A stretch of DNA of 53,988 nt from Hylemonella gracilis ATCC 19624 (GTDB lineage: Bacteria > Pseudomonadota > Gammaproteobacteria > Burkholderiales > Burkholderiaceae_C): NCBI RefSeq assembly GCF_000211835.1, contig NZ_AEGR01000041.1:1-53988 (forward strand), written 5' to 3'. Position 1 is the first letter of the stretch. The number at the start of each line of letters is the position of its first letter. Below the pieces are notes generated by a model, which was not told where the DNA came from, did no database searches, and saw only the letters and a list, made by a program, of their open reading frames with translations. Shown piece after piece: positions 1 through 53,988 of this stretch. The position numbers and the translations under genes were made by a program.

Positions 1-43
1 ACCCGCTACTGATCACCACGGCGCGCAGCGCGCGCCATGCGAC

Positions 44-70
44 AAAAAAACCGGCCTCGGCCGGTTTTTT
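44..70. terminator. Bidirectional rho-independent terminator
   Basis: A GC-rich hairpin (AACCGGCC, loop TC, GGCCGGTT) is flanked by an A-run on the left and a T-run on the right, so it could stop transcription in either direction. It probably ends the gene left of the window. The first 12 bases read Thr-Arg-Tyr-stop in frame 1, which could be the tail of that gene, but this is too little to call. Confidence 0.8.
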
Positions 71-129
71 CATGGGCCCAACGACAACGCGCATTAAGAT
101 GCGGCTCGTTCAATCACCAAGAGGACGTC

Positions 130-495
130 ATGATCCGATTCAGCGAAGAACATGTGTGGGTGCGCGTCGAGGGCGACATCGGCGTGGTGGGCATCACCGT
201 CCACGCGCAAGACACCCTGGGTGACATCGTGTTCGTCGAGCTGCCCGCGGTGGGCCGCGCGCTGGCGGCCGGGGACGTGGCTGGCGTGGTGGAGTCCGTC
301 AAGGCCGCCGCCGACGTGTACAGCCCGGTCAGCGGCACGGTGACCGAGGTGAACGAGGCCCTGCGGGAGGACCCGGCTCTCGCCAATGGTTCGCCCCTGG
401 ATGCAGGTTGGTTCTACAAGATTCGACTGTCTAGTCGGGTCGAACTTGATTCCTTGATGGACGAGGACAGCTACGCGAGCAGCTTGATGACCTGA
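130..495 (+). CDS. gcvH: Glycine cleavage system H protein (stand-alone)
   Basis: This is the lipoyl carrier of the glycine cleavage complex, which shuttles the aminomethyl group between the P, T and L proteins. The 121-residue product is close to the usual 125-130. It has the lipoyl-domain pattern with the modification site ESVKAA (Lys58), preceded by GDIVFVELP and followed by SPVSGTV. The start at 130 has an AGAGGA ribosome-binding site; the frame is open further upstream, but that part runs through the terminator and is not coding. No gcvT or gcvP lies next to it and the leader is too short for a glycine riboswitch. It could be a second, dispersed H protein serving lipoylation or another role. 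The family call is firm, the exact role less so. Confidence 0.88.
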   Translation: MIRFSEEHVWVRVEGDIGVVGITVHAQDTLGDIVFVELPAVGRALAAGDVAGVVESVKAAADVYSPVSGTVTEVNEALREDPALANGSPLDAGWFYKIRLSSRVELDSLMDEDSYASSLMT

Positions 496-524
496 GTGAG
501 GCTGGTCGGCGGGCGCCCCTTGGC

Positions 525-1316
525 TCAGTCCCAATAAGCCGGATCGGGCAATTCGCTGAAGACTTTGCGCAATTGCGCGCCCCAACGCTCGCGCAGCGAG
601 GCAAAGTACGGGTCCTTGGCATCGATCAGGGCTTGGCGCGTGACCCTCAGGCTGTCGGTCTGGTAGCACAGCAGGTCCAGGGGCAGCCCCACAGACAGAT
701 TGGACTTCATGGTCGAGTCCATCGAAATCAGGCAACACTTTGCCGCTTCGTCCAAGGACAGGTCGCCGTCAACCACGCGGTCCATGATGGGTTTGCCGTA
801 CTTGGACTCCCCGATCTGGAAGTAAGGCGTCTCGGGCGTGGCCTCGATGAAGTTGCCTGCGGCGTAAATGTTGAACAGTCGTGGCGGCTCGCCACGAATT
901 TGACCACCGAAGATCAGGTTGATGTTGAAGTCGATGCCGTACTCCTTGAGCGCGGCGGCTTCGCGGGCGTGCACACGACGCACCGTTTCGCCGACGATGC
1001 GCGCGGCCGAGAACATATTGGTCGCCGTCGCCAGATTGCGCCCCTCGTCCATCATCGCCTGTTGCTCGGCCGAGTCCGCTGGATTTTCGACCCGCCGCGG
1101 CTGCGTCGCTTGCTTCATCTGCACGCGCAAACTGCTGGCCACGGCCTGACTGAGCGAGAGATTGCCCGAGGACAGCAAGACCATCACCCGCTCGCCCGGC
1201 ACTTCGTAAACATGCATCTTGCGGAAAGTGCTGATCTGGTCCACCCCCGCGTTGGTGCGTGAGTCCGACAGAAAAACCAGGCCCGCATCAATGCGGACCG
1301 CCGTGCAGTAGGTCAT
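525..1316 (-). CDS. Proteasome-type protease, Anbu/BPH family
   Basis: A 263-residue Ntn-hydrolase of the Anbu (ancestral beta subunit, also called betaproteobacterial proteasome homologue) family, predicted to assemble into a cytoplasmic ring or spiral. I chose the Met at 1316 because the family begins Met-Thr-Tyr-Cys: removing Met exposes the Thr nucleophile without a propeptide. In mature numbering Asp17 (in LSDSRTNAG) and Lys32 (in FRKMHV) are present, matching the proteasomal Thr1/Asp17/Lys33 set within one residue. No convincing Shine-Dalgarno precedes this ATG; a TTG at 1370 is an alternative start but would bury the Thr. The family commonly sits with alpha-E, ATP-grasp and transglutaminase genes, all found just upstream here beyond one intervening gene. 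Its natural substrate is not established. Confidence 0.9.
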   Translation of the reverse strand: MTYCTAVRIDAGLVFLSDSRTNAGVDQISTFRKMHVYEVPGERVMVLLSSGNLSLSQAVASSLRVQMKQATQPRRVENPADSAEQQAMMDEGRNLATATNMFSAARIVGETVRRVHAREAAALKEYGIDFNINLIFGGQIRGEPPRLFNIYAAGNFIEATPETPYFQIGESKYGKPIMDRVVDGDLSLDEAAKCCLISMDSTMKSNLSVGLPLDLLCYQTDSLRVTRQALIDAKDPYFASLRERWGAQLRKVFSELPDPAYWD

Positions 1317-1484
1317 GGTGAGGTGGCCGTGGCACCGCGCTGCCGCGTTGCCCCAGCAAGATGAAGTCAAGGGTTCACCATCTTAGCGGCCTGCGCGCAT
1401 CCGGCCAGGTCGCTGACCTCAAGCCTGGGTGGATACCCCAGCGGTCACCGCAACCTTCCCGAACCAGCCGCCGCCGGCCGTCAC

Positions 1485-3224
1485 TCACGCGATGGCGACC
1501 GTCTCCGCTTCCTGCAAAGCTCGCCACATGACCTTGCCACTGCCACTCTTGGGCAATGCCTCGACGAACTGCACGATGCGCGGCGCCTTGTAGACCGCCA
1601 TGTTCTCGCGGCACCAGGCCATGATGTCTTCTTCGCTCACCACACCAACCTGCCCAGGGCGCAGAACCACCACCGCCTTGACAGTCTCTCCTCGATAGTT
1701 GTCCTTGGCGGCGATCACGCAGGCTTCCTGGATGGCGGGGTGCCTGAACATCAGGGCCTCCACCTCCGCCGGCCAGACCTTGAAGCCGCTGGCGTTGATC
1801 ATGCGTTTGAGGCGATCGGTGATGAAGAAATAACCTTCTTCATCCACGCGCCCCAGGTCACCGGTGCGGAAGAACCGCTTGCCATCGAGCTCAAAGAAGG
1901 CCTCCCGGGTGGCGTCCGGCCGTTTCCAATAACCTTGGAACACCATGGGACCGTGCACGACGATTTCACCCTGCTCGCCTGGCGGCAGCTCCCGCAGAGT
2001 CCCGGGATCCACCACACGCGCGTCGCAACCCATGAAGGGAATGCCCAGGCATTGCTGCTTCGGTCGATCAGGCGGATTGCTGTGCGAGGGGGCCGCGGTC
2101 TCGGTGAGTCCGTACCCCTCGGCGTAGCGCAGGTTGAACTGCTCGAACAGACGCTGCGCCACGGCCTGCGGCATGGCCGCGCCGCCGCCGCCGATGTAGG
2201 CCAAGCTGGAAAGATCAAAGCGTGCGAAGTTGGGACTGGCCATCAGATCGATCACCATGGTGGGAATATTGGTCCAGCTTGTGACCCGCCATTTGGAGAT
2301 CAGCCGCCCGGCGAGCTCCCTGTCCCAGCGCGGCATGATGACCAGGGTGGCGCCGCTGTAGATGGCGGCGTGCATCATGCTGACCATGCCGGTGATGTGG
2401 AACATGGGCACGACGGCCAGCACCACCGTCTCCATCGAGGCCCCGCTCCAGAGGCTGCCAGCGACTGCGTTGTGCATCAGGCTGGCATGGGTGTGCATGC
2501 ATCCCTTGGGCAAGCCGGTGGTCCCACTCGTGTAGGGCAAGGCCGCCAGATCATCCGCCCCCGCAATGACCCCGGGCAAAACATGCGCGTTGAGCAGGAC
2601 CTCGCTCCAGTCATGAACTTGCCCGCCCTCGAGCGCGGGCAAGGGATGGCGAGTCTGCAGCCACGACGACCAGGCCTCGGGCGGCGCATCATCGCCTGCC
2701 GCGTCAGGATCGAAGGCGTCGGTGAATTGCGTCACGATCAAGTGCAGCAAACGCTTGGGCGCTGGCAGTGCATTGCTGGCACGGGCCAATTCCGGCGCGA
2801 GATCGCCCGTGGTGATGGCGACCTTGACGTCCGGATCGGTGATGTAGTGCTTCAACTCCTCGAACCGGTTCATGGGATTGACCGGCACCACGACCGCATT
2901 CGCGCGCAGGATGGCGAAATGCGCGACGACCAGTTGCGGCGAGTTCTGCATGTCCAGGATCACACGGTCTCCCTGCTCCACCCCCAGGCTGTGCAAGAAG
3001 GCAGCCATGTGTTCCGCTTGGCGAGCCAGTTCCGCATACGACATCACTTCCCCAAGAAACGCCAATGCCGGCTTGTCGGGATAGCGTTGCGCGCTGATGG
3101 CCAGATTCATCCAGAGCGACGTTTGCGGGGGCGTGATCGCGTGCGGCAGGCGCTTGGGCCAGTGAGCGTGGTGGGGACGCCTGTCCGAAACCGGGGACGG
3201 CGAGGAAGGATTCTGCGCGGACAT
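1485..3224 (-). CDS. AMP-dependent acyl-CoA synthetase (long-chain fatty acid-CoA ligase type)
   Basis: An ANL-superfamily adenylating enzyme that activates a carboxylic acid with ATP and transfers it to CoA. The 579-residue product carries the phosphate-binding motif YTSGTTGLPKG (about residues 231-241), the aromatic motif GYGLTE, the FFRTGDLG hinge region, and the catalytic C-terminal lysine in KSGSGKV (about residue 564). The start at 3224 has AGGAG nine bases upstream, preferred over a longer frame starting at 3260. It lies between the alpha-E gene (190-base gap) and the Anbu gene (168-base gap), all on one strand, but the gaps are long enough that co-transcription is uncertain. Substrate length cannot be read from sequence. 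It has no known place in the Anbu cluster and may be an insertion or an unrelated gene. Confidence 0.9.
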   Translation of the reverse strand: MSAQNPSSPSPVSDRRPHHAHWPKRLPHAITPPQTSLWMNLAISAQRYPDKPALAFLGEVMSYAELARQAEHMAAFLHSLGVEQGDRVILDMQNSPQLVVAHFAILRANAVVVPVNPMNRFEELKHYITDPDVKVAITTGDLAPELARASNALPAPKRLLHLIVTQFTDAFDPDAAGDDAPPEAWSSWLQTRHPLPALEGGQVHDWSEVLLNAHVLPGVIAGADDLAALPYTSGTTGLPKGCMHTHASLMHNAVAGSLWSGASMETVVLAVVPMFHITGMVSMMHAAIYSGATLVIMPRWDRELAGRLISKWRVTSWTNIPTMVIDLMASPNFARFDLSSLAYIGGGGAAMPQAVAQRLFEQFNLRYAEGYGLTETAAPSHSNPPDRPKQQCLGIPFMGCDARVVDPGTLRELPPGEQGEIVVHGPMVFQGYWKRPDATREAFFELDGKRFFRTGDLGRVDEEGYFFITDRLKRMINASGFKVWPAEVEALMFRHPAIQEACVIAAKDNYRGETVKAVVVLRPGQVGVVSEEDIMAWCRENMAVYKAPRIVQFVEALPKSGSGKVMWRALQEAETVAIA

Positions 3225-3336
3225 GACAAGGAACTCCTGGTGCGGCAAACTACCAAGCAACCAGACTAGCCGCGCCGGTGAGCGCCGCGCATCCGGGAAA
3301 GCGCCAAAGCCCGCGCGGTCATCCAGGCTATCCCCA

Positions 3337-3353
3337 AGGTGAACGCGTCACCT
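3337..3353. other. Small inverted repeat between alpha-E and acyl-CoA synthetase genes
   Basis: AGGTGA and TCACCT arms of 6 bp flank a 5-base loop, with no T-run on either side. It is the only structure I see in the 189-base gap and is not a convincing terminator. Confidence 0.3.
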
Positions 3354-3413
3354 GGGAGACAGACCGGAGCAAAAGACGACTGGCGCGGACTACCGCCCCG
3401 AAAGTGCCAAGCC

Positions 3414-4385
3414 TTAGGCGAGCTCGGGCACCAGGAAATCGCGGCTGATGCGCGCGCCGATGTCGTTGACCCGCTCCAGGAACTTGGTCAAGAAAGCATG
3501 CAAGCCGGTGGCCAGGATGTCGTCGATGCGCTCGTACTGCAACTCCGCCAGCAGCTTGCCCGCCAGGTGACGGGTTTCGGCGATGCCCTCCGTCGCGCTT
3601 TCGCCCGCCACGAGGCCGAGGTTCTTCACCACCTCGGCCATGCTGGCGTGCAATGAACGCGGCATGTCGGCGCGCAGGATCAAGAGCTCGGCCACCCGCT
3701 CGGGGCGGATCACGTCACGGTAGACCTTGCGGTAGATCTCGAAGGCCGACACGCTGCGAAGGATGGCGCTCCAATGGTAGAAATCGTAGGCGCGGTCCTT
3801 TTCGTCGGCGTTGCCAAAAAACTCGCTCTGCACCGCATGGAACTTCACGTCCACCAACCGCGCCGTGTTGTCGGCGCGTTCGAGAAACGTGCCCAGACGC
3901 ATGAAGTGCAGCGCTTCGTCCACCAGCATGGTGCCCTGGGTGACCCCTCGGGACAGGTGCGAGCGGTGCTTGACCCATTCCAGCAGGCGTGCGGGGTCGC
4001 GTTCCAGATCCCCGAGGCGCAGCATGCGCTTGAACTCCAGCCAGGTTTGGTTCTGCGTTTCCCAGACCTCGGTGGTCAGGCTGCCGCGCACGGCGCGCGC
4101 GTTTTCGCGGGCCGCGCGCAGGCAAGACAGGATGGACGACGGGTTGTTTTCGTCGCTGACCATGAAGGCCATCACGTCGCGTGGCGTCACCTCGCCATGG
4201 CGCGCGGTGTAGGCGGGCAACAGTTCGCTGATGGACAGCAGGCTCTGCCAGCCCAGCAAGGCCACGGCGGCGGACTGGGGCAGCATGGCAGTTTCATGGT
4301 TGACGCTCAACATGCGGGCGGTGTTTTCGGCCCGTTCCGTGTAGCGGTTCATCCAAAACAGATGGTCGGCGGTACGCGACAGCAT
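3414..4385 (-). CDS. Alpha-E domain protein (DUF403, COG2307)
   Basis: A 323-residue, largely alpha-helical protein beginning MLSRTADHLFWMNRYTERAENTAR, which is the typical N-terminus of this family. The alpha-E fold has no demonstrated enzymatic activity; it is found almost always beside the circularly permuted ATP-grasp protein and has been suggested to assist it in forming peptide-like bonds. Here its start lies 23 bases after the stop of the ATP-grasp gene on the same strand, so the two are almost certainly one operon. Length is normal and there is no signal peptide or membrane segment. Function is inferred from context only. Confidence 0.92.
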   Translation of the reverse strand: MLSRTADHLFWMNRYTERAENTARMLSVNHETAMLPQSAAVALLGWQSLLSISELLPAYTARHGEVTPRDVMAFMVSDENNPSSILSCLRAARENARAVRGSLTTEVWETQNQTWLEFKRMLRLGDLERDPARLLEWVKHRSHLSRGVTQGTMLVDEALHFMRLGTFLERADNTARLVDVKFHAVQSEFFGNADEKDRAYDFYHWSAILRSVSAFEIYRKVYRDVIRPERVAELLILRADMPRSLHASMAEVVKNLGLVAGESATEGIAETRHLAGKLLAELQYERIDDILATGLHAFLTKFLERVNDIGARISRDFLVPELA

Positions 4386-4408
4386 TCAAACTTCTCCTCA
4401 AGCCGACG

Positions 4409-5914
4409 TCAAACTTCCAGTACCCAGGAATCCTTGGTGCCCCCGCCCTGCGACGAATTGACCACCAGGGAACCTTCCTTGAGCGCCACGCGGGTCAGCC
4501 CCCCCGCGACCATCTGCACGGTCTTGCCCGTCAGCACGAAGGGCCGCAAGTCGATGTGACGTGGCGCGATGCCGCTTTCAACAAAGGTCGGGCAGGTCGA
4601 CAGGGACAACGTGGGCTGCGCGATGTAGTTGCCCGGTTTTTCCTTGAGCACGCGGGCGAAATCCTCGATCTGCTGGCGGGTCGAGGCCGGCCCGACCAGC
4701 ATGCCGTAGCCGCCCGCGCCATGCACCTCCTTGACCACCAGGTCTTTCAGGTTGGCCAGCACGTATTTCAGATCCTCGGGCTTGCGACACATGTAGGTGG
4801 GCACGTTGTTGAGGATGGGTTTCTCGCCAAGGTAGAACTCGATCATCGCGGGCACGTAGGGGTAGATGGACTTGTCGTCCGCCACTCCCGTGCCAACAGC
4901 GTTGCAAAGGGTCACGTGACCGGCGCAGTAGGCCTCCATCAAGCCGGCGCAGCCCAGGGTCGAATCGGCGCGGAACACGTGCGGGTCCAGGAAGTCATCG
5001 TCAAGCCGTCGGTAAATCACGTCGACGCGCTTGGGACCGCGCGTGGTGCGCATGTAGACAAAACCGTCGCGCACGAACAGATCCTGCCCCTGAACCAGTT
5101 CCACACCCATTTGCTGGGCCAGGAAAGCGTGCTCGAAATAGGCGCTGTTGTACATGCCGGGCGTGAGCACGACCACGGTGGGCTCGCCCGTGGTGTCGGG
5201 AGCCGACGCGCGCAAGGTCTCGAGCAACAGGTCGGGATAGTGTTCGACCGGCGCGACGCGGTGTGCGTTGAACAACTCGGGGAAGAGCCGCATCATCATC
5301 TTGCGGTCTTCGATCATGTAGCTGACACCGCTGGGAACGCGCAGGTTGTCTTCCAGCACGTAGTACTGTCCCACGCCATCGGCATCTGGCGCACGCACGA
5401 TATCGACGCCGCTGATGTGAGAGTAGATGTCGTTGGGCACGTGCACACCCATCATCTGGGGACGGTACTGCGCGTTGTGCAGGATTTGCTCGGCCGGGAT
5501 CACGCCGGCGCGCAGGATTTCCTGGTCGTGGTAGACATCGTGGATGAAGCGGTTGAGCGCCGTCACGCGCTGCGCCAAGCCACGCTCCATGCCGCCCCAC
5601 TCCGCGGCGGGAATGATGCGGGGAATCAAATCAAAGGGAATCAGGCGCTCGGTCCCGGATCCGTCTTCGTCCTTGTCGCCATAGACCGCGAAGGTGATGC
5701 CCACGCGGCGGAAAATCATCTCGGCCTCTTCGCGCCGGGCTTTCATGGCGTCGGCACTCTGCGCCGCCAGCCATTGCGCGTAAGCCCGGTAATGAGATCG
5801 AATGTCGCTGGCAGTGCCTTGCGTCATGAACTGCGCGCCCGAGGCGCCACCCTGCTTCATCAGGCCGGCAGCCAACGCGCCGGACTCCAGGTACATCTCG
5901 TCAAACTTCAACAT
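4409..5914 (-). CDS. Circularly permuted ATP-grasp protein (DUF404/DUF407, COG2308)
   Basis: A 501-residue member of the circularly permuted ATP-grasp group, predicted to ligate a carboxylate to an amine through an acyl-phosphate. Visible landmarks are FDEMY at the N-terminus, the block TFAVYGDKDEDGSGTERLIPFD, the VKEVHGAGGYGMLVGPA loop, and the C-terminal SSQGGGTKDSWVLE. I start at 5914 because MLKFDEMY matches how relatives begin; an ATG at 5956 with a GAGG too close to it would add 14 residues. It is the first gene of the minus-strand operon with alpha-E. Relatives have been predicted to form peptide-like products, possibly handled by the linked transglutaminase and Anbu protease; that is inference. 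Confidence 0.92.
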   Translation of the reverse strand: MLKFDEMYLESGALAAGLMKQGGASGAQFMTQGTASDIRSHYRAYAQWLAAQSADAMKARREEAEMIFRRVGITFAVYGDKDEDGSGTERLIPFDLIPRIIPAAEWGGMERGLAQRVTALNRFIHDVYHDQEILRAGVIPAEQILHNAQYRPQMMGVHVPNDIYSHISGVDIVRAPDADGVGQYYVLEDNLRVPSGVSYMIEDRKMMMRLFPELFNAHRVAPVEHYPDLLLETLRASAPDTTGEPTVVVLTPGMYNSAYFEHAFLAQQMGVELVQGQDLFVRDGFVYMRTTRGPKRVDVIYRRLDDDFLDPHVFRADSTLGCAGLMEAYCAGHVTLCNAVGTGVADDKSIYPYVPAMIEFYLGEKPILNNVPTYMCRKPEDLKYVLANLKDLVVKEVHGAGGYGMLVGPASTRQQIEDFARVLKEKPGNYIAQPTLSLSTCPTFVESGIAPRHIDLRPFVLTGKTVQMVAGGLTRVALKEGSLVVNSSQGGGTKDSWVLEV

Positions 5915-6257
5915 GCGGCCTAGCCTTGCTCTGGGTCTTTCCGATCTTCCGGTCATGCCCTCGTCTCAGCTTACGGTAAGGGGTTCCAGACGTTGACGAG
6001 GCGGTGCCTCGCCAGCGGTCTGCACTTCACTTGGCTGCAAAGACTTGTGCGTGACCTGAACACAAGCGTACCAGCAAATTCCGGGCCTACCCCCAAATAG
6101 GGGCCACGGATGCGCCGCCCTCACATCCATGCTCCCTTGGCTCAGCTCTTGCTATAAGCTGTTCAAACCGCACCGGGGTTGAACACATCACTCTCCGTCA
6201 TCTGCCGCAACGCACGGCTCACCACCACGCCTCCACCCAGCCCGTCCCCATCGCGCC
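5915..6257. other. Divergent intergenic region of the ATP-grasp/transglutaminase cluster
   Basis: A 343-base gap between divergent genes that should hold both promoters. I see a CGAGGC/GCCTCG inverted repeat near 5996-6010 and a TATAAG at 6153 without a correctly spaced -35. No clear consensus promoter or operator can be supported. Confidence 0.4.
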
Positions 6258-9200
6258 ATGTCCATCCACGCCGCACTCCAGCACGTCACCCACTACAAGT
6301 ACGACCGTCCGGTACAACTGGGTCCGCAGACCGTGCGGCTGAGACCTGCGCCCCATTGCCGCAGCAAGATCATCTCGTACTCGCTGCGGGTTGAACCGGC
6401 CCAGCATTTCATCAATTGGCAGCAAGACCCCTTCGCCAACTACCAGGCGCGGCTGGTGTTTCCTGACAAGACCCGCGAATTCAAGGTCGCGATCGATCTG
6501 GTGGTCGAGATGGCGGTGTACAACCCCTTCGACTTCTTCCTTGAGCCAGAGGCGGAGCATTTCCCCTTCAGCTACAACCCCGCCTTGAGTGAGGAACTGG
6601 CGCCTTACTTGGTGGCAGCGCCACTCACGCCGCTGCTCAAGCAGTACCTGGAGGGCATTGATCGCCAGAAACGCCGCACGGTGGATTTCCTGGTCGCGCT
6701 CAACCAGCGGCTGCAAACCGACATCCAGTACCTCATCAGGCTGGAACCTGGCGTGCAAACCCCAGAAGAAACGTTGCGCAAGGCCAGCGGTTCCTGCCGC
6801 GATTCTGGCTGGCTGCTGGTCAACCTGCTGAGGCATTGCGGCTTGGCGGCACGTTTTGTCTCGGGTTACCTGATCCAACTGACGCCAGACGTGAAAGCCA
6901 TCGATGGCCCCAGTGGCACCACCGTCGACTTCACGGACCTGCATGCCTGGTGCGAGGTCTACCTGCCCGGCGCGGGTTGGATCGGCCTGGACCCCACCAG
7001 CGGCCTGATGGCGGGCGAGGGCCACGTTCCGCTGGCCTGCACTCCGCAACCGTCCGGTGCCGCGCCCATTGAGGGCATGTTTTCGGTGGCGGGCCCCGAG
7101 AGTGACGGGGACGAGGCAGAAGTCGAGTTTTCACACCACATGGAGGTGACGCGCATCCACGAATCGCCGCGCGTGACCAAGCCCTACAGCGATGCGCAAT
7201 GGGCCGCCATCATGGCCCTGGGAGAGCAGGTGGAAAGCCAGTTGCAGGCGGGCGATGTGCGCCTGACCATGGGCGGCGAACCCACTTTTGTCGCCACCAG
7301 CGATCGCGATGCACCTGAATGGAACACCGATGCACTAGGCCCCACCAAACGTGGCTACGCCACCGAGTTGGTGCACAAATTGCGCACCGAATATGGGCGA
7401 GGTGGTTTTCTTCATTTCGGGCAAGGCAAGTGGTACCCGGGCGAGCAGTTGCCACGTTGGGCTTTGTCCATTTGCTGGCGGGCTGATGGCGAACCCATCT
7501 GGCACGACCCGGACTTGTTCGCCGACGAGCGATCACCAGGCCAATACGGCAGTGAAGACGCCCGCCTATTCACCCACACGCTGGCCAGCAAGTTGGGGCT
7601 GAACACACGGTACATCCAGCCTGGCTACGAGGACACGTGGTACTACCTGTGGCGCGAGCGACGCCTGCCGGTCAATGTGGACCCCTTCGATGCCCGACTG
7701 GACGACGAACTGGAACGCCAGCGCCTGCGGCGGGTCTTCAGCCAGAAATTGGATGCTGTCGTGGGCTACGCGCTGCCCTTGCAGGCGGGTGCGGGGCCTA
7801 CGCTGGGAGGCTCCCGCTGGAGCACTGGCCCCTGGTTCTTCAGGGACGAGCGCATGTACCTCATGCCGGGCGACTCGGCCATGGGGTATCGCCTGCCTTT
7901 GGACTCCCTGCCCTGGGTCGGTGAGGGCGACTATCCGTGGGTCATCCAACAAGACCCCTATGACCCGCGCCCACCGCTGCAGCGCGCTGCGGCCATCCGG
8001 GCGCAGTACACAGCCCGCAAACTGAGTGGCAATGGCAACGGTGACTGGGGAGGCGAATCCCAGACCGCCAGCCCCACTGGCATGAACCCCGGTACGGTGC
8101 AGCATGCGGCGGCGTCTCAACGCCACCCCCAGCGTTTCGAATCCGCGCACTGGATCACGCGGACCGCGCTGTGCGTGGAGGCGCGCGACCCCATGCGCGC
8201 CAACGGTCCAAAGGCAGAACGAGAACATGGCGGCAAGAGCGGCCTCCTCTATGTCTTCATGCCGCCCCTGGCGCGACTGGAAGACTATCTGGACCTGCTG
8301 TCCGCAATCGAGGCGACGGCCGCCGAACTGGGCTTCAAGATCGTGCTCGAAGGCTACCCGCCACCGCGCGACGCCCGACTCAAGATGCTGCAGGTCACGC
8401 CTGACCCCGGTGTGATCGAGGTCAACATCCACCCTTCGCACAACTGGAAGGAGCTGGTTCAACGCACCGAGTTCCTTTACCAAGCGGCCTTCGAAACGCA
8501 CCTGTGCGCCGAAAAGTTCATGACCGATGGTCGCCACACCGGCACTGGCGGAGGCAACCACTTCGTGCTTGGCGGAGCCACGCCCGCCGACAGTCCCTTC
8601 TTGCGCCGACCGGAACTGCTGGCCAGCCTGCTGCTCTACTGGCACAACCACCCATCGCTGAGCTACTTGTTCAGCGGCCTCTTCATCGGCCCGACCAGCC
8701 AGGCGCCGCGGGTGGACGAGGCTCGCAACGACCAGCTGTACGAGCTGGAGATCGCGCTGCGCGAGATCCAGGTGAACCGCCAGAAGTACGGGCAGGACAT
8801 GCCGCCCTGGCTGCTGGACCGCACACTGCGCAACATCCTGATCGACGTGACGGGCAACACCCACCGTAGCGAGTTCTGCATCGACAAGATGTACTCGCCG
8901 GATGGCCCCACCGGCCGCCTGGGCCTGCTGGAACTGCGCGCGTTTGAGATGCCACCCCACGCGCGCATGAGCATCGCGCAGCAGTTGCTGTTGCGCGCCC
9001 TGGTCGCACGCTTCTGGCAGCAGCCCTACCAGGCACCCGCCACGCGTTGGGGCACGGAGTTGCATGATCGATTCCTGTTGCCTACCTTCGTCAAGATGGA
9101 CTTTGCCGACGTCTTGCAAGAGATGCGACAAGCCGGTTTCGCCTTCGAGGACGCGTGGTTCGCCCCGCATTTCGAGTTCCGCTTTCCGCTCGCCGGTGAA

Positions 9201-9731
9201 CTGCAGATGCTGGGCATGAACCTGACGCTGCGCAACGCCCTCGAGCCCTGGCATGTGATGGGCGAGGAAGGCGCCGCCGGCGGTACCGTGCGCTATGTGG
9301 ATTCCTCGTTGGAGCGCATCGAAGTCCGAGTGACTGGTCTCAACCCCAGCCGCCACACGGTCACGGTCAACGGCCGGCCCCTGCCCTTGCAGCCCACGGG
9401 AACCGTGGGCGAGTACGTTGCGGGGGTGCGCTACAAGGCCTGGAACCCGCCATCCAGCCTGCACCCCACGATCGGCGTGCACGCGCCGCTGGTGTTCGAT
9501 CTGGTGGACACCTGGATGCAGCGTAGCCTGGGCGGCTGCCAGTACCACGTGGCGCATCCAGGAGGGCGCAACTACATCACCTTCCCGATCAATGCCTACG
9601 AGGCTGAGAGCCGTCGCCTGGCGCGTTTTTCCCTCACCCGCCACACGCACGAACCACTGCCGGTTCCACCTGCCACCCAGGCTATCCCAGGCAGCCGGGA
9701 GTTTCCTTACACCCTGGATCTGCGGAATTGA
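6258..9731 (+). CDS. Transglutaminase-like domain fused to DUF2126 (COG1305-COG4196)
   Basis: A 1157-residue protein. Residues 1 to about 290 form a bacterial transglutaminase N-terminal region plus a transglutaminase-like cysteine peptidase core with a full triad: Cys180 in GSCRDSGW, His229 in DLHAWCEVY and Asp245 in GLDPTSG. The rest, from about residue 310, is DUF2126, beginning near LTMGGEPTFVA and including HPSHNWKELV and GGGNHFVLGG. There is no signal peptide. It lies divergent from the ATP-grasp/alpha-E operon, as in related genomes. The fold could hydrolyse or form amide bonds; substrate unknown. A stop at 9731 leaves a 165-base gap to rpsT. A very long open frame on the opposite strand is a composition artefact. 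Confidence 0.92.
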   Translation: MSIHAALQHVTHYKYDRPVQLGPQTVRLRPAPHCRSKIISYSLRVEPAQHFINWQQDPFANYQARLVFPDKTREFKVAIDLVVEMAVYNPFDFFLEPEAEHFPFSYNPALSEELAPYLVAAPLTPLLKQYLEGIDRQKRRTVDFLVALNQRLQTDIQYLIRLEPGVQTPEETLRKASGSCRDSGWLLVNLLRHCGLAARFVSGYLIQLTPDVKAIDGPSGTTVDFTDLHAWCEVYLPGAGWIGLDPTSGLMAGEGHVPLACTPQPSGAAPIEGMFSVAGPESDGDEAEVEFSHHMEVTRIHESPRVTKPYSDAQWAAIMALGEQVESQLQAGDVRLTMGGEPTFVATSDRDAPEWNTDALGPTKRGYATELVHKLRTEYGRGGFLHFGQGKWYPGEQLPRWALSICWRADGEPIWHDPDLFADERSPGQYGSEDARLFTHTLASKLGLNTRYIQPGYEDTWYYLWRERRLPVNVDPFDARLDDELERQRLRRVFSQKLDAVVGYALPLQAGAGPTLGGSRWSTGPWFFRDERMYLMPGDSAMGYRLPLDSLPWVGEGDYPWVIQQDPYDPRPPLQRAAAIRAQYTARKLSGNGNGDWGGESQTASPTGMNPGTVQHAAASQRHPQRFESAHWITRTALCVEARDPMRANGPKAEREHGGKSGLLYVFMPPLARLEDYLDLLSAIEATAAELGFKIVLEGYPPPRDARLKMLQVTPDPGVIEVNIHPSHNWKELVQRTEFLYQAAFETHLCAEKFMTDGRHTGTGGGNHFVLGGATPADSPFLRRPELLASLLLYWHNHPSLSYLFSGLFIGPTSQAPRVDEARNDQLYELEIALREIQVNRQKYGQDMPPWLLDRTLRNILIDVTGNTHRSEFCIDKMYSPDGPTGRLGLLELRAFEMPPHARMSIAQQLLLRALVARFWQQPYQAPATRWGTELHDRFLLPTFVKMDFADVLQEMRQAGFAFEDAWFAPHFEFRFPLAGELQMLGMNLTLRNALEPWHVMGEEGAAGGTVRYVDSSLERIEVRVTGLNPSRHTVTVNGRPLPLQPTGTVGEYVAGVRYKAWNPPSSLHPTIGVHAPLVFDLVDTWMQRSLGGCQYHVAHPGGRNYITFPINAYEAESRRLARFSLTRHTHEPLPVPPATQAIPGSREFPYTLDLRN

Positions 9732-9845
9732 AGGCCTGGGGGACGGCAGCCCTCGCCGACCCCAAGTTGCCGCGGGCCAAGGCGCACCCCGTCCGGCCGC
9801 AGGAGCCGGCGTGTGGTGCGCCTGCGGGAACCAACCGCGCCCGGC

Positions 9846-9851
9846 TATAAT
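9846..9851 (+). promoter_or_regulatory. Probable -10 element of the rpsT promoter
   Basis: A perfect TATAAT lies 45 bases before the rpsT start codon. The region 17 bases upstream does not resemble TTGACA, so only the -10 half is supported. Confidence 0.55.
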
Positions 9852-9896
9852 TGCGGGCTCTGCTGACAACATCCACAGACACAAAGGAAACTTCTC

Positions 9897-10199
9897 ATGG
9901 CCTCTGGAAAGCCGAAGAAAAAGAACCCGCGCCTCGCGTCGGGCCGCAAACGCGCACGTCAGGACGTCAAGCTCAATGCCGCCAACACGTCCCTGCGCTC
10001 CAAATACCGTACTGCCGTCAAGAACGTTGAAAAAGCCGTTCTGACGGGTGACAAGGCCAAGGCCACCGAACTGTTTGCCAAGATGCAAGCCGTGGTGGAC
10101 TCCGTGGCTGACAAGCAGATCTTTCACAAGAACAAGGCCGCTCGCGACAAGAGCCGCCTGTCCGCCAAGGTCAAGGCACTCGGCGCAGCCGCCGCTTGA
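9897..10199 (+). CDS. rpsT: 30S ribosomal protein S20
   Basis: A small, very basic primary rRNA-binding protein of the 30S subunit. The 100 residues begin [23 protein letters not shown], keep the expected helical Lys/Arg/Ala-rich pattern and end in a short alanine run. Usual length is about 87-90, so this one has a slightly long N-terminus. An AAAGGAAA ribosome-binding site precedes the ATG. It is monocistronic here, with its own -10 box and two hairpins after the stop. Confidence 0.97.
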
Positions 10200-10208
10200 A
10201 CCGTCGCC

Positions 10209-10230
10209 GCCTGATGGTGAACCATCAGGC
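10209..10230 (+). other. Perfect hairpin directly after rpsT
   Basis: A 10-bp stem GCCTGATGGT/ACCATCAGGC with a 2-base loop starts 10 bases after the stop. It has no T-run, so it is more likely an RNA-stabilising or processing hairpin than a terminator. Confidence 0.5.
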
Positions 10231-10290
10231 AAGCCCGGAGCGGCAACTTCGCTGCTCCGCCGTTTGAAACGGGTGCGCTGTCCACAGAGC

Positions 10291-10321
10291 AAAACGCCGC
10301 TGGAAAACCAGCGGCGTTTTT
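10291..10321 (+). terminator. rpsT: rpsT terminator
   Basis: A 13-bp stem (AAAACGCCGCTGG, loop AAAA, complementary arm) ending in TTTTTG. Because of the flanking A and T runs it may also serve the convergent DUF3579 gene. Confidence 0.85.
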
Positions 10322-10351
10322 GTTTGGGCGTTTCGAATCGACGGAAAACCT

Positions 10352-10672
10352 TCAGCCCACGATCGGCTTGCCCTGCGCGTCCAGCTCGATCATCTGCAGA
10401 TCGTTGTCCTTCGCGAAATTGACGCAGAAGTCCCAGGCCTTGGGCTCGACCTCGCGCAACTCACGGTTGACGATGACGCATTTCACGCCATCCGCCGTCG
10501 TACTGGGCACACACCACGGCGAGTAGGCCCAATGACCGCCCCGCGTCGCGACACCCGGGCAGAACTGGCTCATCACCCCCGCCAGGCGCTCGGCCCAGTC
10601 ACTGGGACGAAAAGTCTTGCCTGAGCGGGTCAGCCCGAGGATGTGGACTTCTTTGACGGCGGTGGAAACCAT
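10352..10672 (-). CDS. DUF3579 family protein
   Basis: A 106-residue cytoplasmic protein with the family pattern ILGLTRSGKTFRPSDWAERL, a central GGHWAYSPWCVP stretch and a C-terminal PKAWDFCVNFAKDNDLQMIEL. DUF3579 is common in betaproteobacteria and has no assigned biochemical role. It is divergent from argD with a 152-base gap that contains a 12-bp AT-rich palindrome 16 bases before its start codon. No domain suggests an enzyme despite GLTRSGKT, which is not a full P-loop. Confidence 0.85.
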   Translation of the reverse strand: MVSTAVKEVHILGLTRSGKTFRPSDWAERLAGVMSQFCPGVATRGGHWAYSPWCVPSTTADGVKCVIVNRELREVEPKAWDFCVNFAKDNDLQMIELDAQGKPIVG

Positions 10673-10687
10673 GACGCAAGTATTCTA

Positions 10688-10699
10688 TCTTATATAAGA
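10688..10699. promoter_or_regulatory. Perfect 12-bp palindrome, likely operator
   Basis: TCTTATATAAGA reads the same on both strands, in the divergent gap between the DUF3579 gene and argD. Its position 16-27 bases before the DUF3579 start would let a bound dimer block that promoter. I cannot name the regulator. Confidence 0.45.
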
Positions 10700-10824
10700 C
10701 TTGAGGCAATGCGACACCCCATCATGACACCACCCAGGCCCTAAAATGCGCGCACGGTTTTCCAGTCGGCCCAAGCCGCCGCAAGCGCTTGGGCCGCTTT
10801 GTTTTCCTCTTCGAATCGCGCCCC

Positions 10825-12039
10825 ATGAACCACCCTGCCGCCCTGCCCGCCGCGCCCAGCTCGCCCCACGTGATGAACACCTACGGCCGCGTGCCGATCG
10901 CGTTGTCGCACGGCCACGGCTGCCGCGTCTGGGATGTCAACGGCAAGGAGTACCTGGACGCCCTGGCGGGCATCGCTGTGAACACCCTGGGCCACAACCA
11001 CCCGCGCCTCGTGCCAGCCCTTCAGGACCAGATATCCAAGCTGATCCACACCTCTAACTATTACCACGTGCCGGGCCAGGAACAACTGGCGGCTCGATTG
11101 GCCGAACTTTCGGGCATGAGCAAGGCCTTTTTCTGCAACAGCGGCCTCGAGGCGAACGAGGCAGTGCTCAAGCTGGCCCGCAAGTTCGGGCATGACAAAG
11201 GCATCAGCAACCCGCAAATCGTGGTCTACGAACGCGCCTTTCACGGCCGTTCGATCGCCACCCTGAGCGCCACCGGCAACACCAAACTGCAAAAGGGCTT
11301 CGAGCCCATGGTACCGGGCTTCATCCGCGTGCCCCTCAATGACATCGAGGCGCTGAAGCGGGCGACCGAAGGCAATCCCGACGTGGTCGCCGTGTTCTTC
11401 GAAACCATCCAGGGCGAAGGCGGCATCAACGCCATGCGCAACGAATACCTGCGCGCCGTGCGCGCGCTGTGCACGGAACGGGACTGGCTGCTGTGCATCG
11501 ACGAGGTGCAAAGCGGCATGGGCCGTACTGGCAAATGGTTCGCCCACCAGTGGGCGGGCATCGTGCCGGATGTGATGGCGCTGGCCAAGGGTTTGGCTTC
11601 TGGCGTTCCCATTGGGGCCATCGTCACGGGCCCGAAAGCCTCGGAAGTGCTGCAACCCGGCAACCACGGCAGCACCTTCGGCGGCAACCCACTGGCCATG
11701 CGCGCGGGCCTTGAGACCCTGCGCATCATGGAAGAAGACGGCTTGTTGGAGAACGCCGCCAGGATGGGCGACTACCTGATGGGACGCCTGCGCGCCGAGC
11801 TGGGCACGCACCCAGGCGTGAAGGAGGTGCGTGGCCAAGGCTTGATGATCGGAATGGAGCTCGCAAAGCCCTGCGGTACGTTGATCGCCCGTGCGGCCGA
11901 AGCGGGCTTGCTGATCAGCGTGACGGCCGACAGCGTGGTCCGCCTGCTGCCACCGCTCATCATCAGCCAGGCAGAGGTTGACGAGTTGCTGGCGCGCCTG
12001 CTGCCCTTGGTGCGCGCCTTCCTCGCAGAACAAGAATGA
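10825..12039 (+). CDS. argD: Acetylornithine aminotransferase
   Basis: A PLP-dependent class III aminotransferase of arginine synthesis that interconverts N-acetylornithine and N-acetylglutamate semialdehyde using glutamate/2-oxoglutarate. The 404 residues show MNTYGRVPIALSHG, the cofactor region FFCNSGLEANEA, LLCIDEVQSGMGRTG, and the Schiff-base lysine in MALAKGLASGVPIGA. Start chosen at 10825 (MNHPAALP); an in-frame ATG at 10789 lies in leader-like sequence. The stop overlaps the argF start by four bases (ATGA), so argD-argF is an operon. A TAAAAT at 10742-10747 may be the -10 element. It may also act on succinyldiaminopimelate in lysine synthesis, as relatives do. Confidence 0.95.
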   Translation: MNHPAALPAAPSSPHVMNTYGRVPIALSHGHGCRVWDVNGKEYLDALAGIAVNTLGHNHPRLVPALQDQISKLIHTSNYYHVPGQEQLAARLAELSGMSKAFFCNSGLEANEAVLKLARKFGHDKGISNPQIVVYERAFHGRSIATLSATGNTKLQKGFEPMVPGFIRVPLNDIEALKRATEGNPDVVAVFFETIQGEGGINAMRNEYLRAVRALCTERDWLLCIDEVQSGMGRTGKWFAHQWAGIVPDVMALAKGLASGVPIGAIVTGPKASEVLQPGNHGSTFGGNPLAMRAGLETLRIMEEDGLLENAARMGDYLMGRLRAELGTHPGVKEVRGQGLMIGMELAKPCGTLIARAAEAGLLISVTADSVVRLLPPLIISQAEVDELLARLLPLVRAFLAEQE

Positions 12040-13004
12040 ACGCCGCCATGTCTCAGAAACTCAAGCACTACCTGCAGTTCAGCGACTTCAACGCGGAGGA
12101 GTACGCCTACCTCTTCGAGCGCTCGCGCTTCATCAAGGCCAAGTTCAAGGCTTTCGAGAAATACCACCCCTTCGCCGACCCTGACCGCACGCTGGCGATG
12201 ATCTTCGAAAAGGCCTCCACGCGCACGCGCGTGAGCTTCGAGGCGGGCATGTACCAGCTCGGCGGCAGCGTGGTCCACCTGACCACGGGCGATAGCCAGT
12301 TGGGCCGGGCCGAACCCATCGAAGACAGTGCGCGCGTGATCAGCCGCATGGTGGACCTCGTGATGATCCGCACCTTTGGCCAGGACAAGATCGAGCGCTT
12401 CGCGGCGCACTCGCGCGTGCCCGTGATCAATGGCCTGACCAACGAATACCACCCATGCCAGATCCTCGCAGACTTGTTCACCTACCTTGAGTACCGTGGC
12501 GTGGGTGCGGACGGCAGACTGGACCCAGGCTGCCTGAAAGGCAAGGTCGTGGCTTGGGTGGGTGACGGCAACAACATGGCCAACACCTGGCTGCAGGCCG
12601 CCGACCTGCTGGGCTTCACCGTGCACGTGAGCACACCGAGCGGCTACGAAATTGACCCAGCCATCGCCCATGTCCGAAGCGACTGCTACAAGGTCTTCAA
12701 GGACCCGCTTCAGGCTTGCGTGGGCGCCGACTTGGTCACCACCGATGTCTGGACCAGCATGGGTTACGAGGCCGAGAATGAAGCGCGCCGTAAGGCCTTC
12801 GCAGACTGGTGCGTGGATAGCCGGATGATGAAGGCTGCCAAGTCCGACGCCCTTTTCATGCACTGCCTGCCTGCCCATCGGGGCGAGGAAGTCTCGGCCG
12901 ATGTCATCGATGGGCCGCAGTCGGTGGTTTGGGACGAAGCCGAGAACCGGATGCATGTGCAGAAAGCGCTCATGGAGTACCTGCTCCTGGGCCGCTTGAC
13001 TTGA
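12036..13004 (+). CDS. argF: Ornithine carbamoyltransferase
   Basis: Catalyses carbamoyl phosphate plus ornithine to citrulline, in the cytoplasm. The 322-residue product has the carbamoyl-phosphate loop STRTRVSFE, the HPCQ motif in NEYHPCQILADL, and the catalytic-cysteine motif MHCLPAHRGEEV. The start at 12036 overlaps the argD stop; an ATG at 12048 (MSQKLKHYLQF) is an equally plausible start. The stop codon lies in a short inverted repeat (GACTTGA/TCAAGTC, 12998-13013) with no T-run, and the next gene follows 28 bases later. Confidence 0.96.
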   Translation: MNAAMSQKLKHYLQFSDFNAEEYAYLFERSRFIKAKFKAFEKYHPFADPDRTLAMIFEKASTRTRVSFEAGMYQLGGSVVHLTTGDSQLGRAEPIEDSARVISRMVDLVMIRTFGQDKIERFAAHSRVPVINGLTNEYHPCQILADLFTYLEYRGVGADGRLDPGCLKGKVVAWVGDGNNMANTWLQAADLLGFTVHVSTPSGYEIDPAIAHVRSDCYKVFKDPLQACVGADLVTTDVWTSMGYEAENEARRKAFADWCVDSRMMKAAKSDALFMHCLPAHRGEEVSADVIDGPQSVVWDEAENRMHVQKALMEYLLLGRLT

Positions 13005-13032
13005 AATCAAGTCGCAAGAGCCGTCGTAATCC

Positions 13033-13350
13033 ATGACTGCCTGTACAAGCTGCGGCGCCTGCTGCTGCTACTTTCGAGTGGATTTCTCCGCCTACGAACT
13101 GGAGAGTGCCGGTGGTTCAGTGCCGGACGGACTGGCGGTCGAAGTCAATGGCAACACGGCGCGCATGCGAGGCACCGACCACGTGCCGATCCGCTGCGCG
13201 GCCTTGACGGGCAAGCTGGGCACTCAGGTCGCCTGCGGCATTTACGAATGGCGCCCGTCGCCGTGCCGCGAGTTCGAGGAAGGCAGTGAAGCCTGCAACC
13301 GCGCCCGGTCCCGGCACGGACTGCCACCGCTGACTACCGACCTGGGCTAG
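13033..13350 (+). CDS. YkgJ-family cysteine cluster protein
   Basis: A 105-residue protein with seven cysteines: an N-terminal CTSCGACCCYF cluster, then Cys at CAALTG, CGIYEW, PSPCREF and EACNRA. This spacing is that of the UPF0153/YkgJ group, predicted to bind zinc or an iron-sulfur cluster. It is probably the last gene of the argD-argF transcript, 28 bases after argF. No biochemical role is established for this family; the link to arginine synthesis is positional only. Confidence 0.85.
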   Translation: MTACTSCGACCCYFRVDFSAYELESAGGSVPDGLAVEVNGNTARMRGTDHVPIRCAALTGKLGTQVACGIYEWRPSPCREFEEGSEACNRARSRHGLPPLTTDLG

Positions 13351-13363
13351 CCCCGCACCAAGG

Positions 13364-13440
13364 TGGCCTGCCCGGAGGGAATCGAACCCCCGACCCACAG
13401 CTTAGAAGGCTGTTGCTCTATCCAACTGAGCTACGGGCAG
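13364..13440 (-). tRNA. tRNA-Arg (anticodon TCT)
   Basis: The reverse strand folds as a tRNA: acceptor CTGCCCG pairs with CGGGCAG, the D-arm contains AGCTCAGTTGGATAGAGC, the anticodon stem ACAGC/GCTGT encloses CTTCTAA, and the T-arm has GGTTCGATTCC. The CCA end is encoded. Anticodon TCT reads AGA/AGG, rare codons in this high-GC genome. Confidence 0.97.
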
Positions 13441-13514
13441 TCATCACGAAGGCGCGATCATACCGGCGATGCGGCACGCGAAGCCTGACAGACTCCGCGC
13501 AAGTCAGCCTTGAA

Positions 13515-14372
13515 TCACAAATAGCTCAGCACTTCCTGCTGAGATGTCCAGTCGATGGCCTTGGCATCCAAAACCTGCTGGCTATCCAGATGCAAGGCGG
13601 ACGCGACGCCTTGGGGGAAGCTGGCCAAAAGTTCGCTGAAGTTCAAGTTGGCTTCTTGCGCGCGGGCACGCCATGCAGCCAGGTGCACCATGGCCGTCAG
13701 CACAGCGGACTGCGAGGCCGCCGACTCCCCTTTGTGCCCCGGGCCAGCCAATCCGATCGAAGGTTCCACGTGATGCTCCAGCACATCGACCAGCGGACTG
13801 GGCAACTTCCAGGAACGGGCAAACGCGCCACCGACTTCCGCGTAGGAGTAGCCGAGGAGCTTCTTCTCCTCCGCAGCGCGGCGCAAATCGAACACCGGCA
13901 CCGTGGCGTCGAGCTCGGCCATTTGTCGCGGCAAGGCGCGATGCATGATCAATTCCCCCGCAGCATGAACCAGCCCCGCGGTGAACGCAGTGGCCGCATA
14001 AGGAGTCACCATGGCCAGCTTGCGCGCGAGCTTGGCCGTGTTGAGGCTGTAGCGCCAGAACTGAGTCATATTGACGCCCCCGACCTGCCTCAAGGCGCTG
14101 GCGACGGCTGCGGCATGGACCATCTCACGCAATTCGCTCAGACCAAACAAGGGCAACGCCTCACCCAGGCTACTCACGCCACGGCTCAAATTGAAGCGAG
14201 ACGAGTTGGCGATGGCCAGCAATCGGGCGGTCATCACCGGGTCTTCCTTCAAGCGAGCACTGATCCTGCGCAAGTCAGGGTCTGGGCGCCCTAGCTCGTT
14301 CATCACCAGCGCGATCACGCGCGGGATGCTAGGAAATGCCCCGGGGTCGTGAACAAGTTGCTTCAGATCCAT
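13515..14372 (-). CDS. HDOD domain protein
   Basis: A 285-residue single-domain HDOD protein (HD-related output domain, without the metal-binding HD pair). The typical pattern is clear: PSIPRVIALVMNEL, LKEDPVMTARLLAIANSSRF, a SLGEALPLFGLSEL block, and an HAAGELIMH segment. Such proteins act in signalling, often linked to cyclic-di-GMP, chemotaxis or stress responses, but have no catalytic residues. It lies between two tRNA genes on the same strand, each transcribed toward the left, so it probably has its own promoter in the 178 bases before its start. Partner and signal are unknown. Confidence 0.9.
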   Translation of the reverse strand: MDLKQLVHDPGAFPSIPRVIALVMNELGRPDPDLRRISARLKEDPVMTARLLAIANSSRFNLSRGVSSLGEALPLFGLSELREMVHAAAVASALRQVGGVNMTQFWRYSLNTAKLARKLAMVTPYAATAFTAGLVHAAGELIMHRALPRQMAELDATVPVFDLRRAAEEKKLLGYSYAEVGGAFARSWKLPSPLVDVLEHHVEPSIGLAGPGHKGESAASQSAVLTAMVHLAAWRARAQEANLNFSELLASFPQGVASALHLDSQQVLDAKAIDWTSQQEVLSYL

Positions 14373-14550
14373 GAACGAATTGGATTGGGAAAATCTCTAA
14401 GCGGACAGACCCGCGCATTGGCAAACGTCCCATCGTAGCGCCAGGCCCTTCACCAGTCCGAGGCATTACATGCTGAAACATGCTTCCCGCCGACCATGAG
14501 AACGAGTCCGCTGAGTTGTACACGCAACACACCAGCACGCGAGAGGAACC

Positions 14551-14588
14551 AATAAAAACGCCACTGATGCCTGGGCATCAGTGGCGTT
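14551..14588 (-). terminator. Terminator after tRNA-Pro
   Basis: A perfect 15-bp stem (AACGCCACTGATGCC and its complement, 2-base loop) followed on the minus strand by TTTTTATT. It begins 11 bases past the tRNA CCA end. Confidence 0.9.
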
Positions 14589-14599
14589 CAGTTGAACTG

Positions 14600-14676
14600 T
14601 GGTCGGTGTGAAAGGATTCGAACCTTCGACCCCTTGCACCCCATGCAAGTGCGCTACCAGGCTGCGCCACACACCG
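14600..14676 (-). tRNA. tRNA-Pro (anticodon GGG)
   Basis: Reverse strand: acceptor CGGTGTG pairs with CACACCG, the D-arm holds GCGCAGCCTGGTAGCGC, the anticodon stem CTTGC/GCAAG encloses ATGGGGT (anticodon GGG), and the T-arm has GGTTCGAATCC. The CCA end is encoded. Reads CCC codons. Confidence 0.97.
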
Positions 14677-14759
14677 AAGAGCACGAATTATAGCCTGAGA
14701 TCCAGGCCTCTTCGGCACCACTCAAGCAATCGTTGATCGGAGTGCGCCAGTCCCAGAAG

Positions 14760-15866
14760 TTACGCGGCTTCAGCCTCCGTCGCCTGTGCAGCCCTCGCCT
14801 TTCGATTGCGCTCCAGCCATCCATTGACCAAGCGCACCGTTTCACACACAGATTCCGATTGCAGATTCTGCTGCTCAGCCACCAGCTTCACCAACAGGTC
14901 GATGCGTTCAATGTCTGTGGCTCCCGCCGCCAAGGCACGCGCGGCAGATGAAGGCTTCAGCAAGCCAGTGCCCGCAGCCGCATATTTATCAAAGGGAACC
15001 AGATCTTCGGGCAGAGCGCCAAGTTGGCGGCACAGCTGGCATACCCATTCGTACACGGCGCGAGACTGCATGATGTCTCCGTGCACGGCTTCCTTGATCG
15101 AACGCATGCCCTGCGCACCGATGCACCGGTAGTTGCCAGTGAGCAGCATGGCCCACTTCGCAAGCGGTACGAAGATGGAATCATGCACCTTGAGTTTGAC
15201 GGGAAGATCCAAGCGCTCACCACTCACGTCAAGACGGGCATCCGCGATGTCTTGTTCCATCTGCGTCAACATCGCGGTGTGCGAAAGGTCCTCAAACCGC
15301 GCCACTTTGAAGTTGGTCGGCAAGCCCACCTGGAGCACGTTGGGACGCTCTTCCGGCGGACGAAAAGCCTGGGGATCGGGACTGCACAGGGTCATGAGAC
15401 CCGGCTCAAACTGTTCCCACACAGCAGGGTCGTGGTAGCAGGCACGCAGAGCCTTGGCATCCAATCCAGGAATGCGCGCCAGGTAGGGCAGCGGCGGCAT
15501 GTTCATGATCGACAGGCAAGGCAGCTTGGCGCGGGCCACCGCTTGCATCAGCTCTCGCACCCCTGACGCGCTGTATTGCGGCTCTTGCATGGCAAGGCAC
15601 ACCAGATCATATTGCGTGACCTGAACGGATTGGGGCGGCATGGCGTCAAGCCGGCCTGCCGTGGGGGGCAAATCACGAGAGTCAATTTCCACCAAACCCT
15701 CGCGCCCTTTGACCGGCATGCGAACGCGAGTGCCTTCACGGTTGATCAAATCCGCGGTCTCTTGGCGGCAAACCAGGGTGACGCTGTGCCCTGCCATCAA
15801 GAGCTTGCTGCCGAGCAAGGAGCCATAGGAAGCTCCCAATATGAGCACCTTGAATTGCTTTTTCAT
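14760..15866 (-). CDS. Ketopantoate reductase-like NAD(P)-binding oxidoreductase (ApbA/PanE family)
   Basis: A 368-residue protein with an N-terminal Rossmann fold: VLILGASYGSLLGSKLLMAGHSVTLVCR. The C-terminal helical half resembles the PanE C-terminal domain, with VHDSIFVPLAKWAMLLTGNYRCI in the substrate-region position. Classic PanE is about 300 residues, so this is a longer paralogue; reduction of ketopantoate to pantoate for CoA synthesis is possible but not assured. The dinucleotide loop is GASYGS rather than GxGxxG, a modest deviation. Start placed at the ATG at 15866, with AAAGG upstream; a GTG three codons earlier is an alternative. It is isolated, followed by the tRNA-Pro gene on the same strand. 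Confidence 0.8.
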   Translation of the reverse strand: MKKQFKVLILGASYGSLLGSKLLMAGHSVTLVCRQETADLINREGTRVRMPVKGREGLVEIDSRDLPPTAGRLDAMPPQSVQVTQYDLVCLAMQEPQYSASGVRELMQAVARAKLPCLSIMNMPPLPYLARIPGLDAKALRACYHDPAVWEQFEPGLMTLCSPDPQAFRPPEERPNVLQVGLPTNFKVARFEDLSHTAMLTQMEQDIADARLDVSGERLDLPVKLKVHDSIFVPLAKWAMLLTGNYRCIGAQGMRSIKEAVHGDIMQSRAVYEWVCQLCRQLGALPEDLVPFDKYAAAGTGLLKPSSAARALAAGATDIERIDLLVKLVAEQQNLQSESVCETVRLVNGWLERNRKARAAQATEAEAA

Positions 15867-16607
15867 GTCGAACACTACCTTTCTGTTTACTTAAGAACCG
15901 GTCGCTCAGCCGACAGCACTCTTCTGATTTTTGTGCACTGCAGCGTAGGCATTGACCCCATCGTAAAACGAAGCTCTCAAAATCGATAGCCACCACCACA
16001 AGAGCAGAAAAGTAAATAGATGTTTTAAATCAATGATTTACAAAAAATATTCCTCCATATGAAAAGGAATATCTCATATTCAAATGGAATCCTCGGTCCA
16101 GCCCTAAGGTGATTTCGTATTGAGAAAGCAAATCGGTATGCGTGAAATCGCTCGCCGCAACCCTGCGACAGGCTCAGCAGCGGCGTTCGCGCTGTCAGGC
16201 TCCGCACTTTCAAGTCTGGGCCTGGGTTGAACCATTGGACGTTCGACGACTTCGACCAGGAACGCGCAGCACCGATAGTGCCTGGTGCTGAGATCTAAGC
16301 AGGAAGAGACAGCACACACCATGGCGCCTCAAGCGTGACGCTGACCACACGCGATGCCCATGACTTGCGCTCAGTCAGGACGACTCAAGAACGCGCCGTC
16401 TCATCGACCACATGGAGGATGTATGCCTTACGCGCCGCGAGTCATTTTTCAGAGGGAAATCCACCATGGAAAAACAACATTTCCGAGGGAAAAAACGCAG
16501 CTTTCGCTTGGAGACAGGTTTTTTCTCCGATAGCATCCACGGTGCCAACGCCAAAGACAATTTTGAGCTCTGGCACTCACCTAACTTCTAGAAGAGGAAT
16601 CTCAATC
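15867..16607. other. Long intergenic region with an AT-rich segment
   Basis: 741 bases between divergent genes without a supportable gene. Bases 16010-16090 are far more AT-rich than anything else in the window and hold small dyads: TATTCCT/AGGAATA (16048-16071) and GAATAT-CTC-ATATTC (16067-16081). The remainder is ordinary GC-rich sequence with no clean promoter. Short frames here lack ribosome-binding sites and recognisable products. The 16335-16607 part is an open extension of the downstream SWIB gene but looks untranslated. Confidence 0.6.
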
Positions 16608-17000
16608 ATGGCAACTGCAAAGAAAGCTCCGGCGAAAAAAGCCGCTGCAAAGAAAGTTCCGGCGAAGAAGGCTGCACCGGCCAAGAAGGCCCCCGCGAAG
16701 AAGGCCGCGCCCGCCAAGAAGGCGGCAGCGAAAAAAGCGCCTGCCAAAAAGCGCACGCCGAATGCTGCCTTCATGAAGGCCCTGACGCCCAGCCCCGCGC
16801 TGGCAGCCGTCGTGGGCAGCACGCCGCTTCCGCGCACCGAAGTCGTCAGCAAGCTGTGGGCCTACATCAAGAAAAATGGCCTGCAAGACAAGGTGAACAA
16901 GCGCAACATCAACGCCGACGACAAGCTCAAGACGGTGTTCGGCAAGGCGCAGATCACCATGTTCGAACTGGCTTCGCTGATCGGCAAGCACCTGAGCTGA
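16608..17000 (+). CDS. SWIB/MDM2-domain protein with histone H1-like lysine/alanine tail
   Basis: A 130-residue nucleoid-type protein. Residues 5-49 are KAAPAKK-like repeats resembling the histone H1 C-terminal tail and bacterial H1-like proteins such as AlgP and Hc1, expected to bind DNA non-specifically. Residues 50-130 form a SWIB domain: TPLPRTEVVSKLWAYIKKNGLQD, then NADDKLKTVFGKAQITMFELASLIGKHL. SWIB domains are best known from eukaryotic chromatin remodellers and chlamydiae; this tail-plus-SWIB form recurs in betaproteobacteria. The start at 16608 has AGAAGAGGA upstream. A strong terminator follows, and the convergent neighbour is a histone-deacetylase-family enzyme. Its role in this organism is inferred, not known. 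Confidence 0.9.
   Translation: MATAKKAPAKKAAAKKVPAKKAAPAKKAPAKKAAPAKKAAAKKAPAKKRTPNAAFMKALTPSPALAAVVGSTPLPRTEVVSKLWAYIKKNGLQDKVNKRNINADDKLKTVFGKAQITMFELASLIGKHLS
16620..16754 (+). repeat. Low-complexity repeats encoding KAAPAKK units
   Basis: Degenerate tandem units of about 15-21 bases, rich in AAGAAGGCC and GCGAAG, encode the lysine/alanine/proline tail of the SWIB protein. Such repeats can change length by slippage, so tail length may vary between strains. Confidence 0.75.
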
Positions 17001-17048
17001 GTCGTCACGACAGCTCGGGCCTGTTTCGAGCGTGATATCAGGCCCATG

Positions 17049-17080
17049 AAAAGCCGCTGCACTGCGCAGCGGCTTTTTTT
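17049..17080 (+). terminator. Terminator between the SWIB gene and the HDAC-family gene
   Basis: A 12-bp stem AAAAGCCGCTGC/GCAGCGGCTTTT with a 5-base loop and a T-run of seven. The A-run at its left makes it potentially bidirectional for the two convergent genes. Confidence 0.88.
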
Positions 17081-17122
17081 CTGCGCAAGCACTCGCCTGA
17101 GCGCGAATTCTTATGCGTGCAG

Positions 17123-18055
17123 TCAGTGCGCCAACAAGGCGCGGACATGTGCTGCGGTGCCACCGGCCAACCCCTCCAGGCTGTAGCCACCTTCCAATAC
17201 GGAAACCACACGCCCAGCCGCCGTTTCATCTGCCACACGCATCAGCTCGTGCGTGATCCAGAGGTAGTCCTCGTCCGTGAACTGCAGTCCGCCCAGAGGG
17301 TCCAACTCGTGCGCATCAAAACCCGCGGAAATGATCAGCAATTCGGGGGCGAATTCGCGCAAGGCAGGCAGCAAATGGTCTGACATGGCGGCACGAAAAG
17401 CCGCGGAACCAGTGCCTCGTGCAAAGGGAACGTTGACGATGTTGTCCGCCACACCAGTCTCATGTCTCAAGCCGGTGCCGGGATAGAAATTCGATTGGTG
17501 GCAGGAGCCGTAGAACAACTCAGGGTCGTCGTAGAAGGTGTTCTGAGTGCCATTACCGTGGTGCACGTCGAAATCCACCACCGCCACACGGCGGATGCCG
17601 TGGGCTGCCCTGGCATGCAAAGCCGCGATCGCCGCTTGGTTGAAGACGCAAAAACCCATGGCATGTCCCGCCTCGGCATGGTGGCCACATGGGCGGGTCG
17701 CGCAAAAGACGTTACTGGCAACACCGCTGACCACGTCATCCACGCCCGCGCACGCCGCGCCAACGCAGCGCATGACGGCTTCCAGCGTGCCAGGAGACAT
17801 GATGGTGTCGCCACCGTCGAGCAACTGGTAGCCCTGCTTGGGTGACAAATCCTGCACCTCCCGCACGTACTCAGGGGTGTGCACGAGCAGGACTTGGTCA
17901 TAGTTGCCCAAGGGGGCATCACGCCAGACAGCCCCCGAGAACTCAGGCGTCTTCAGAGCCGCCAGCACGGCCTCAAGGCGTTCCGGCGATTCTGGGTGAT
18001 GGGGGCCGGGGCGGTGCTCCAGACAGGCAGCGTGGGTATAGATCAGCGTGGACAT
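17123..18055 (-). CDS. Histone deacetylase family protein
   Basis: A 310-residue zinc-dependent deacetylase of the HDAC/AcuC/AphA fold. Catalytic elements are intact: the charge-relay histidines in RPCGHHAEAGHAMGFC, the zinc ligands Asp and His in VVDFDVHHGNGTQ, the second Asp in SAGFDAHELDPLGG, and the C-terminal EGGYSLEGL. Bacterial members deacetylate acetylated polyamines, acetyl-lysine on proteins (for example acetyl-CoA synthetase), or other amides, so histone is only a family name. It is convergent with the H1-like SWIB protein; whether it acts on that protein's lysines is speculation. Start at 18055 (MSTLIYTHAACLEH), with AGGAGA upstream. Confidence 0.92.
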   Translation of the reverse strand: MSTLIYTHAACLEHRPGPHHPESPERLEAVLAALKTPEFSGAVWRDAPLGNYDQVLLVHTPEYVREVQDLSPKQGYQLLDGGDTIMSPGTLEAVMRCVGAACAGVDDVVSGVASNVFCATRPCGHHAEAGHAMGFCVFNQAAIAALHARAAHGIRRVAVVDFDVHHGNGTQNTFYDDPELFYGSCHQSNFYPGTGLRHETGVADNIVNVPFARGTGSAAFRAAMSDHLLPALREFAPELLIISAGFDAHELDPLGGLQFTDEDYLWITHELMRVADETAAGRVVSVLEGGYSLEGLAGGTAAHVRALLAH

Positions 18056-18137
18056 GGCGGGAAGTCTCCTTGTTGCTCCTTATTGAGCCGGTTATATCCA
18101 ACCAATGTTTTACACGGATTCAATGCCAGGACTGCCC

Positions 18138-18192
18138 TTGAGCGTTCCAGAACCTGCTCCTAGAATGGCCGCGTGTTACACACCCGTTACAC
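18138..18192 (+). promoter_or_regulatory. Sigma-70-type promoter with downstream direct repeats
   Basis: TTGAGC (18138-18143) and TAGAAT (18161-18166) are separated by exactly 17 bases. Just past the expected start site two GTTACAC repeats (18175 and 18186) lie 11 bases apart, one helical turn, as for a regulator binding one face of DNA. It serves the small gene at 18227. Confidence 0.6.
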
Positions 18193-18226
18193 TGTTCCCC
18201 CACAACGCTGATACCGCGAGGGCGCC

Positions 18227-18457
18227 ATGGCTGAAATCATCTGGAAAGAATCTCCCTTGACCTGGACCGCCCATGTCAACGACACCCCCGTTTGCACCCT
18301 GAAGGGCAAGGACATAGGCGGCTGGTCAGCGAGCTGGCTTGACGGACGGGTGTGGCCTGCACCGGCCCACCTGCCCAAAGCCACGCCCCAGTCTGTCCGT
18401 TTTTTCGCGAACCTGGCCGAAGCCAAGGCAGCGGTCGAAAAGACCGTGAAATCCTAG
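18227..18457 (+). CDS. Small uncharacterised protein
   Basis: A 76-residue protein I do not recognise. It contains five tryptophans (WKESPLTW, GGWSASWLDGRVW), one cysteine, and a C-terminal helix-like stretch ANLAEAKAAVEKTVKS. There is no signal peptide or membrane segment. A GAGG ribosome-binding site precedes the ATG and a good sigma-70 promoter lies upstream, so it is probably a real gene rather than chance. It is convergent with clpB, with 36 bases between the stops. The tryptophan pattern looks like a compact beta-sheet fold, which is a guess. Confidence 0.65.
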   Translation: MAEIIWKESPLTWTAHVNDTPVCTLKGKDIGGWSASWLDGRVWPAPAHLPKATPQSVRFFANLAEAKAAVEKTVKS

Positions 18458-18493
18458 ACCATGGGCAGATCGACCCGCCAGTGGGCAGCTTGG

Positions 18494-21118
<2,625 letters not shown>

Positions 21119-21148
21119 GGTTGGAACACTCAGAAAGTCTGTTTCCCA

Positions 21149-21177
21149 GCATGGGGGTGAACCCCGGCATTTTCAAG
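21149..21177 (-). promoter_or_regulatory. clpB: Sigma-32 (heat-shock) promoter of clpB
   Basis: On the minus strand CTTGAAA is followed after 14 bases by CCCCATGC, a near match to the RpoH consensus CTTGAAA-N11-16-CCCCATNT. It is placed correctly for clpB. Confidence 0.8.
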
Positions 21178-21221
21178 GGTGATCGCCTTGCGCCGTGCCA
21201 GCGCGCCGCATACTTACTCAC

Positions 21222-22433
21222 ATGATGGCCTTCTTTTGCGCCCTGCCCTGGCCTGCATTGGCGTCCCTGCTGACCGCCTGGGGCTTCTGCCTGCCCGCAG
21301 CGGCGACGGCCCCGACACCCCTCACGCCGATCACGGTGCAGGACGTCGCCACGGGCCTGGCCCATCCCTGGGCGCTGGCCTTTCTCCCGGAAGGCGACAC
21401 CTCAGGTGCCCGCTACCTCGTCACGGAACGGGGCGGCAGCCTTCGCCTCATCGAAGCCGGCGGGCGCGTGCGCCCTCCGGTGCAGGGGCTGCCGGCCGTG
21501 CAGGCCGTGGGGCAAGGCGGTCTGCTGGACTTGATGCTGGACAGCGATTTCCCCCGCAATCGCGTCCTCTATTTCTGTTACGCCGAGCCAGACTCGCGCG
21601 AGCCCGCTTTGTCGGGCACCGCACTCGCCAGTGCACGGCTATCTCGCGACGGGTCGCGGCTGCTCGACCTGCGCGTGTTGCTGCGGCAAGTGCCCAAGGT
21701 GGACAGCGGCAACCACTACGGCTGCAGAATCGCCGAGGGGCGGCGCGCAGGCGTGCCGGACGGAACCCTCTTCCTGGCCTTGGGCGAACGCTTCAGTTAC
21801 CGCGATCAAGCGCAGGCACTGGACAACCACCTGGGCAAAGTGCTGCGCATCCGCAAGGACGGTGGCGTGCCCGCGGACAACCCCTTCCTGAACCGGCCAG
21901 GAGCCCAGCCGGAGATCTGGAGCTACGGTCACCGCAACCCGCAGGGCCTCTTAGTGGGGCCGGACGGCATGCTGTGGGAACTGGAGCATGGCCCCATGGG
22001 GGGCGACGAAATCAACCTGCCAAAGCGTGGTGCCAACTACGGCTGGCCCCAGGTCAGCCACGGCCGCAACTACGACATGAGCGCGGTCGGCACGGGCCAA
22101 AGTACGCAGCCCGGCACCGAACAACCGCTGCATGTCTGGACGCCATCGATCGCCCCCTCGGGCATGGCCTTTGTCAGCAGCACGCGCTACGGCCAGGACT
22201 GGTTAGGCCAGCTGCTGGTCGGTTCACTCAAGTTCGGTTACGTGGCCCGGTTGGAGCTGGAGCACCCGTCAGCGGCGTATCCCCAGGGCCGGGTGGTCCG
22301 AGAAAGCAGGATGGTCGAGCCCAAGGCCATCGGCCAGCGTGTGCGCGATGTGCGGCAAGGACCGGACGGTTTCATCTATCTGTTGACCGACCATCCTCAA
22401 GGACGGCTGCTGAGGCTGCTGCCACAGCGCTGA
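21222..22433 (+). CDS. PQQ-dependent sugar (aldose) dehydrogenase, YliI/soluble GDH family
   Basis: A 403-residue exported beta-propeller enzyme of the YliI type, expected to oxidise aldose sugars at C1 in the periplasm with pyrroloquinoline quinone. An N-terminal hydrophobic segment and AAATA region form a signal peptide. Family landmarks are GLAHPWALAFLP, the GQGGLLDLMLDSDFP loop, KVDSGNHYG, SYGHRNPQGL, LWELEHGPMGGDEIN and GANYGWP. Start taken at the ATG at 21222 (another ATG follows at 21225); a GTG at 21195 would lengthen the signal region. It is divergent from clpB, its 5' end only 45 bases from the clpB heat-shock promoter. No pqq genes are in the window. Confidence 0.88.
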   Translation: MMAFFCALPWPALASLLTAWGFCLPAAATAPTPLTPITVQDVATGLAHPWALAFLPEGDTSGARYLVTERGGSLRLIEAGGRVRPPVQGLPAVQAVGQGGLLDLMLDSDFPRNRVLYFCYAEPDSREPALSGTALASARLSRDGSRLLDLRVLLRQVPKVDSGNHYGCRIAEGRRAGVPDGTLFLALGERFSYRDQAQALDNHLGKVLRIRKDGGVPADNPFLNRPGAQPEIWSYGHRNPQGLLVGPDGMLWELEHGPMGGDEINLPKRGANYGWPQVSHGRNYDMSAVGTGQSTQPGTEQPLHVWTPSIAPSGMAFVSSTRYGQDWLGQLLVGSLKFGYVARLELEHPSAAYPQGRVVRESRMVEPKAIGQRVRDVRQGPDGFIYLLTDHPQGRLLRLLPQR

Positions 22434-22494
22434 AGCACCGCGACGGCATAGGCCCACAAGCCGCCCGCCTGATACAAGCGCTCGCTCCAATGAC

Positions 22495-22529
22495 TGCGTG
22501 CTGCGTGCTGCGTGCTGCGTGCTGCGCGC
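22495..22529. repeat. 7-bp tandem repeat (TGCGTGC)
   Basis: Four perfect copies and a fifth with one change, in the 103-base gap between the sugar dehydrogenase and moaE stops. Period seven outside a gene makes it a candidate for length variation. Confidence 0.9.
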
Positions 22530-22536
22530 GATGCGA

Positions 22537-23100
22537 TCACGCATTGCGCGCCGAAATGCCCCAACGCGCCAGCGCTTCGTCGTCGCTGACGCGCGCATCC
22601 ACCCAGCGGGCGCCCTGCGGCGTGGTCTCTTTCTTCCAGAACGGGGCCTGGGTCTTGAGGTAGTCCATCAGGAACTCACAGGCCTGAAAACTCTGCCCGC
22701 GGTGCGCCGAGGTGACGGCCACCAGCACGATTTGGTCCAGGGGCTGCAGCAGGCCCACGCGGTGGATCACCCGGGCGGCGTAGATGTCAAAGCGCTGCAA
22801 GGCCTCGTCGATCATGCCCTCGATGGCCTGCTCGGTCATGCCAGGGTAATGCTCCAGCTCCATCGCGCTGACCCCCTCCATACCCGCGCCGAGCGCCGCC
22901 GGGCCACCCCAAGGCGCGAGAGCCCTCGCGGGGGGCAGCGAGGACACGCCAGTGCCGAGCGTGGGGGCACTGTTCCTGTCGCGCACGGTCCCAATGAAGC
23001 TGCACACCGCGCCCACACGCGCATCCCGCGCGCGCAAGGCCGCGATTTCGGCGGCCACGTTGAAATCGTTGGTCTGGATGGAAACACGCGCTGCAGTCAT
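22537..23100 (-). CDS. moaE: Molybdopterin synthase catalytic subunit with an unusual insertion
   Basis: With MoaD, MoaE inserts two sulfurs into cyclic pyranopterin monophosphate to give molybdopterin. Conserved parts are GAVCSFIGTVRDRN, MELEHYPGMTE, the YAARVIHRVGLL strand, VTSAHRGQSFQACEFLMDYLK, and the active-site lysines in KTQAPFWKKE. The product is 187 residues where about 150 is usual. The excess is residues 44-76, a Pro/Ala/Gly-rich stretch between RDRN and VSAMELEHYPGM that replaces the usual three or so residues. The rest is intact, so the protein may still fold with an enlarged surface loop. It is separated from moaD by a gene on the other strand. Confidence 0.93.
   Translation of the reverse strand: MTAARVSIQTNDFNVAAEIAALRARDARVGAVCSFIGTVRDRNSAPTLGTGVSSLPPARALAPWGGPAALGAGMEGVSAMELEHYPGMTEQAIEGMIDEALQRFDIYAARVIHRVGLLQPLDQIVLVAVTSAHRGQSFQACEFLMDYLKTQAPFWKKETTPQGARWVDARVSDDEALARWGISARNA
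22873..22971. repeat. In-frame GC-rich palindromic element inside moaE
   Basis: 99 bases (33 codons) absent from canonical MoaE. It contains a CGCGAG-AGCC-CTCGCG stem (22915-22930) and a CCCCAAGG...GGGGGGCAGCGAGG context that resembles palindromic repeats scattered between genes in Comamonadaceae. The identification as that repeat is from memory and needs a search. I found no second copy in this window. Confidence 0.55.
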
Positions 23101-23133
23101 GGATCGGATTGTGGCATCGCTATACTGGCGCGC

Positions 23134-23232
23134 ATGTCCATGCCCTGCATCTCAATCGCGCAAGCCGCCCTCCCGGGCCGGCTCTTGCGCGCGGCTTGCG
23201 TGGACAAAAAAGCCAAACCCCAGCCCATCTGA
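23134..23232 (+). CDS. Possible 32-codon leader ORF upstream of the DapA-family gene
   Basis: An ATG lies eight bases after a TATACT (23121-23126), so it could be translated leaderless, and the frame ends 114 bases before the DapA-family start. The product has no recognisable motif. A 9-bp inverted repeat GCAAGCCGC/GCGGCTTGC (23160-23199) lies within it. No Shine-Dalgarno or good -35 is present, so this may be chance. Confidence 0.2.
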   Translation: MSMPCISIAQAALPGRLLRAACVDKKAKPQPI

Positions 23233-23242
23233 CCGGAGCTGT

Positions 23243-23271
23243 GGTTCCGTCGTCGGATGCGCGACGGAACC
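23243..23271. promoter_or_regulatory. 10-bp inverted repeat before the DapA-family gene
   Basis: GGTTCCGTCG and CGACGGAACC form a perfect 10-bp dyad around a 9-base centre, ending 75 bases before the start codon. It could be a dimeric regulator site or an RNA hairpin in the leader. There is no T-run. Confidence 0.5.
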
Positions 23272-23346
23272 GCCCTCCTGCACTTCCCCGGCATTTCGCG
23301 CGATTTCGACGACGGTCATTCGACCGGTCGCTAGAAAGGACAAGAC

Positions 23347-24387
23347 ATGCCCGCTGCCAATTCCAACCATGCAGGTGCCCAGGCCGAAGCCAACGCCGTG
23401 GCTGACCAAAACGTTGCAACGACCACCTCCGCCAGCGCTCGTCGTTATCGCGGCCTCTGGATACCCCTGGTAACGCCATTCAGCGACGGCGCGATCGACC
23501 TGCCTGCCCTCAGCCAGCTGGTCGACCACTTGCGCGAACAGGGGGTGCGCGGCTTCGTGGCCTGCGGCTCCACGGGGGAAGCCGCGGCCCTCGACGCCGA
23601 CGAGCAGCTGGCCGTGCTCGACACCGTGCTGGCGTCGGCCCAGGACCTTCCCGTGGTCATGGGCGTCAGCGGCTACCACCTGCCCAAGCTGCGGGAGTGG
23701 CTGCGCGTACTGGCTTCTCGCCCCTTGGCGGGCGTGCTCACTCCCGCGCCGCTTTACGTGCGGCCCGCGCAGGCCGGGCTGTTGGACTGGTTCCATGCCC
23801 TGGCCGACAGCAGTGCGGCCCCGCTGATCGTCTACGACATCCCCTACCGCACGGGCACGCAGATCACCACCGACGCCCTGCTGACCTTGGCCGCGCACCC
23901 CAACATCCAGGCGATCAAGGACTGCGGCGGCGACGCCGGCAAGACCCTGGCCCTGATCGCCGATGGGCGTCTCGACGTGCTGGCGGGCGAAGACATGCAG
24001 CTCTATGCCACCCTGGCCCAGGGCGGCGTCGGTGGCATCACGGCCAGCGCCCACCTGCGGACGGCGAGTTTTGTTGCGCTGATGAACCGGATCGCCGAGG
24101 GGCGCTTGGACGAGGCATGCGCGGACTGGCTGCGCCTGGTGCCACTGATCCAGGCACTGTTCGCGGAACCCAACCCGGGTCCGCTGAAGGCGGTGCTCGC
24201 GGGGCAAGGCCACTTGCGGGAGGAGCTGCGGGCGCCGATGACCCCGGTCACGCCCGCGCTGCGCGAACGGCTGCGGGTGTGGATGGACCGTGGACCGTGC
24301 TTGAACTCTGAACAAACGCGAAGGCCAGAGGATGGACAACCCTCAAGCGTTCATGACGCCTCGCAGCAAGGAGCGACCTCGCCCTGA
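23347..24387 (+). CDS. Dihydrodipicolinate synthase/N-acetylneuraminate lyase family protein
   Basis: A class I aldolase of the DapA/NanA superfamily, 346 residues against about 300 typical. The TIM-barrel core starts near residue 33 (YRGLWIPLVTPFSDG) and contains GSTGEAAALDADE, the tyrosine in VYDIPYRTG, and the Schiff-base lysine in AIKDCGGD. The first 32 residues are Ala/Asn/Thr-rich and unlike the core, and about 35 C-terminal residues after VWMDRG are low complexity and run into a hairpin. AAAGGA precedes the ATG. Substrate cannot be assigned; the DapA reaction is possible, but many paralogues act on other 2-keto acids. It interrupts the molybdopterin genes on the opposite strand, which suggests later insertion. 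Confidence 0.85.
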   Translation: MPAANSNHAGAQAEANAVADQNVATTTSASARRYRGLWIPLVTPFSDGAIDLPALSQLVDHLREQGVRGFVACGSTGEAAALDADEQLAVLDTVLASAQDLPVVMGVSGYHLPKLREWLRVLASRPLAGVLTPAPLYVRPAQAGLLDWFHALADSSAAPLIVYDIPYRTGTQITTDALLTLAAHPNIQAIKDCGGDAGKTLALIADGRLDVLAGEDMQLYATLAQGGVGGITASAHLRTASFVALMNRIAEGRLDEACADWLRLVPLIQALFAEPNPGPLKAVLAGQGHLREELRAPMTPVTPALRERLRVWMDRGPCLNSEQTRRPEDGQPSSVHDASQQGATSP

Positions 24388-24401
24388 GGCGAGGTCGCTC
24401 C
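24370..24401. terminator. Perfect 14-bp hairpin between convergent genes
   Basis: GGAGCGACCTCGCC and its exact complement enclose CTGA; the TGA stop of the DapA-family gene lies in the loop. There is no T-run on either strand, so it may be a factor-dependent terminator, an RNA-stabilising hairpin or a repeat element. Confidence 0.5.
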
Positions 24402-24413
24402 CCAAGGCCAGGC

Positions 24414-24680
24414 TCAACCGCCCGTCACGGGCGGGAAAAAGGCGACCTCGCAGCCCTCGTGCAAGGCCGCGTCCTCCGCGCTCATGCGCTGGTCCAGCGC
24501 GGCGCGCACGGCACGGGTCTTTCCGTCCCGGTTTCGTGCCAGGGCCTGGGCATGGCCGCCCCCACGCGCGATCAACTCGTCGCGCAGGGCGCCCACCGTG
24601 GTCGCGCGGGTGTCCACGTTTTCCTCGTCCACGCCCAGGGCCTCGCGGACGGAGGCGAAATACTTGATCTTGACTTTCAT
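24414..24680 (-). CDS. moaD: Molybdopterin synthase sulfur carrier subunit
   Basis: An 88-residue ubiquitin-fold protein whose C-terminal glycine is thiocarboxylated and donates sulfur to the MoaE active site. It starts MKVKIKYFASVREALG and ends EVAFFPPVTGG, the required double glycine. The start lies 29 bases after the moeA stop on the same strand, so moeA-moaD are co-transcribed. moaE, usually next, lies 1.3 kb away beyond the DapA-family gene. Confidence 0.95.
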   Translation of the reverse strand: MKVKIKYFASVREALGVDEENVDTRATTVGALRDELIARGGGHAQALARNRDGKTRAVRAALDQRMSAEDAALHEGCEVAFFPPVTGG

Positions 24681-24709
24681 GACTTCCTTGCACAGCGGCA
24701 GTGACGCCC

Positions 24710-25960
24710 TCAGACCATGAACTCCGAGAAGGCAATGAAACGCACCGGATCGCCGTGGGCGATGCGCCGCTCAGGCGGGTTGTCCACCAGGCCATCCCCC
24801 CAGGCCACCGAGGTCAGCACACCCGAGCCCTGTTGCGGGTGCAGGTCCACGCCGCCGGCCGCGTTACGGCGGGCGCGCAGGAACTCCCGTCGCTTGTCGG
24901 CACGTGCCCATTCGAAATGCGCGGGCAAGGTGACGGCGGTCGGCGCCAGCGCCGGCTCAGGCACGCCCTGCAAGCGCAGCAGAAAAGGCCGCACCAGGAG
25001 CAAAAAAGTCACATAGCTCGACACCGGATTGCCCGGCAGGCCGATGAAGTGGGCCTGCCCCTGCCCCGCGCGCACCTTGCCGTAGGCAAAGGGCTTGCCC
25101 GGCTTGATCGCGATCTGCCACAAGTCCAGCGTGCCCAGGGCCTGCACGGCCGGTTTCACATGATCTTCTTCGCCCACGGACACGCCGCCACTGCTGAGGA
25201 TGATGTCATGGCCTTCGGCCGCCTGGCGCAAGGCGTTGAGGGTGGCTTCGCGCTGGTCGGGCACGATGCCGCAGTCCGTGACCACGCAGCCCAGGCGCTG
25301 CAGCAACGCGCGCAGGAAAAAGCGGTTGGAGTTGTAGATCGCCCCAGGCGGCAACTGCGCGGGCGCCACCGTGCCCGGCATGACGAGTTCGTCGCCCGTG
25401 GAAAACAAGGCCACGCGCGGGCGCCGCGCCACCGGCAGGCGGGCCAAGCCGATGCTGGCCACCAAGCCCAGCGCGGCGGGATCGAGGCGCGTGCCCCGCG
25501 GCAGCACGGTGGCGCCCAGGCGCACGTCCTCGCCCGCGCGGCGGACATTCTGACCCGGCACGGGCATGGCATTGATCCGAACGCTGCCATCGTCCAGGGA
25601 CTGGCAATCTTCCTGCATCACGACGGCATCCGCGCCGGGCGGCAGTTGCGCCCCGGTGAAGATGCGCGCCACTTCACCAGAGGCCAGCGGCCGATCAGCC
25701 ACGGCCCCGGCGGGGATGCGCTGGCCGACACGCAAAGTGGCTCCAGCAACCGTGAGATCGGCACGGCGCAGGGCATAACCGTCCATGGCGCTGTTGTCGC
25801 GCGGCGGCACGTGCAGCTCGGACACGAGGTCACGCGCCAGCACGCGGCCGTCGGCCTCGAAGGTGTCCAGGTCGTCCACGTCGGGCACGGGCGAGGCCTG
25901 CGCCAGCAATTCGGCCAGCGCCGCATCCAAGGTCTTGAGGGGTGGGCGGGCGGTGTTCAT
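24710..25960 (-). CDS. moeA: Molybdopterin molybdotransferase (MoeA/Glp)
   Basis: Inserts molybdate into adenylylated molybdopterin. The 416 residues show the family blocks: VPPRDNSAMDGYAL, IFTGAQLPPGADAVVMQED, GEDVRLGATVLPRGTRLDP, the MPT-binding SSGGVSVGEEDHVK, and KPGKPFAYGKV followed by GLPGNPVSSYVTF. The start lies 14 bases after the mobB stop, so mobB-moeA-moaD form one unit. Length is typical of bacterial MoeA (about 410). Confidence 0.96.
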   Translation of the reverse strand: MNTARPPLKTLDAALAELLAQASPVPDVDDLDTFEADGRVLARDLVSELHVPPRDNSAMDGYALRRADLTVAGATLRVGQRIPAGAVADRPLASGEVARIFTGAQLPPGADAVVMQEDCQSLDDGSVRINAMPVPGQNVRRAGEDVRLGATVLPRGTRLDPAALGLVASIGLARLPVARRPRVALFSTGDELVMPGTVAPAQLPPGAIYNSNRFFLRALLQRLGCVVTDCGIVPDQREATLNALRQAAEGHDIILSSGGVSVGEEDHVKPAVQALGTLDLWQIAIKPGKPFAYGKVRAGQGQAHFIGLPGNPVSSYVTFLLLVRPFLLRLQGVPEPALAPTAVTLPAHFEWARADKRREFLRARRNAAGGVDLHPQQGSGVLTSVAWGDGLVDNPPERRIAHGDPVRFIAFSEFMV

Positions 25961-25974
25961 GCCGCTATTGTCTT

Positions 25975-26511
25975 TCAGCCCAGATAGGTCTCGGACTGGT
26001 ACTCGAAACGGCTGCCCTGCGCCAGCAACCAGTCCCGCACGGCCTCGGGCGCGTTCAGGTCCAGCAGGGCCAGACCGGTGGGCTGGGGCAGTCGGCTGGC
26101 GTCGTCTGTGGCGATGGCCACGACATAGGGATCGTCCGGATAACAGACGGGATGCGAGGTGTCGGCACGCCAGACTTCGACCTTCGGCAGGTCGCTGTGG
26201 CGAAAGCCCTCGACCAGCACCCAGTCCACCACTGGACTGAGTTCAGCCAGCAGATGGTGCACCTCGGGTTCGTGCTCACGTTCGTACTCGCGCATCAGGG
26301 CCAGGCGCCGGTCCGACGCCACCAAGACCTCGAACGCACCGGCTTGGCGATGCCGCCAGCTGTCCTTGCCCGGATGGTCGACGTCGAAACGATGGTGAGC
26401 GTGCTTGAGGACCGAGACGCGCAGACCCAAGGCCTTGAACGCGGGAATGAGCTGCTCCACCAGCGTGGTCTTGCCCGCGCCGGAGTAGCCCGCGAAAGCG
26501 ACCACCTTCAT
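25975..26511 (-). CDS. mobB: Molybdopterin-guanine dinucleotide biosynthesis adaptor MobB
   Basis: A GTP-binding accessory protein of molybdenum cofactor maturation, thought to help MobA deliver the guanine dinucleotide cofactor. The 178 residues begin MKVVAFAGYSGAGKTTLVEQL, with Walker A GYSGAGKTT; LKHAHHRFDVDHPGKDSWRHRQAGA and VDWVLVEGFRH are the other conserved blocks. The start at 26511 was chosen over a longer frame from 26535 because it puts the P-loop at the usual position. No mobA is in the window. Confidence 0.93.
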   Translation of the reverse strand: MKVVAFAGYSGAGKTTLVEQLIPAFKALGLRVSVLKHAHHRFDVDHPGKDSWRHRQAGAFEVLVASDRRLALMREYEREHEPEVHHLLAELSPVVDWVLVEGFRHSDLPKVEVWRADTSHPVCYPDDPYVVAIATDDASRLPQPTGLALLDLNAPEAVRDWLLAQGSRFEYQSETYLG

Positions 26512-26597
26512 GCGACGAAGCCTCCCGCATGCCACATGCTCAACACCTTGAATGCGTGGCGTTGGCGATTACACCCCGCCAAGTGCAGCGTTGATCC

Positions 26598-28043
26598 TCA
26601 GGCCACATGCCGGACGATGTAGTCCTTGACGGCCTGCACATCCTTGTCCAGCACGGTCACGCGCTTGGGCAGTTGCTCGATGCCTGCGAACTTCGCCGGA
26701 CGCTCTGGCTCGCGCCCCAAGGCTTCGACGAGGGTGTCGGCGAACTTGATGGGCAAGGCCGTTTCCAGCACGATCATGGGTTGACCGGCCTCACGGAATT
26801 GCCGGGCCACCTTCACGCCATCGGCCGTGTGCGGATCAATCATGAGCCCATGCTGTTCCCAGTTATCGCGGATGGTGCGCAAGCGGTCAGCGTGCGTGCT
26901 CTTGCCACTGACGAAACCGTACTTGGCTTTCGCAGCGGGGAACGCCGCGTCCTGGCTCAGATCGAAGGCGCCCGCCTTGTTCAACTGCTCGCCGAACAAG
27001 GCCCGGGTCTTCGCCCCATCACGGCCCAGGAGGTCGAAGATGAAGCGCTCGAAATTGGAAGCCTTGGAAATGTCCATCGAGGGGCTGGACGTCTCGTGCG
27101 TGTCAGCGCTGCCGCGCACGCGGTAGACACCGGTGCGGAAGAACTCGTCGAGCACGTCGTTCTCGTTCGTGGCCACCACCAACTTGGCAATCGGCAAGCC
27201 CATCATGCGCGCCACATGGCCCGCGCAGACATTGCCGAAGTTGCCGCTGGGCACGGTGAAACTCACCTTTTCCGACTCATTCTTCGCCGATTGAAAATAA
27301 CCCGCGAAGTAGTACACGACCTGGGCCAGCAACCGCGCCCAGTTGATGGAATTGACCGTGCCGATCTTGTACTTGCGCTTGAAGTCCAGGTCGTTGCTGA
27401 CCGCCTTCACGATGTCCTGGCAGTCGTCGAACACACCCTGGATGGCCAGGTTGTGGATGTTCGCGTCCTGCAGGCTGAACATCTGGGCCTGCTGGAAGGG
27501 GCTCATGCGCCCGTGCGGGCTGGTCATGAACACGTTCACACCCTTCTTGCCGCGCATGGCGTACTCGGCCGCGCTGCCCGTGTCGCCACTGGTCGCGCCC
27601 AGGATGTTCAGTTGCTCGCCCCGGCCACCGTTCCTGCGCGCCAGTTCGTACTCGAACAAGTTGCCCAGGAGTTGCATCGCCATGTCCTTGAAGGCCAGCG
27701 TGGGCCCGTTGGACAGGGCCTCGAGCCACAGGCCGTCTTCGACATGGCGCAGCGGCACGATCTCGCCGGTGCCGAAGACCTCGGCGGTGTAGGTCTTGCG
27801 GCAAATGGCGCGCAAGTCCTCGGCCGGAATGTCGTCGATGTAGAGCGAGAGGATCTCGAACGCCAGGTCGGCATAGCCCTGCGGGCTGCGGTGGTAGAGG
27901 TCGCGCCACCGCGCCAGCGTGGCCGCGTCCACGCGCGGGTAAGTCTCGGGCAAGTACAGGCCACCGTCAGGCGCCAAGCCTTCGAGCAGGATGTCGCAAA
28001 AGCGCTTGTTCGCGGCTTCGCCGCGCGTGCTCAGGTACTTCAT
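26598..28043 (-). CDS. thrC: Threonine synthase
   Basis: A PLP enzyme converting O-phosphohomoserine to threonine. The 481-residue product begins MKYLSTRGEA, has the PLP lysine in PTLAFKDMAMQ, the ATSGDTGSAAEYA phosphate loop, and FTVPSGNFGN. It belongs to the longer (type 1, about 460-480 residue) class. Its ATG shares one base with the hom stop, so hom-thrC are translationally coupled. Gene order alaA-hom-thrC followed by molybdopterin genes is common in Burkholderiales. Confidence 0.97.
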   Translation of the reverse strand: MKYLSTRGEAANKRFCDILLEGLAPDGGLYLPETYPRVDAATLARWRDLYHRSPQGYADLAFEILSLYIDDIPAEDLRAICRKTYTAEVFGTGEIVPLRHVEDGLWLEALSNGPTLAFKDMAMQLLGNLFEYELARRNGGRGEQLNILGATSGDTGSAAEYAMRGKKGVNVFMTSPHGRMSPFQQAQMFSLQDANIHNLAIQGVFDDCQDIVKAVSNDLDFKRKYKIGTVNSINWARLLAQVVYYFAGYFQSAKNESEKVSFTVPSGNFGNVCAGHVARMMGLPIAKLVVATNENDVLDEFFRTGVYRVRGSADTHETSSPSMDISKASNFERFIFDLLGRDGAKTRALFGEQLNKAGAFDLSQDAAFPAAKAKYGFVSGKSTHADRLRTIRDNWEQHGLMIDPHTADGVKVARQFREAGQPMIVLETALPIKFADTLVEALGREPERPAKFAGIEQLPKRVTVLDKDVQAVKDYIVRHVA

Positions 28044-29416
28044 CAGGCCAGCTCCTCCTTGCGGATGCGAACGATGGGCGCCAGCACGGTCGGCAAGGCC
28101 TGAAGCTTGGCCAGCACTCCGTTCATTGTGCCTTCGCGCGCCTCGTGCGTGAGCATGATCAGATCGGTCTGCGGCACACCCTGAACGCCCTCGCCGCCCA
28201 CCTCATCGGCCTCGCGCTGCAGCAAGGCATCGATGCTGATGTCCGCGTCGGCCAGGATGCGGGTGACCTGGGCCAACACGCCGGCTTGGTCGGCGACGCG
28301 CAAGCGCAGGTAATAACTCGTCACCACCTCGCTCATGGGCAGCACGGGCAGATTGCTCAGGGAGTCCGGCTGGAAGGCCAGGTAGGGCACATGGTGTTGC
28401 GGGTCGGCGGCGCGCAGGCGCACGATGTCGACCAGATCGGCCACCACCGCGCTGGCCGTGGGCTCGGCGCCCGCGCCCTTGCCGTAGTAGAGCGTGGTGC
28501 CCACCGCGTCGCCGTTGACCACGACGGCGTTCATCGCGCCCTCCACGTTGGCGATCAAGCGCTTGGCGGGAATCAGGGTCGGGTGCACGCGCAACTCAAT
28601 GCCGCCCGTCGGTTTGCCGGATGCATCCGGATGGTCCGTGCGCTTGCTGATGCCCAGCAGCTTGATGCGGTAGCCCAGTTGCTCGGCATAGCGGATGTCC
28701 TGCGCCGCGAGCTGGGTGATGCCCTCGGTGTAGGCCTTGTCGAACTGAACAGGGATGCCGTAGGCGATGGCGGCCATGATGGTGGCCTTGTGCGCGGCGT
28801 CGATGCCCTCGATGTCGAAGGTCGGGTCGGCCTCGGCATAACCCAGTCGCTGTGCCTCCTGAAGCACGGCGTCGAAGTCCAGGCCCTTGTCGCGCATCTC
28901 GGAGAGGATGAAGTTGGTCGTGCCGTTGATGATGCCGGCGATCCACTGGATGCGGTTGGCCGTCAGGCCCTCGCGCAAGGCCTTGATGATGGGAATGCCG
29001 CCAGCGACCGCGGCCTCGAAGGCCACGATCACACCCTGAGCGCGGGCCGCGGCGAAGATTTCCGCGCCGTGCACGGCCAGCAGGGCCTTGTTCGCCGTGA
29101 CCACGTGCTTGCCCGCGGCGATGGCTTCCAACACCAGGGTTCGTGCCGTGTCGTACCCCCCGATGAGCTCGACCACGATGTCGATCTGAGGATCGCGAAT
29201 GAGCTCGCGCGCGTCGGCCGTGACCTTGACGCCCGCGCCGACTGGCGACGCGGCCACGATGGCTTGGGCGCGCGCCAGATTGCGCGCCGCGACGGCGCGC
29301 ACCTCAATGCCCACGCCCGCGCGGCGGCGGATCTCCTCCTGGTTGCGCTGCAATACCTGGAACACGCCCGTGCCCACCGTGCCAATGCCCAGCAGACCTA
29401 CTTGGATAGCTTTCAT
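28043..29416 (-). CDS. hom: Homoserine dehydrogenase
   Basis: Reduces aspartate semialdehyde to homoserine, the branch toward threonine and methionine. The 457 residues have an N-terminal Rossmann motif GLLGIGTVGTGVF, the catalytic-region NGTTNFILSEM and YAEADPTFDIEGIDAAHKATI blocks, and a C-terminal ACT domain (YYLRLRVADQAGVLAQVTRIL, about residues 363 onward), which implies allosteric feedback, typically by threonine. It is not fused to an aspartokinase. It precedes thrC with a one-base overlap and follows alaA by 45 bases. Confidence 0.97.
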   Translation of the reverse strand: MKAIQVGLLGIGTVGTGVFQVLQRNQEEIRRRAGVGIEVRAVAARNLARAQAIVAASPVGAGVKVTADARELIRDPQIDIVVELIGGYDTARTLVLEAIAAGKHVVTANKALLAVHGAEIFAAARAQGVIVAFEAAVAGGIPIIKALREGLTANRIQWIAGIINGTTNFILSEMRDKGLDFDAVLQEAQRLGYAEADPTFDIEGIDAAHKATIMAAIAYGIPVQFDKAYTEGITQLAAQDIRYAEQLGYRIKLLGISKRTDHPDASGKPTGGIELRVHPTLIPAKRLIANVEGAMNAVVVNGDAVGTTLYYGKGAGAEPTASAVVADLVDIVRLRAADPQHHVPYLAFQPDSLSNLPVLPMSEVVTSYYLRLRVADQAGVLAQVTRILADADISIDALLQREADEVGGEGVQGVPQTDLIMLTHEAREGTMNGVLAKLQALPTVLAPIVRIRKEELA

Positions 29417-29461
29417 GTGTGACCGTGAAATCGAAAAATGAGATGCGGTAGCGCGGGCGGA

Positions 29462-30697
29462 TCACGCCGTACCATGGCGGCGGCGCCAGTCCTCGAGGAA
29501 CCTGGCCAGGCGACCGATGGCCTCGCGCAGGTCGTCCTCGTGCGGCAAGAAGACGATGCGGAAGTGCTGGTTGTCTGGGTAGTTGAAGCCCGAGCCCTGC
29601 ACCAGCATCACGCGCGTGGCGCGCAACACTTCCATGAAGAACTGGCGGTCATCCTCGATCGGGTACAGCGCCGGATCAAGCCGAGGGAACATGTAGAGCG
29701 CGGCCTTGGGCTTGACGCAAGTGACGCCGGGAATCGCGGTGATCAGCTCATAGGCCAAATCGCGCTGGCGGCGCAGGCGCCCGCCTTCCTTCACCAGATC
29801 CTGGATGCTTTGGTAGCCGCCCAGCGCAGTCTGGATGGCGTACTGGCCCGGCACGTTGGAACCGAGCTTGATGTTGGCCAGCATGTTGAGGCCTTCGATG
29901 TAATCCTTGGCCGCCGCCTTGTCGCCCGAAACCACCATCCAGCCCGCGCGGTAGCCGCAAGCGCGGTAGGCCTTGGACAGGGAGTTGAAGGTCAGGGTCA
30001 GTACGTCCGTGGACAGGCTGGCCAGCGCCGTGTGCGATACGCCGTCGTAGAGCACCTTGTCGTAAACCTCGTCGGCCATCAGCACCAGACAGTGCTCGCG
30101 CGCGATCTGCACCAGGCCCTTGAGCAACTCCAGGCTGTAGAGCGCCCCGGTGGGGTTGTTGGGATTGATCACGACCAGCCCCTTGGTACGCGGGGTGATC
30201 TTGCGGCGGATGTCGTCCAGATTGGGCATCCAGCCGTTGGTTTCATCGCAGAGGTAGTGCACGGGCTTGCCTCCGGACAGGCTGGCCACGGCGGTCCAAA
30301 GCGGGTAGTCGGGCGCGGGGACCAGCAGCTCATCGCCATCGTCCAGCAAGGCATTGGTCGCCATCGTGATCAGGTCGCTCGCACCGTTGCCCAGGTAGAT
30401 GTCATCCAGCGTCACGCCGACGATGCCCTGCTGCTGCGTGTAGTGCATCACCGCCTTGCGCGCGGCGAAGATGCCCTTGCTGTCCGAATAACCCGCCGAA
30501 TTGGGCAGGTTGCGGATCATGTCCTGCTGGATTTCCTCCGGCGCGTCGAAGCCGAAGGGCGCGAGGTTGCCGATGTTCAGCTTGATGATCTTCTGGCCCT
30601 CGTCCTCCATCTGCTTGGCCGCGTCCACGATGGGACCGCGCACGTCGTAAAGCACATTGGCCAACTTGGCCGACTTCCGGTGGAGACGTTGACTCAT
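29462..30697 (-). CDS. alaA: Pyridoxal phosphate-dependent aminotransferase, AlaA type
   Basis: A class I aminotransferase closely resembling E. coli AlaA, which makes alanine from pyruvate and glutamate. The 411 residues begin MSQRLHRKSAKLANVLYD and show RGPIVDAAKQME, LNIGNLAPFGFDAPEEI, VPAPDYPLWTA, VVINPNNPTGALYS, ADEVYDKVLYDG, and the PLP lysine in NSLSKAYRACGYRAGWM. The start at 30697 was preferred over a longer frame from 30778, whose extra 27 residues look like leader sequence. It heads the alaA-hom-thrC row and is divergent from the Mth938-like gene. Confidence 0.92.
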   Translation of the reverse strand: MSQRLHRKSAKLANVLYDVRGPIVDAAKQMEDEGQKIIKLNIGNLAPFGFDAPEEIQQDMIRNLPNSAGYSDSKGIFAARKAVMHYTQQQGIVGVTLDDIYLGNGASDLITMATNALLDDGDELLVPAPDYPLWTAVASLSGGKPVHYLCDETNGWMPNLDDIRRKITPRTKGLVVINPNNPTGALYSLELLKGLVQIAREHCLVLMADEVYDKVLYDGVSHTALASLSTDVLTLTFNSLSKAYRACGYRAGWMVVSGDKAAAKDYIEGLNMLANIKLGSNVPGQYAIQTALGGYQSIQDLVKEGGRLRRQRDLAYELITAIPGVTCVKPKAALYMFPRLDPALYPIEDDRQFFMEVLRATRVMLVQGSGFNYPDNQHFRIVFLPHEDDLREAIGRLARFLEDWRRRHGTA

Positions 30698-30742
30698 GGC
30701 TGCGGGAATGACCTTGTAAGAGGGAAATGGCGAGACGAAACC

Positions 30743-30748
30743 TATAAT
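30743..30748 (+). promoter_or_regulatory. Probable -10 element of the Mth938-like gene
   Basis: A perfect TATAAT 47 bases before the start codon. No good -35 lies at 16-18 bases, so confidence is limited. Confidence 0.45.
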
Positions 30749-30795
30749 TTGACCACAGTTCCCCCTGGCTTTCGGCATAGAAAGCCGTAGCGCTC

Positions 30796-31227
30796 ATGAA
30801 ACTCCACGCCGACTCCTCCACCACGCAAACGATCCGCGGCCACGGCCCAGGCTGGATTACCGTGGAGTCCGGCGGTCAGACGACGCGATACAGCAACAGC
30901 TTGGTGCTCGGCTCGGGAGGTCTTTGCAGGCCGTGGGACGAGCCCTCCGCCATCAGTCACTTCGAGGATCTGCAGGACGGACATTTCACCTGGCTGGCTC
31001 AGGCCGAAGCCACTCGCCCCGAGCTGGTCTTGTTCGGCAGTGGTCTGCGCCTGCGATTCCCTCGTCCACCGTGGCTGCGCAGCCTGGCCGATCTCGGCAT
31101 TGGCGTGGAAACCATGGATACGGCGGCAGCTTGCAGAACCTACAACATTCTGGCCGGCGAGGGACGCCACGTGCTCGCCGCCCTGGTGCTGGAATCTCCT
31201 GTGGTCGCCGCGCACTCCGCGGCGTGA
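30796..31227 (+). CDS. Mth938-like domain protein (DUF498)
   Basis: A 143-residue protein with the Mth938 fold pattern: a short N-terminal strand region, ITVESGGQTTRYSNSLVLG, PELVLFGSGLRLRFPRPPWLRSL, GIGVETMDTAAACRTYNILAGEGRHVLAALVLE. The family includes bacterial and archaeal proteins and the mitochondrial complex I assembly factor NDUFAF3, so a chaperone-like role is possible but unproven in bacteria. It is divergent from alaA, an arrangement usual in related genomes. Confidence 0.88.
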   Translation: MKLHADSSTTQTIRGHGPGWITVESGGQTTRYSNSLVLGSGGLCRPWDEPSAISHFEDLQDGHFTWLAQAEATRPELVLFGSGLRLRFPRPPWLRSLADLGIGVETMDTAAACRTYNILAGEGRHVLAALVLESPVVAAHSAA

Positions 31228-31502
31228 GCTGGGGCCAAAGGAACCGGTCAAATCCCGGCACCCACGCATCCCCCGTTTCGTGCCGACCTGCGTACATTCG
31301 CACGAGTGCGGTGAACATTGAGACGGCAATACCCAGAGGGCAGTCCCCCAATCGAGGTTTAGGAGTAAAATAACTCTTTCGAGCCGGGCTATCCGATGCC
31401 ATCCATGCCGCACTCGTCGCACGCGGCGAGCCTTTGCTTGATGGCCCATTCCGGCCTCCGCCAACGACATTTGCTGTCACACACGACAAGAGTAAGAGAC
31501 CC

Positions 31503-32012
31503 ATGGCGATTGTTGTCAACAAACCCCTTCCGGAATTCGAAGCCAACGCCACTGGTGGCACCAAGGTCACCAACACCTCGCACATCGGTCAGACGCTGGT
31601 GCTGTATTTCTACCCCAAGGACAACACCCCGGGCTGCACCACCGAAGCCATGCAGTTCCGCGACAAATACAAGGATTTCGTGAAGGCTGGCGCCATCGTG
31701 TTCGGCGTTTCGCGCGACAACATGAAGTCACATGACGACTTCAAGACCAAGCTGGAATTGCCCTTTGAACTGATCGCCGACACCGAAGAGAAAATGTGCC
31801 ACATGTTCGGCGTGGTCAAGAATAAGATCATGTACGGCAAGAAGGTCAAGGGCATTGAGCGCAGCACCTTCCTGATTGGTCCAGACGGCCTGCTCAAGCA
31901 AGAGTGGCGCGGCCTCAAGGTACCCGGTCATGTGGACGAGGTGCTGAAGGTTGCCAAGGCACTGAAAAAGAAGCCCGCGACCGAAAAAGCCAGTCCCGAG
32001 GCAACCGCCTGA
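31503..32012 (+). CDS. bcp: Thioredoxin-dependent peroxiredoxin, BCP/PrxQ type
   Basis: A 169-residue thiol peroxidase that reduces hydrogen peroxide and organic hydroperoxides in the cytoplasm. The start at 31503 gives MAIVVNKPLPEFEA; upstream frame to 31434 is leader. The peroxidatic cysteine is in YPKDNTPGCTTEA. The resolving cysteine that many BCPs carry five residues later is absent (Met there); another Cys in EEKMCHMF lies far along the chain, so this may work as a one-Cys enzyme. The last 20 residues are Lys/Ala/Glu-rich. A TAAAAT at 31366 may be its -10. A hairpin with T-run follows at 32133. Confidence 0.93.
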   Translation: MAIVVNKPLPEFEANATGGTKVTNTSHIGQTLVLYFYPKDNTPGCTTEAMQFRDKYKDFVKAGAIVFGVSRDNMKSHDDFKTKLELPFELIADTEEKMCHMFGVVKNKIMYGKKVKGIERSTFLIGPDGLLKQEWRGLKVPGHVDEVLKVAKALKKKPATEKASPEATA

Positions 32013-32094
32013 TTTGCGTTGGGCGCGCGAGATTGATGTTTCGAAGCAACGCTCCAGGGTTTACATCCGCGCCAATCCTGCATAGCATGGGCTC

Positions 32095-32175
32095 ATGCTG
32101 ACGCAGATCGCATCTGACTCGTCCTCTCCACCAAGCCGCCCGGGCTTTCAAGTCGGGCGGCTTTTTTGTTGCTGA
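32095..32175 (+). CDS. Possible 26-codon upstream ORF of phoH
   Basis: An ATG at 32095 opens a frame that runs through the terminator hairpin and ends with TGA three bases before the phoH ATG, in the same frame as phoH. A TTTACA-17-TAGCAT promoter (32060-32088) would place the transcription start at about this ATG. It has no Shine-Dalgarno and the peptide has no known motif. It could couple translation to terminator readthrough, or be chance. Confidence 0.3.
   Translation: MLTQIASDSSSPPSRPGFQVGRLFCC
32133..32167 (+). terminator. Terminator-like hairpin just before phoH
   Basis: A 10-bp stem AAGCCGCCCG/CGGGCGGCTT, 11-base loop, then six Ts including the last two of the stem. It ends only 11 bases before the phoH start codon, so it either terminates bcp or attenuates phoH. 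Confidence 0.85.
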
Positions 32176-32178
32176 TCC

Positions 32179-33879
32179 ATGCCCCTGCCTCCTGCACCGA
32201 CCAAACGCGCCACCCTGCTCTCCCCCGAAGCTTTTGACGCCCCCGCGCGCGGCAAACCCCGCGGCAACCGAAAAACAACTGCGACGCTGGATCAAGCTGC
32301 GCATGACGGCAAACTGGCCCGCGATCTGATCGAGGACGGTGGCGGCAACGTCACGGCGCCGCCCCCGATCTCCTCCACCTCGCTTCGATCGCCCTCCGCC
32401 GCGACACAGCCCGCCTCCGTTCAACCGGTGCTCTCTGTGGTTCGCAACGATGGCAAGCCACGCGCACGCAAGAATGGCAAGGCCACGACCGGTCCGGGCA
32501 AGCTGTTTGTGCTCGACACGAACGTCCTGCTGCACGACCCCATGTGCCTGTTCCGTTTCGAGGAACACGACATCTTCCTGCCGATGATCGTGCTGGAAGA
32601 ATTGGACGGCCACAAGAAAGGCATGACGGAAGTGGCGCGCAACGCGCGCCAGACCAGCCGCACGCTTGACGCCCTGGCAGGCGCTCAGGGGGCGGACATT
32701 GCATCCGGCCTCAAACTGGATAGCACCGGCCACCAGGAAGCCGGCGGCAAGCTGTTCTTCCAGACCCAGCCTCTCAACTACGAGCTGCCGACCAGCCTGC
32801 CGCAGGGCAAGGCGGACAACCAAATTCTTGGCGTGGTGGAAGCGTTACGCCAACTTCATGCGCCTCGTGAAGTCGTGCTGGTGTCCAAGGACATCAACAT
32901 GCGGGTCAAGGCCCGCGCACTGAGTTTGGCGACCGACGACTACCAGAACGACAAGACGCTCGAAGACGGCGACCTGCTTTATTCCGGCATGTTGGCCCTG
33001 CCTCAGGATTTCTGGACCACCGAGGGCCAGAGCGTGGAAAGTTGGCAACAGGGCCAGCACACCTATTACCGCATCACCGGACCCTTGGTGCCCAGCCTGC
33101 TGATCAACCAGTTCGTTTATTTTGAGGCGCCAGGCGAACCCAGCTTGTACGCCCGCGTGACCGAAATTCGCGGCAAGAGCGCCGTGCTCAAGACGCTTAA
33201 GGACTACACCCATCTGAAAAACGCGGTCTGGGGCATCACCACACGCAATCGTGAGCAAAACTTCGCGATGAACCTGCTGATGGACCCAGAGGTCGATTTC
33301 GTCACGCTCACCGGCACGGCCGGCACGGGCAAAACCTTGATGGCCCTGGCCGCCGGCCTGACGCAGGTGCTCGACGACCGACGCTACAGCGAGATCATCG
33401 TCACCCGCGCCACCGTCAGCGTGGGCGAAGACATCGGTTTCCTGCCCGGCACCGAGGAAGAAAAAATGGGGCCCTGGATGGGAGCGCTGGACGACAACCT
33501 CGAAGTTCTGTCCAAGACCGACACTGGCGCGGGTGAATGGGGCCGTGCGGCCACGGCGGACCTCATCCGCAGCCGCATCAAGATCAAGAGCATGAACTTC
33601 ATGCGTGGGCGCACCTTCCTGAACAAGTACCTCGTCATCGACGAGGCGCAGAACCTGACTCCGAAACAGATGAAGACACTCATCACCCGCGCGGGGCCGG
33701 GCACCAAGATCATCTGCATGGGCAATCTGGCGCAGATCGACACGCCCTACCTGACCGAAGGCTCGTCGGGCCTGACCTTCGTCGTCGACAAGTTCAAGGA
33801 CTGGCCTCACAGCGGACACATCACCCTGGCGCGCGGCGAACGCTCTCGCCTGGCTGATTTCGCGAGCGAAGTGCTTTGA
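32179..33879 (+). CDS. phoH: PhoH family protein with N-terminal PIN domain
   Basis: A 566-residue PIN-PhoH (PhoH2/YlaK-type) protein that couples a PIN ribonuclease domain to a PhoH ATPase and is expected to act as an RNA helicase/ribonuclease. Residues 1-105 are Pro/Ala-rich and probably disordered; the PIN domain starts at GKLFVLDTNVLLHDP with acidic residues at LDTN and LEELDGHKKG and at LVSKDINMR; the ATPase has Walker A TGTAGTGKTLMA and Walker B YLVIDEAQNLTPKQMK. No Shine-Dalgarno precedes the ATG; the upstream bases are the T-run of a terminator. No later Met lies before the PIN domain. Confidence 0.92.
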   Translation: MPLPPAPTKRATLLSPEAFDAPARGKPRGNRKTTATLDQAAHDGKLARDLIEDGGGNVTAPPPISSTSLRSPSAATQPASVQPVLSVVRNDGKPRARKNGKATTGPGKLFVLDTNVLLHDPMCLFRFEEHDIFLPMIVLEELDGHKKGMTEVARNARQTSRTLDALAGAQGADIASGLKLDSTGHQEAGGKLFFQTQPLNYELPTSLPQGKADNQILGVVEALRQLHAPREVVLVSKDINMRVKARALSLATDDYQNDKTLEDGDLLYSGMLALPQDFWTTEGQSVESWQQGQHTYYRITGPLVPSLLINQFVYFEAPGEPSLYARVTEIRGKSAVLKTLKDYTHLKNAVWGITTRNREQNFAMNLLMDPEVDFVTLTGTAGTGKTLMALAAGLTQVLDDRRYSEIIVTRATVSVGEDIGFLPGTEEEKMGPWMGALDDNLEVLSKTDTGAGEWGRAATADLIRSRIKIKSMNFMRGRTFLNKYLVIDEAQNLTPKQMKTLITRAGPGTKIICMGNLAQIDTPYLTEGSSGLTFVVDKFKDWPHSGHITLARGERSRLADFASEVL

Positions 33880-33898
33880 AGACTTGAGGTGCACCGGC

Positions 33899-33918
33899 GG
33901 CATCGCGCGCGCGATGCC
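33899..33918. terminator. 20-bp perfect palindrome between convergent phoH and dnaB
   Basis: GGCATCGCGCGCGCGATGCC is fully self-complementary and lies between the two stop codons. It would form a hairpin with almost no loop or an inter-strand cruciform; there is no T-run, so its role as a terminator is weak. Confidence 0.45.
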
Positions 33919-33927
33919 GGCCGTGGC

Positions 33928-35337
33928 TTAAAAATCGCCGCTGCCGTAGCTGCTGGCCAGACTTTCGAAACGCGTCAGGTTCTTCAAGAAAGCCAGCTTC
34001 ACCGTGCCCGTGGGGCCGTTACGTTGCTTGGCGATGATCACCTCCGCCACGCCCGGCTCCTTGCTGTCCTTGTTGTAATAGTCATCACGGTAGATGAACA
34101 TGATGACGTCCGCGTCCTGCTCGATGGCGCCGGACTCACGCAGGTCGCTCATCATCGGACGCTTGTCGGTGCGGCTCTCGACGGCGCGAGAGAGCTGAGA
34201 CAGGGCGATCACGGGGCACTGCAGCTCCTTGGCCAGCATCTTGAGGCCACGCGACATCTCGCCGAGTTCGGTGGCGCGGTTGTCCTCGCTCCCACCCGAA
34301 CCACTCATGATCTGCAGGTAGTCGACCACGATCAGGCCCAACTTGCCGCATTGGCGCGCCAGGCGACGCGCGCTGGCGCGCAACTCGCTGATGGTCAGGC
34401 CGGCCGTTTCGTCGATGTGGAGCGAGATGTTGCGCAGCTTCTCGATGGCCTCGGTCAGGCGTGGCCATTCCTCGTCGGTGAGTTTGCCCGTGCGCAAATG
34501 TCCCTGGTCGATGCGGCCAATCGAGCCGACCACGCGCACCGCGAGTTGAGCCGCGCCCATTTCCATCGAGAACACGGCCACTGGCAGGCCTTCGTGAAGG
34601 GCGATGTGCTCGGCCATGTTGATGGCAAGACTGGTCTTGCCCATGCTGGGACGCGCGGCCAGCACGATCAGGTCACCGGCCTGCAAGCCGCTGGTCATGC
34701 GATCCAGGTCATAGAAGCCCGAAGGCACCCCGGTGATGTCGCTGGGGTTATCCGCCATCTCCTGCACGCGGTCCAGCAAGTCCACGACCAGACTGTCCAT
34801 GCCGATGAAGCCGCGCTTCATGCGCGAACCTTCCTCGCCGATGTTCAGGATCTTCTGCTCGGACTCGTCCAGAATCTCCGCCACAGGCCGTCCTTGCGGG
34901 TTGAAGGCCGTGGTGGCGATCTCGTCACTCGCCGCCACCAGCTTGCGCAGGATCGCTCGCTCACGCACGATCTCGGCATAGCGGCGGATATTGCCGGCAC
35001 TCGGCACGTACTGGGCCAGAGCATTCAGATAGGCCAGCCCACCCGTCTCTTCCGCCTTGCCCTGGCTTTGCAGGTGATCGAACACCGTGATCACGTCGGC
35101 CGGCCGGCTGGCATTGATCAAACCGGCCATGGCGGCGTAGATCAGCCGATGCTCATAGCGGTAAAAATCGCCCTCATTCAAGAGATCGCCCACGCGGTCC
35201 CAGGCCGCGTTGTCCAGCAGCAGGCCACCCAGCACGCTGGACTCCGCCTCGATGCTATGCGGAGGCACACGCAAAACGGCGACCTGCCGATCCGGAGACG
35301 GCATATCGTCGGTGATGGAGGTCAAAACGGCGGACAT
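33928..35337 (-). CDS. dnaB: Replicative DNA helicase DnaB
   Basis: The hexameric 5'-3' helicase that leads the replication fork. The 469 residues show the N-terminal primase-interaction domain (PPHSIEAESSVLGGLLLDNAAWD), then a RecA-like core with Walker A ARPSMGKTSLAINMAEH, LGLIVVDYLQIMSG and the arginine-rich C-terminal motif region SDLRESGAIEQDADVIMFIYRD. No intein is seen. It is the last gene of the rpsF-priB-rpsR-rplI-dnaB row, separated from rplI by 174 bases that hold a terminator-like hairpin. Confidence 0.98.
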   Translation of the reverse strand: MSAVLTSITDDMPSPDRQVAVLRVPPHSIEAESSVLGGLLLDNAAWDRVGDLLNEGDFYRYEHRLIYAAMAGLINASRPADVITVFDHLQSQGKAEETGGLAYLNALAQYVPSAGNIRRYAEIVRERAILRKLVAASDEIATTAFNPQGRPVAEILDESEQKILNIGEEGSRMKRGFIGMDSLVVDLLDRVQEMADNPSDITGVPSGFYDLDRMTSGLQAGDLIVLAARPSMGKTSLAINMAEHIALHEGLPVAVFSMEMGAAQLAVRVVGSIGRIDQGHLRTGKLTDEEWPRLTEAIEKLRNISLHIDETAGLTISELRASARRLARQCGKLGLIVVDYLQIMSGSGGSEDNRATELGEMSRGLKMLAKELQCPVIALSQLSRAVESRTDKRPMMSDLRESGAIEQDADVIMFIYRDDYYNKDSKEPGVAEVIIAKQRNGPTGTVKLAFLKNLTRFESLASSYGSGDF

Positions 35338-35460
35338 GGTGTACTCCCGCGACTATGGGTCAAAAGTTGCCAGCCTGTCCAGCCCGCAACCCTGAGGAAA
35401 TGCGGTCGGAAATCCTGTGCACAGCCTGTGGAATCTCGTGGATAAGTTCGCGGCGCAAAA

Positions 35461-35497
35461 GAAAAAGCCGCCCGACCCAGAGGGGCCGAACGGCTTT
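35461..35497 (-). terminator. rplI: Terminator after rplI
   Basis: On the minus strand AAAGCCG...CGGCTTT with an inner CGGCCC/GGGTCG part-pairing ends in TTTTTC. It lies between rplI and dnaB, so some dnaB transcription may depend on readthrough or a separate promoter. Confidence 0.7.
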
Positions 35498-35511
35498 GAC
35501 TGATTTGGCGA

Positions 35512-35964
35512 TCAGGCCGTCTCGCCGTAAACCGAGACGTTGATTTCCACCACCACGTCGGTGTGCAGCGCCACGCTCACGGTGCTGTCGCCCACGGTCT
35601 TGATCGGGCCGGTGGGCATGCGCACTTGGGCCTTGCTGACCGCGTAACCCTGCTTGCCCAGTTCCTCGGCGATGTCGTAGTTGGTGACGGAGCCGAACAG
35701 GCGACCATCCACACCTGCCTTCTGCGACAGCTTGATGGTGGTGCCGGCCAGCTTCTCACCCAGGGACTGAGATTCAGCGAGCTTGGCGGCGGCGGCTTTT
35801 TCAAGCTCAGCGCGGCGGGCTTCGAAATCGCGCTTGGCAGCCTCGGTGGCGCGACGGGCGCGGCCAGCGGGGATCAGGAAATTGCGAGCGTAGCCGTCCT
35901 TGACCTTGACGATCTCACCGAGATTGCCGAGGTTGACGACCTTGTCGAGCAGAATGATTTGCAT
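35512..35964 (-). CDS. rplI: 50S ribosomal protein L9
   Basis: A 150-residue elongated protein of the large subunit. The N-terminal rRNA-binding domain [32 protein letters not shown] is textbook, joined by a long Ala/Glu/Lys helix (about 41-75) to a C-terminal domain with [14 protein letters not shown]. Starts 12 bases after rpsR, with AGGAG before the ATG. Confidence 0.98.
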
Positions 35965-35975
35965 GTTCTTACTCC

Positions 35976-36257
35976 TCAGATCTTGTGCTGGTCGGTGTAG
36001 GGCAGCAGCGCCAGGAAGCGCGCGCGCTTGATCGCCGTGTTCAATTGGCGCTGATAGATCGCGCGGGTGCCGGTCAGGCGCGCCGGGATGATCTTGCCGT
36101 TCTCGGCGATGAAGTCACGCAGCGTGTCAATGTCCTTGTAGTCGATTTCCTCGACACCAGCGACGGTGAAGCGGCAGAAACGCTTGCGCTTGAACAGCAG
36201 CGACTGGGTGTTGCGCTTGGGACGCTTGTCCTTGTTGAATTTCTTGAACGTGGCCAT
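35976..36257 (-). CDS. rpsR: 30S ribosomal protein S18
   Basis: A 93-residue basic protein binding S6 in the 30S platform. The core [37 protein letters not shown] is conserved, and the C-terminus [17 protein letters not shown] is typical. A cysteine remains in KRKRFCRF. Third gene of the S6 operon. Confidence 0.98.
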
Positions 36258-36317
36258 GGTGGCACTTCCTGTTGAATCGGTTGATGGGTCTAGATGGAAT
36301 GGATGCTCTCGGCATGC

Positions 36318-36617
36318 TCAGGCGCCAAACTCCTGAACGTGAAACACCAGACTCTTGCCCTGCCTCGGGGATGCCAGGAAGCCTTGAAACTTCCACTGGC
36401 TGCCGATGGCCTGCTGGGCCAGCCGCTCAGCCAACACGCCGAAGGCCACAGCCTTGACGTTGGCAACCACCTGCCTGTCTTGCCCCGCTTCTTGCACGCG
36501 GCTCTGATGTTCGAGTCGCAGATCCAGGGCAGGCATTCCGGCCGGGGTGTAGCGCAGAGCGGCAAGCTCTGCGATCACGGCGACCAGTGACAAGTGGTTG
36601 GCGTTGTCGGGGTTCAC
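36318..36617 (-). CDS. priB: Primosomal replication protein PriB
   Basis: A 99-residue single-stranded-DNA-binding protein of the OB fold that helps PriA and DnaT restart stalled forks. It begins MNPDNANHLSLVAVIAEL and shows the PriB pattern RYTPAGMPALDLRLEHQSRVQEAG and FGVLAERLAQQAIGSQWKFQGFLA. Position between rpsF and rpsR is the standard one. It is short and divergent, so the call rests on both sequence and position. Confidence 0.92.
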   Translation of the reverse strand: MNPDNANHLSLVAVIAELAALRYTPAGMPALDLRLEHQSRVQEAGQDRQVVANVKAVAFGVLAERLAQQAIGSQWKFQGFLASPRQGKSLVFHVQEFGA

Positions 36618-36646
36618 TCCAGAAAAATCGCGCCCAGGTACGGGAA

Positions 36647-37015
36647 TCAGGCCTGCGCTTCAGCAGTTTGCTGAACCTTGCGGGCTTCCTCGCGCTCGAC
36701 CGCCTTCATCATGGCGGACGGCCCGGTCTCGGCCTTCTTCTTGACCACGGTCAGGTGGCGCAGCACGGCATCGCTGAACTTGAAGGCGTGCTCCAGCTCT
36801 TCCATCACGGCGCGATCGGCCTCGATGTTCAGGCACAGGTAATGGGCCTTGGCCAGCTTGTTGATCAGGTAGGTCATCTGGCGACGACCCCAGTCCTCCA
36901 CGCGGTGGACCTTGCCGCCGCCGGTGGTGACCATGCCCTTGTAACGCTCAAGCATGGCGGGGACCTGCTCGCTCTGATCCGGATGGATCATGAGGATGAT
37001 TTCATAGTGACGCAT
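36647..37015 (-). CDS. rpsF: 30S ribosomal protein S6
   Basis: A 122-residue protein of the 30S platform. The start at 37015 gives [27 protein letters not shown], the family N-terminus, with AAGGAG upstream; the frame stays open to 37243, but that part is leader. The ferredoxin-like fold blocks [31 protein letters not shown] follow. The Glu/Ala-rich C-terminal tail may be a target for glutamate addition as in E. coli, though no RimK substrate signal can be proven. First gene of its operon. Confidence 0.98.
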
Positions 37016-37175
37016 GTAGACTCCTTGTGGATGGGCCACGGAACGCGCAAGCACCTGTACAAGATGCCCTGTCAGCCAAGGCCCAGGACATGAAACACAA
37101 GCACACGGCGCGCGTGGCGCTGGGTTGCAGCCGCCCCTGGCGTCAAGACAGGGTGCGGCAAGGGGAAAGCCCGCG

Positions 37176-37181
37176 ATTATA
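37176..37181 (-). promoter_or_regulatory. rpsF: Probable -10 element of the rpsF operon
   Basis: A perfect TATAAT on the minus strand, 160 bases before the rpsF start. No clear -35 at 16-18 bases. The long leader could carry autoregulation by S6/S18, as known elsewhere, but I cannot show a site. Confidence 0.5.
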
Positions 37182-37353
37182 GCGCAGGCCAAAGTGAACG
37201 AGAGCAAGCGTGGGGCCCGCCACCTCAGTCCCGGCCCCGGCATTCACTCCCTCTACCCCGCCCGCCCAGCCGCTGTTCCAGGCGCCGCCGCCAAACGAGG
37301 CGCGACGCGCAAGCTGCGCCAAGGCGGTGGGATCTGCTCGGGCGCAGGTCAGC

Positions 37354-37385
37354 AAAAAAAGCCCGGCCCCTGCGGGACCGGGCTT
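37354..37385 (-). terminator. Terminator of the sodium:solute symporter gene
   Basis: On the minus strand an AAGCCCGG/CCGGGCTT stem with further inner pairing ends in a T-run of seven. It lies 45 bases past the symporter stop. Confidence 0.88.
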
Positions 37386-37429
37386 CGGGTGCGCGCCCCA
37401 GACCCGGCGCGTCATCCCGCGTCGCCAAT

Positions 37430-39550
37430 TCAAACGCGCTTCAGCTCAGGGTAGCGCACGTGCTCCACCAACTCCTGCGTCTCTTGCTTGGGCGCCCCTG
37501 TGAGCAGGCTCACGATGATGATCACCGCGATGCCCACGGGCACGCCAAAGAGACCGGCCGAGATCGGCTGGATGCCCCACCACAGTTCCACGGGGCTGGT
37601 CACGCCAAAGACGCCGCGCAGCCAGGGCTGGGTGGTCACCATGTAGTAGAAGGTGATGCCCAAGCCCGCAATCATGCCCAAGGAGGCGCCCCATTTGTTG
37701 GCGCGCTTCCAGAAGATGCCGAGCACCAGGGCCGGGAAGAAGGCCGCCGCCGCGAAGGAGAAGGCCGCCGACACCAGGAACAGGATGTCCGCAGGCTTCT
37801 GAGCCGCCACGTAGGCCGCGCACAAGGCCACCACCAGCAGCAGGACCTTGGAGATCGTGACCCGGCGCGTCGTCGAGGCGTTGGGGTCGATCATCTTGTA
37901 GTACAGGTCATGCGACAAGGCGTTGGCGATGGTCAGCAACAGGCCGTCCGCCGTGGACAGGGCCGCCGCCAGACCACCCGCGGCCACCATGCCCGAGATC
38001 ACATAGGGCAAGCCACCGATGGCGGGCGTCGCCAGCACGATGATGTCGCCGCCGATGCGCATTTCGCCCAACTGGAAGATGCCGTCCTTGTTGACGTCCG
38101 CCACCGAGAGCAGTGACGGGTCCACCGCCGTCCAGGCCGCGATCCATTCGGGCAATTGGTTGAACGGAGTCCCAACGAGCACGTTGAAAACCTCGAACTT
38201 GACCAGCACGGCCAAGGCCGGCGCGGTGAAGTACAGCAAGAAGATGAAGAACAAGGACCAACCCACCGACTTGCGCGCGTCCCGCACCGAGGGCACGGTG
38301 TAGTAGCGCATCAGGATGTGCGGCAATGCGGCCGTGCCGACCATCAGGCAGAAAATGAGCGCCAGGAAGTTGCGCCGGGAGTTGTCGAACGCCTCCTTCT
38401 CGGCCGGTGTGCCATCCGGATTGCCGCTGTAAATCTGCGCATGCCGGGGCATGCCCGCCAGGGGCTTGGCGCGCGCCAGATTGGCGTTGCGCGCCGCTGT
38501 CCAAGTCTTGATGGCTTCTGCCTCGGTCGGCGGCACGGCGGCCAGCGCTTTTTCCGCCGCGGCGATCTCAGCAGCCGGTGCATTCGAGGCTTTCAAGTCG
38601 GCCACCTTCTTTTCAGCGGCGGCACGATCCGCCGCCAGGGCGGCAGGAACGTCCTTGAGCTTGGCCTCCAGCGCATCGGCGTTGGCCTTGAAGATGGCGA
38701 TGACCTCTTGCTCCTTCGGATCATTGATCAGCTTGGTTTCAGCCTCGGTGACTTTCTGCAGCTGATAGCCATAGACGACCTGCGGAATCGGCACGCCCGT
38801 CTGCTTCACCGAAAGCCAAACGACCGGCACCAGATACGCAATGATCAGGATGATGTACTGCGCCACCTGCGTCCAGGTCACGGCGCGCATGCCACCGAGG
38901 AACGAGCAAACCAAGATGCCGCCCAAGCCCACGAAAATCCCGATCTCGAACGCCAGACCCGAGAGACGCGCGGTGATGAGACCGACGCCATAAATCTGCG
39001 CCACCACATAGGTGAAGGAACAGAGAATGGCGGCCACGATGCCGATGAACCGCGGCAGGTTGCCCTCGTAACGCGCGCCCAGGAAGTCAGGAATCGTGAA
39101 CTGCCCGAATTTGCGCAGGTAGGGCGCCAGGAACAGCGCCACCAGACAGTAGCCGCCGGTCCAACCCATGATGAAGGCCAGACCTCCGTAGCCAGTCAGG
39201 TACAAGGTCCCCGCCATGCCGATGAAGGACGCGGCGCTCATCCAATCCGCGCCGGTCGCCATCCCGTTGTAAATGGCTGGCACGCGACGTCCGGCCACGT
39301 AGTACTCGGCAGCGTCCGTGGTTCGGCTCATGATGCCGATGCCAGCGTACAAGGCCACCGTGGCCAAGAGGAAGATGAAGCCGATCCAATCGCGCGGCAG
39401 CCCCATCTGCTCCAGGACCGCCAGCACCAGGATGAAGACGATGAAGCCGCCCAAATACCAGCCGTAGACCTTGTTCAGCTGCTTCTGAAAGGCGTTGATC
39501 TCAGCCGACGTGGCCTTGCTTTCCGTGGATGCACCAAAGATTCCAGCCAT
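37430..39550 (-). CDS. Sodium:solute symporter (acetate permease-like, VC_2705 subfamily)
   Basis: A 706-residue SSS-family inner-membrane transporter, probably for a short monocarboxylate such as acetate. Around 13 membrane segments are visible; landmarks are DAAEYYVAGRRVPAIYNGMATGADWMSAASFIGMAG and SAASFIG-type sodium-site residues. Residues about 262-392 are a hydrophilic, Ala/Lys/Glu-rich, coiled-coil-like insertion between membrane segments, which explains the length beyond the usual 550. The start at 39550 has GGAG upstream; the open frame to 39607 overlaps the upstream gene. It begins one base after the stop of the DUF4212 gene, so they are coupled, as is normal for this subfamily. Confidence 0.92.
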   Translation of the reverse strand: MAGIFGASTESKATSAEINAFQKQLNKVYGWYLGGFIVFILVLAVLEQMGLPRDWIGFIFLLATVALYAGIGIMSRTTDAAEYYVAGRRVPAIYNGMATGADWMSAASFIGMAGTLYLTGYGGLAFIMGWTGGYCLVALFLAPYLRKFGQFTIPDFLGARYEGNLPRFIGIVAAILCSFTYVVAQIYGVGLITARLSGLAFEIGIFVGLGGILVCSFLGGMRAVTWTQVAQYIILIIAYLVPVVWLSVKQTGVPIPQVVYGYQLQKVTEAETKLINDPKEQEVIAIFKANADALEAKLKDVPAALAADRAAAEKKVADLKASNAPAAEIAAAEKALAAVPPTEAEAIKTWTAARNANLARAKPLAGMPRHAQIYSGNPDGTPAEKEAFDNSRRNFLALIFCLMVGTAALPHILMRYYTVPSVRDARKSVGWSLFFIFLLYFTAPALAVLVKFEVFNVLVGTPFNQLPEWIAAWTAVDPSLLSVADVNKDGIFQLGEMRIGGDIIVLATPAIGGLPYVISGMVAAGGLAAALSTADGLLLTIANALSHDLYYKMIDPNASTTRRVTISKVLLLVVALCAAYVAAQKPADILFLVSAAFSFAAAAFFPALVLGIFWKRANKWGASLGMIAGLGITFYYMVTTQPWLRGVFGVTSPVELWWGIQPISAGLFGVPVGIAVIIIVSLLTGAPKQETQELVEHVRYPELKRV

Positions 39551-39551
39551 G

Positions 39552-39809
39552 TTATTTCTCCTCGGCGACGCCATGTTCCTCGTCCAGCTTGCCCATGTAG
39601 CTGGCATAGAAGGCGATGATCAGGCAATAGATCACCAGGGCGCCCTGCGCCCCCATCCACCAACTGAAGGGCCAGCCAAAGAATGTGAAATTCAGGTCAC
39701 GCGCAAAGTACCCGACCACGAAAGTCACGACGAACCATATCGCCAGCAAAACTGCCGTGATGTTGAGGTTCTTACGCCAGTACTGGCGATGCGATTCGGT
39801 CAACTGCAT
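39552..39809 (-). CDS. DUF4212 membrane protein, partner of the symporter
   Basis: An 85-residue protein with two membrane segments (LNITAVLLAIWFVVTFVVGYFA and WMGAQGALVIYCLIIAFYASYM) and a charged C-terminal tail LDEEHGVAEEK. It belongs to DUF4212, a small subunit encoded directly before VC_2705-type symporters. The ATG at 39809 (MQLTESHRQYW) has GGAGG nine bases upstream; a longer frame from 39851 lacks this. It may stabilise or regulate the transporter. Confidence 0.9.
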   Translation of the reverse strand: MQLTESHRQYWRKNLNITAVLLAIWFVVTFVVGYFARDLNFTFFGWPFSWWMGAQGALVIYCLIIAFYASYMGKLDEEHGVAEEK

Positions 39810-39977
39810 GCTGATGTACCTCCAAGACGCCCTCGCGGGCAAGTTGCTCACTGCGCTGCAACCGCCACCCCTGTCTCCTCGTGGCCTGCGAACTTGGTTG
39901 CGACTCTCTCCTGCAGCACTCCCCGCGTGACGCGGACAGCGCTCCCGGTTAGGACACTGCCAAACGCGAACGTCGAA

Positions 39978-40559
39978 TCAAGTGGACGGCGACGCGCGCA
40001 GTCCGGTTTCGCGTTCGAGTTGGGCAGCGACCTTGGGTTCGAATCCGTGGAGATGGCGAATGATCTTCACCGCCTCCTCAGGCTCATGCCGATCCACATG
40101 AACCCGGGCCAGCTGGTACCAGCCGAACGGGCTCATGGGTTGCAGTTCCGTGTTCTTCCTCAAGGCCACCACCGCTTCGTCATAGCGGCGGGCCTGGATC
40201 AGCACCAAGGCCAAGCCGTACCAGGCGCGATCCATCTTTGGGTCGATTTCAAGTGCGCGGCGCAAGGCCTGTTCGGCGCGCTCCGGATGACCGAGTTCCT
40301 CCAGCAGATAGCCGAGGTTGAACCAGTCGGCGGCCAGAGGCGCTTGTCCCTCGCGGACCAAGCGCTCTTGGGCGGCCAAGGCGTCCTTCATGCGTCCTTG
40401 CTGAGCCAGCACATGGGCTTGGCTCGCGAGGGCGTAACGGTCACCGGGCCGCGACACCAGCATGGCCGCGAAACACCGCAAGGCGGCGTCCCGGCGGTTG
40501 AGCATCAGCAGGGCGATGGCCTGCCATTTCAAGAACGGGTACGGCAGACGCGGACTCAT
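39978..40559 (-). CDS. Tetratricopeptide repeat protein
   Basis: A 193-residue protein with about four TPR units, clearest at ADWFNLGYLLEELGHPERAEQALRRALEIDP and AWYGLALVLIQARRYDEAVVALRKNTELQP. The start at 40559 overlaps the stop of the upstream membrane-protein gene (ATGA), so they are translationally coupled. There is no signal peptide; the N-terminal PYPFLKWQAIALLMLNRRDAAL looks like a first degenerate repeat. TPRs mediate protein binding; the partner is probably the coupled membrane protein, an inference from overlap. Confidence 0.85.
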   Translation of the reverse strand: MSPRLPYPFLKWQAIALLMLNRRDAALRCFAAMLVSRPGDRYALASQAHVLAQQGRMKDALAAQERLVREGQAPLAADWFNLGYLLEELGHPERAEQALRRALEIDPKMDRAWYGLALVLIQARRYDEAVVALRKNTELQPMSPFGWYQLARVHVDRHEPEEAVKIIRHLHGFEPKVAAQLERETGLRASPST

Positions 40560-40852
40560 CGGCACAACTCCACGCCGATCTGAATGCAAGTCTGGATGCG
40601 GTAGAGCGTGACGGCCAACCAGACGAAGGCCAGCAAGAGAAACGCCACCAAGGGAACATGCTGGTCCAGCACAACCCGGGGTGAGAGCTGACGCGCCAGC
40701 CACACAAAAGGTCGTCCGATGGCAGAGAGCGCTTGGTAGAAAAAATTCTGATGCTTACGCGCACCCGCCAGGAGGCCCAACACCCATTGCCCGAGCAGGG
40801 CCATGAGCGCAATTTCAGCAATCAGCTTGATGTAGAGGGAGGCAGTCAACAT
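40556..40852 (-). CDS. Small membrane protein of unknown function
   Basis: A 98-residue protein with two or three hydrophobic segments: YIKLIAEIALMALLGQWVLGLLAG at the N-terminus and PLVAFLLLAFVWLAVTLYRIQTC near the C-terminus, linked by a basic region (GARKHQNFFYQALSAIGRP). I do not recognise a named family. It overlaps the TPR gene start by four bases, so the pair probably works together at the inner membrane. The window gives no hint of substrate. Confidence 0.75.
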   Translation of the reverse strand: MLTASLYIKLIAEIALMALLGQWVLGLLAGARKHQNFFYQALSAIGRPFVWLARQLSPRVVLDQHVPLVAFLLLAFVWLAVTLYRIQTCIQIGVELCR

Positions 40853-41049
40853 GGTGTCAGGCTGGTCTCAATGAGACGAATGAATGAACAAACTCGCCGA
40901 ACACCCCTTTATTTCCGTTGATCTGTGGGGATAATTCTTACAAGACGCTGACTATCGTCGCTGGAATCGGACCTGCGCACCAGCCGGGGTTTTCCTAGAC
41001 AAGGGTTTTTCCTGACAGAGCCGGAGCGCGTCTTGGATCGACACAGCCC

Positions 41050-41078
41050 AAAAAAAAGCCACGCAGACGCGTGGCTTT
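41050..41078 (-). terminator. ppsA: ppsA terminator
   Basis: On the minus strand a 10-bp stem AAAGCCACGC/GCGTGGCTTT with a 4-base loop ends in eight Ts. It begins 22 bases past the ppsA stop. Confidence 0.92.
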
Positions 41079-41099
41079 CATCGCGATGGAATCGCTGTC

Positions 41100-43502
<2,403 letters not shown>

Positions 43503-43706
43503 GGTGGAATACTCCAGAGTTTAAAAACCGGGGCATGTCCGCGAACTGGCGACGTTCCGATGGCCTTTGTATTTCTTCGAGTCGGGCGGGAACTTGCGGC
43601 GAAGGACATGTGGAAGAATTCAGGGCAGCCGTTCAAGACCGCCCGCCATTCTAAGGGAGTCGGCCAGACGCCCCGCCCTGCTCTCCTCACGCCCGTCCCC
43701 CTGACC

Positions 43707-44540
43707 ATGCCCAATCGCACCGTTTTCTTCATCTCCGATGGCACCGGCATCACCGCTGAAACCTTCGGCAACGCCGTGCTGGCCCAGTTCGAAGCCCAGT
43801 TCCGCCACGTTCGACTGCCTTTCGTGGACAACGCCGAGAAGGCGCATCAGGCCGTGCGGCAAATCCGGCACACCGCCGAGATCGAGGGTAAGCGGCCCAT
43901 CGTTTTCACGACCCTGGTCAACGAGGAAGTGCGCGCCATCATCGGGGGCGCCTGCTCCGACTCGCCTCAAAGCATGATGCTGGACATGTTCGGTGCCTTC
44001 GTCCACCCGCTGGAGCAAGAGCTGGGCCTCACGTCCAACCACCGCATTGGTCGTTTCTCCGACATCAGCAAAAGCCAGGCCTACAACGACCGCATCGAGG
44101 CCATCAATTACAGCCTGGAGCACGACGACGGGCAGTCCAACAACAACCTCTCCAGCGCGGACGTGATCCTGGTGGGTGTGTCGCGCAGCGGCAAGACGCC
44201 GACCTCGCTCTACCTCGCGATGCAGTACGGACTCAAGGTCGGCAACTACCCGCTGATCCCCGAGGACTTCGACCGCCAGCAACTCCCCCCGGCACTGACC
44301 CCGCTCAAAAAGAAGCTTTTCGGCCTGACCATCGACCCCACCCGCCTGGCCCAGATCCGCAACGAGCGCCGCCCCAACTCCAAGTACGCCAGCCTGGAGA
44401 ACTGCCGCTACGAAGTCTCCGCCGCAGAGGCCATGATGCGGCGCACGGGCATCCGCTGGCTCTCGACGACCACCAAGAGCATCGAGGAAATCGCCACCAC
44501 CATCCTGCAAGAGATCAAGCCGGAGCGGCTAGCTTACTGA
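43707..44540 (+). CDS. ppsR: PEP synthase regulatory protein (kinase/pyrophosphorylase, DUF299)
   Basis: A bifunctional ADP-dependent kinase and phosphate-dependent pyrophosphorylase that inactivates and reactivates PEP synthase. The 277 residues begin MPNRTVFFISDGTGITAETFG, have the P-loop VGVSRSGKTPTSLYLA and the C-terminal SKYASLENCRYEVSAAEAMMRR block. The start at 43707 matches the family; the frame remains open far upstream but is antisense to ppsA. Divergent pairing with ppsA over a 204-base gap supports the target. Confidence 0.97.
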   Translation: MPNRTVFFISDGTGITAETFGNAVLAQFEAQFRHVRLPFVDNAEKAHQAVRQIRHTAEIEGKRPIVFTTLVNEEVRAIIGGACSDSPQSMMLDMFGAFVHPLEQELGLTSNHRIGRFSDISKSQAYNDRIEAINYSLEHDDGQSNNNLSSADVILVGVSRSGKTPTSLYLAMQYGLKVGNYPLIPEDFDRQQLPPALTPLKKKLFGLTIDPTRLAQIRNERRPNSKYASLENCRYEVSAAEAMMRRTGIRWLSTTTKSIEEIATTILQEIKPERLAY

Positions 44541-44582
44541 TCAAGGACTGGGTTGCGCACACGCCATCGTGCCCAACAGAAC

Positions 44583-44611
44583 TTGTTAGGAATGGTTCTT
44601 ATTCATATAAT
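44583..44611 (+). promoter_or_regulatory. tonB: tonB promoter with Fur-like dyad
   Basis: TTGTTA (44583-44588) and TATAAT (44606-44611) have a 17-base spacer. Overlapping it, 44587-44601 forms a 7-1-7 dyad (TAGGAAT-G-GTTCTTA) resembling a Fur box at about 10 of 14 positions. A Fur-repressed promoter is plausible for TonB genes. The following 250 bases up to the chosen tonB start contain no other recognised element. Confidence 0.6.
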
Positions 44612-44865
44612 GCAGTCCATGATCGTGGGGACCAGCAGGTCAAAGCAGCGTTTGGTTTCCATCGCGGCTGCTTGCATTCGTGCCATGCTCGATGACCCCA
44701 CGCTCGCACCCCGCCCGCACCTCCTCTCTGCAGCCACCCGTGAACCCTGGTCTCCGAGTCCCTCCCCTGCCCGCTGATGGCTCCGCCGCGCGCCGCGCCA
44801 CGCACGTGGGCACACGCGAGCGTGAGCACGCTGGCCGCTCGACCCAACGCGCGCCGGGCCAGGCC

Positions 44866-45594
44866 ATGGCCTGGGCACGTGCGCTGCCAGCACGCTGGAT
44901 GGCGCGTTGGCCGGCCCTGCGCCATACACTGCTGCAAGTCCTGCGGGATCGGCGCTTCCATGTGGCCGTGGCGGTCGCGCTGGCGCACGCGGGCGCGATC
45001 TGGCTGGTCCACCAGGGCGGCTCCAAGCCCGGGTCGACGGAAACCTTGGTGAACGGCGAACTGATCAGCGAGATCGTTGCCCCCCCCACCCCCAACGTGG
45101 CGGCCCAGCCGCAGTCCGCGCCCAAGCCGCAACCCCGCCCCAACACCCCTGTTCCGCCCCAGCAGGTACCGCCGACGCCGGCGCTGCAAGAAACGCCGTC
45201 TCCACTGGTGCAAGAAACACCTCAGCCCACAACCCCGCAAACCGACGCGGCGCCAATCGAGACACCCGTGGTGGCGCAGCAGTCAGCGGCTCCGCCCCCG
45301 CCCCAGCGCACGCAACAACCCACGGTGGACGCGAGCTATCTGTACAACAAGCACCCCGCCTACCCGGACATCAGCCGGCGCATGAACGAGCAGGGCCAGG
45401 TCCTCGTGCGCGTGCTGGTCGGCACCAAGGGCGAGGTGCTGCGAGCGGAACTCGGCAAGTCCAGTGGTTACCCCCGGCTGGACCGCACCGCCGTGGCGGC
45501 CGTTCGTGGCTGGCGCTTCCTGCCGGGTCAGCGTGACGGCCAAGCTGAGGCCATGTGGTTCAACGTGCCGATCAATTTCGTGCTCGAGCAATAA
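44866..45594 (+). CDS. tonB: TonB energy-transducing protein
   Basis: Links the ExbB-ExbD proton-driven motor to outer-membrane receptors for iron chelates and vitamin B12. From 44866 the product is 242 residues: a basic N-terminus, one membrane anchor (FHVAVAVALAHAGAIWLVHQ), a long Pro/Gln-rich periplasmic spacer, and the C-terminal TonB domain with the YPDISRRMNEQGQVLVRVLVGTKGEV core and LDRTAVAAVRGWRFLP. Start is uncertain: the frame is open to 44680 (304 residues), but none of the ATGs has a good ribosome-binding site. It heads tonB-exbB-exbD. Confidence 0.9.
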   Translation: MAWARALPARWMARWPALRHTLLQVLRDRRFHVAVAVALAHAGAIWLVHQGGSKPGSTETLVNGELISEIVAPPTPNVAAQPQSAPKPQPRPNTPVPPQQVPPTPALQETPSPLVQETPQPTTPQTDAAPIETPVVAQQSAAPPPPQRTQQPTVDASYLYNKHPAYPDISRRMNEQGQVLVRVLVGTKGEVLRAELGKSSGYPRLDRTAVAAVRGWRFLPGQRDGQAEAMWFNVPINFVLEQ

Positions 45595-45633
45595 CGCTCG
45601 ACCGGTTCCCCATTTCATCTGGAGTTTTCGTTT

Positions 45634-46362
45634 ATGGATTCGCAATTCGGTCTGTCCCACGTCTGGTCCCAGGGCGACTGGATCACGCGCAGCGTGGCCC
45701 TGCTGCTGCTGGGCATGTCCATCGCATCGTGGGTGGTGATCGTGCTCAAGGCCCTGGACCTGATGCGCTGCCGCAAGCAAGCCGCGCTGACGGAGGATTT
45801 CTGGCGCAGCACTGACCTGGCCGAGGGCTTGAACCGCCTCAACCTGCCCAAGGACAGGCACCCGCAAGACAACTTCTTCCGCGCCCTGGCCGAGGAGGGC
45901 CGCGAGGCCGCGCTGCACCATCGCAACGCCAAGGCGCAGTTGCACGACAGCCTGGACGTGAGCGACTGGGTCACGCGCAGCCTGCGCAACAGCATCGACA
46001 ACGCGACGGCCAAGCTGCAAGGCGGACTGGCCGTGCTGGCCACCGTGGGCTCCACCTCGCCCTTCATCGGCCTCTTCGGCACAGTCTGGGGCATTTACCA
46101 CGCGCTGCTGTCCATCGGCGCCTCGGGCCAAGCCAGCATCGACCAGGTGGCCGGCCCCATCGGTGAGGCCCTCATCATGACGGCCTTCGGTCTGGCCGTG
46201 GCCATTCCCGCGGTGCTGGGCAACAACGCCCTGGTGCGCGGCAACAAGGCCGTGCTGGGTCAGCTCAACAGCTTCGCGCACGATCTGCATGCCTACTTCG
46301 TGACCGGAGCGCGCGTGCACAGCCACGCCAAGCAAAAGGTCGTCTCCATGAAGAAGGCCTGA
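45634..46362 (+). CDS. exbB: Biopolymer transporter ExbB (MotA/TolQ/ExbB channel)
   Basis: A 242-residue inner-membrane protein with three membrane segments: ITRSVALLLLGMSIASWVVIVL near the N-terminus, LAVLATVGSTSPFIGLFGTVWGIYHAL, and ALIMTAFGLAVAIPAVLGNNAL. The TxGLFGTV core is the family signature. Forms a pentamer around ExbD and harnesses proton motive force for TonB. A GGAG lies before the start, 40 bases after tonB. Confidence 0.96.
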   Translation: MDSQFGLSHVWSQGDWITRSVALLLLGMSIASWVVIVLKALDLMRCRKQAALTEDFWRSTDLAEGLNRLNLPKDRHPQDNFFRALAEEGREAALHHRNAKAQLHDSLDVSDWVTRSLRNSIDNATAKLQGGLAVLATVGSTSPFIGLFGTVWGIYHALLSIGASGQASIDQVAGPIGEALIMTAFGLAVAIPAVLGNNALVRGNKAVLGQLNSFAHDLHAYFVTGARVHSHAKQKVVSMKKA

Positions 46363-46400
46363 GCGTGGCCCTCGCACCCCGCATCTGAACGGTCAGCACC

Positions 46401-46811
46401 ATGTCCTTTTCAAGCTCCAACGACAGCGACGAGGTGATGGGCGAGATCAACATGACGCCCCTGGTGGACGTCATGCTGGTGCTGCTCATCGTCTTCATCA
46501 TCACCGTGCCGGTGATGAACCACTCCATCCAGGTCAGCCTGCCGCAGGCCAGCAGCCAGCGCGAGGAGATCAAGCCCGAGACCCTGCGCCTGGCCGTGGA
46601 CGCCGCCGGTGAGTACAACCTCAACGGCAGCCCCATCACCGCCGCTGAACTGCCCAGCGTGCTTCAGGCCGAGGCCAAGCGCGATCCCGTGCCCGACCTG
46701 CACATCAGCGGCGACAAGGCGGTGCGCTACGAGCACGTGGCCAAAGCCATGGCCATCGCCCAGCAAGCGGGGCTGAAAAAAATCGGCTTCGTGACCGAAC
46801 CGGTCAAGTAA
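46401..46811 (+). CDS. exbD: Biopolymer transporter ExbD
   Basis: A 136-residue protein with a short cytoplasmic tail, one membrane segment (PLVDVMLVLLIVFIITVPVMN) holding the proton-conducting aspartate (LVDVM), and a periplasmic domain. The INMTPLVDVMLVLLIVFI pattern is diagnostic of ExbD/TolR. The neighbouring tonB and exbB decide ExbD over TolR. Starts 38 bases after exbB. Confidence 0.96.
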   Translation: MSFSSSNDSDEVMGEINMTPLVDVMLVLLIVFIITVPVMNHSIQVSLPQASSQREEIKPETLRLAVDAAGEYNLNGSPITAAELPSVLQAEAKRDPVPDLHISGDKAVRYEHVAKAMAIAQQAGLKKIGFVTEPVK

Positions 46812-46849
46812 AGACAGGCGCGGGCGGTTTGGGTAGCCGGCCTGGGCGA

Positions 46850-48043
46850 TCAGGCCCCGCCATACAACCAGGATTGGTCCATCAGCCGCGCACCCAGCAA
46901 GCGCAGCCCCGCGTCACGCGCCCAGGCCGCAGGGCCGCTGAGGTGGTAGATGCGCCCATTGCGGGCAGCGCGTGTCTGCACTTGCGCATTGCGTTGCCAG
47001 CGGTTGAGCGCGTAGCGCTGCAGCAGCACGGGTGTGTCGATCAGGTTGCCAAGCTCGCGCGCTTGGCCCACCAAGCGTCCTAGTTGGTCAGCATCTTCGA
47101 TGGCCATGCCCGCGCCCTGGGCCAGGTAAGGGCGCATGGGGTGGGCCGCGTCGCCCAGCAGAGCCACGCGGCCTTGCGCCATCTGGGCCGCTTCCCGCAC
47201 GGGCGGGCGGTCGTTCAAGGCCCACAAGCGCCAGGACGGCACCGCCGCCACCAGATCGCGCAAGGGCGCGCAGGCCTCGGCCAAGCAAGCCCGCAGGTCC
47301 TCGGCGTTCGCCGCATGGTCCCACTGCGCGGGGTCCGCGGGCGCGGGTCCTTCGACGAGGGCCACGACATTGAGCCACTCGCCCCCACGCACCGGGTAAG
47401 CCACCACATGCAAGCCTGCCCCCAGCCACACCGTCACGCAGGGGCTGCGCAGCTTGGCCGGCAACTCGGCCTGCCGCACCAAGGCGCGGTAGGCCAGATG
47501 ACCCGTGGGGCGTGGCGGTCCATCGCCCAGCAACTGGGCGCGCACCCGGCTCCAGAGGCCATCGGCACCGATGAGCAAATCGCCCTCCACCTCCAGCCCG
47601 TCCTCGAAGCGCACGCGCACCGCCTGCGCCGAAGCTTCGTAGGCCTCCAGCGCGCGGCCGGTGTGAAGCCACAGGCTGTCGGCCTGTTCGCGCCGAAGCG
47701 CCTGAAGCAACAATTGGTGCAGATCAGCGCGGTGGATGGTGAAGTAAGGCGCGCCGTAGCGTTGTGCAAAGTCCGCCAACGGCAGGCTGGCCAGCAAGGT
47801 GCCGTCCGCCGCGCGCCGCGCCTCCACGCGATCCGGGCGCGCCACCACTTCGGCCAGATCCGTTTTCAGCCCCCATGCGTGCAAGACACGCACCACGTTC
47901 GGGCCGAGTTGGATGCCGGCGCCGACCTCGCTGAACTCTCGCGTGCGCTCGTACAGACGCACACGGCAGCCAGCGCGGCGGCAGGCCAGCGCGGCGGCCA
48001 ATCCGCCGATGCCGCCGCCCGCGATCAGGACCTCAGGCAGCAT
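46850..48043 (-). CDS. FAD-dependent monooxygenase (aromatic-ring hydroxylase type)
   Basis: A 397-residue class A flavoprotein monooxygenase of the salicylate/3-hydroxybenzoate 6-hydroxylase group. The FAD motif EVLIAGGGIGGLAAALACRRAG opens the protein; the DG-type motif LLIGADGLWSRVR and the second FAD motif VALLGDAAHPMRPYLAQGAGMAIEDAD follow. Substrate is not readable; a hydroxybenzoate is likely from similarity, but ubiquinone-ring hydroxylation cannot be excluded. It is convergent with exbD and shares no operon with degradation genes in the window. Confidence 0.88.
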   Translation of the reverse strand: MLPEVLIAGGGIGGLAAALACRRAGCRVRLYERTREFSEVGAGIQLGPNVVRVLHAWGLKTDLAEVVARPDRVEARRAADGTLLASLPLADFAQRYGAPYFTIHRADLHQLLLQALRREQADSLWLHTGRALEAYEASAQAVRVRFEDGLEVEGDLLIGADGLWSRVRAQLLGDGPPRPTGHLAYRALVRQAELPAKLRSPCVTVWLGAGLHVVAYPVRGGEWLNVVALVEGPAPADPAQWDHAANAEDLRACLAEACAPLRDLVAAVPSWRLWALNDRPPVREAAQMAQGRVALLGDAAHPMRPYLAQGAGMAIEDADQLGRLVGQARELGNLIDTPVLLQRYALNRWQRNAQVQTRAARNGRIYHLSGPAAWARDAGLRLLGARLMDQSWLYGGA

Positions 48044-48088
48044 CGGTCGCTACCTGCCTGGCACAACTTGAGCCGCTGGCGCGGGGCT

Positions 48089-50467
48089 TCATTCGACCCG
48101 CGTGACGGCCGTGGGCTTGAAGCCCAGGTCTGCCGCCTTGCCCTTGCGGCCCCGCGCGGCCTTGGCGTTGTTGAGGCTGCGGATTTCCAGCGTCTCGTCG
48201 CGCTCCTTGCCGCCCCGGCCCAGGCCTTCGATGCGCACACTGCGCGTGTAGGCCGCCGCGCCGGCCAGTTGGTCCTTGGGTTCCAGATCGATCAGCATCA
48301 GGCCGCGACCGCCGCTGGGCATGGGCTTGAGTTCACCGATCTGGAAGCTCAGGATGCGCCCGCCCGTGGACACGCAGACCACGTGGCTGGCCGGGCTGTG
48401 CAAACCGCCCTCGGCCGCGCTCGCGACCACTCCCGTGGCGGGGTTGGGCGCGTGCGCCATCGAGGGACGGCAGACGGTGTCGGGCGTGCCGTCGCTGCCG
48501 CAGTTGATGAAGGCCTTGCCGCCCTTTTGCCGCGACACCATGTGCTCCACCTGGGCCAGGAAACCGTAGCCCCCCGAGGTGGACAGCAGCAGCCAGGCCG
48601 AGGCCGGACCCGCGTAGTAATGGACCAATTGCGTTCCGGCTTCCAACTCGACCATCGTCGTCAAGGGCTGGCCATCGCCGCGCGCACCTGGCAAAGCCGA
48701 GACGGGCACGGAATAGACGCGGCCATTGCTGCCGAAAGCCAGCATCACGTCCACCGTGCGGCATTCGAAGGTGCCGTACAGGCCGTCGCCCGCCTTGAAG
48801 GCGAAGCTGGCCGCGTCATGGCCGTGGCCCTGGCGGGCACGCACCCAGCCCTTTTGCGACACCACGACGGTGACCGGTTCGTCGATGACCTTCACTTCGG
48901 CCACGGCCTTCTTTTCGGCTTGGATCAGGGTGCGGCGCGCATCGCCAAAAGCCTTGGCGTCGGCCTCGATCTCCTTGACCATCAGCTTGCGCAGCGCGGC
49001 CGGACTGCCCAGGATGTCCTGGAGTTCTTTTTCCTTACCGCGCAGTTCAGCCAATTCCTGCTCGATCTTGATCGCTTCCAGCCGCGCCAACTGGCGCAGG
49101 CGGATTTCGAGGATGTCCTCGGCCTGACGGTCGCTCAGGCGGAAGCGCTTGATCAGCGCGGGCTTGGGCTCGTCCGAGTTGCGGATGATCTTGATGACCT
49201 CGTCCACGTTGAGCAGCACGGTCTGCCGCCCCTCGAGGATGTGGATGCGGTCCTGCACCTTGCCCAGGCGGTGCTGCGAGCGCCGCGCGATGGTCTGCCG
49301 GCGAAAGGCGATCCACTCCTCCAGCATCTGGCGCATGGACTTCTGCACCGGCTTGCCGTCCAAGCCCACCATGGTCAGGTTGATGGGCGCGGAAGTTTCC
49401 AGGCTGGTGTGAGCCAGCAGCGTGGTGATCAGTTCGTTCTGGTCGATCTTGCTGGTCTTGGGCTCGCAGACCAGGCGCACCGGCGCGTCCTTGCTGGACT
49501 CGTCGCGCACACCGTCCAGCACGGACAGCAGCGTGGACTTGAGTTGCGTCTGCTCCTGGGTGACGGTCTTCTTGCCCGCCTTGACCTTGGGGTTGGAGAG
49601 TTCCTCGATTTCCTCCAGCACCTTCTGCGTGCTCACGCCCGGCGGCAGTTCGGTCACGACCAATTGCCACTGGCCGCGCGCCAGTTCCTCGATCTTCCAG
49701 CGCGCGCGGACTTTCAGCGAACCGCGTCCGGTGCGGTAGGCCTCGGCAATGTCGGCCTCGGCGCTGATGATCTGCCCGCCGCCCGGGTAATCCGGCCCCG
49801 GCAGCAGCTCGAACAGTTCCTCGTCCTTGAGCTTGGGGGTCTTGATCAGGGCCACGCAGGCCGCGGCCACTTCGCTGATGTTGTGGCTGGGGATCTCGGT
49901 CGCCAAGCCCACGGCGATGCCGCTCGCGCCGTTGAGCAAGGTGAACGGCAGGCGCGCCGGCAACTGCTTGGGCTCCTCGGTGGAGCCGTCGTAGTTGGGC
50001 ATGAAGTCCACCGTGCCCTCGTCGATTTCGTCGAGCAGCAGGGAGGAAATCTTGGCCAGGCGCGCCTCGGTGTAGCGCATGGCGGCCGCGCCGTCACCGT
50101 CGCGGCTGCCGAAGTTGCCCTGACCGTCGATCAGCGGGTAGCGCTGCGCGAAGTCTTGCGCCATGCGCACCAGCGCGTCGTAGGCAGCCTGGTCGCCGTG
50201 CGGGTGGAAACGGCCCAGCACGTCACCGACCACGCGCGCACTCTTGACCGGTTTGGCGGCTGTGTTGCCGCTGTAGCCCAGGCCCATGCGCTCCATGGCG
50301 TAGAGGATGCGGCGCTGCACGGGTTTTTGCCCGTCGCTCACGTCGGGCAAGGCCCGGCCCTTGACGACGGACAGCGCGTACTCGAGGTAGGCGCGCTGGG
50401 CGTAGTTGGCGAGCCAGAGGCTGTCGCCCGTTTCGCCCTGGTTCAGATCGGTGGTTTCAGTGCTCAT
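48089..50467 (-). CDS. parC: DNA topoisomerase IV subunit A
   Basis: The DNA-cleaving subunit of topoisomerase IV, which decatenates daughter chromosomes. The 792 residues include the catalytic tyrosine in [10 protein letters not shown], the quinolone-target region [20 protein letters not shown] and a C-terminal beta-pinwheel. At the positions of E. coli Ser80 and Glu84 this protein has Gln and Asp. It starts 11 bases after parE, so parE-parC form an operon. It is ParC rather than GyrA by length, by linkage to parE, and by lacking a clear GyrA box. Confidence 0.95.
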
Positions 50468-50478
50468 GTTGGTTCAAC

Positions 50479-52461
50479 TCACACGTCGATTTCGACGGAA
50501 TCCCCATGCAACTCCATCAGCTCACGGCGCGCGGCGGCTTCGCCCTTGCCCATGAGCTTGGTGATTTCGCCCTCGGTCTGGCGTGTGTCGTAGCCGCCGA
50601 GTTGCACTTGCAGCAGGCGGCGCGTGTCTGGGTTGAGCGTGGTTTCCCAAAGCTGCTCGGCGTTCATTTCACCCAGGCCCTTGAAGCGGCTGATCTGGCA
50701 GCGTTCCTTGGCCACGCCTTCCTTGGCGGTCTTGTCGAGGATGGCGGTCAGTTCCCCTTCGTCCAGGGCATAGGCTTTGCTGGCAGGCTTTTTGCCGCGC
50801 GCGGGCACATCCACGCGGAACAGCGGCGGGCGCGCCACGTAGACATGGCCGGTCTCGATCAGCTTGGGGAAGTGGCGGAAGAAGAGCGTGAGCAGCAGCA
50901 CCTGGATGTGCGAGCCGTCCACGTCCGCGTCGGAGAGGATGCAGATCTTGCCGTAGCGCAGGCCGCTCAGGTCGGGCTCATCGTTCGGGCCGTGCGGGTC
51001 CACGCCGATGGCGACCGAGATGTCGTGGATTTCGGTGTTGGCGAAGAGGCGGTCGCGCTCGACCTCCCAGGTGTTGAGCACCTTGCCGCGCAGGGGCAGG
51101 ATGGCCTGGCTTTCCTTGTCGCGGCCCATCTTCGCGCTGCCACCCGCGCTGTCGCCCTCGACGAGGAAGAGTTCGTTGTGCGCGAGGTCCTTGCTTTCGC
51201 AGTCGGTCAGCTTGCCCGGCAGCACGGCCACGCCGCTGCCCTTTTTCTTCTCCACCTTCTGGCCCGCGCGCTGGCGGGTTTGGGCGGCGCGGATGGCCAA
51301 CTCGGCCAGCTTCTTGCCGTACTCGACGTGCTGGTTGAGCCAGAGCTCCAGCGCGGGACGCACGAAGCTGGACACGAGCCGCACGGCGTCGCGTGAATTC
51401 AGGCGTTCCTTGATCTGGCCCTGGAACTGCGGGTCCAACACCTTGGCGGACAGCACGTAGCTGGCGCGCGCGAACACATCCTCGGGCAGCAGCTTCACGC
51501 CCTTGGGCAGCAGGGAGTGCAGGTCGATGAAGCTCTTGACCGCGTTGAAGAGGCCATCGCGCAGTCCGCTGTCGTGCGTGCCGCCCGCGCTGGTCGGGAT
51601 CAGGTTGACGTAGCTCTCGCGCACGGGCGCGCCGTCCTCCGTGAAGGCCACGGCCCAGGCCGCGCCCTCGCCCTCGGCGAAACTGTCGTTGTCCACGGCG
51701 TACCCCTCGCCCTCGAACAGCGGGATCACCGGGTCGGCCGTGAGCGTTTGCATCAGGTAGTCGCGCAGGCCGCCTTTGTAGAGCCAAGTCTGGGTGTCGG
51801 AGGCCTTGCCATCCTTGCCCTTCTCCACCGTCAGCGTGACGGTGACGCCGGGCATCAGCACGGCCTTGCTGCGCAGCAGGTGTGTGAGTTCGCCCATGGG
51901 CAAGGCGGCGGACTCGAAGTACTTGGCGTCGGGCCAGACGCGCACCGTGGTGCCGGACTTGCGGTCCTCGCTTTTCTGGGCACGGGCGCGCAATTTTTCC
52001 TCGACCGCGCCGCCAGCGAAGGCCATGGTGGCGACCTGCCCTTCGCGGTAACTCATCACCTCCAGCCGCTTGGCCAGGGCGTTGGTCACGGACACGCCCA
52101 CGCCGTGCAGACCGCCGGAGAAGCTGTAGGCCCCGCCCGAGCCCTTGTCGAATTTGCCGCCCGCGTGCAAGCGCGTGTAGACGATCTCGATGACCGGCAC
52201 CTTCTCTTCCGGATGCAAACCATGCGGGATGCCGCGCCCGTCATCCTCCACGCTGACCGAGCCGTCCGCGTGCAGGATGACGGCGATGCGTTTGCCGTGA
52301 CCGGCCAAGGCTTCGTCGGCCGCGTTGTCCAGCACTTCCTGGATGATGTGCAGCGGGTTGTCGGTTCGGGTGTACATGCCCGGCCGCTGCTGCACCGGCT
52401 CCAGCCCTTTGAGGACGCGGATGGAACCTTCGGAATATTCAGGGGTAGGTTTGGTCGCCAT
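50479..52461 (-). CDS. parE: DNA topoisomerase IV subunit B
   Basis: The ATPase subunit of topoisomerase IV. The 660 residues contain the GHKL ATP-binding motifs EVLDNAADEALAG, EDDGRGIP and SGGLHGVGVSVTNAL, the TOPRIM motifs EGDSAGGSAKMGRD and LSDADVDGSHIQ, and the C-terminal RFKGLGEMNAEQLWETTLNP. Length around 630-660 matches ParE and not the longer GyrB. It precedes parC with an 11-base gap. Confidence 0.97.
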   Translation of the reverse strand: MATKPTPEYSEGSIRVLKGLEPVQQRPGMYTRTDNPLHIIQEVLDNAADEALAGHGKRIAVILHADGSVSVEDDGRGIPHGLHPEEKVPVIEIVYTRLHAGGKFDKGSGGAYSFSGGLHGVGVSVTNALAKRLEVMSYREGQVATMAFAGGAVEEKLRARAQKSEDRKSGTTVRVWPDAKYFESAALPMGELTHLLRSKAVLMPGVTVTLTVEKGKDGKASDTQTWLYKGGLRDYLMQTLTADPVIPLFEGEGYAVDNDSFAEGEGAAWAVAFTEDGAPVRESYVNLIPTSAGGTHDSGLRDGLFNAVKSFIDLHSLLPKGVKLLPEDVFARASYVLSAKVLDPQFQGQIKERLNSRDAVRLVSSFVRPALELWLNQHVEYGKKLAELAIRAAQTRQRAGQKVEKKKGSGVAVLPGKLTDCESKDLAHNELFLVEGDSAGGSAKMGRDKESQAILPLRGKVLNTWEVERDRLFANTEIHDISVAIGVDPHGPNDEPDLSGLRYGKICILSDADVDGSHIQVLLLTLFFRHFPKLIETGHVYVARPPLFRVDVPARGKKPASKAYALDEGELTAILDKTAKEGVAKERCQISRFKGLGEMNAEQLWETTLNPDTRRLLQVQLGGYDTRQTEGEITKLMGKGEAAARRELMELHGDSVEIDV

Positions 52462-52699
52462 GGGCTTGCTCGCTTTTTCGGCGCGATTGTAGTGGCAGGA
52501 CGCACATCAACTGGATGCACATCCAGCCGCGCCCCTCGCTGATGACGCGCTTTACGGCGTGTTTGATGCGGCCTCGCGTCCCGCGGGTCGCGTGCGTGGC
52601 GACGCACTTGCGGCAAAAACGCTACAGTGCCAGGCGAGACAGCGCTGCCAGCGTGAGCGCACCGGATACATCAAGCACACAACAGGTTAGATCACCGCC

Positions 52700-53935
52700 A
52701 TGAACTCCGCCTCCATCGTCCCTCCCAAGCCCCTCACCCTCGCGCAGGTCCTGATCTGCGGTGGTGCCATCGTCACGCTGTCCATGGGCATCCGCCACGG
52801 CTTCGGTCTTTGGCTGCAGCCCGTCACCCAAGCCCAGGGATGGACGCGGGAGACTTTTGCCTTCGCCATTGCCATCCAGAACCTGGCGTGGGGCGTGGCG
52901 GGCATCTTCTCGGGCATGCTGGCCGACCGCTTTGGCGCGCTCAAGGTCATCCTCGTGGGCGGCCTGCTCTACGCGCTGGGCCTGGCGGGCATGGCCCACG
53001 CGAGCACGCCGCTGCTGTTCGCGCTGTCGTCTGGCGTGCTGATCGGCATGGCCCAGGCCGGCACCACCTACGCCGTGATCTATGGCGTGATCGGCCGCAA
53101 CATCCCGCCCGAAAAACGCTCCTGGGCCATGGGCATCACGGCGGCGGCGGGCTCCTTCGGGCAGTTCTTCATGGTGCCGGTGGAAGGCATCTTCATCGCC
53201 AGCTTCGGTTGGCAGCAGGCCCTGGTGCTGCTGGCCATGGTGGTCTTGCTCATCGTGCCGCTGGGGCTGCTGCTGCGTGAGCCGGGCTTCGCCAAGGGCG
53301 CGCCGCCGAAGCGCGAACAGACTATCGTGCAGGCCCTGCGTGAAGCCTTCGGCTACCCGAGCTTTGTGATGCTGATGGCCGGGTACTTCGTCTGCGGTTT
53401 CCAGGTGGTCTTCATCGGCGTGCACCTGCCCAGTTACCTCAAGGACCATGGCCTGCAACCGCAGGTCGCCAGCTACGCGCTGGCCCTGGTCGGTTTGTTC
53501 AACATCTTCGGCACCTACACAGCGGGGCAACTGGGCCAGAAGCTGGCCAAGAAAAACATCCTGGCCTTCATCTATTTTGGCCGTTCGATCGCCATCATCG
53601 CCTTCCTGCTGGCGCCGCTGACACCCACCAGCGTCTACCTGTTCGCGGCGGTCATGGGCGTGCTGTGGCTGTCCACCGTGCCGCCGACCAACGCGGCCAT
53701 CGCGCAGATCTTCGGGGTGGCGCACCTGTCCATGCTCAGCGGCTTCGTCTTCTTCAGCCACCAGATCGGCAGCTTCCTTGGCGTCTGGCTGGGGGGCTAC
53801 CTCTATGACAAGACCGGCAGCTATGACGTGGTCTGGTACATCTCGATTGCGCTGGGGGTCTTCGCGGCGCTGATCAACCTGCCGGTGCGCGAGGCCGCCA
53901 TCCAGCGCCACGCCCCGACCGCGCAAGGGGTCTGA
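52700..53935 (+). CDS. MFS transporter (monocarboxylate/oxalate-formate type)
   Basis: A 411-residue inner-membrane permease with 12 predicted membrane helices and the MFS loop signature ADRFGALKVILVGGLLYALG after helix 2. Similar proteins (OxlT/MCT-like, YbfB-like) export or take up small organic acids. The long cytoplasmic loop after helix 6 holds GFAKGAPPKREQTIVQALREAFGY. Start 52700 gives MNSASIVPPKPLTLAQV, with no strong ribosome-binding site. It is divergent from parE across 238 bases; the next gene begins one base after its stop. Substrate unknown. Confidence 0.88.
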   Translation: MNSASIVPPKPLTLAQVLICGGAIVTLSMGIRHGFGLWLQPVTQAQGWTRETFAFAIAIQNLAWGVAGIFSGMLADRFGALKVILVGGLLYALGLAGMAHASTPLLFALSSGVLIGMAQAGTTYAVIYGVIGRNIPPEKRSWAMGITAAAGSFGQFFMVPVEGIFIASFGWQQALVLLAMVVLLIVPLGLLLREPGFAKGAPPKREQTIVQALREAFGYPSFVMLMAGYFVCGFQVVFIGVHLPSYLKDHGLQPQVASYALALVGLFNIFGTYTAGQLGQKLAKKNILAFIYFGRSIAIIAFLLAPLTPTSVYLFAAVMGVLWLSTVPPTNAAIAQIFGVAHLSMLSGFVFFSHQIGSFLGVWLGGYLYDKTGSYDVVWYISIALGVFAALINLPVREAAIQRHAPTAQGV

Positions 53936-53936
53936 C

Positions 53937-53988
53937 ATGACGCGCCTGCAACGCCTGCTGTCCTGGACCGCCGCACTCGCGGCGGCGG
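53937..53988 (+). CDS. Start of a gene cut by the window edge, probably an exported protein
   Basis: An ATG starts one base after the MFS stop, and 17 codons are visible: a basic N-terminus (MTRLQRLL) then a hydrophobic alanine-rich run, typical of the beginning of a signal peptide. Tight spacing suggests an operon with the transporter. The product cannot be identified from this fragment. Confidence 0.5.
   Translation, partial: MTRLQRLLSWTAALAAA

Follow-up and report, generated by a model that had tools for sequence, protein, structure and literature searches.

Glutathionylspermidine synthetase/amidase pairs an ATP-grasp ligase with a Cys amidase-type enzyme and, like the gamma-glutamylation pathways, works by reversible conjugation, and the Pup-proteasome system combines a GS-type ligase with a proteasome-like protease and is used in nitrogen starvation. 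Closest to the locus described here is the Anbu operon, in which four families (Anbu, transglutaminase, Alpha-E and ATP-grasp) are already associated in print, with examples in P. putida (PP_2685-2688) and Y. bercovieri. Although Anbu structures have been solved, no substrate of the enzyme is known, a question on which four widespread families depend. The Yersinia ATP-grasp homologue, YbATP-grasp, is described as releasing phosphate from ATP, and the portions of the literature available to us report no ligase, amidase or peptidase activity for these proteins. Further relatives are a triad of TG-DUF2126 (a transglutaminase fused to DUF2126), an ATP-grasp-Alpha-E fusion and a transglutaminase, as in Variovorax (L125) and Pseudomonas (L187), and the related, NtrC-dependent cluster BCAM1233-1236 of B. 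cenocepacia (ATP-grasp, Alpha-E, transglutaminase and large transglutaminase). A first-pass annotation of the present DNA correctly stated that comparative genomics links these families and that their product is undescribed, but in calling the locus a candidate for an undescribed biological system it went too far, since publications already describe the Anbu operon, its induction by nitrogen limitation in P. putida and, for B. cenocepacia, NtrC dependence. Here, we show that the locus genuinely belongs to a known system of unsolved function, that it is well preserved and that its layout is mosaic and interrupted.

The window, by which we mean the whole stretch of 53,988 nucleotides that was analysed, is an entire contig (C75) of a 3.6 Mb genome in 115 contigs, and its closest named relatives are Burkholderiales among the DUF2126 matches listed (the best 80 of at least 591). 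On the minus strand, the genes read 5' to 3' as a circularly permuted ATP-grasp of type 2 (5914-4409; likely start MLKFDEMY at 5914, with the reading frame open to 5956), Alpha-E (4385-3414; 323 aa), which follows after a gap of 23 bases, a long-chain acyl-CoA ligase (3260-1485; AMP-binding, PRK08314 subfamily, possible start ATG near 3224) and Anbu, a proteasome-like Ntn hydrolase (1316-525; 263 aa). TG-DUF2126 (6258-9731, plus strand), which fuses a transglutaminase at approximately residues 1-280 to a putative amidoligase, DUF2126, at 285-1157, is divergent from the ATP-grasp gene, with about 300-340 bases between them. An uninterrupted co-directional run is hence absent from the window: the acyl-CoA ligase splits Alpha-E from Anbu, and TG-DUF2126 is on the opposite strand.

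Pfam assigns Alpha-E to PF04168 (E=9e-97 on 3414-4385, minus), the ATP-grasp to CP_ATPgrasp_2, PF14403 (E=1e-165 on 4409-5956, minus), and 6258-9731 (plus) to Bact_transglu_N (2e-25), Transglut_core (2e-16) and DUF2126 (E=0). The Anbu reading frame (525-1370, minus) matches the general Proteasome family weakly (9.5e-6) and solved Anbu chains strongly (5loy, 9e-97; 5nyw, 7e-78). Translation of Anbu probably begins at the ATG at 1316 (MTYC...), in agreement with the 45 Anbu starts compared, so the listed reading frame is likely 54 bases too long at the 5' end. These matches confirm that four families of unsettled function share one locus, as the first-pass annotation had it, and its statement that their key residues are intact also stands. 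The transglutaminase part has Cys180, His229 and Asp245, which we take to be catalytic. Anbu has Thr1, Asp17 and Lys32, the roles of which are given in PMC6376114. At columns conserved to at least 97% in relatives (short, broken and duplicate rows excluded), the window proteins show zero to three departures each: Anbu 0/53, Alpha-E 0/48, the transglutaminase part 0/90, the ATP-grasp 2/157 (L to I and T to S) and DUF2126 3/259. The closest solved relative of the ATP-grasp is 3n6x (E=3e-208), deposited as a putative glutathionylspermidine synthase. Alpha-E, which carries two ER motifs (YTERAENTAR and FLERADNTAR), has no solved relative by sequence in a search to E 1. Its all-helical model is confident (pLDDT 89.7, pTM 0.89, 16 helices) and, among the 50 PDB matches listed, none has E <0.46 or a probability >0.25, so the predicted fold may be unrepresented in the PDB.

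Compared with the Anbu operon, the window has the same four families and the same Anbu residues, but its transglutaminase is the divergent DUF2126 fusion, the short transglutaminase beside Anbu is absent and an acyl-CoA ligase gene breaks up the run. With the triad it shares TG-DUF2126 together with ATP-grasp and Alpha-E, whereas the fusion and the transglutaminase of this genome are not directly after TG-DUF2126; both are on another contig (C98, locus L003), as a fused ATP-grasp-Alpha-E (8808-11819, minus) and a short transglutaminase (7723-8739, minus). Both modules are thus present in the genome, and the triad is divided between contigs. The likeness to glutathionylspermidine synthetase/amidase lies in the pairing of an ATP-grasp with a Cys enzyme and in the close homologue 3n6x, although the window ATP-grasp is circularly permuted and has a separate transglutaminase-fold partner.

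A survey of co-occurrence, the lack of which the first-pass annotation had named as a refuting result, finds the families together. Among 120 genomes of the order, with Anbu in 61, Alpha-E in 65, DUF2126 in 41 and Bact_transglu_N in 62, Alpha-E is present in 60 of the 61 Anbu genomes (Fisher p=6e-27) and in 41/41 DUF2126 genomes, and all 22 genomes with the ATP-grasp-Alpha-E fusion have DUF2126; among 150 genomes of the phylum, DUF2126 comes with Alpha-E in 46/46. Of the 60 order genomes having both, 49 have Anbu no more than 10 kb from a stand-alone Alpha-E, one partial Alpha-E piece (G050) being excluded from the distance counts. In the window's own family (60 genomes), Alpha-E is matched in 54 genomes and Anbu in 50, with both in 49 of these 50, but the two are within 10 kb of each other in just 11/49, which argues against one fixed locus; 20 separate Anbu genes of the family have no other core gene within 3-6 kb on either side. 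The fusion/transglutaminase pair is within 10 kb of TG-DUF2126 in 19 of the 22 order genomes with the fusion, and the window genome is among the three exceptions. Across 60 hand-chosen regions (40 from the 60 family genomes and 20 from the 120 order genomes), the layouts are ATP-grasp-Alpha-E-transglutaminase-Anbu, ATP-grasp-Alpha-E-Anbu-TG-DUF2126, and ATP-grasp-Alpha-E with TG-DUF2126-fusion-transglutaminase, the last often with comEC in between. From these gene orders, Anbu-linked operons seem to have either the short transglutaminase or TG-DUF2126, one taking the place of the other. A further 80 loci, some of them also in the first set, are the best 80 of at least 591 DUF2126 matches and are hence close kin.

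The position of the acyl-CoA ligase, co-directional with Alpha-E and Anbu and located between both, would fit a fifth component and an N-acyl (lipid-linked) amide as the product. Five of the 140 loci, a number that includes the best 80 of at least 591, have distant relatives of it (25-33% identity), and in two of the 140 these are close to core genes, 335 bases after Alpha-E (L089) and 658 bases before TG-DUF2126 (L173). However, no acyl-CoA ligase lies between Anbu and Alpha-E in the 23 other regions holding both genes, and in 13 of the 23 a spacing of 32-113 bases, free of mapped genes, separates Anbu from Alpha-E. On these counts, the window gene is probably a bystander, and we regard a fifth component as highly improbable.

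The Anbu and Alpha-E genes of the window have different closest kin in trees from which rows with stops or too short were excluded. In the Anbu tree (45 rows; the bootstrap had not settled), the window groups with G133, which is of the same genus, G121, G167 and three genomes from another family (100/99), apart from the 20 unlinked Anbu genes of the window's family, which cluster on their own (97/99). A quick-method tree of 59 Alpha-E rows, with low resolution within the family, places the window among members of its own family (SH-aLRT 98) and G133 with the other family (99). Judged from these groupings, the operon is mosaic, probably through gene transfer. That the window's Anbu comes from one line and the adjoining ATP-grasp/Alpha-E pair from a second hints that this adjacency is favoured.

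A sigma54 -24/-12-like site, TGGCTC-N5-TTGCT, is found at 6138-6153 (plus, one mismatch), approximately 105 bases 5' of the TG-DUF2126 start, and a weaker one, AGGCCC-N5-TTGCT, at 6073-6088 (minus, two mismatches) faces the ATP-grasp gene. The first is one of two that good in 54 kb. At two mismatches or fewer, the whole window has 43 sites against 39.7 expected, which is chance level, so the window's own site rests on its position and on the relatives. We scanned the window, L003, the 60 regions and the best 80 of at least 591 loci within 220 nt upstream (at most two mismatches, GG and GC fixed), counting identical upstreams once except in the split between leading and internal TG-DUF2126. In this set, the best 80 of at least 591 loci included, sites precede ATP-grasp in 67/95 cases and operon-leading TG-DUF2126 in 69/86, internal TG-DUF2126 in 3/35, Alpha-E in 1/91, the DUF2126 part in 0/122, linked Anbu in 2/25, the fusion in 9/107 and the third transglutaminase in 6/89. 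Unlinked Anbu genes have 1/20, shuffled upstreams give 1 to 4 per set, and control neighbour ORFs, which are mechanical calls with false ORFs included, have 47/979. An earlier, stricter scan had given 23/60 and 15/43 against an expectation of 0.019 per stretch. By taxon (labels set by hand, with Burkholderiales as the default), the leading genes of named loci have a site in 15/15 Pseudomonas and 34/37 Burkholderiales, and leading TG-DUF2126 genes elsewhere in 2/5 Rhodocyclales, 1/1 other gamma, 0/2 Opitutae/Acidobacteria MAGs and 0/2 unplaced loci. The separated fusion gene of the window genome has no sigma54-like site in front.

This predicted sigma54 signature is frequent among the Burkholderiales and Pseudomonas loci sampled and is what the present analysis adds; our literature search, thin on subscription papers, recognised no report generalising sigma54/NtrC control, so absence from print is not proven. 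While correct on the four families, the first-pass annotation overlooked these sites, the interposed acyl-CoA ligase and the second locus, L003. NtrC-like boxes (at most two mismatches) precede the sigma54 site in 27 of 138 regions against about 6 in pair-block shuffles. The window differs from the Anbu operon in showing sigma54-like sites with no NtrC box, its intergenic region having none better than four mismatches; in its genome, RpoN is matched once and one NtrC passes the cut-off. Sites before most sampled ATP-grasp and leading TG-DUF2126 genes point to the condition (nitrogen limitation) and the genes to watch, and turn the substrate search into a defined experiment in laboratory strains.

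The Anbu operon of P. putida is induced by nitrogen limitation, as we propose for the window. According to PMC7801951, PP_2686-2688 (transglutaminase, Alpha-E and ATP-grasp) are 11-15-fold up in the nitrogen-limited wild type and are assigned by its authors to NtrB/NtrC, with PP_2685 (Anbu) hardly changed (1.12). PP2685-2687 are 6.6-11.1-fold up under nitrogen versus carbon limitation (PMC3325844), and on nitrate versus ammonium PP_2685 is up 22-fold (log2 4.44) and PP_2688 16-fold (log2 3.99) (PMC8050072). In the same source, the PP_2688 promoter is induced 3.7-fold on nitrogen depletion and the PP_2685 promoter is constitutive, without induction, which agrees with sites before ATP-grasp and none before Anbu. 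In B. cenocepacia, BCAM1233-1236 are 6-9-fold lower in an ntrC mutant, an effect shared with sigma54 (PMC5491218). The main result against strict sigma54 dependence in P. putida comes from an rpoN mutant, in which PP_2686-2688 retain a 14-20-fold increase (PMC7801951). The urt genes, cited there as NtrC-induced, likewise stay up in this mutant, and we hence weigh the rpoN data as a warning, short of refutation. As side observations, the transglutaminase homologue in the Caulobacter NtrC paper is HvyA, the main text of an M. smegmatis nitrogen transcriptome (PMC4617892) has no mention of transglutaminase, DUF, ATP-grasp or amidoligase, a literature search by M. tuberculosis locus names brought up a single, unrelated paper, and a P. 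phymatum paper has an ATP-grasp table row without an established tie to the ATP-grasp family of the locus.

ATP-needing ligases kept across the phylum with Cys and Ntn hydrolase-type partners, and induced by nitrogen limitation, are most simply read as reversible amide conjugation. We therefore tentatively favour, at just under an even chance, a system that makes and breaks amide bonds and is induced by nitrogen shortage, most likely via sigma54 and NtrC. We infer the reactions, their direction and the substrate as follows. The ATP-grasp with Alpha-E would activate a carboxylate with ATP and join it to an amine acceptor, and DUF2126, a putative amidoligase, would add another ligase. The transferring or releasing half would consist of Anbu and the transglutaminase-like Cys enzymes, and the whole set would carry out reversible conjugation, as in glutathionylspermidine synthetase/amidase and the gamma-glutamylation pathways, so that nitrogen might be captured, perhaps as small amines, recycled or released in starvation. 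Against the reading, there is no obvious benefit in spending ATP on amides when nitrogen is short.

Nitrogen-limitation induction and the sigma54 sites would also suit pupylation-like tagging, in which proteins receive a small tag or amino acids from the ligases, Anbu degrades these proteins or removes the tag, and starved cells recycle amino acids. The locus resembles the Pup-proteasome in its proteasome-like protease and putative GS-type ligase, the latter through a weak fold match. DUF2126 has no solved relative by sequence, with just weak transglutaminase-part and chance-level matches, and its model is moderate (pLDDT 69.8, pTM 0.74). The first PDB match of the model is a glutamine synthetase (2wgs; E=0.27, probability 0.41), with 8fbp (0.46) and 5lrt (1.1), another glutamine synthetase and the depupylase Dop, behind it and none at E <=0.001; small beta domains (superoxide dismutases and a TRAP subunit) ranked in between have higher probabilities, up to 0.72 over about 110 columns. 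These model-based matches are in line with Pfam's description of DUF2126 as a putative amidoligase, short of proof. Anbu itself is homologous to the proteasome and binds proteasome inhibitors, although its ring is open (PMC5666114), and YbAnbu showed no peptidase activity, cutting none of the tested substrates, with no specific partner detected (PMC6376114). Moreover, the locus has no AAA unfoldase gene, and 5 of 65 Alpha-E genomes among the 120 of the order have no Anbu match. A Pup-like or RiPP-like precursor gene was sought and rejected: the 317 gaps between core genes (763 small ORFs) hold no widely conserved small ORF, and the clusters resemble antisense or unmatched core-gene ends, the largest cross-locus one comprising 13 loci on the reverse strand, with all four members inspected from Pseudomonas. 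This leans away from an encoded Pup-like tag, and a tag encoded away from the locus is compatible with the gap survey. We hold tagging of this kind to be quite unlikely. A Gram-negative conjugation system for nitrogen starvation, parallel in function to pupylation with another tag, in which DUF2126 and ATP-grasp/Alpha-E would put an amino acid or non-ribosomal peptide on proteins or polyamines, the transglutaminase and Anbu would remove the tag or degrade the product, and Alpha-E would be an acceptor-handling subunit of new fold, is in our view decidedly improbable.

Besides the favoured amide conjugation, the ligases might build a small molecule or peptide-like product that the transglutaminase and Anbu trim. 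Such a peptide-synthesis system was reportedly proposed by Iyer 2009. That ligase and hydrolase-type families keep together in the 120 order and 150 phylum genomes fits such a metabolite, as does the closeness of the ATP-grasp to 3n6x. PMC5666114 judges peptide synthesis less likely and, among 10 representatives from the 22 most frequent neighbour clusters of the 140 loci, we find comEC and assorted genes with no transporter or carrier protein; we consider this reading unlikely. As a functional clue comEC gives no hint; it is the most frequent neighbour, in 46 of the 140 loci (the best 80 of at least 591 included), and its representative has Competence and Lactamase_B domains.

The flank of Anbu that carries a GcvH-like gene (window 37-495) is common to the window and other Anbu-linked relatives, because a GcvH-like gene lies near Anbu in three of their loci: it adjoins Anbu in L065, as in the window, and is 4-6 kb away in L080 and L100. 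Beyond the transglutaminase-DUF2126 gene, and on its strand, the argD-like aminotransferase and ornithine carbamoyltransferase genes (10789-13004) are ordinary arginine genes. Further along the window are tRNA-Arg(tct) (13364-13440), tRNA-Pro(ggg) (14600-14676), a ClpB-like chaperone gene (18494-21118), and genes resembling topoisomerase IV subunits A (48089-50467) and B (50479-52461). In seven other loci there is a cluster of recurrent neighbours whose representative resembles topoisomerase IV A, and the window and these loci perhaps have this gene neighbourhood in common.

In L089, from one genome of the family sample (G141), a distant acyl-CoA-ligase-like gene (10630-12231; 28% identity to the window's acyl-CoA ligase) directly follows Alpha-E on the same strand, after a 335-base gap. 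In L114, from one genome of the order sample (G112), a second, very divergent Anbu (3825-4547; 37% identity, long branch) lies ahead of the operon and is perhaps of the Anbu-2 type.

The second locus of the H. gracilis genome (L003, contig C98) also holds a Transglut_core2 gene with TPR (13604-14599), a third kind of transglutaminase-like gene, approximately 1.8 kb from the ATP-grasp-Alpha-E fusion and divergently oriented. Upstream of this Transglut_core2 gene, at a distance of approximately 0.9 kb, a putative sigma54 site that matches the -24/-12 consensus perfectly (TGGCACCCGCTTTGCT, 12666-12681, forward strand) points away from the fusion gene.
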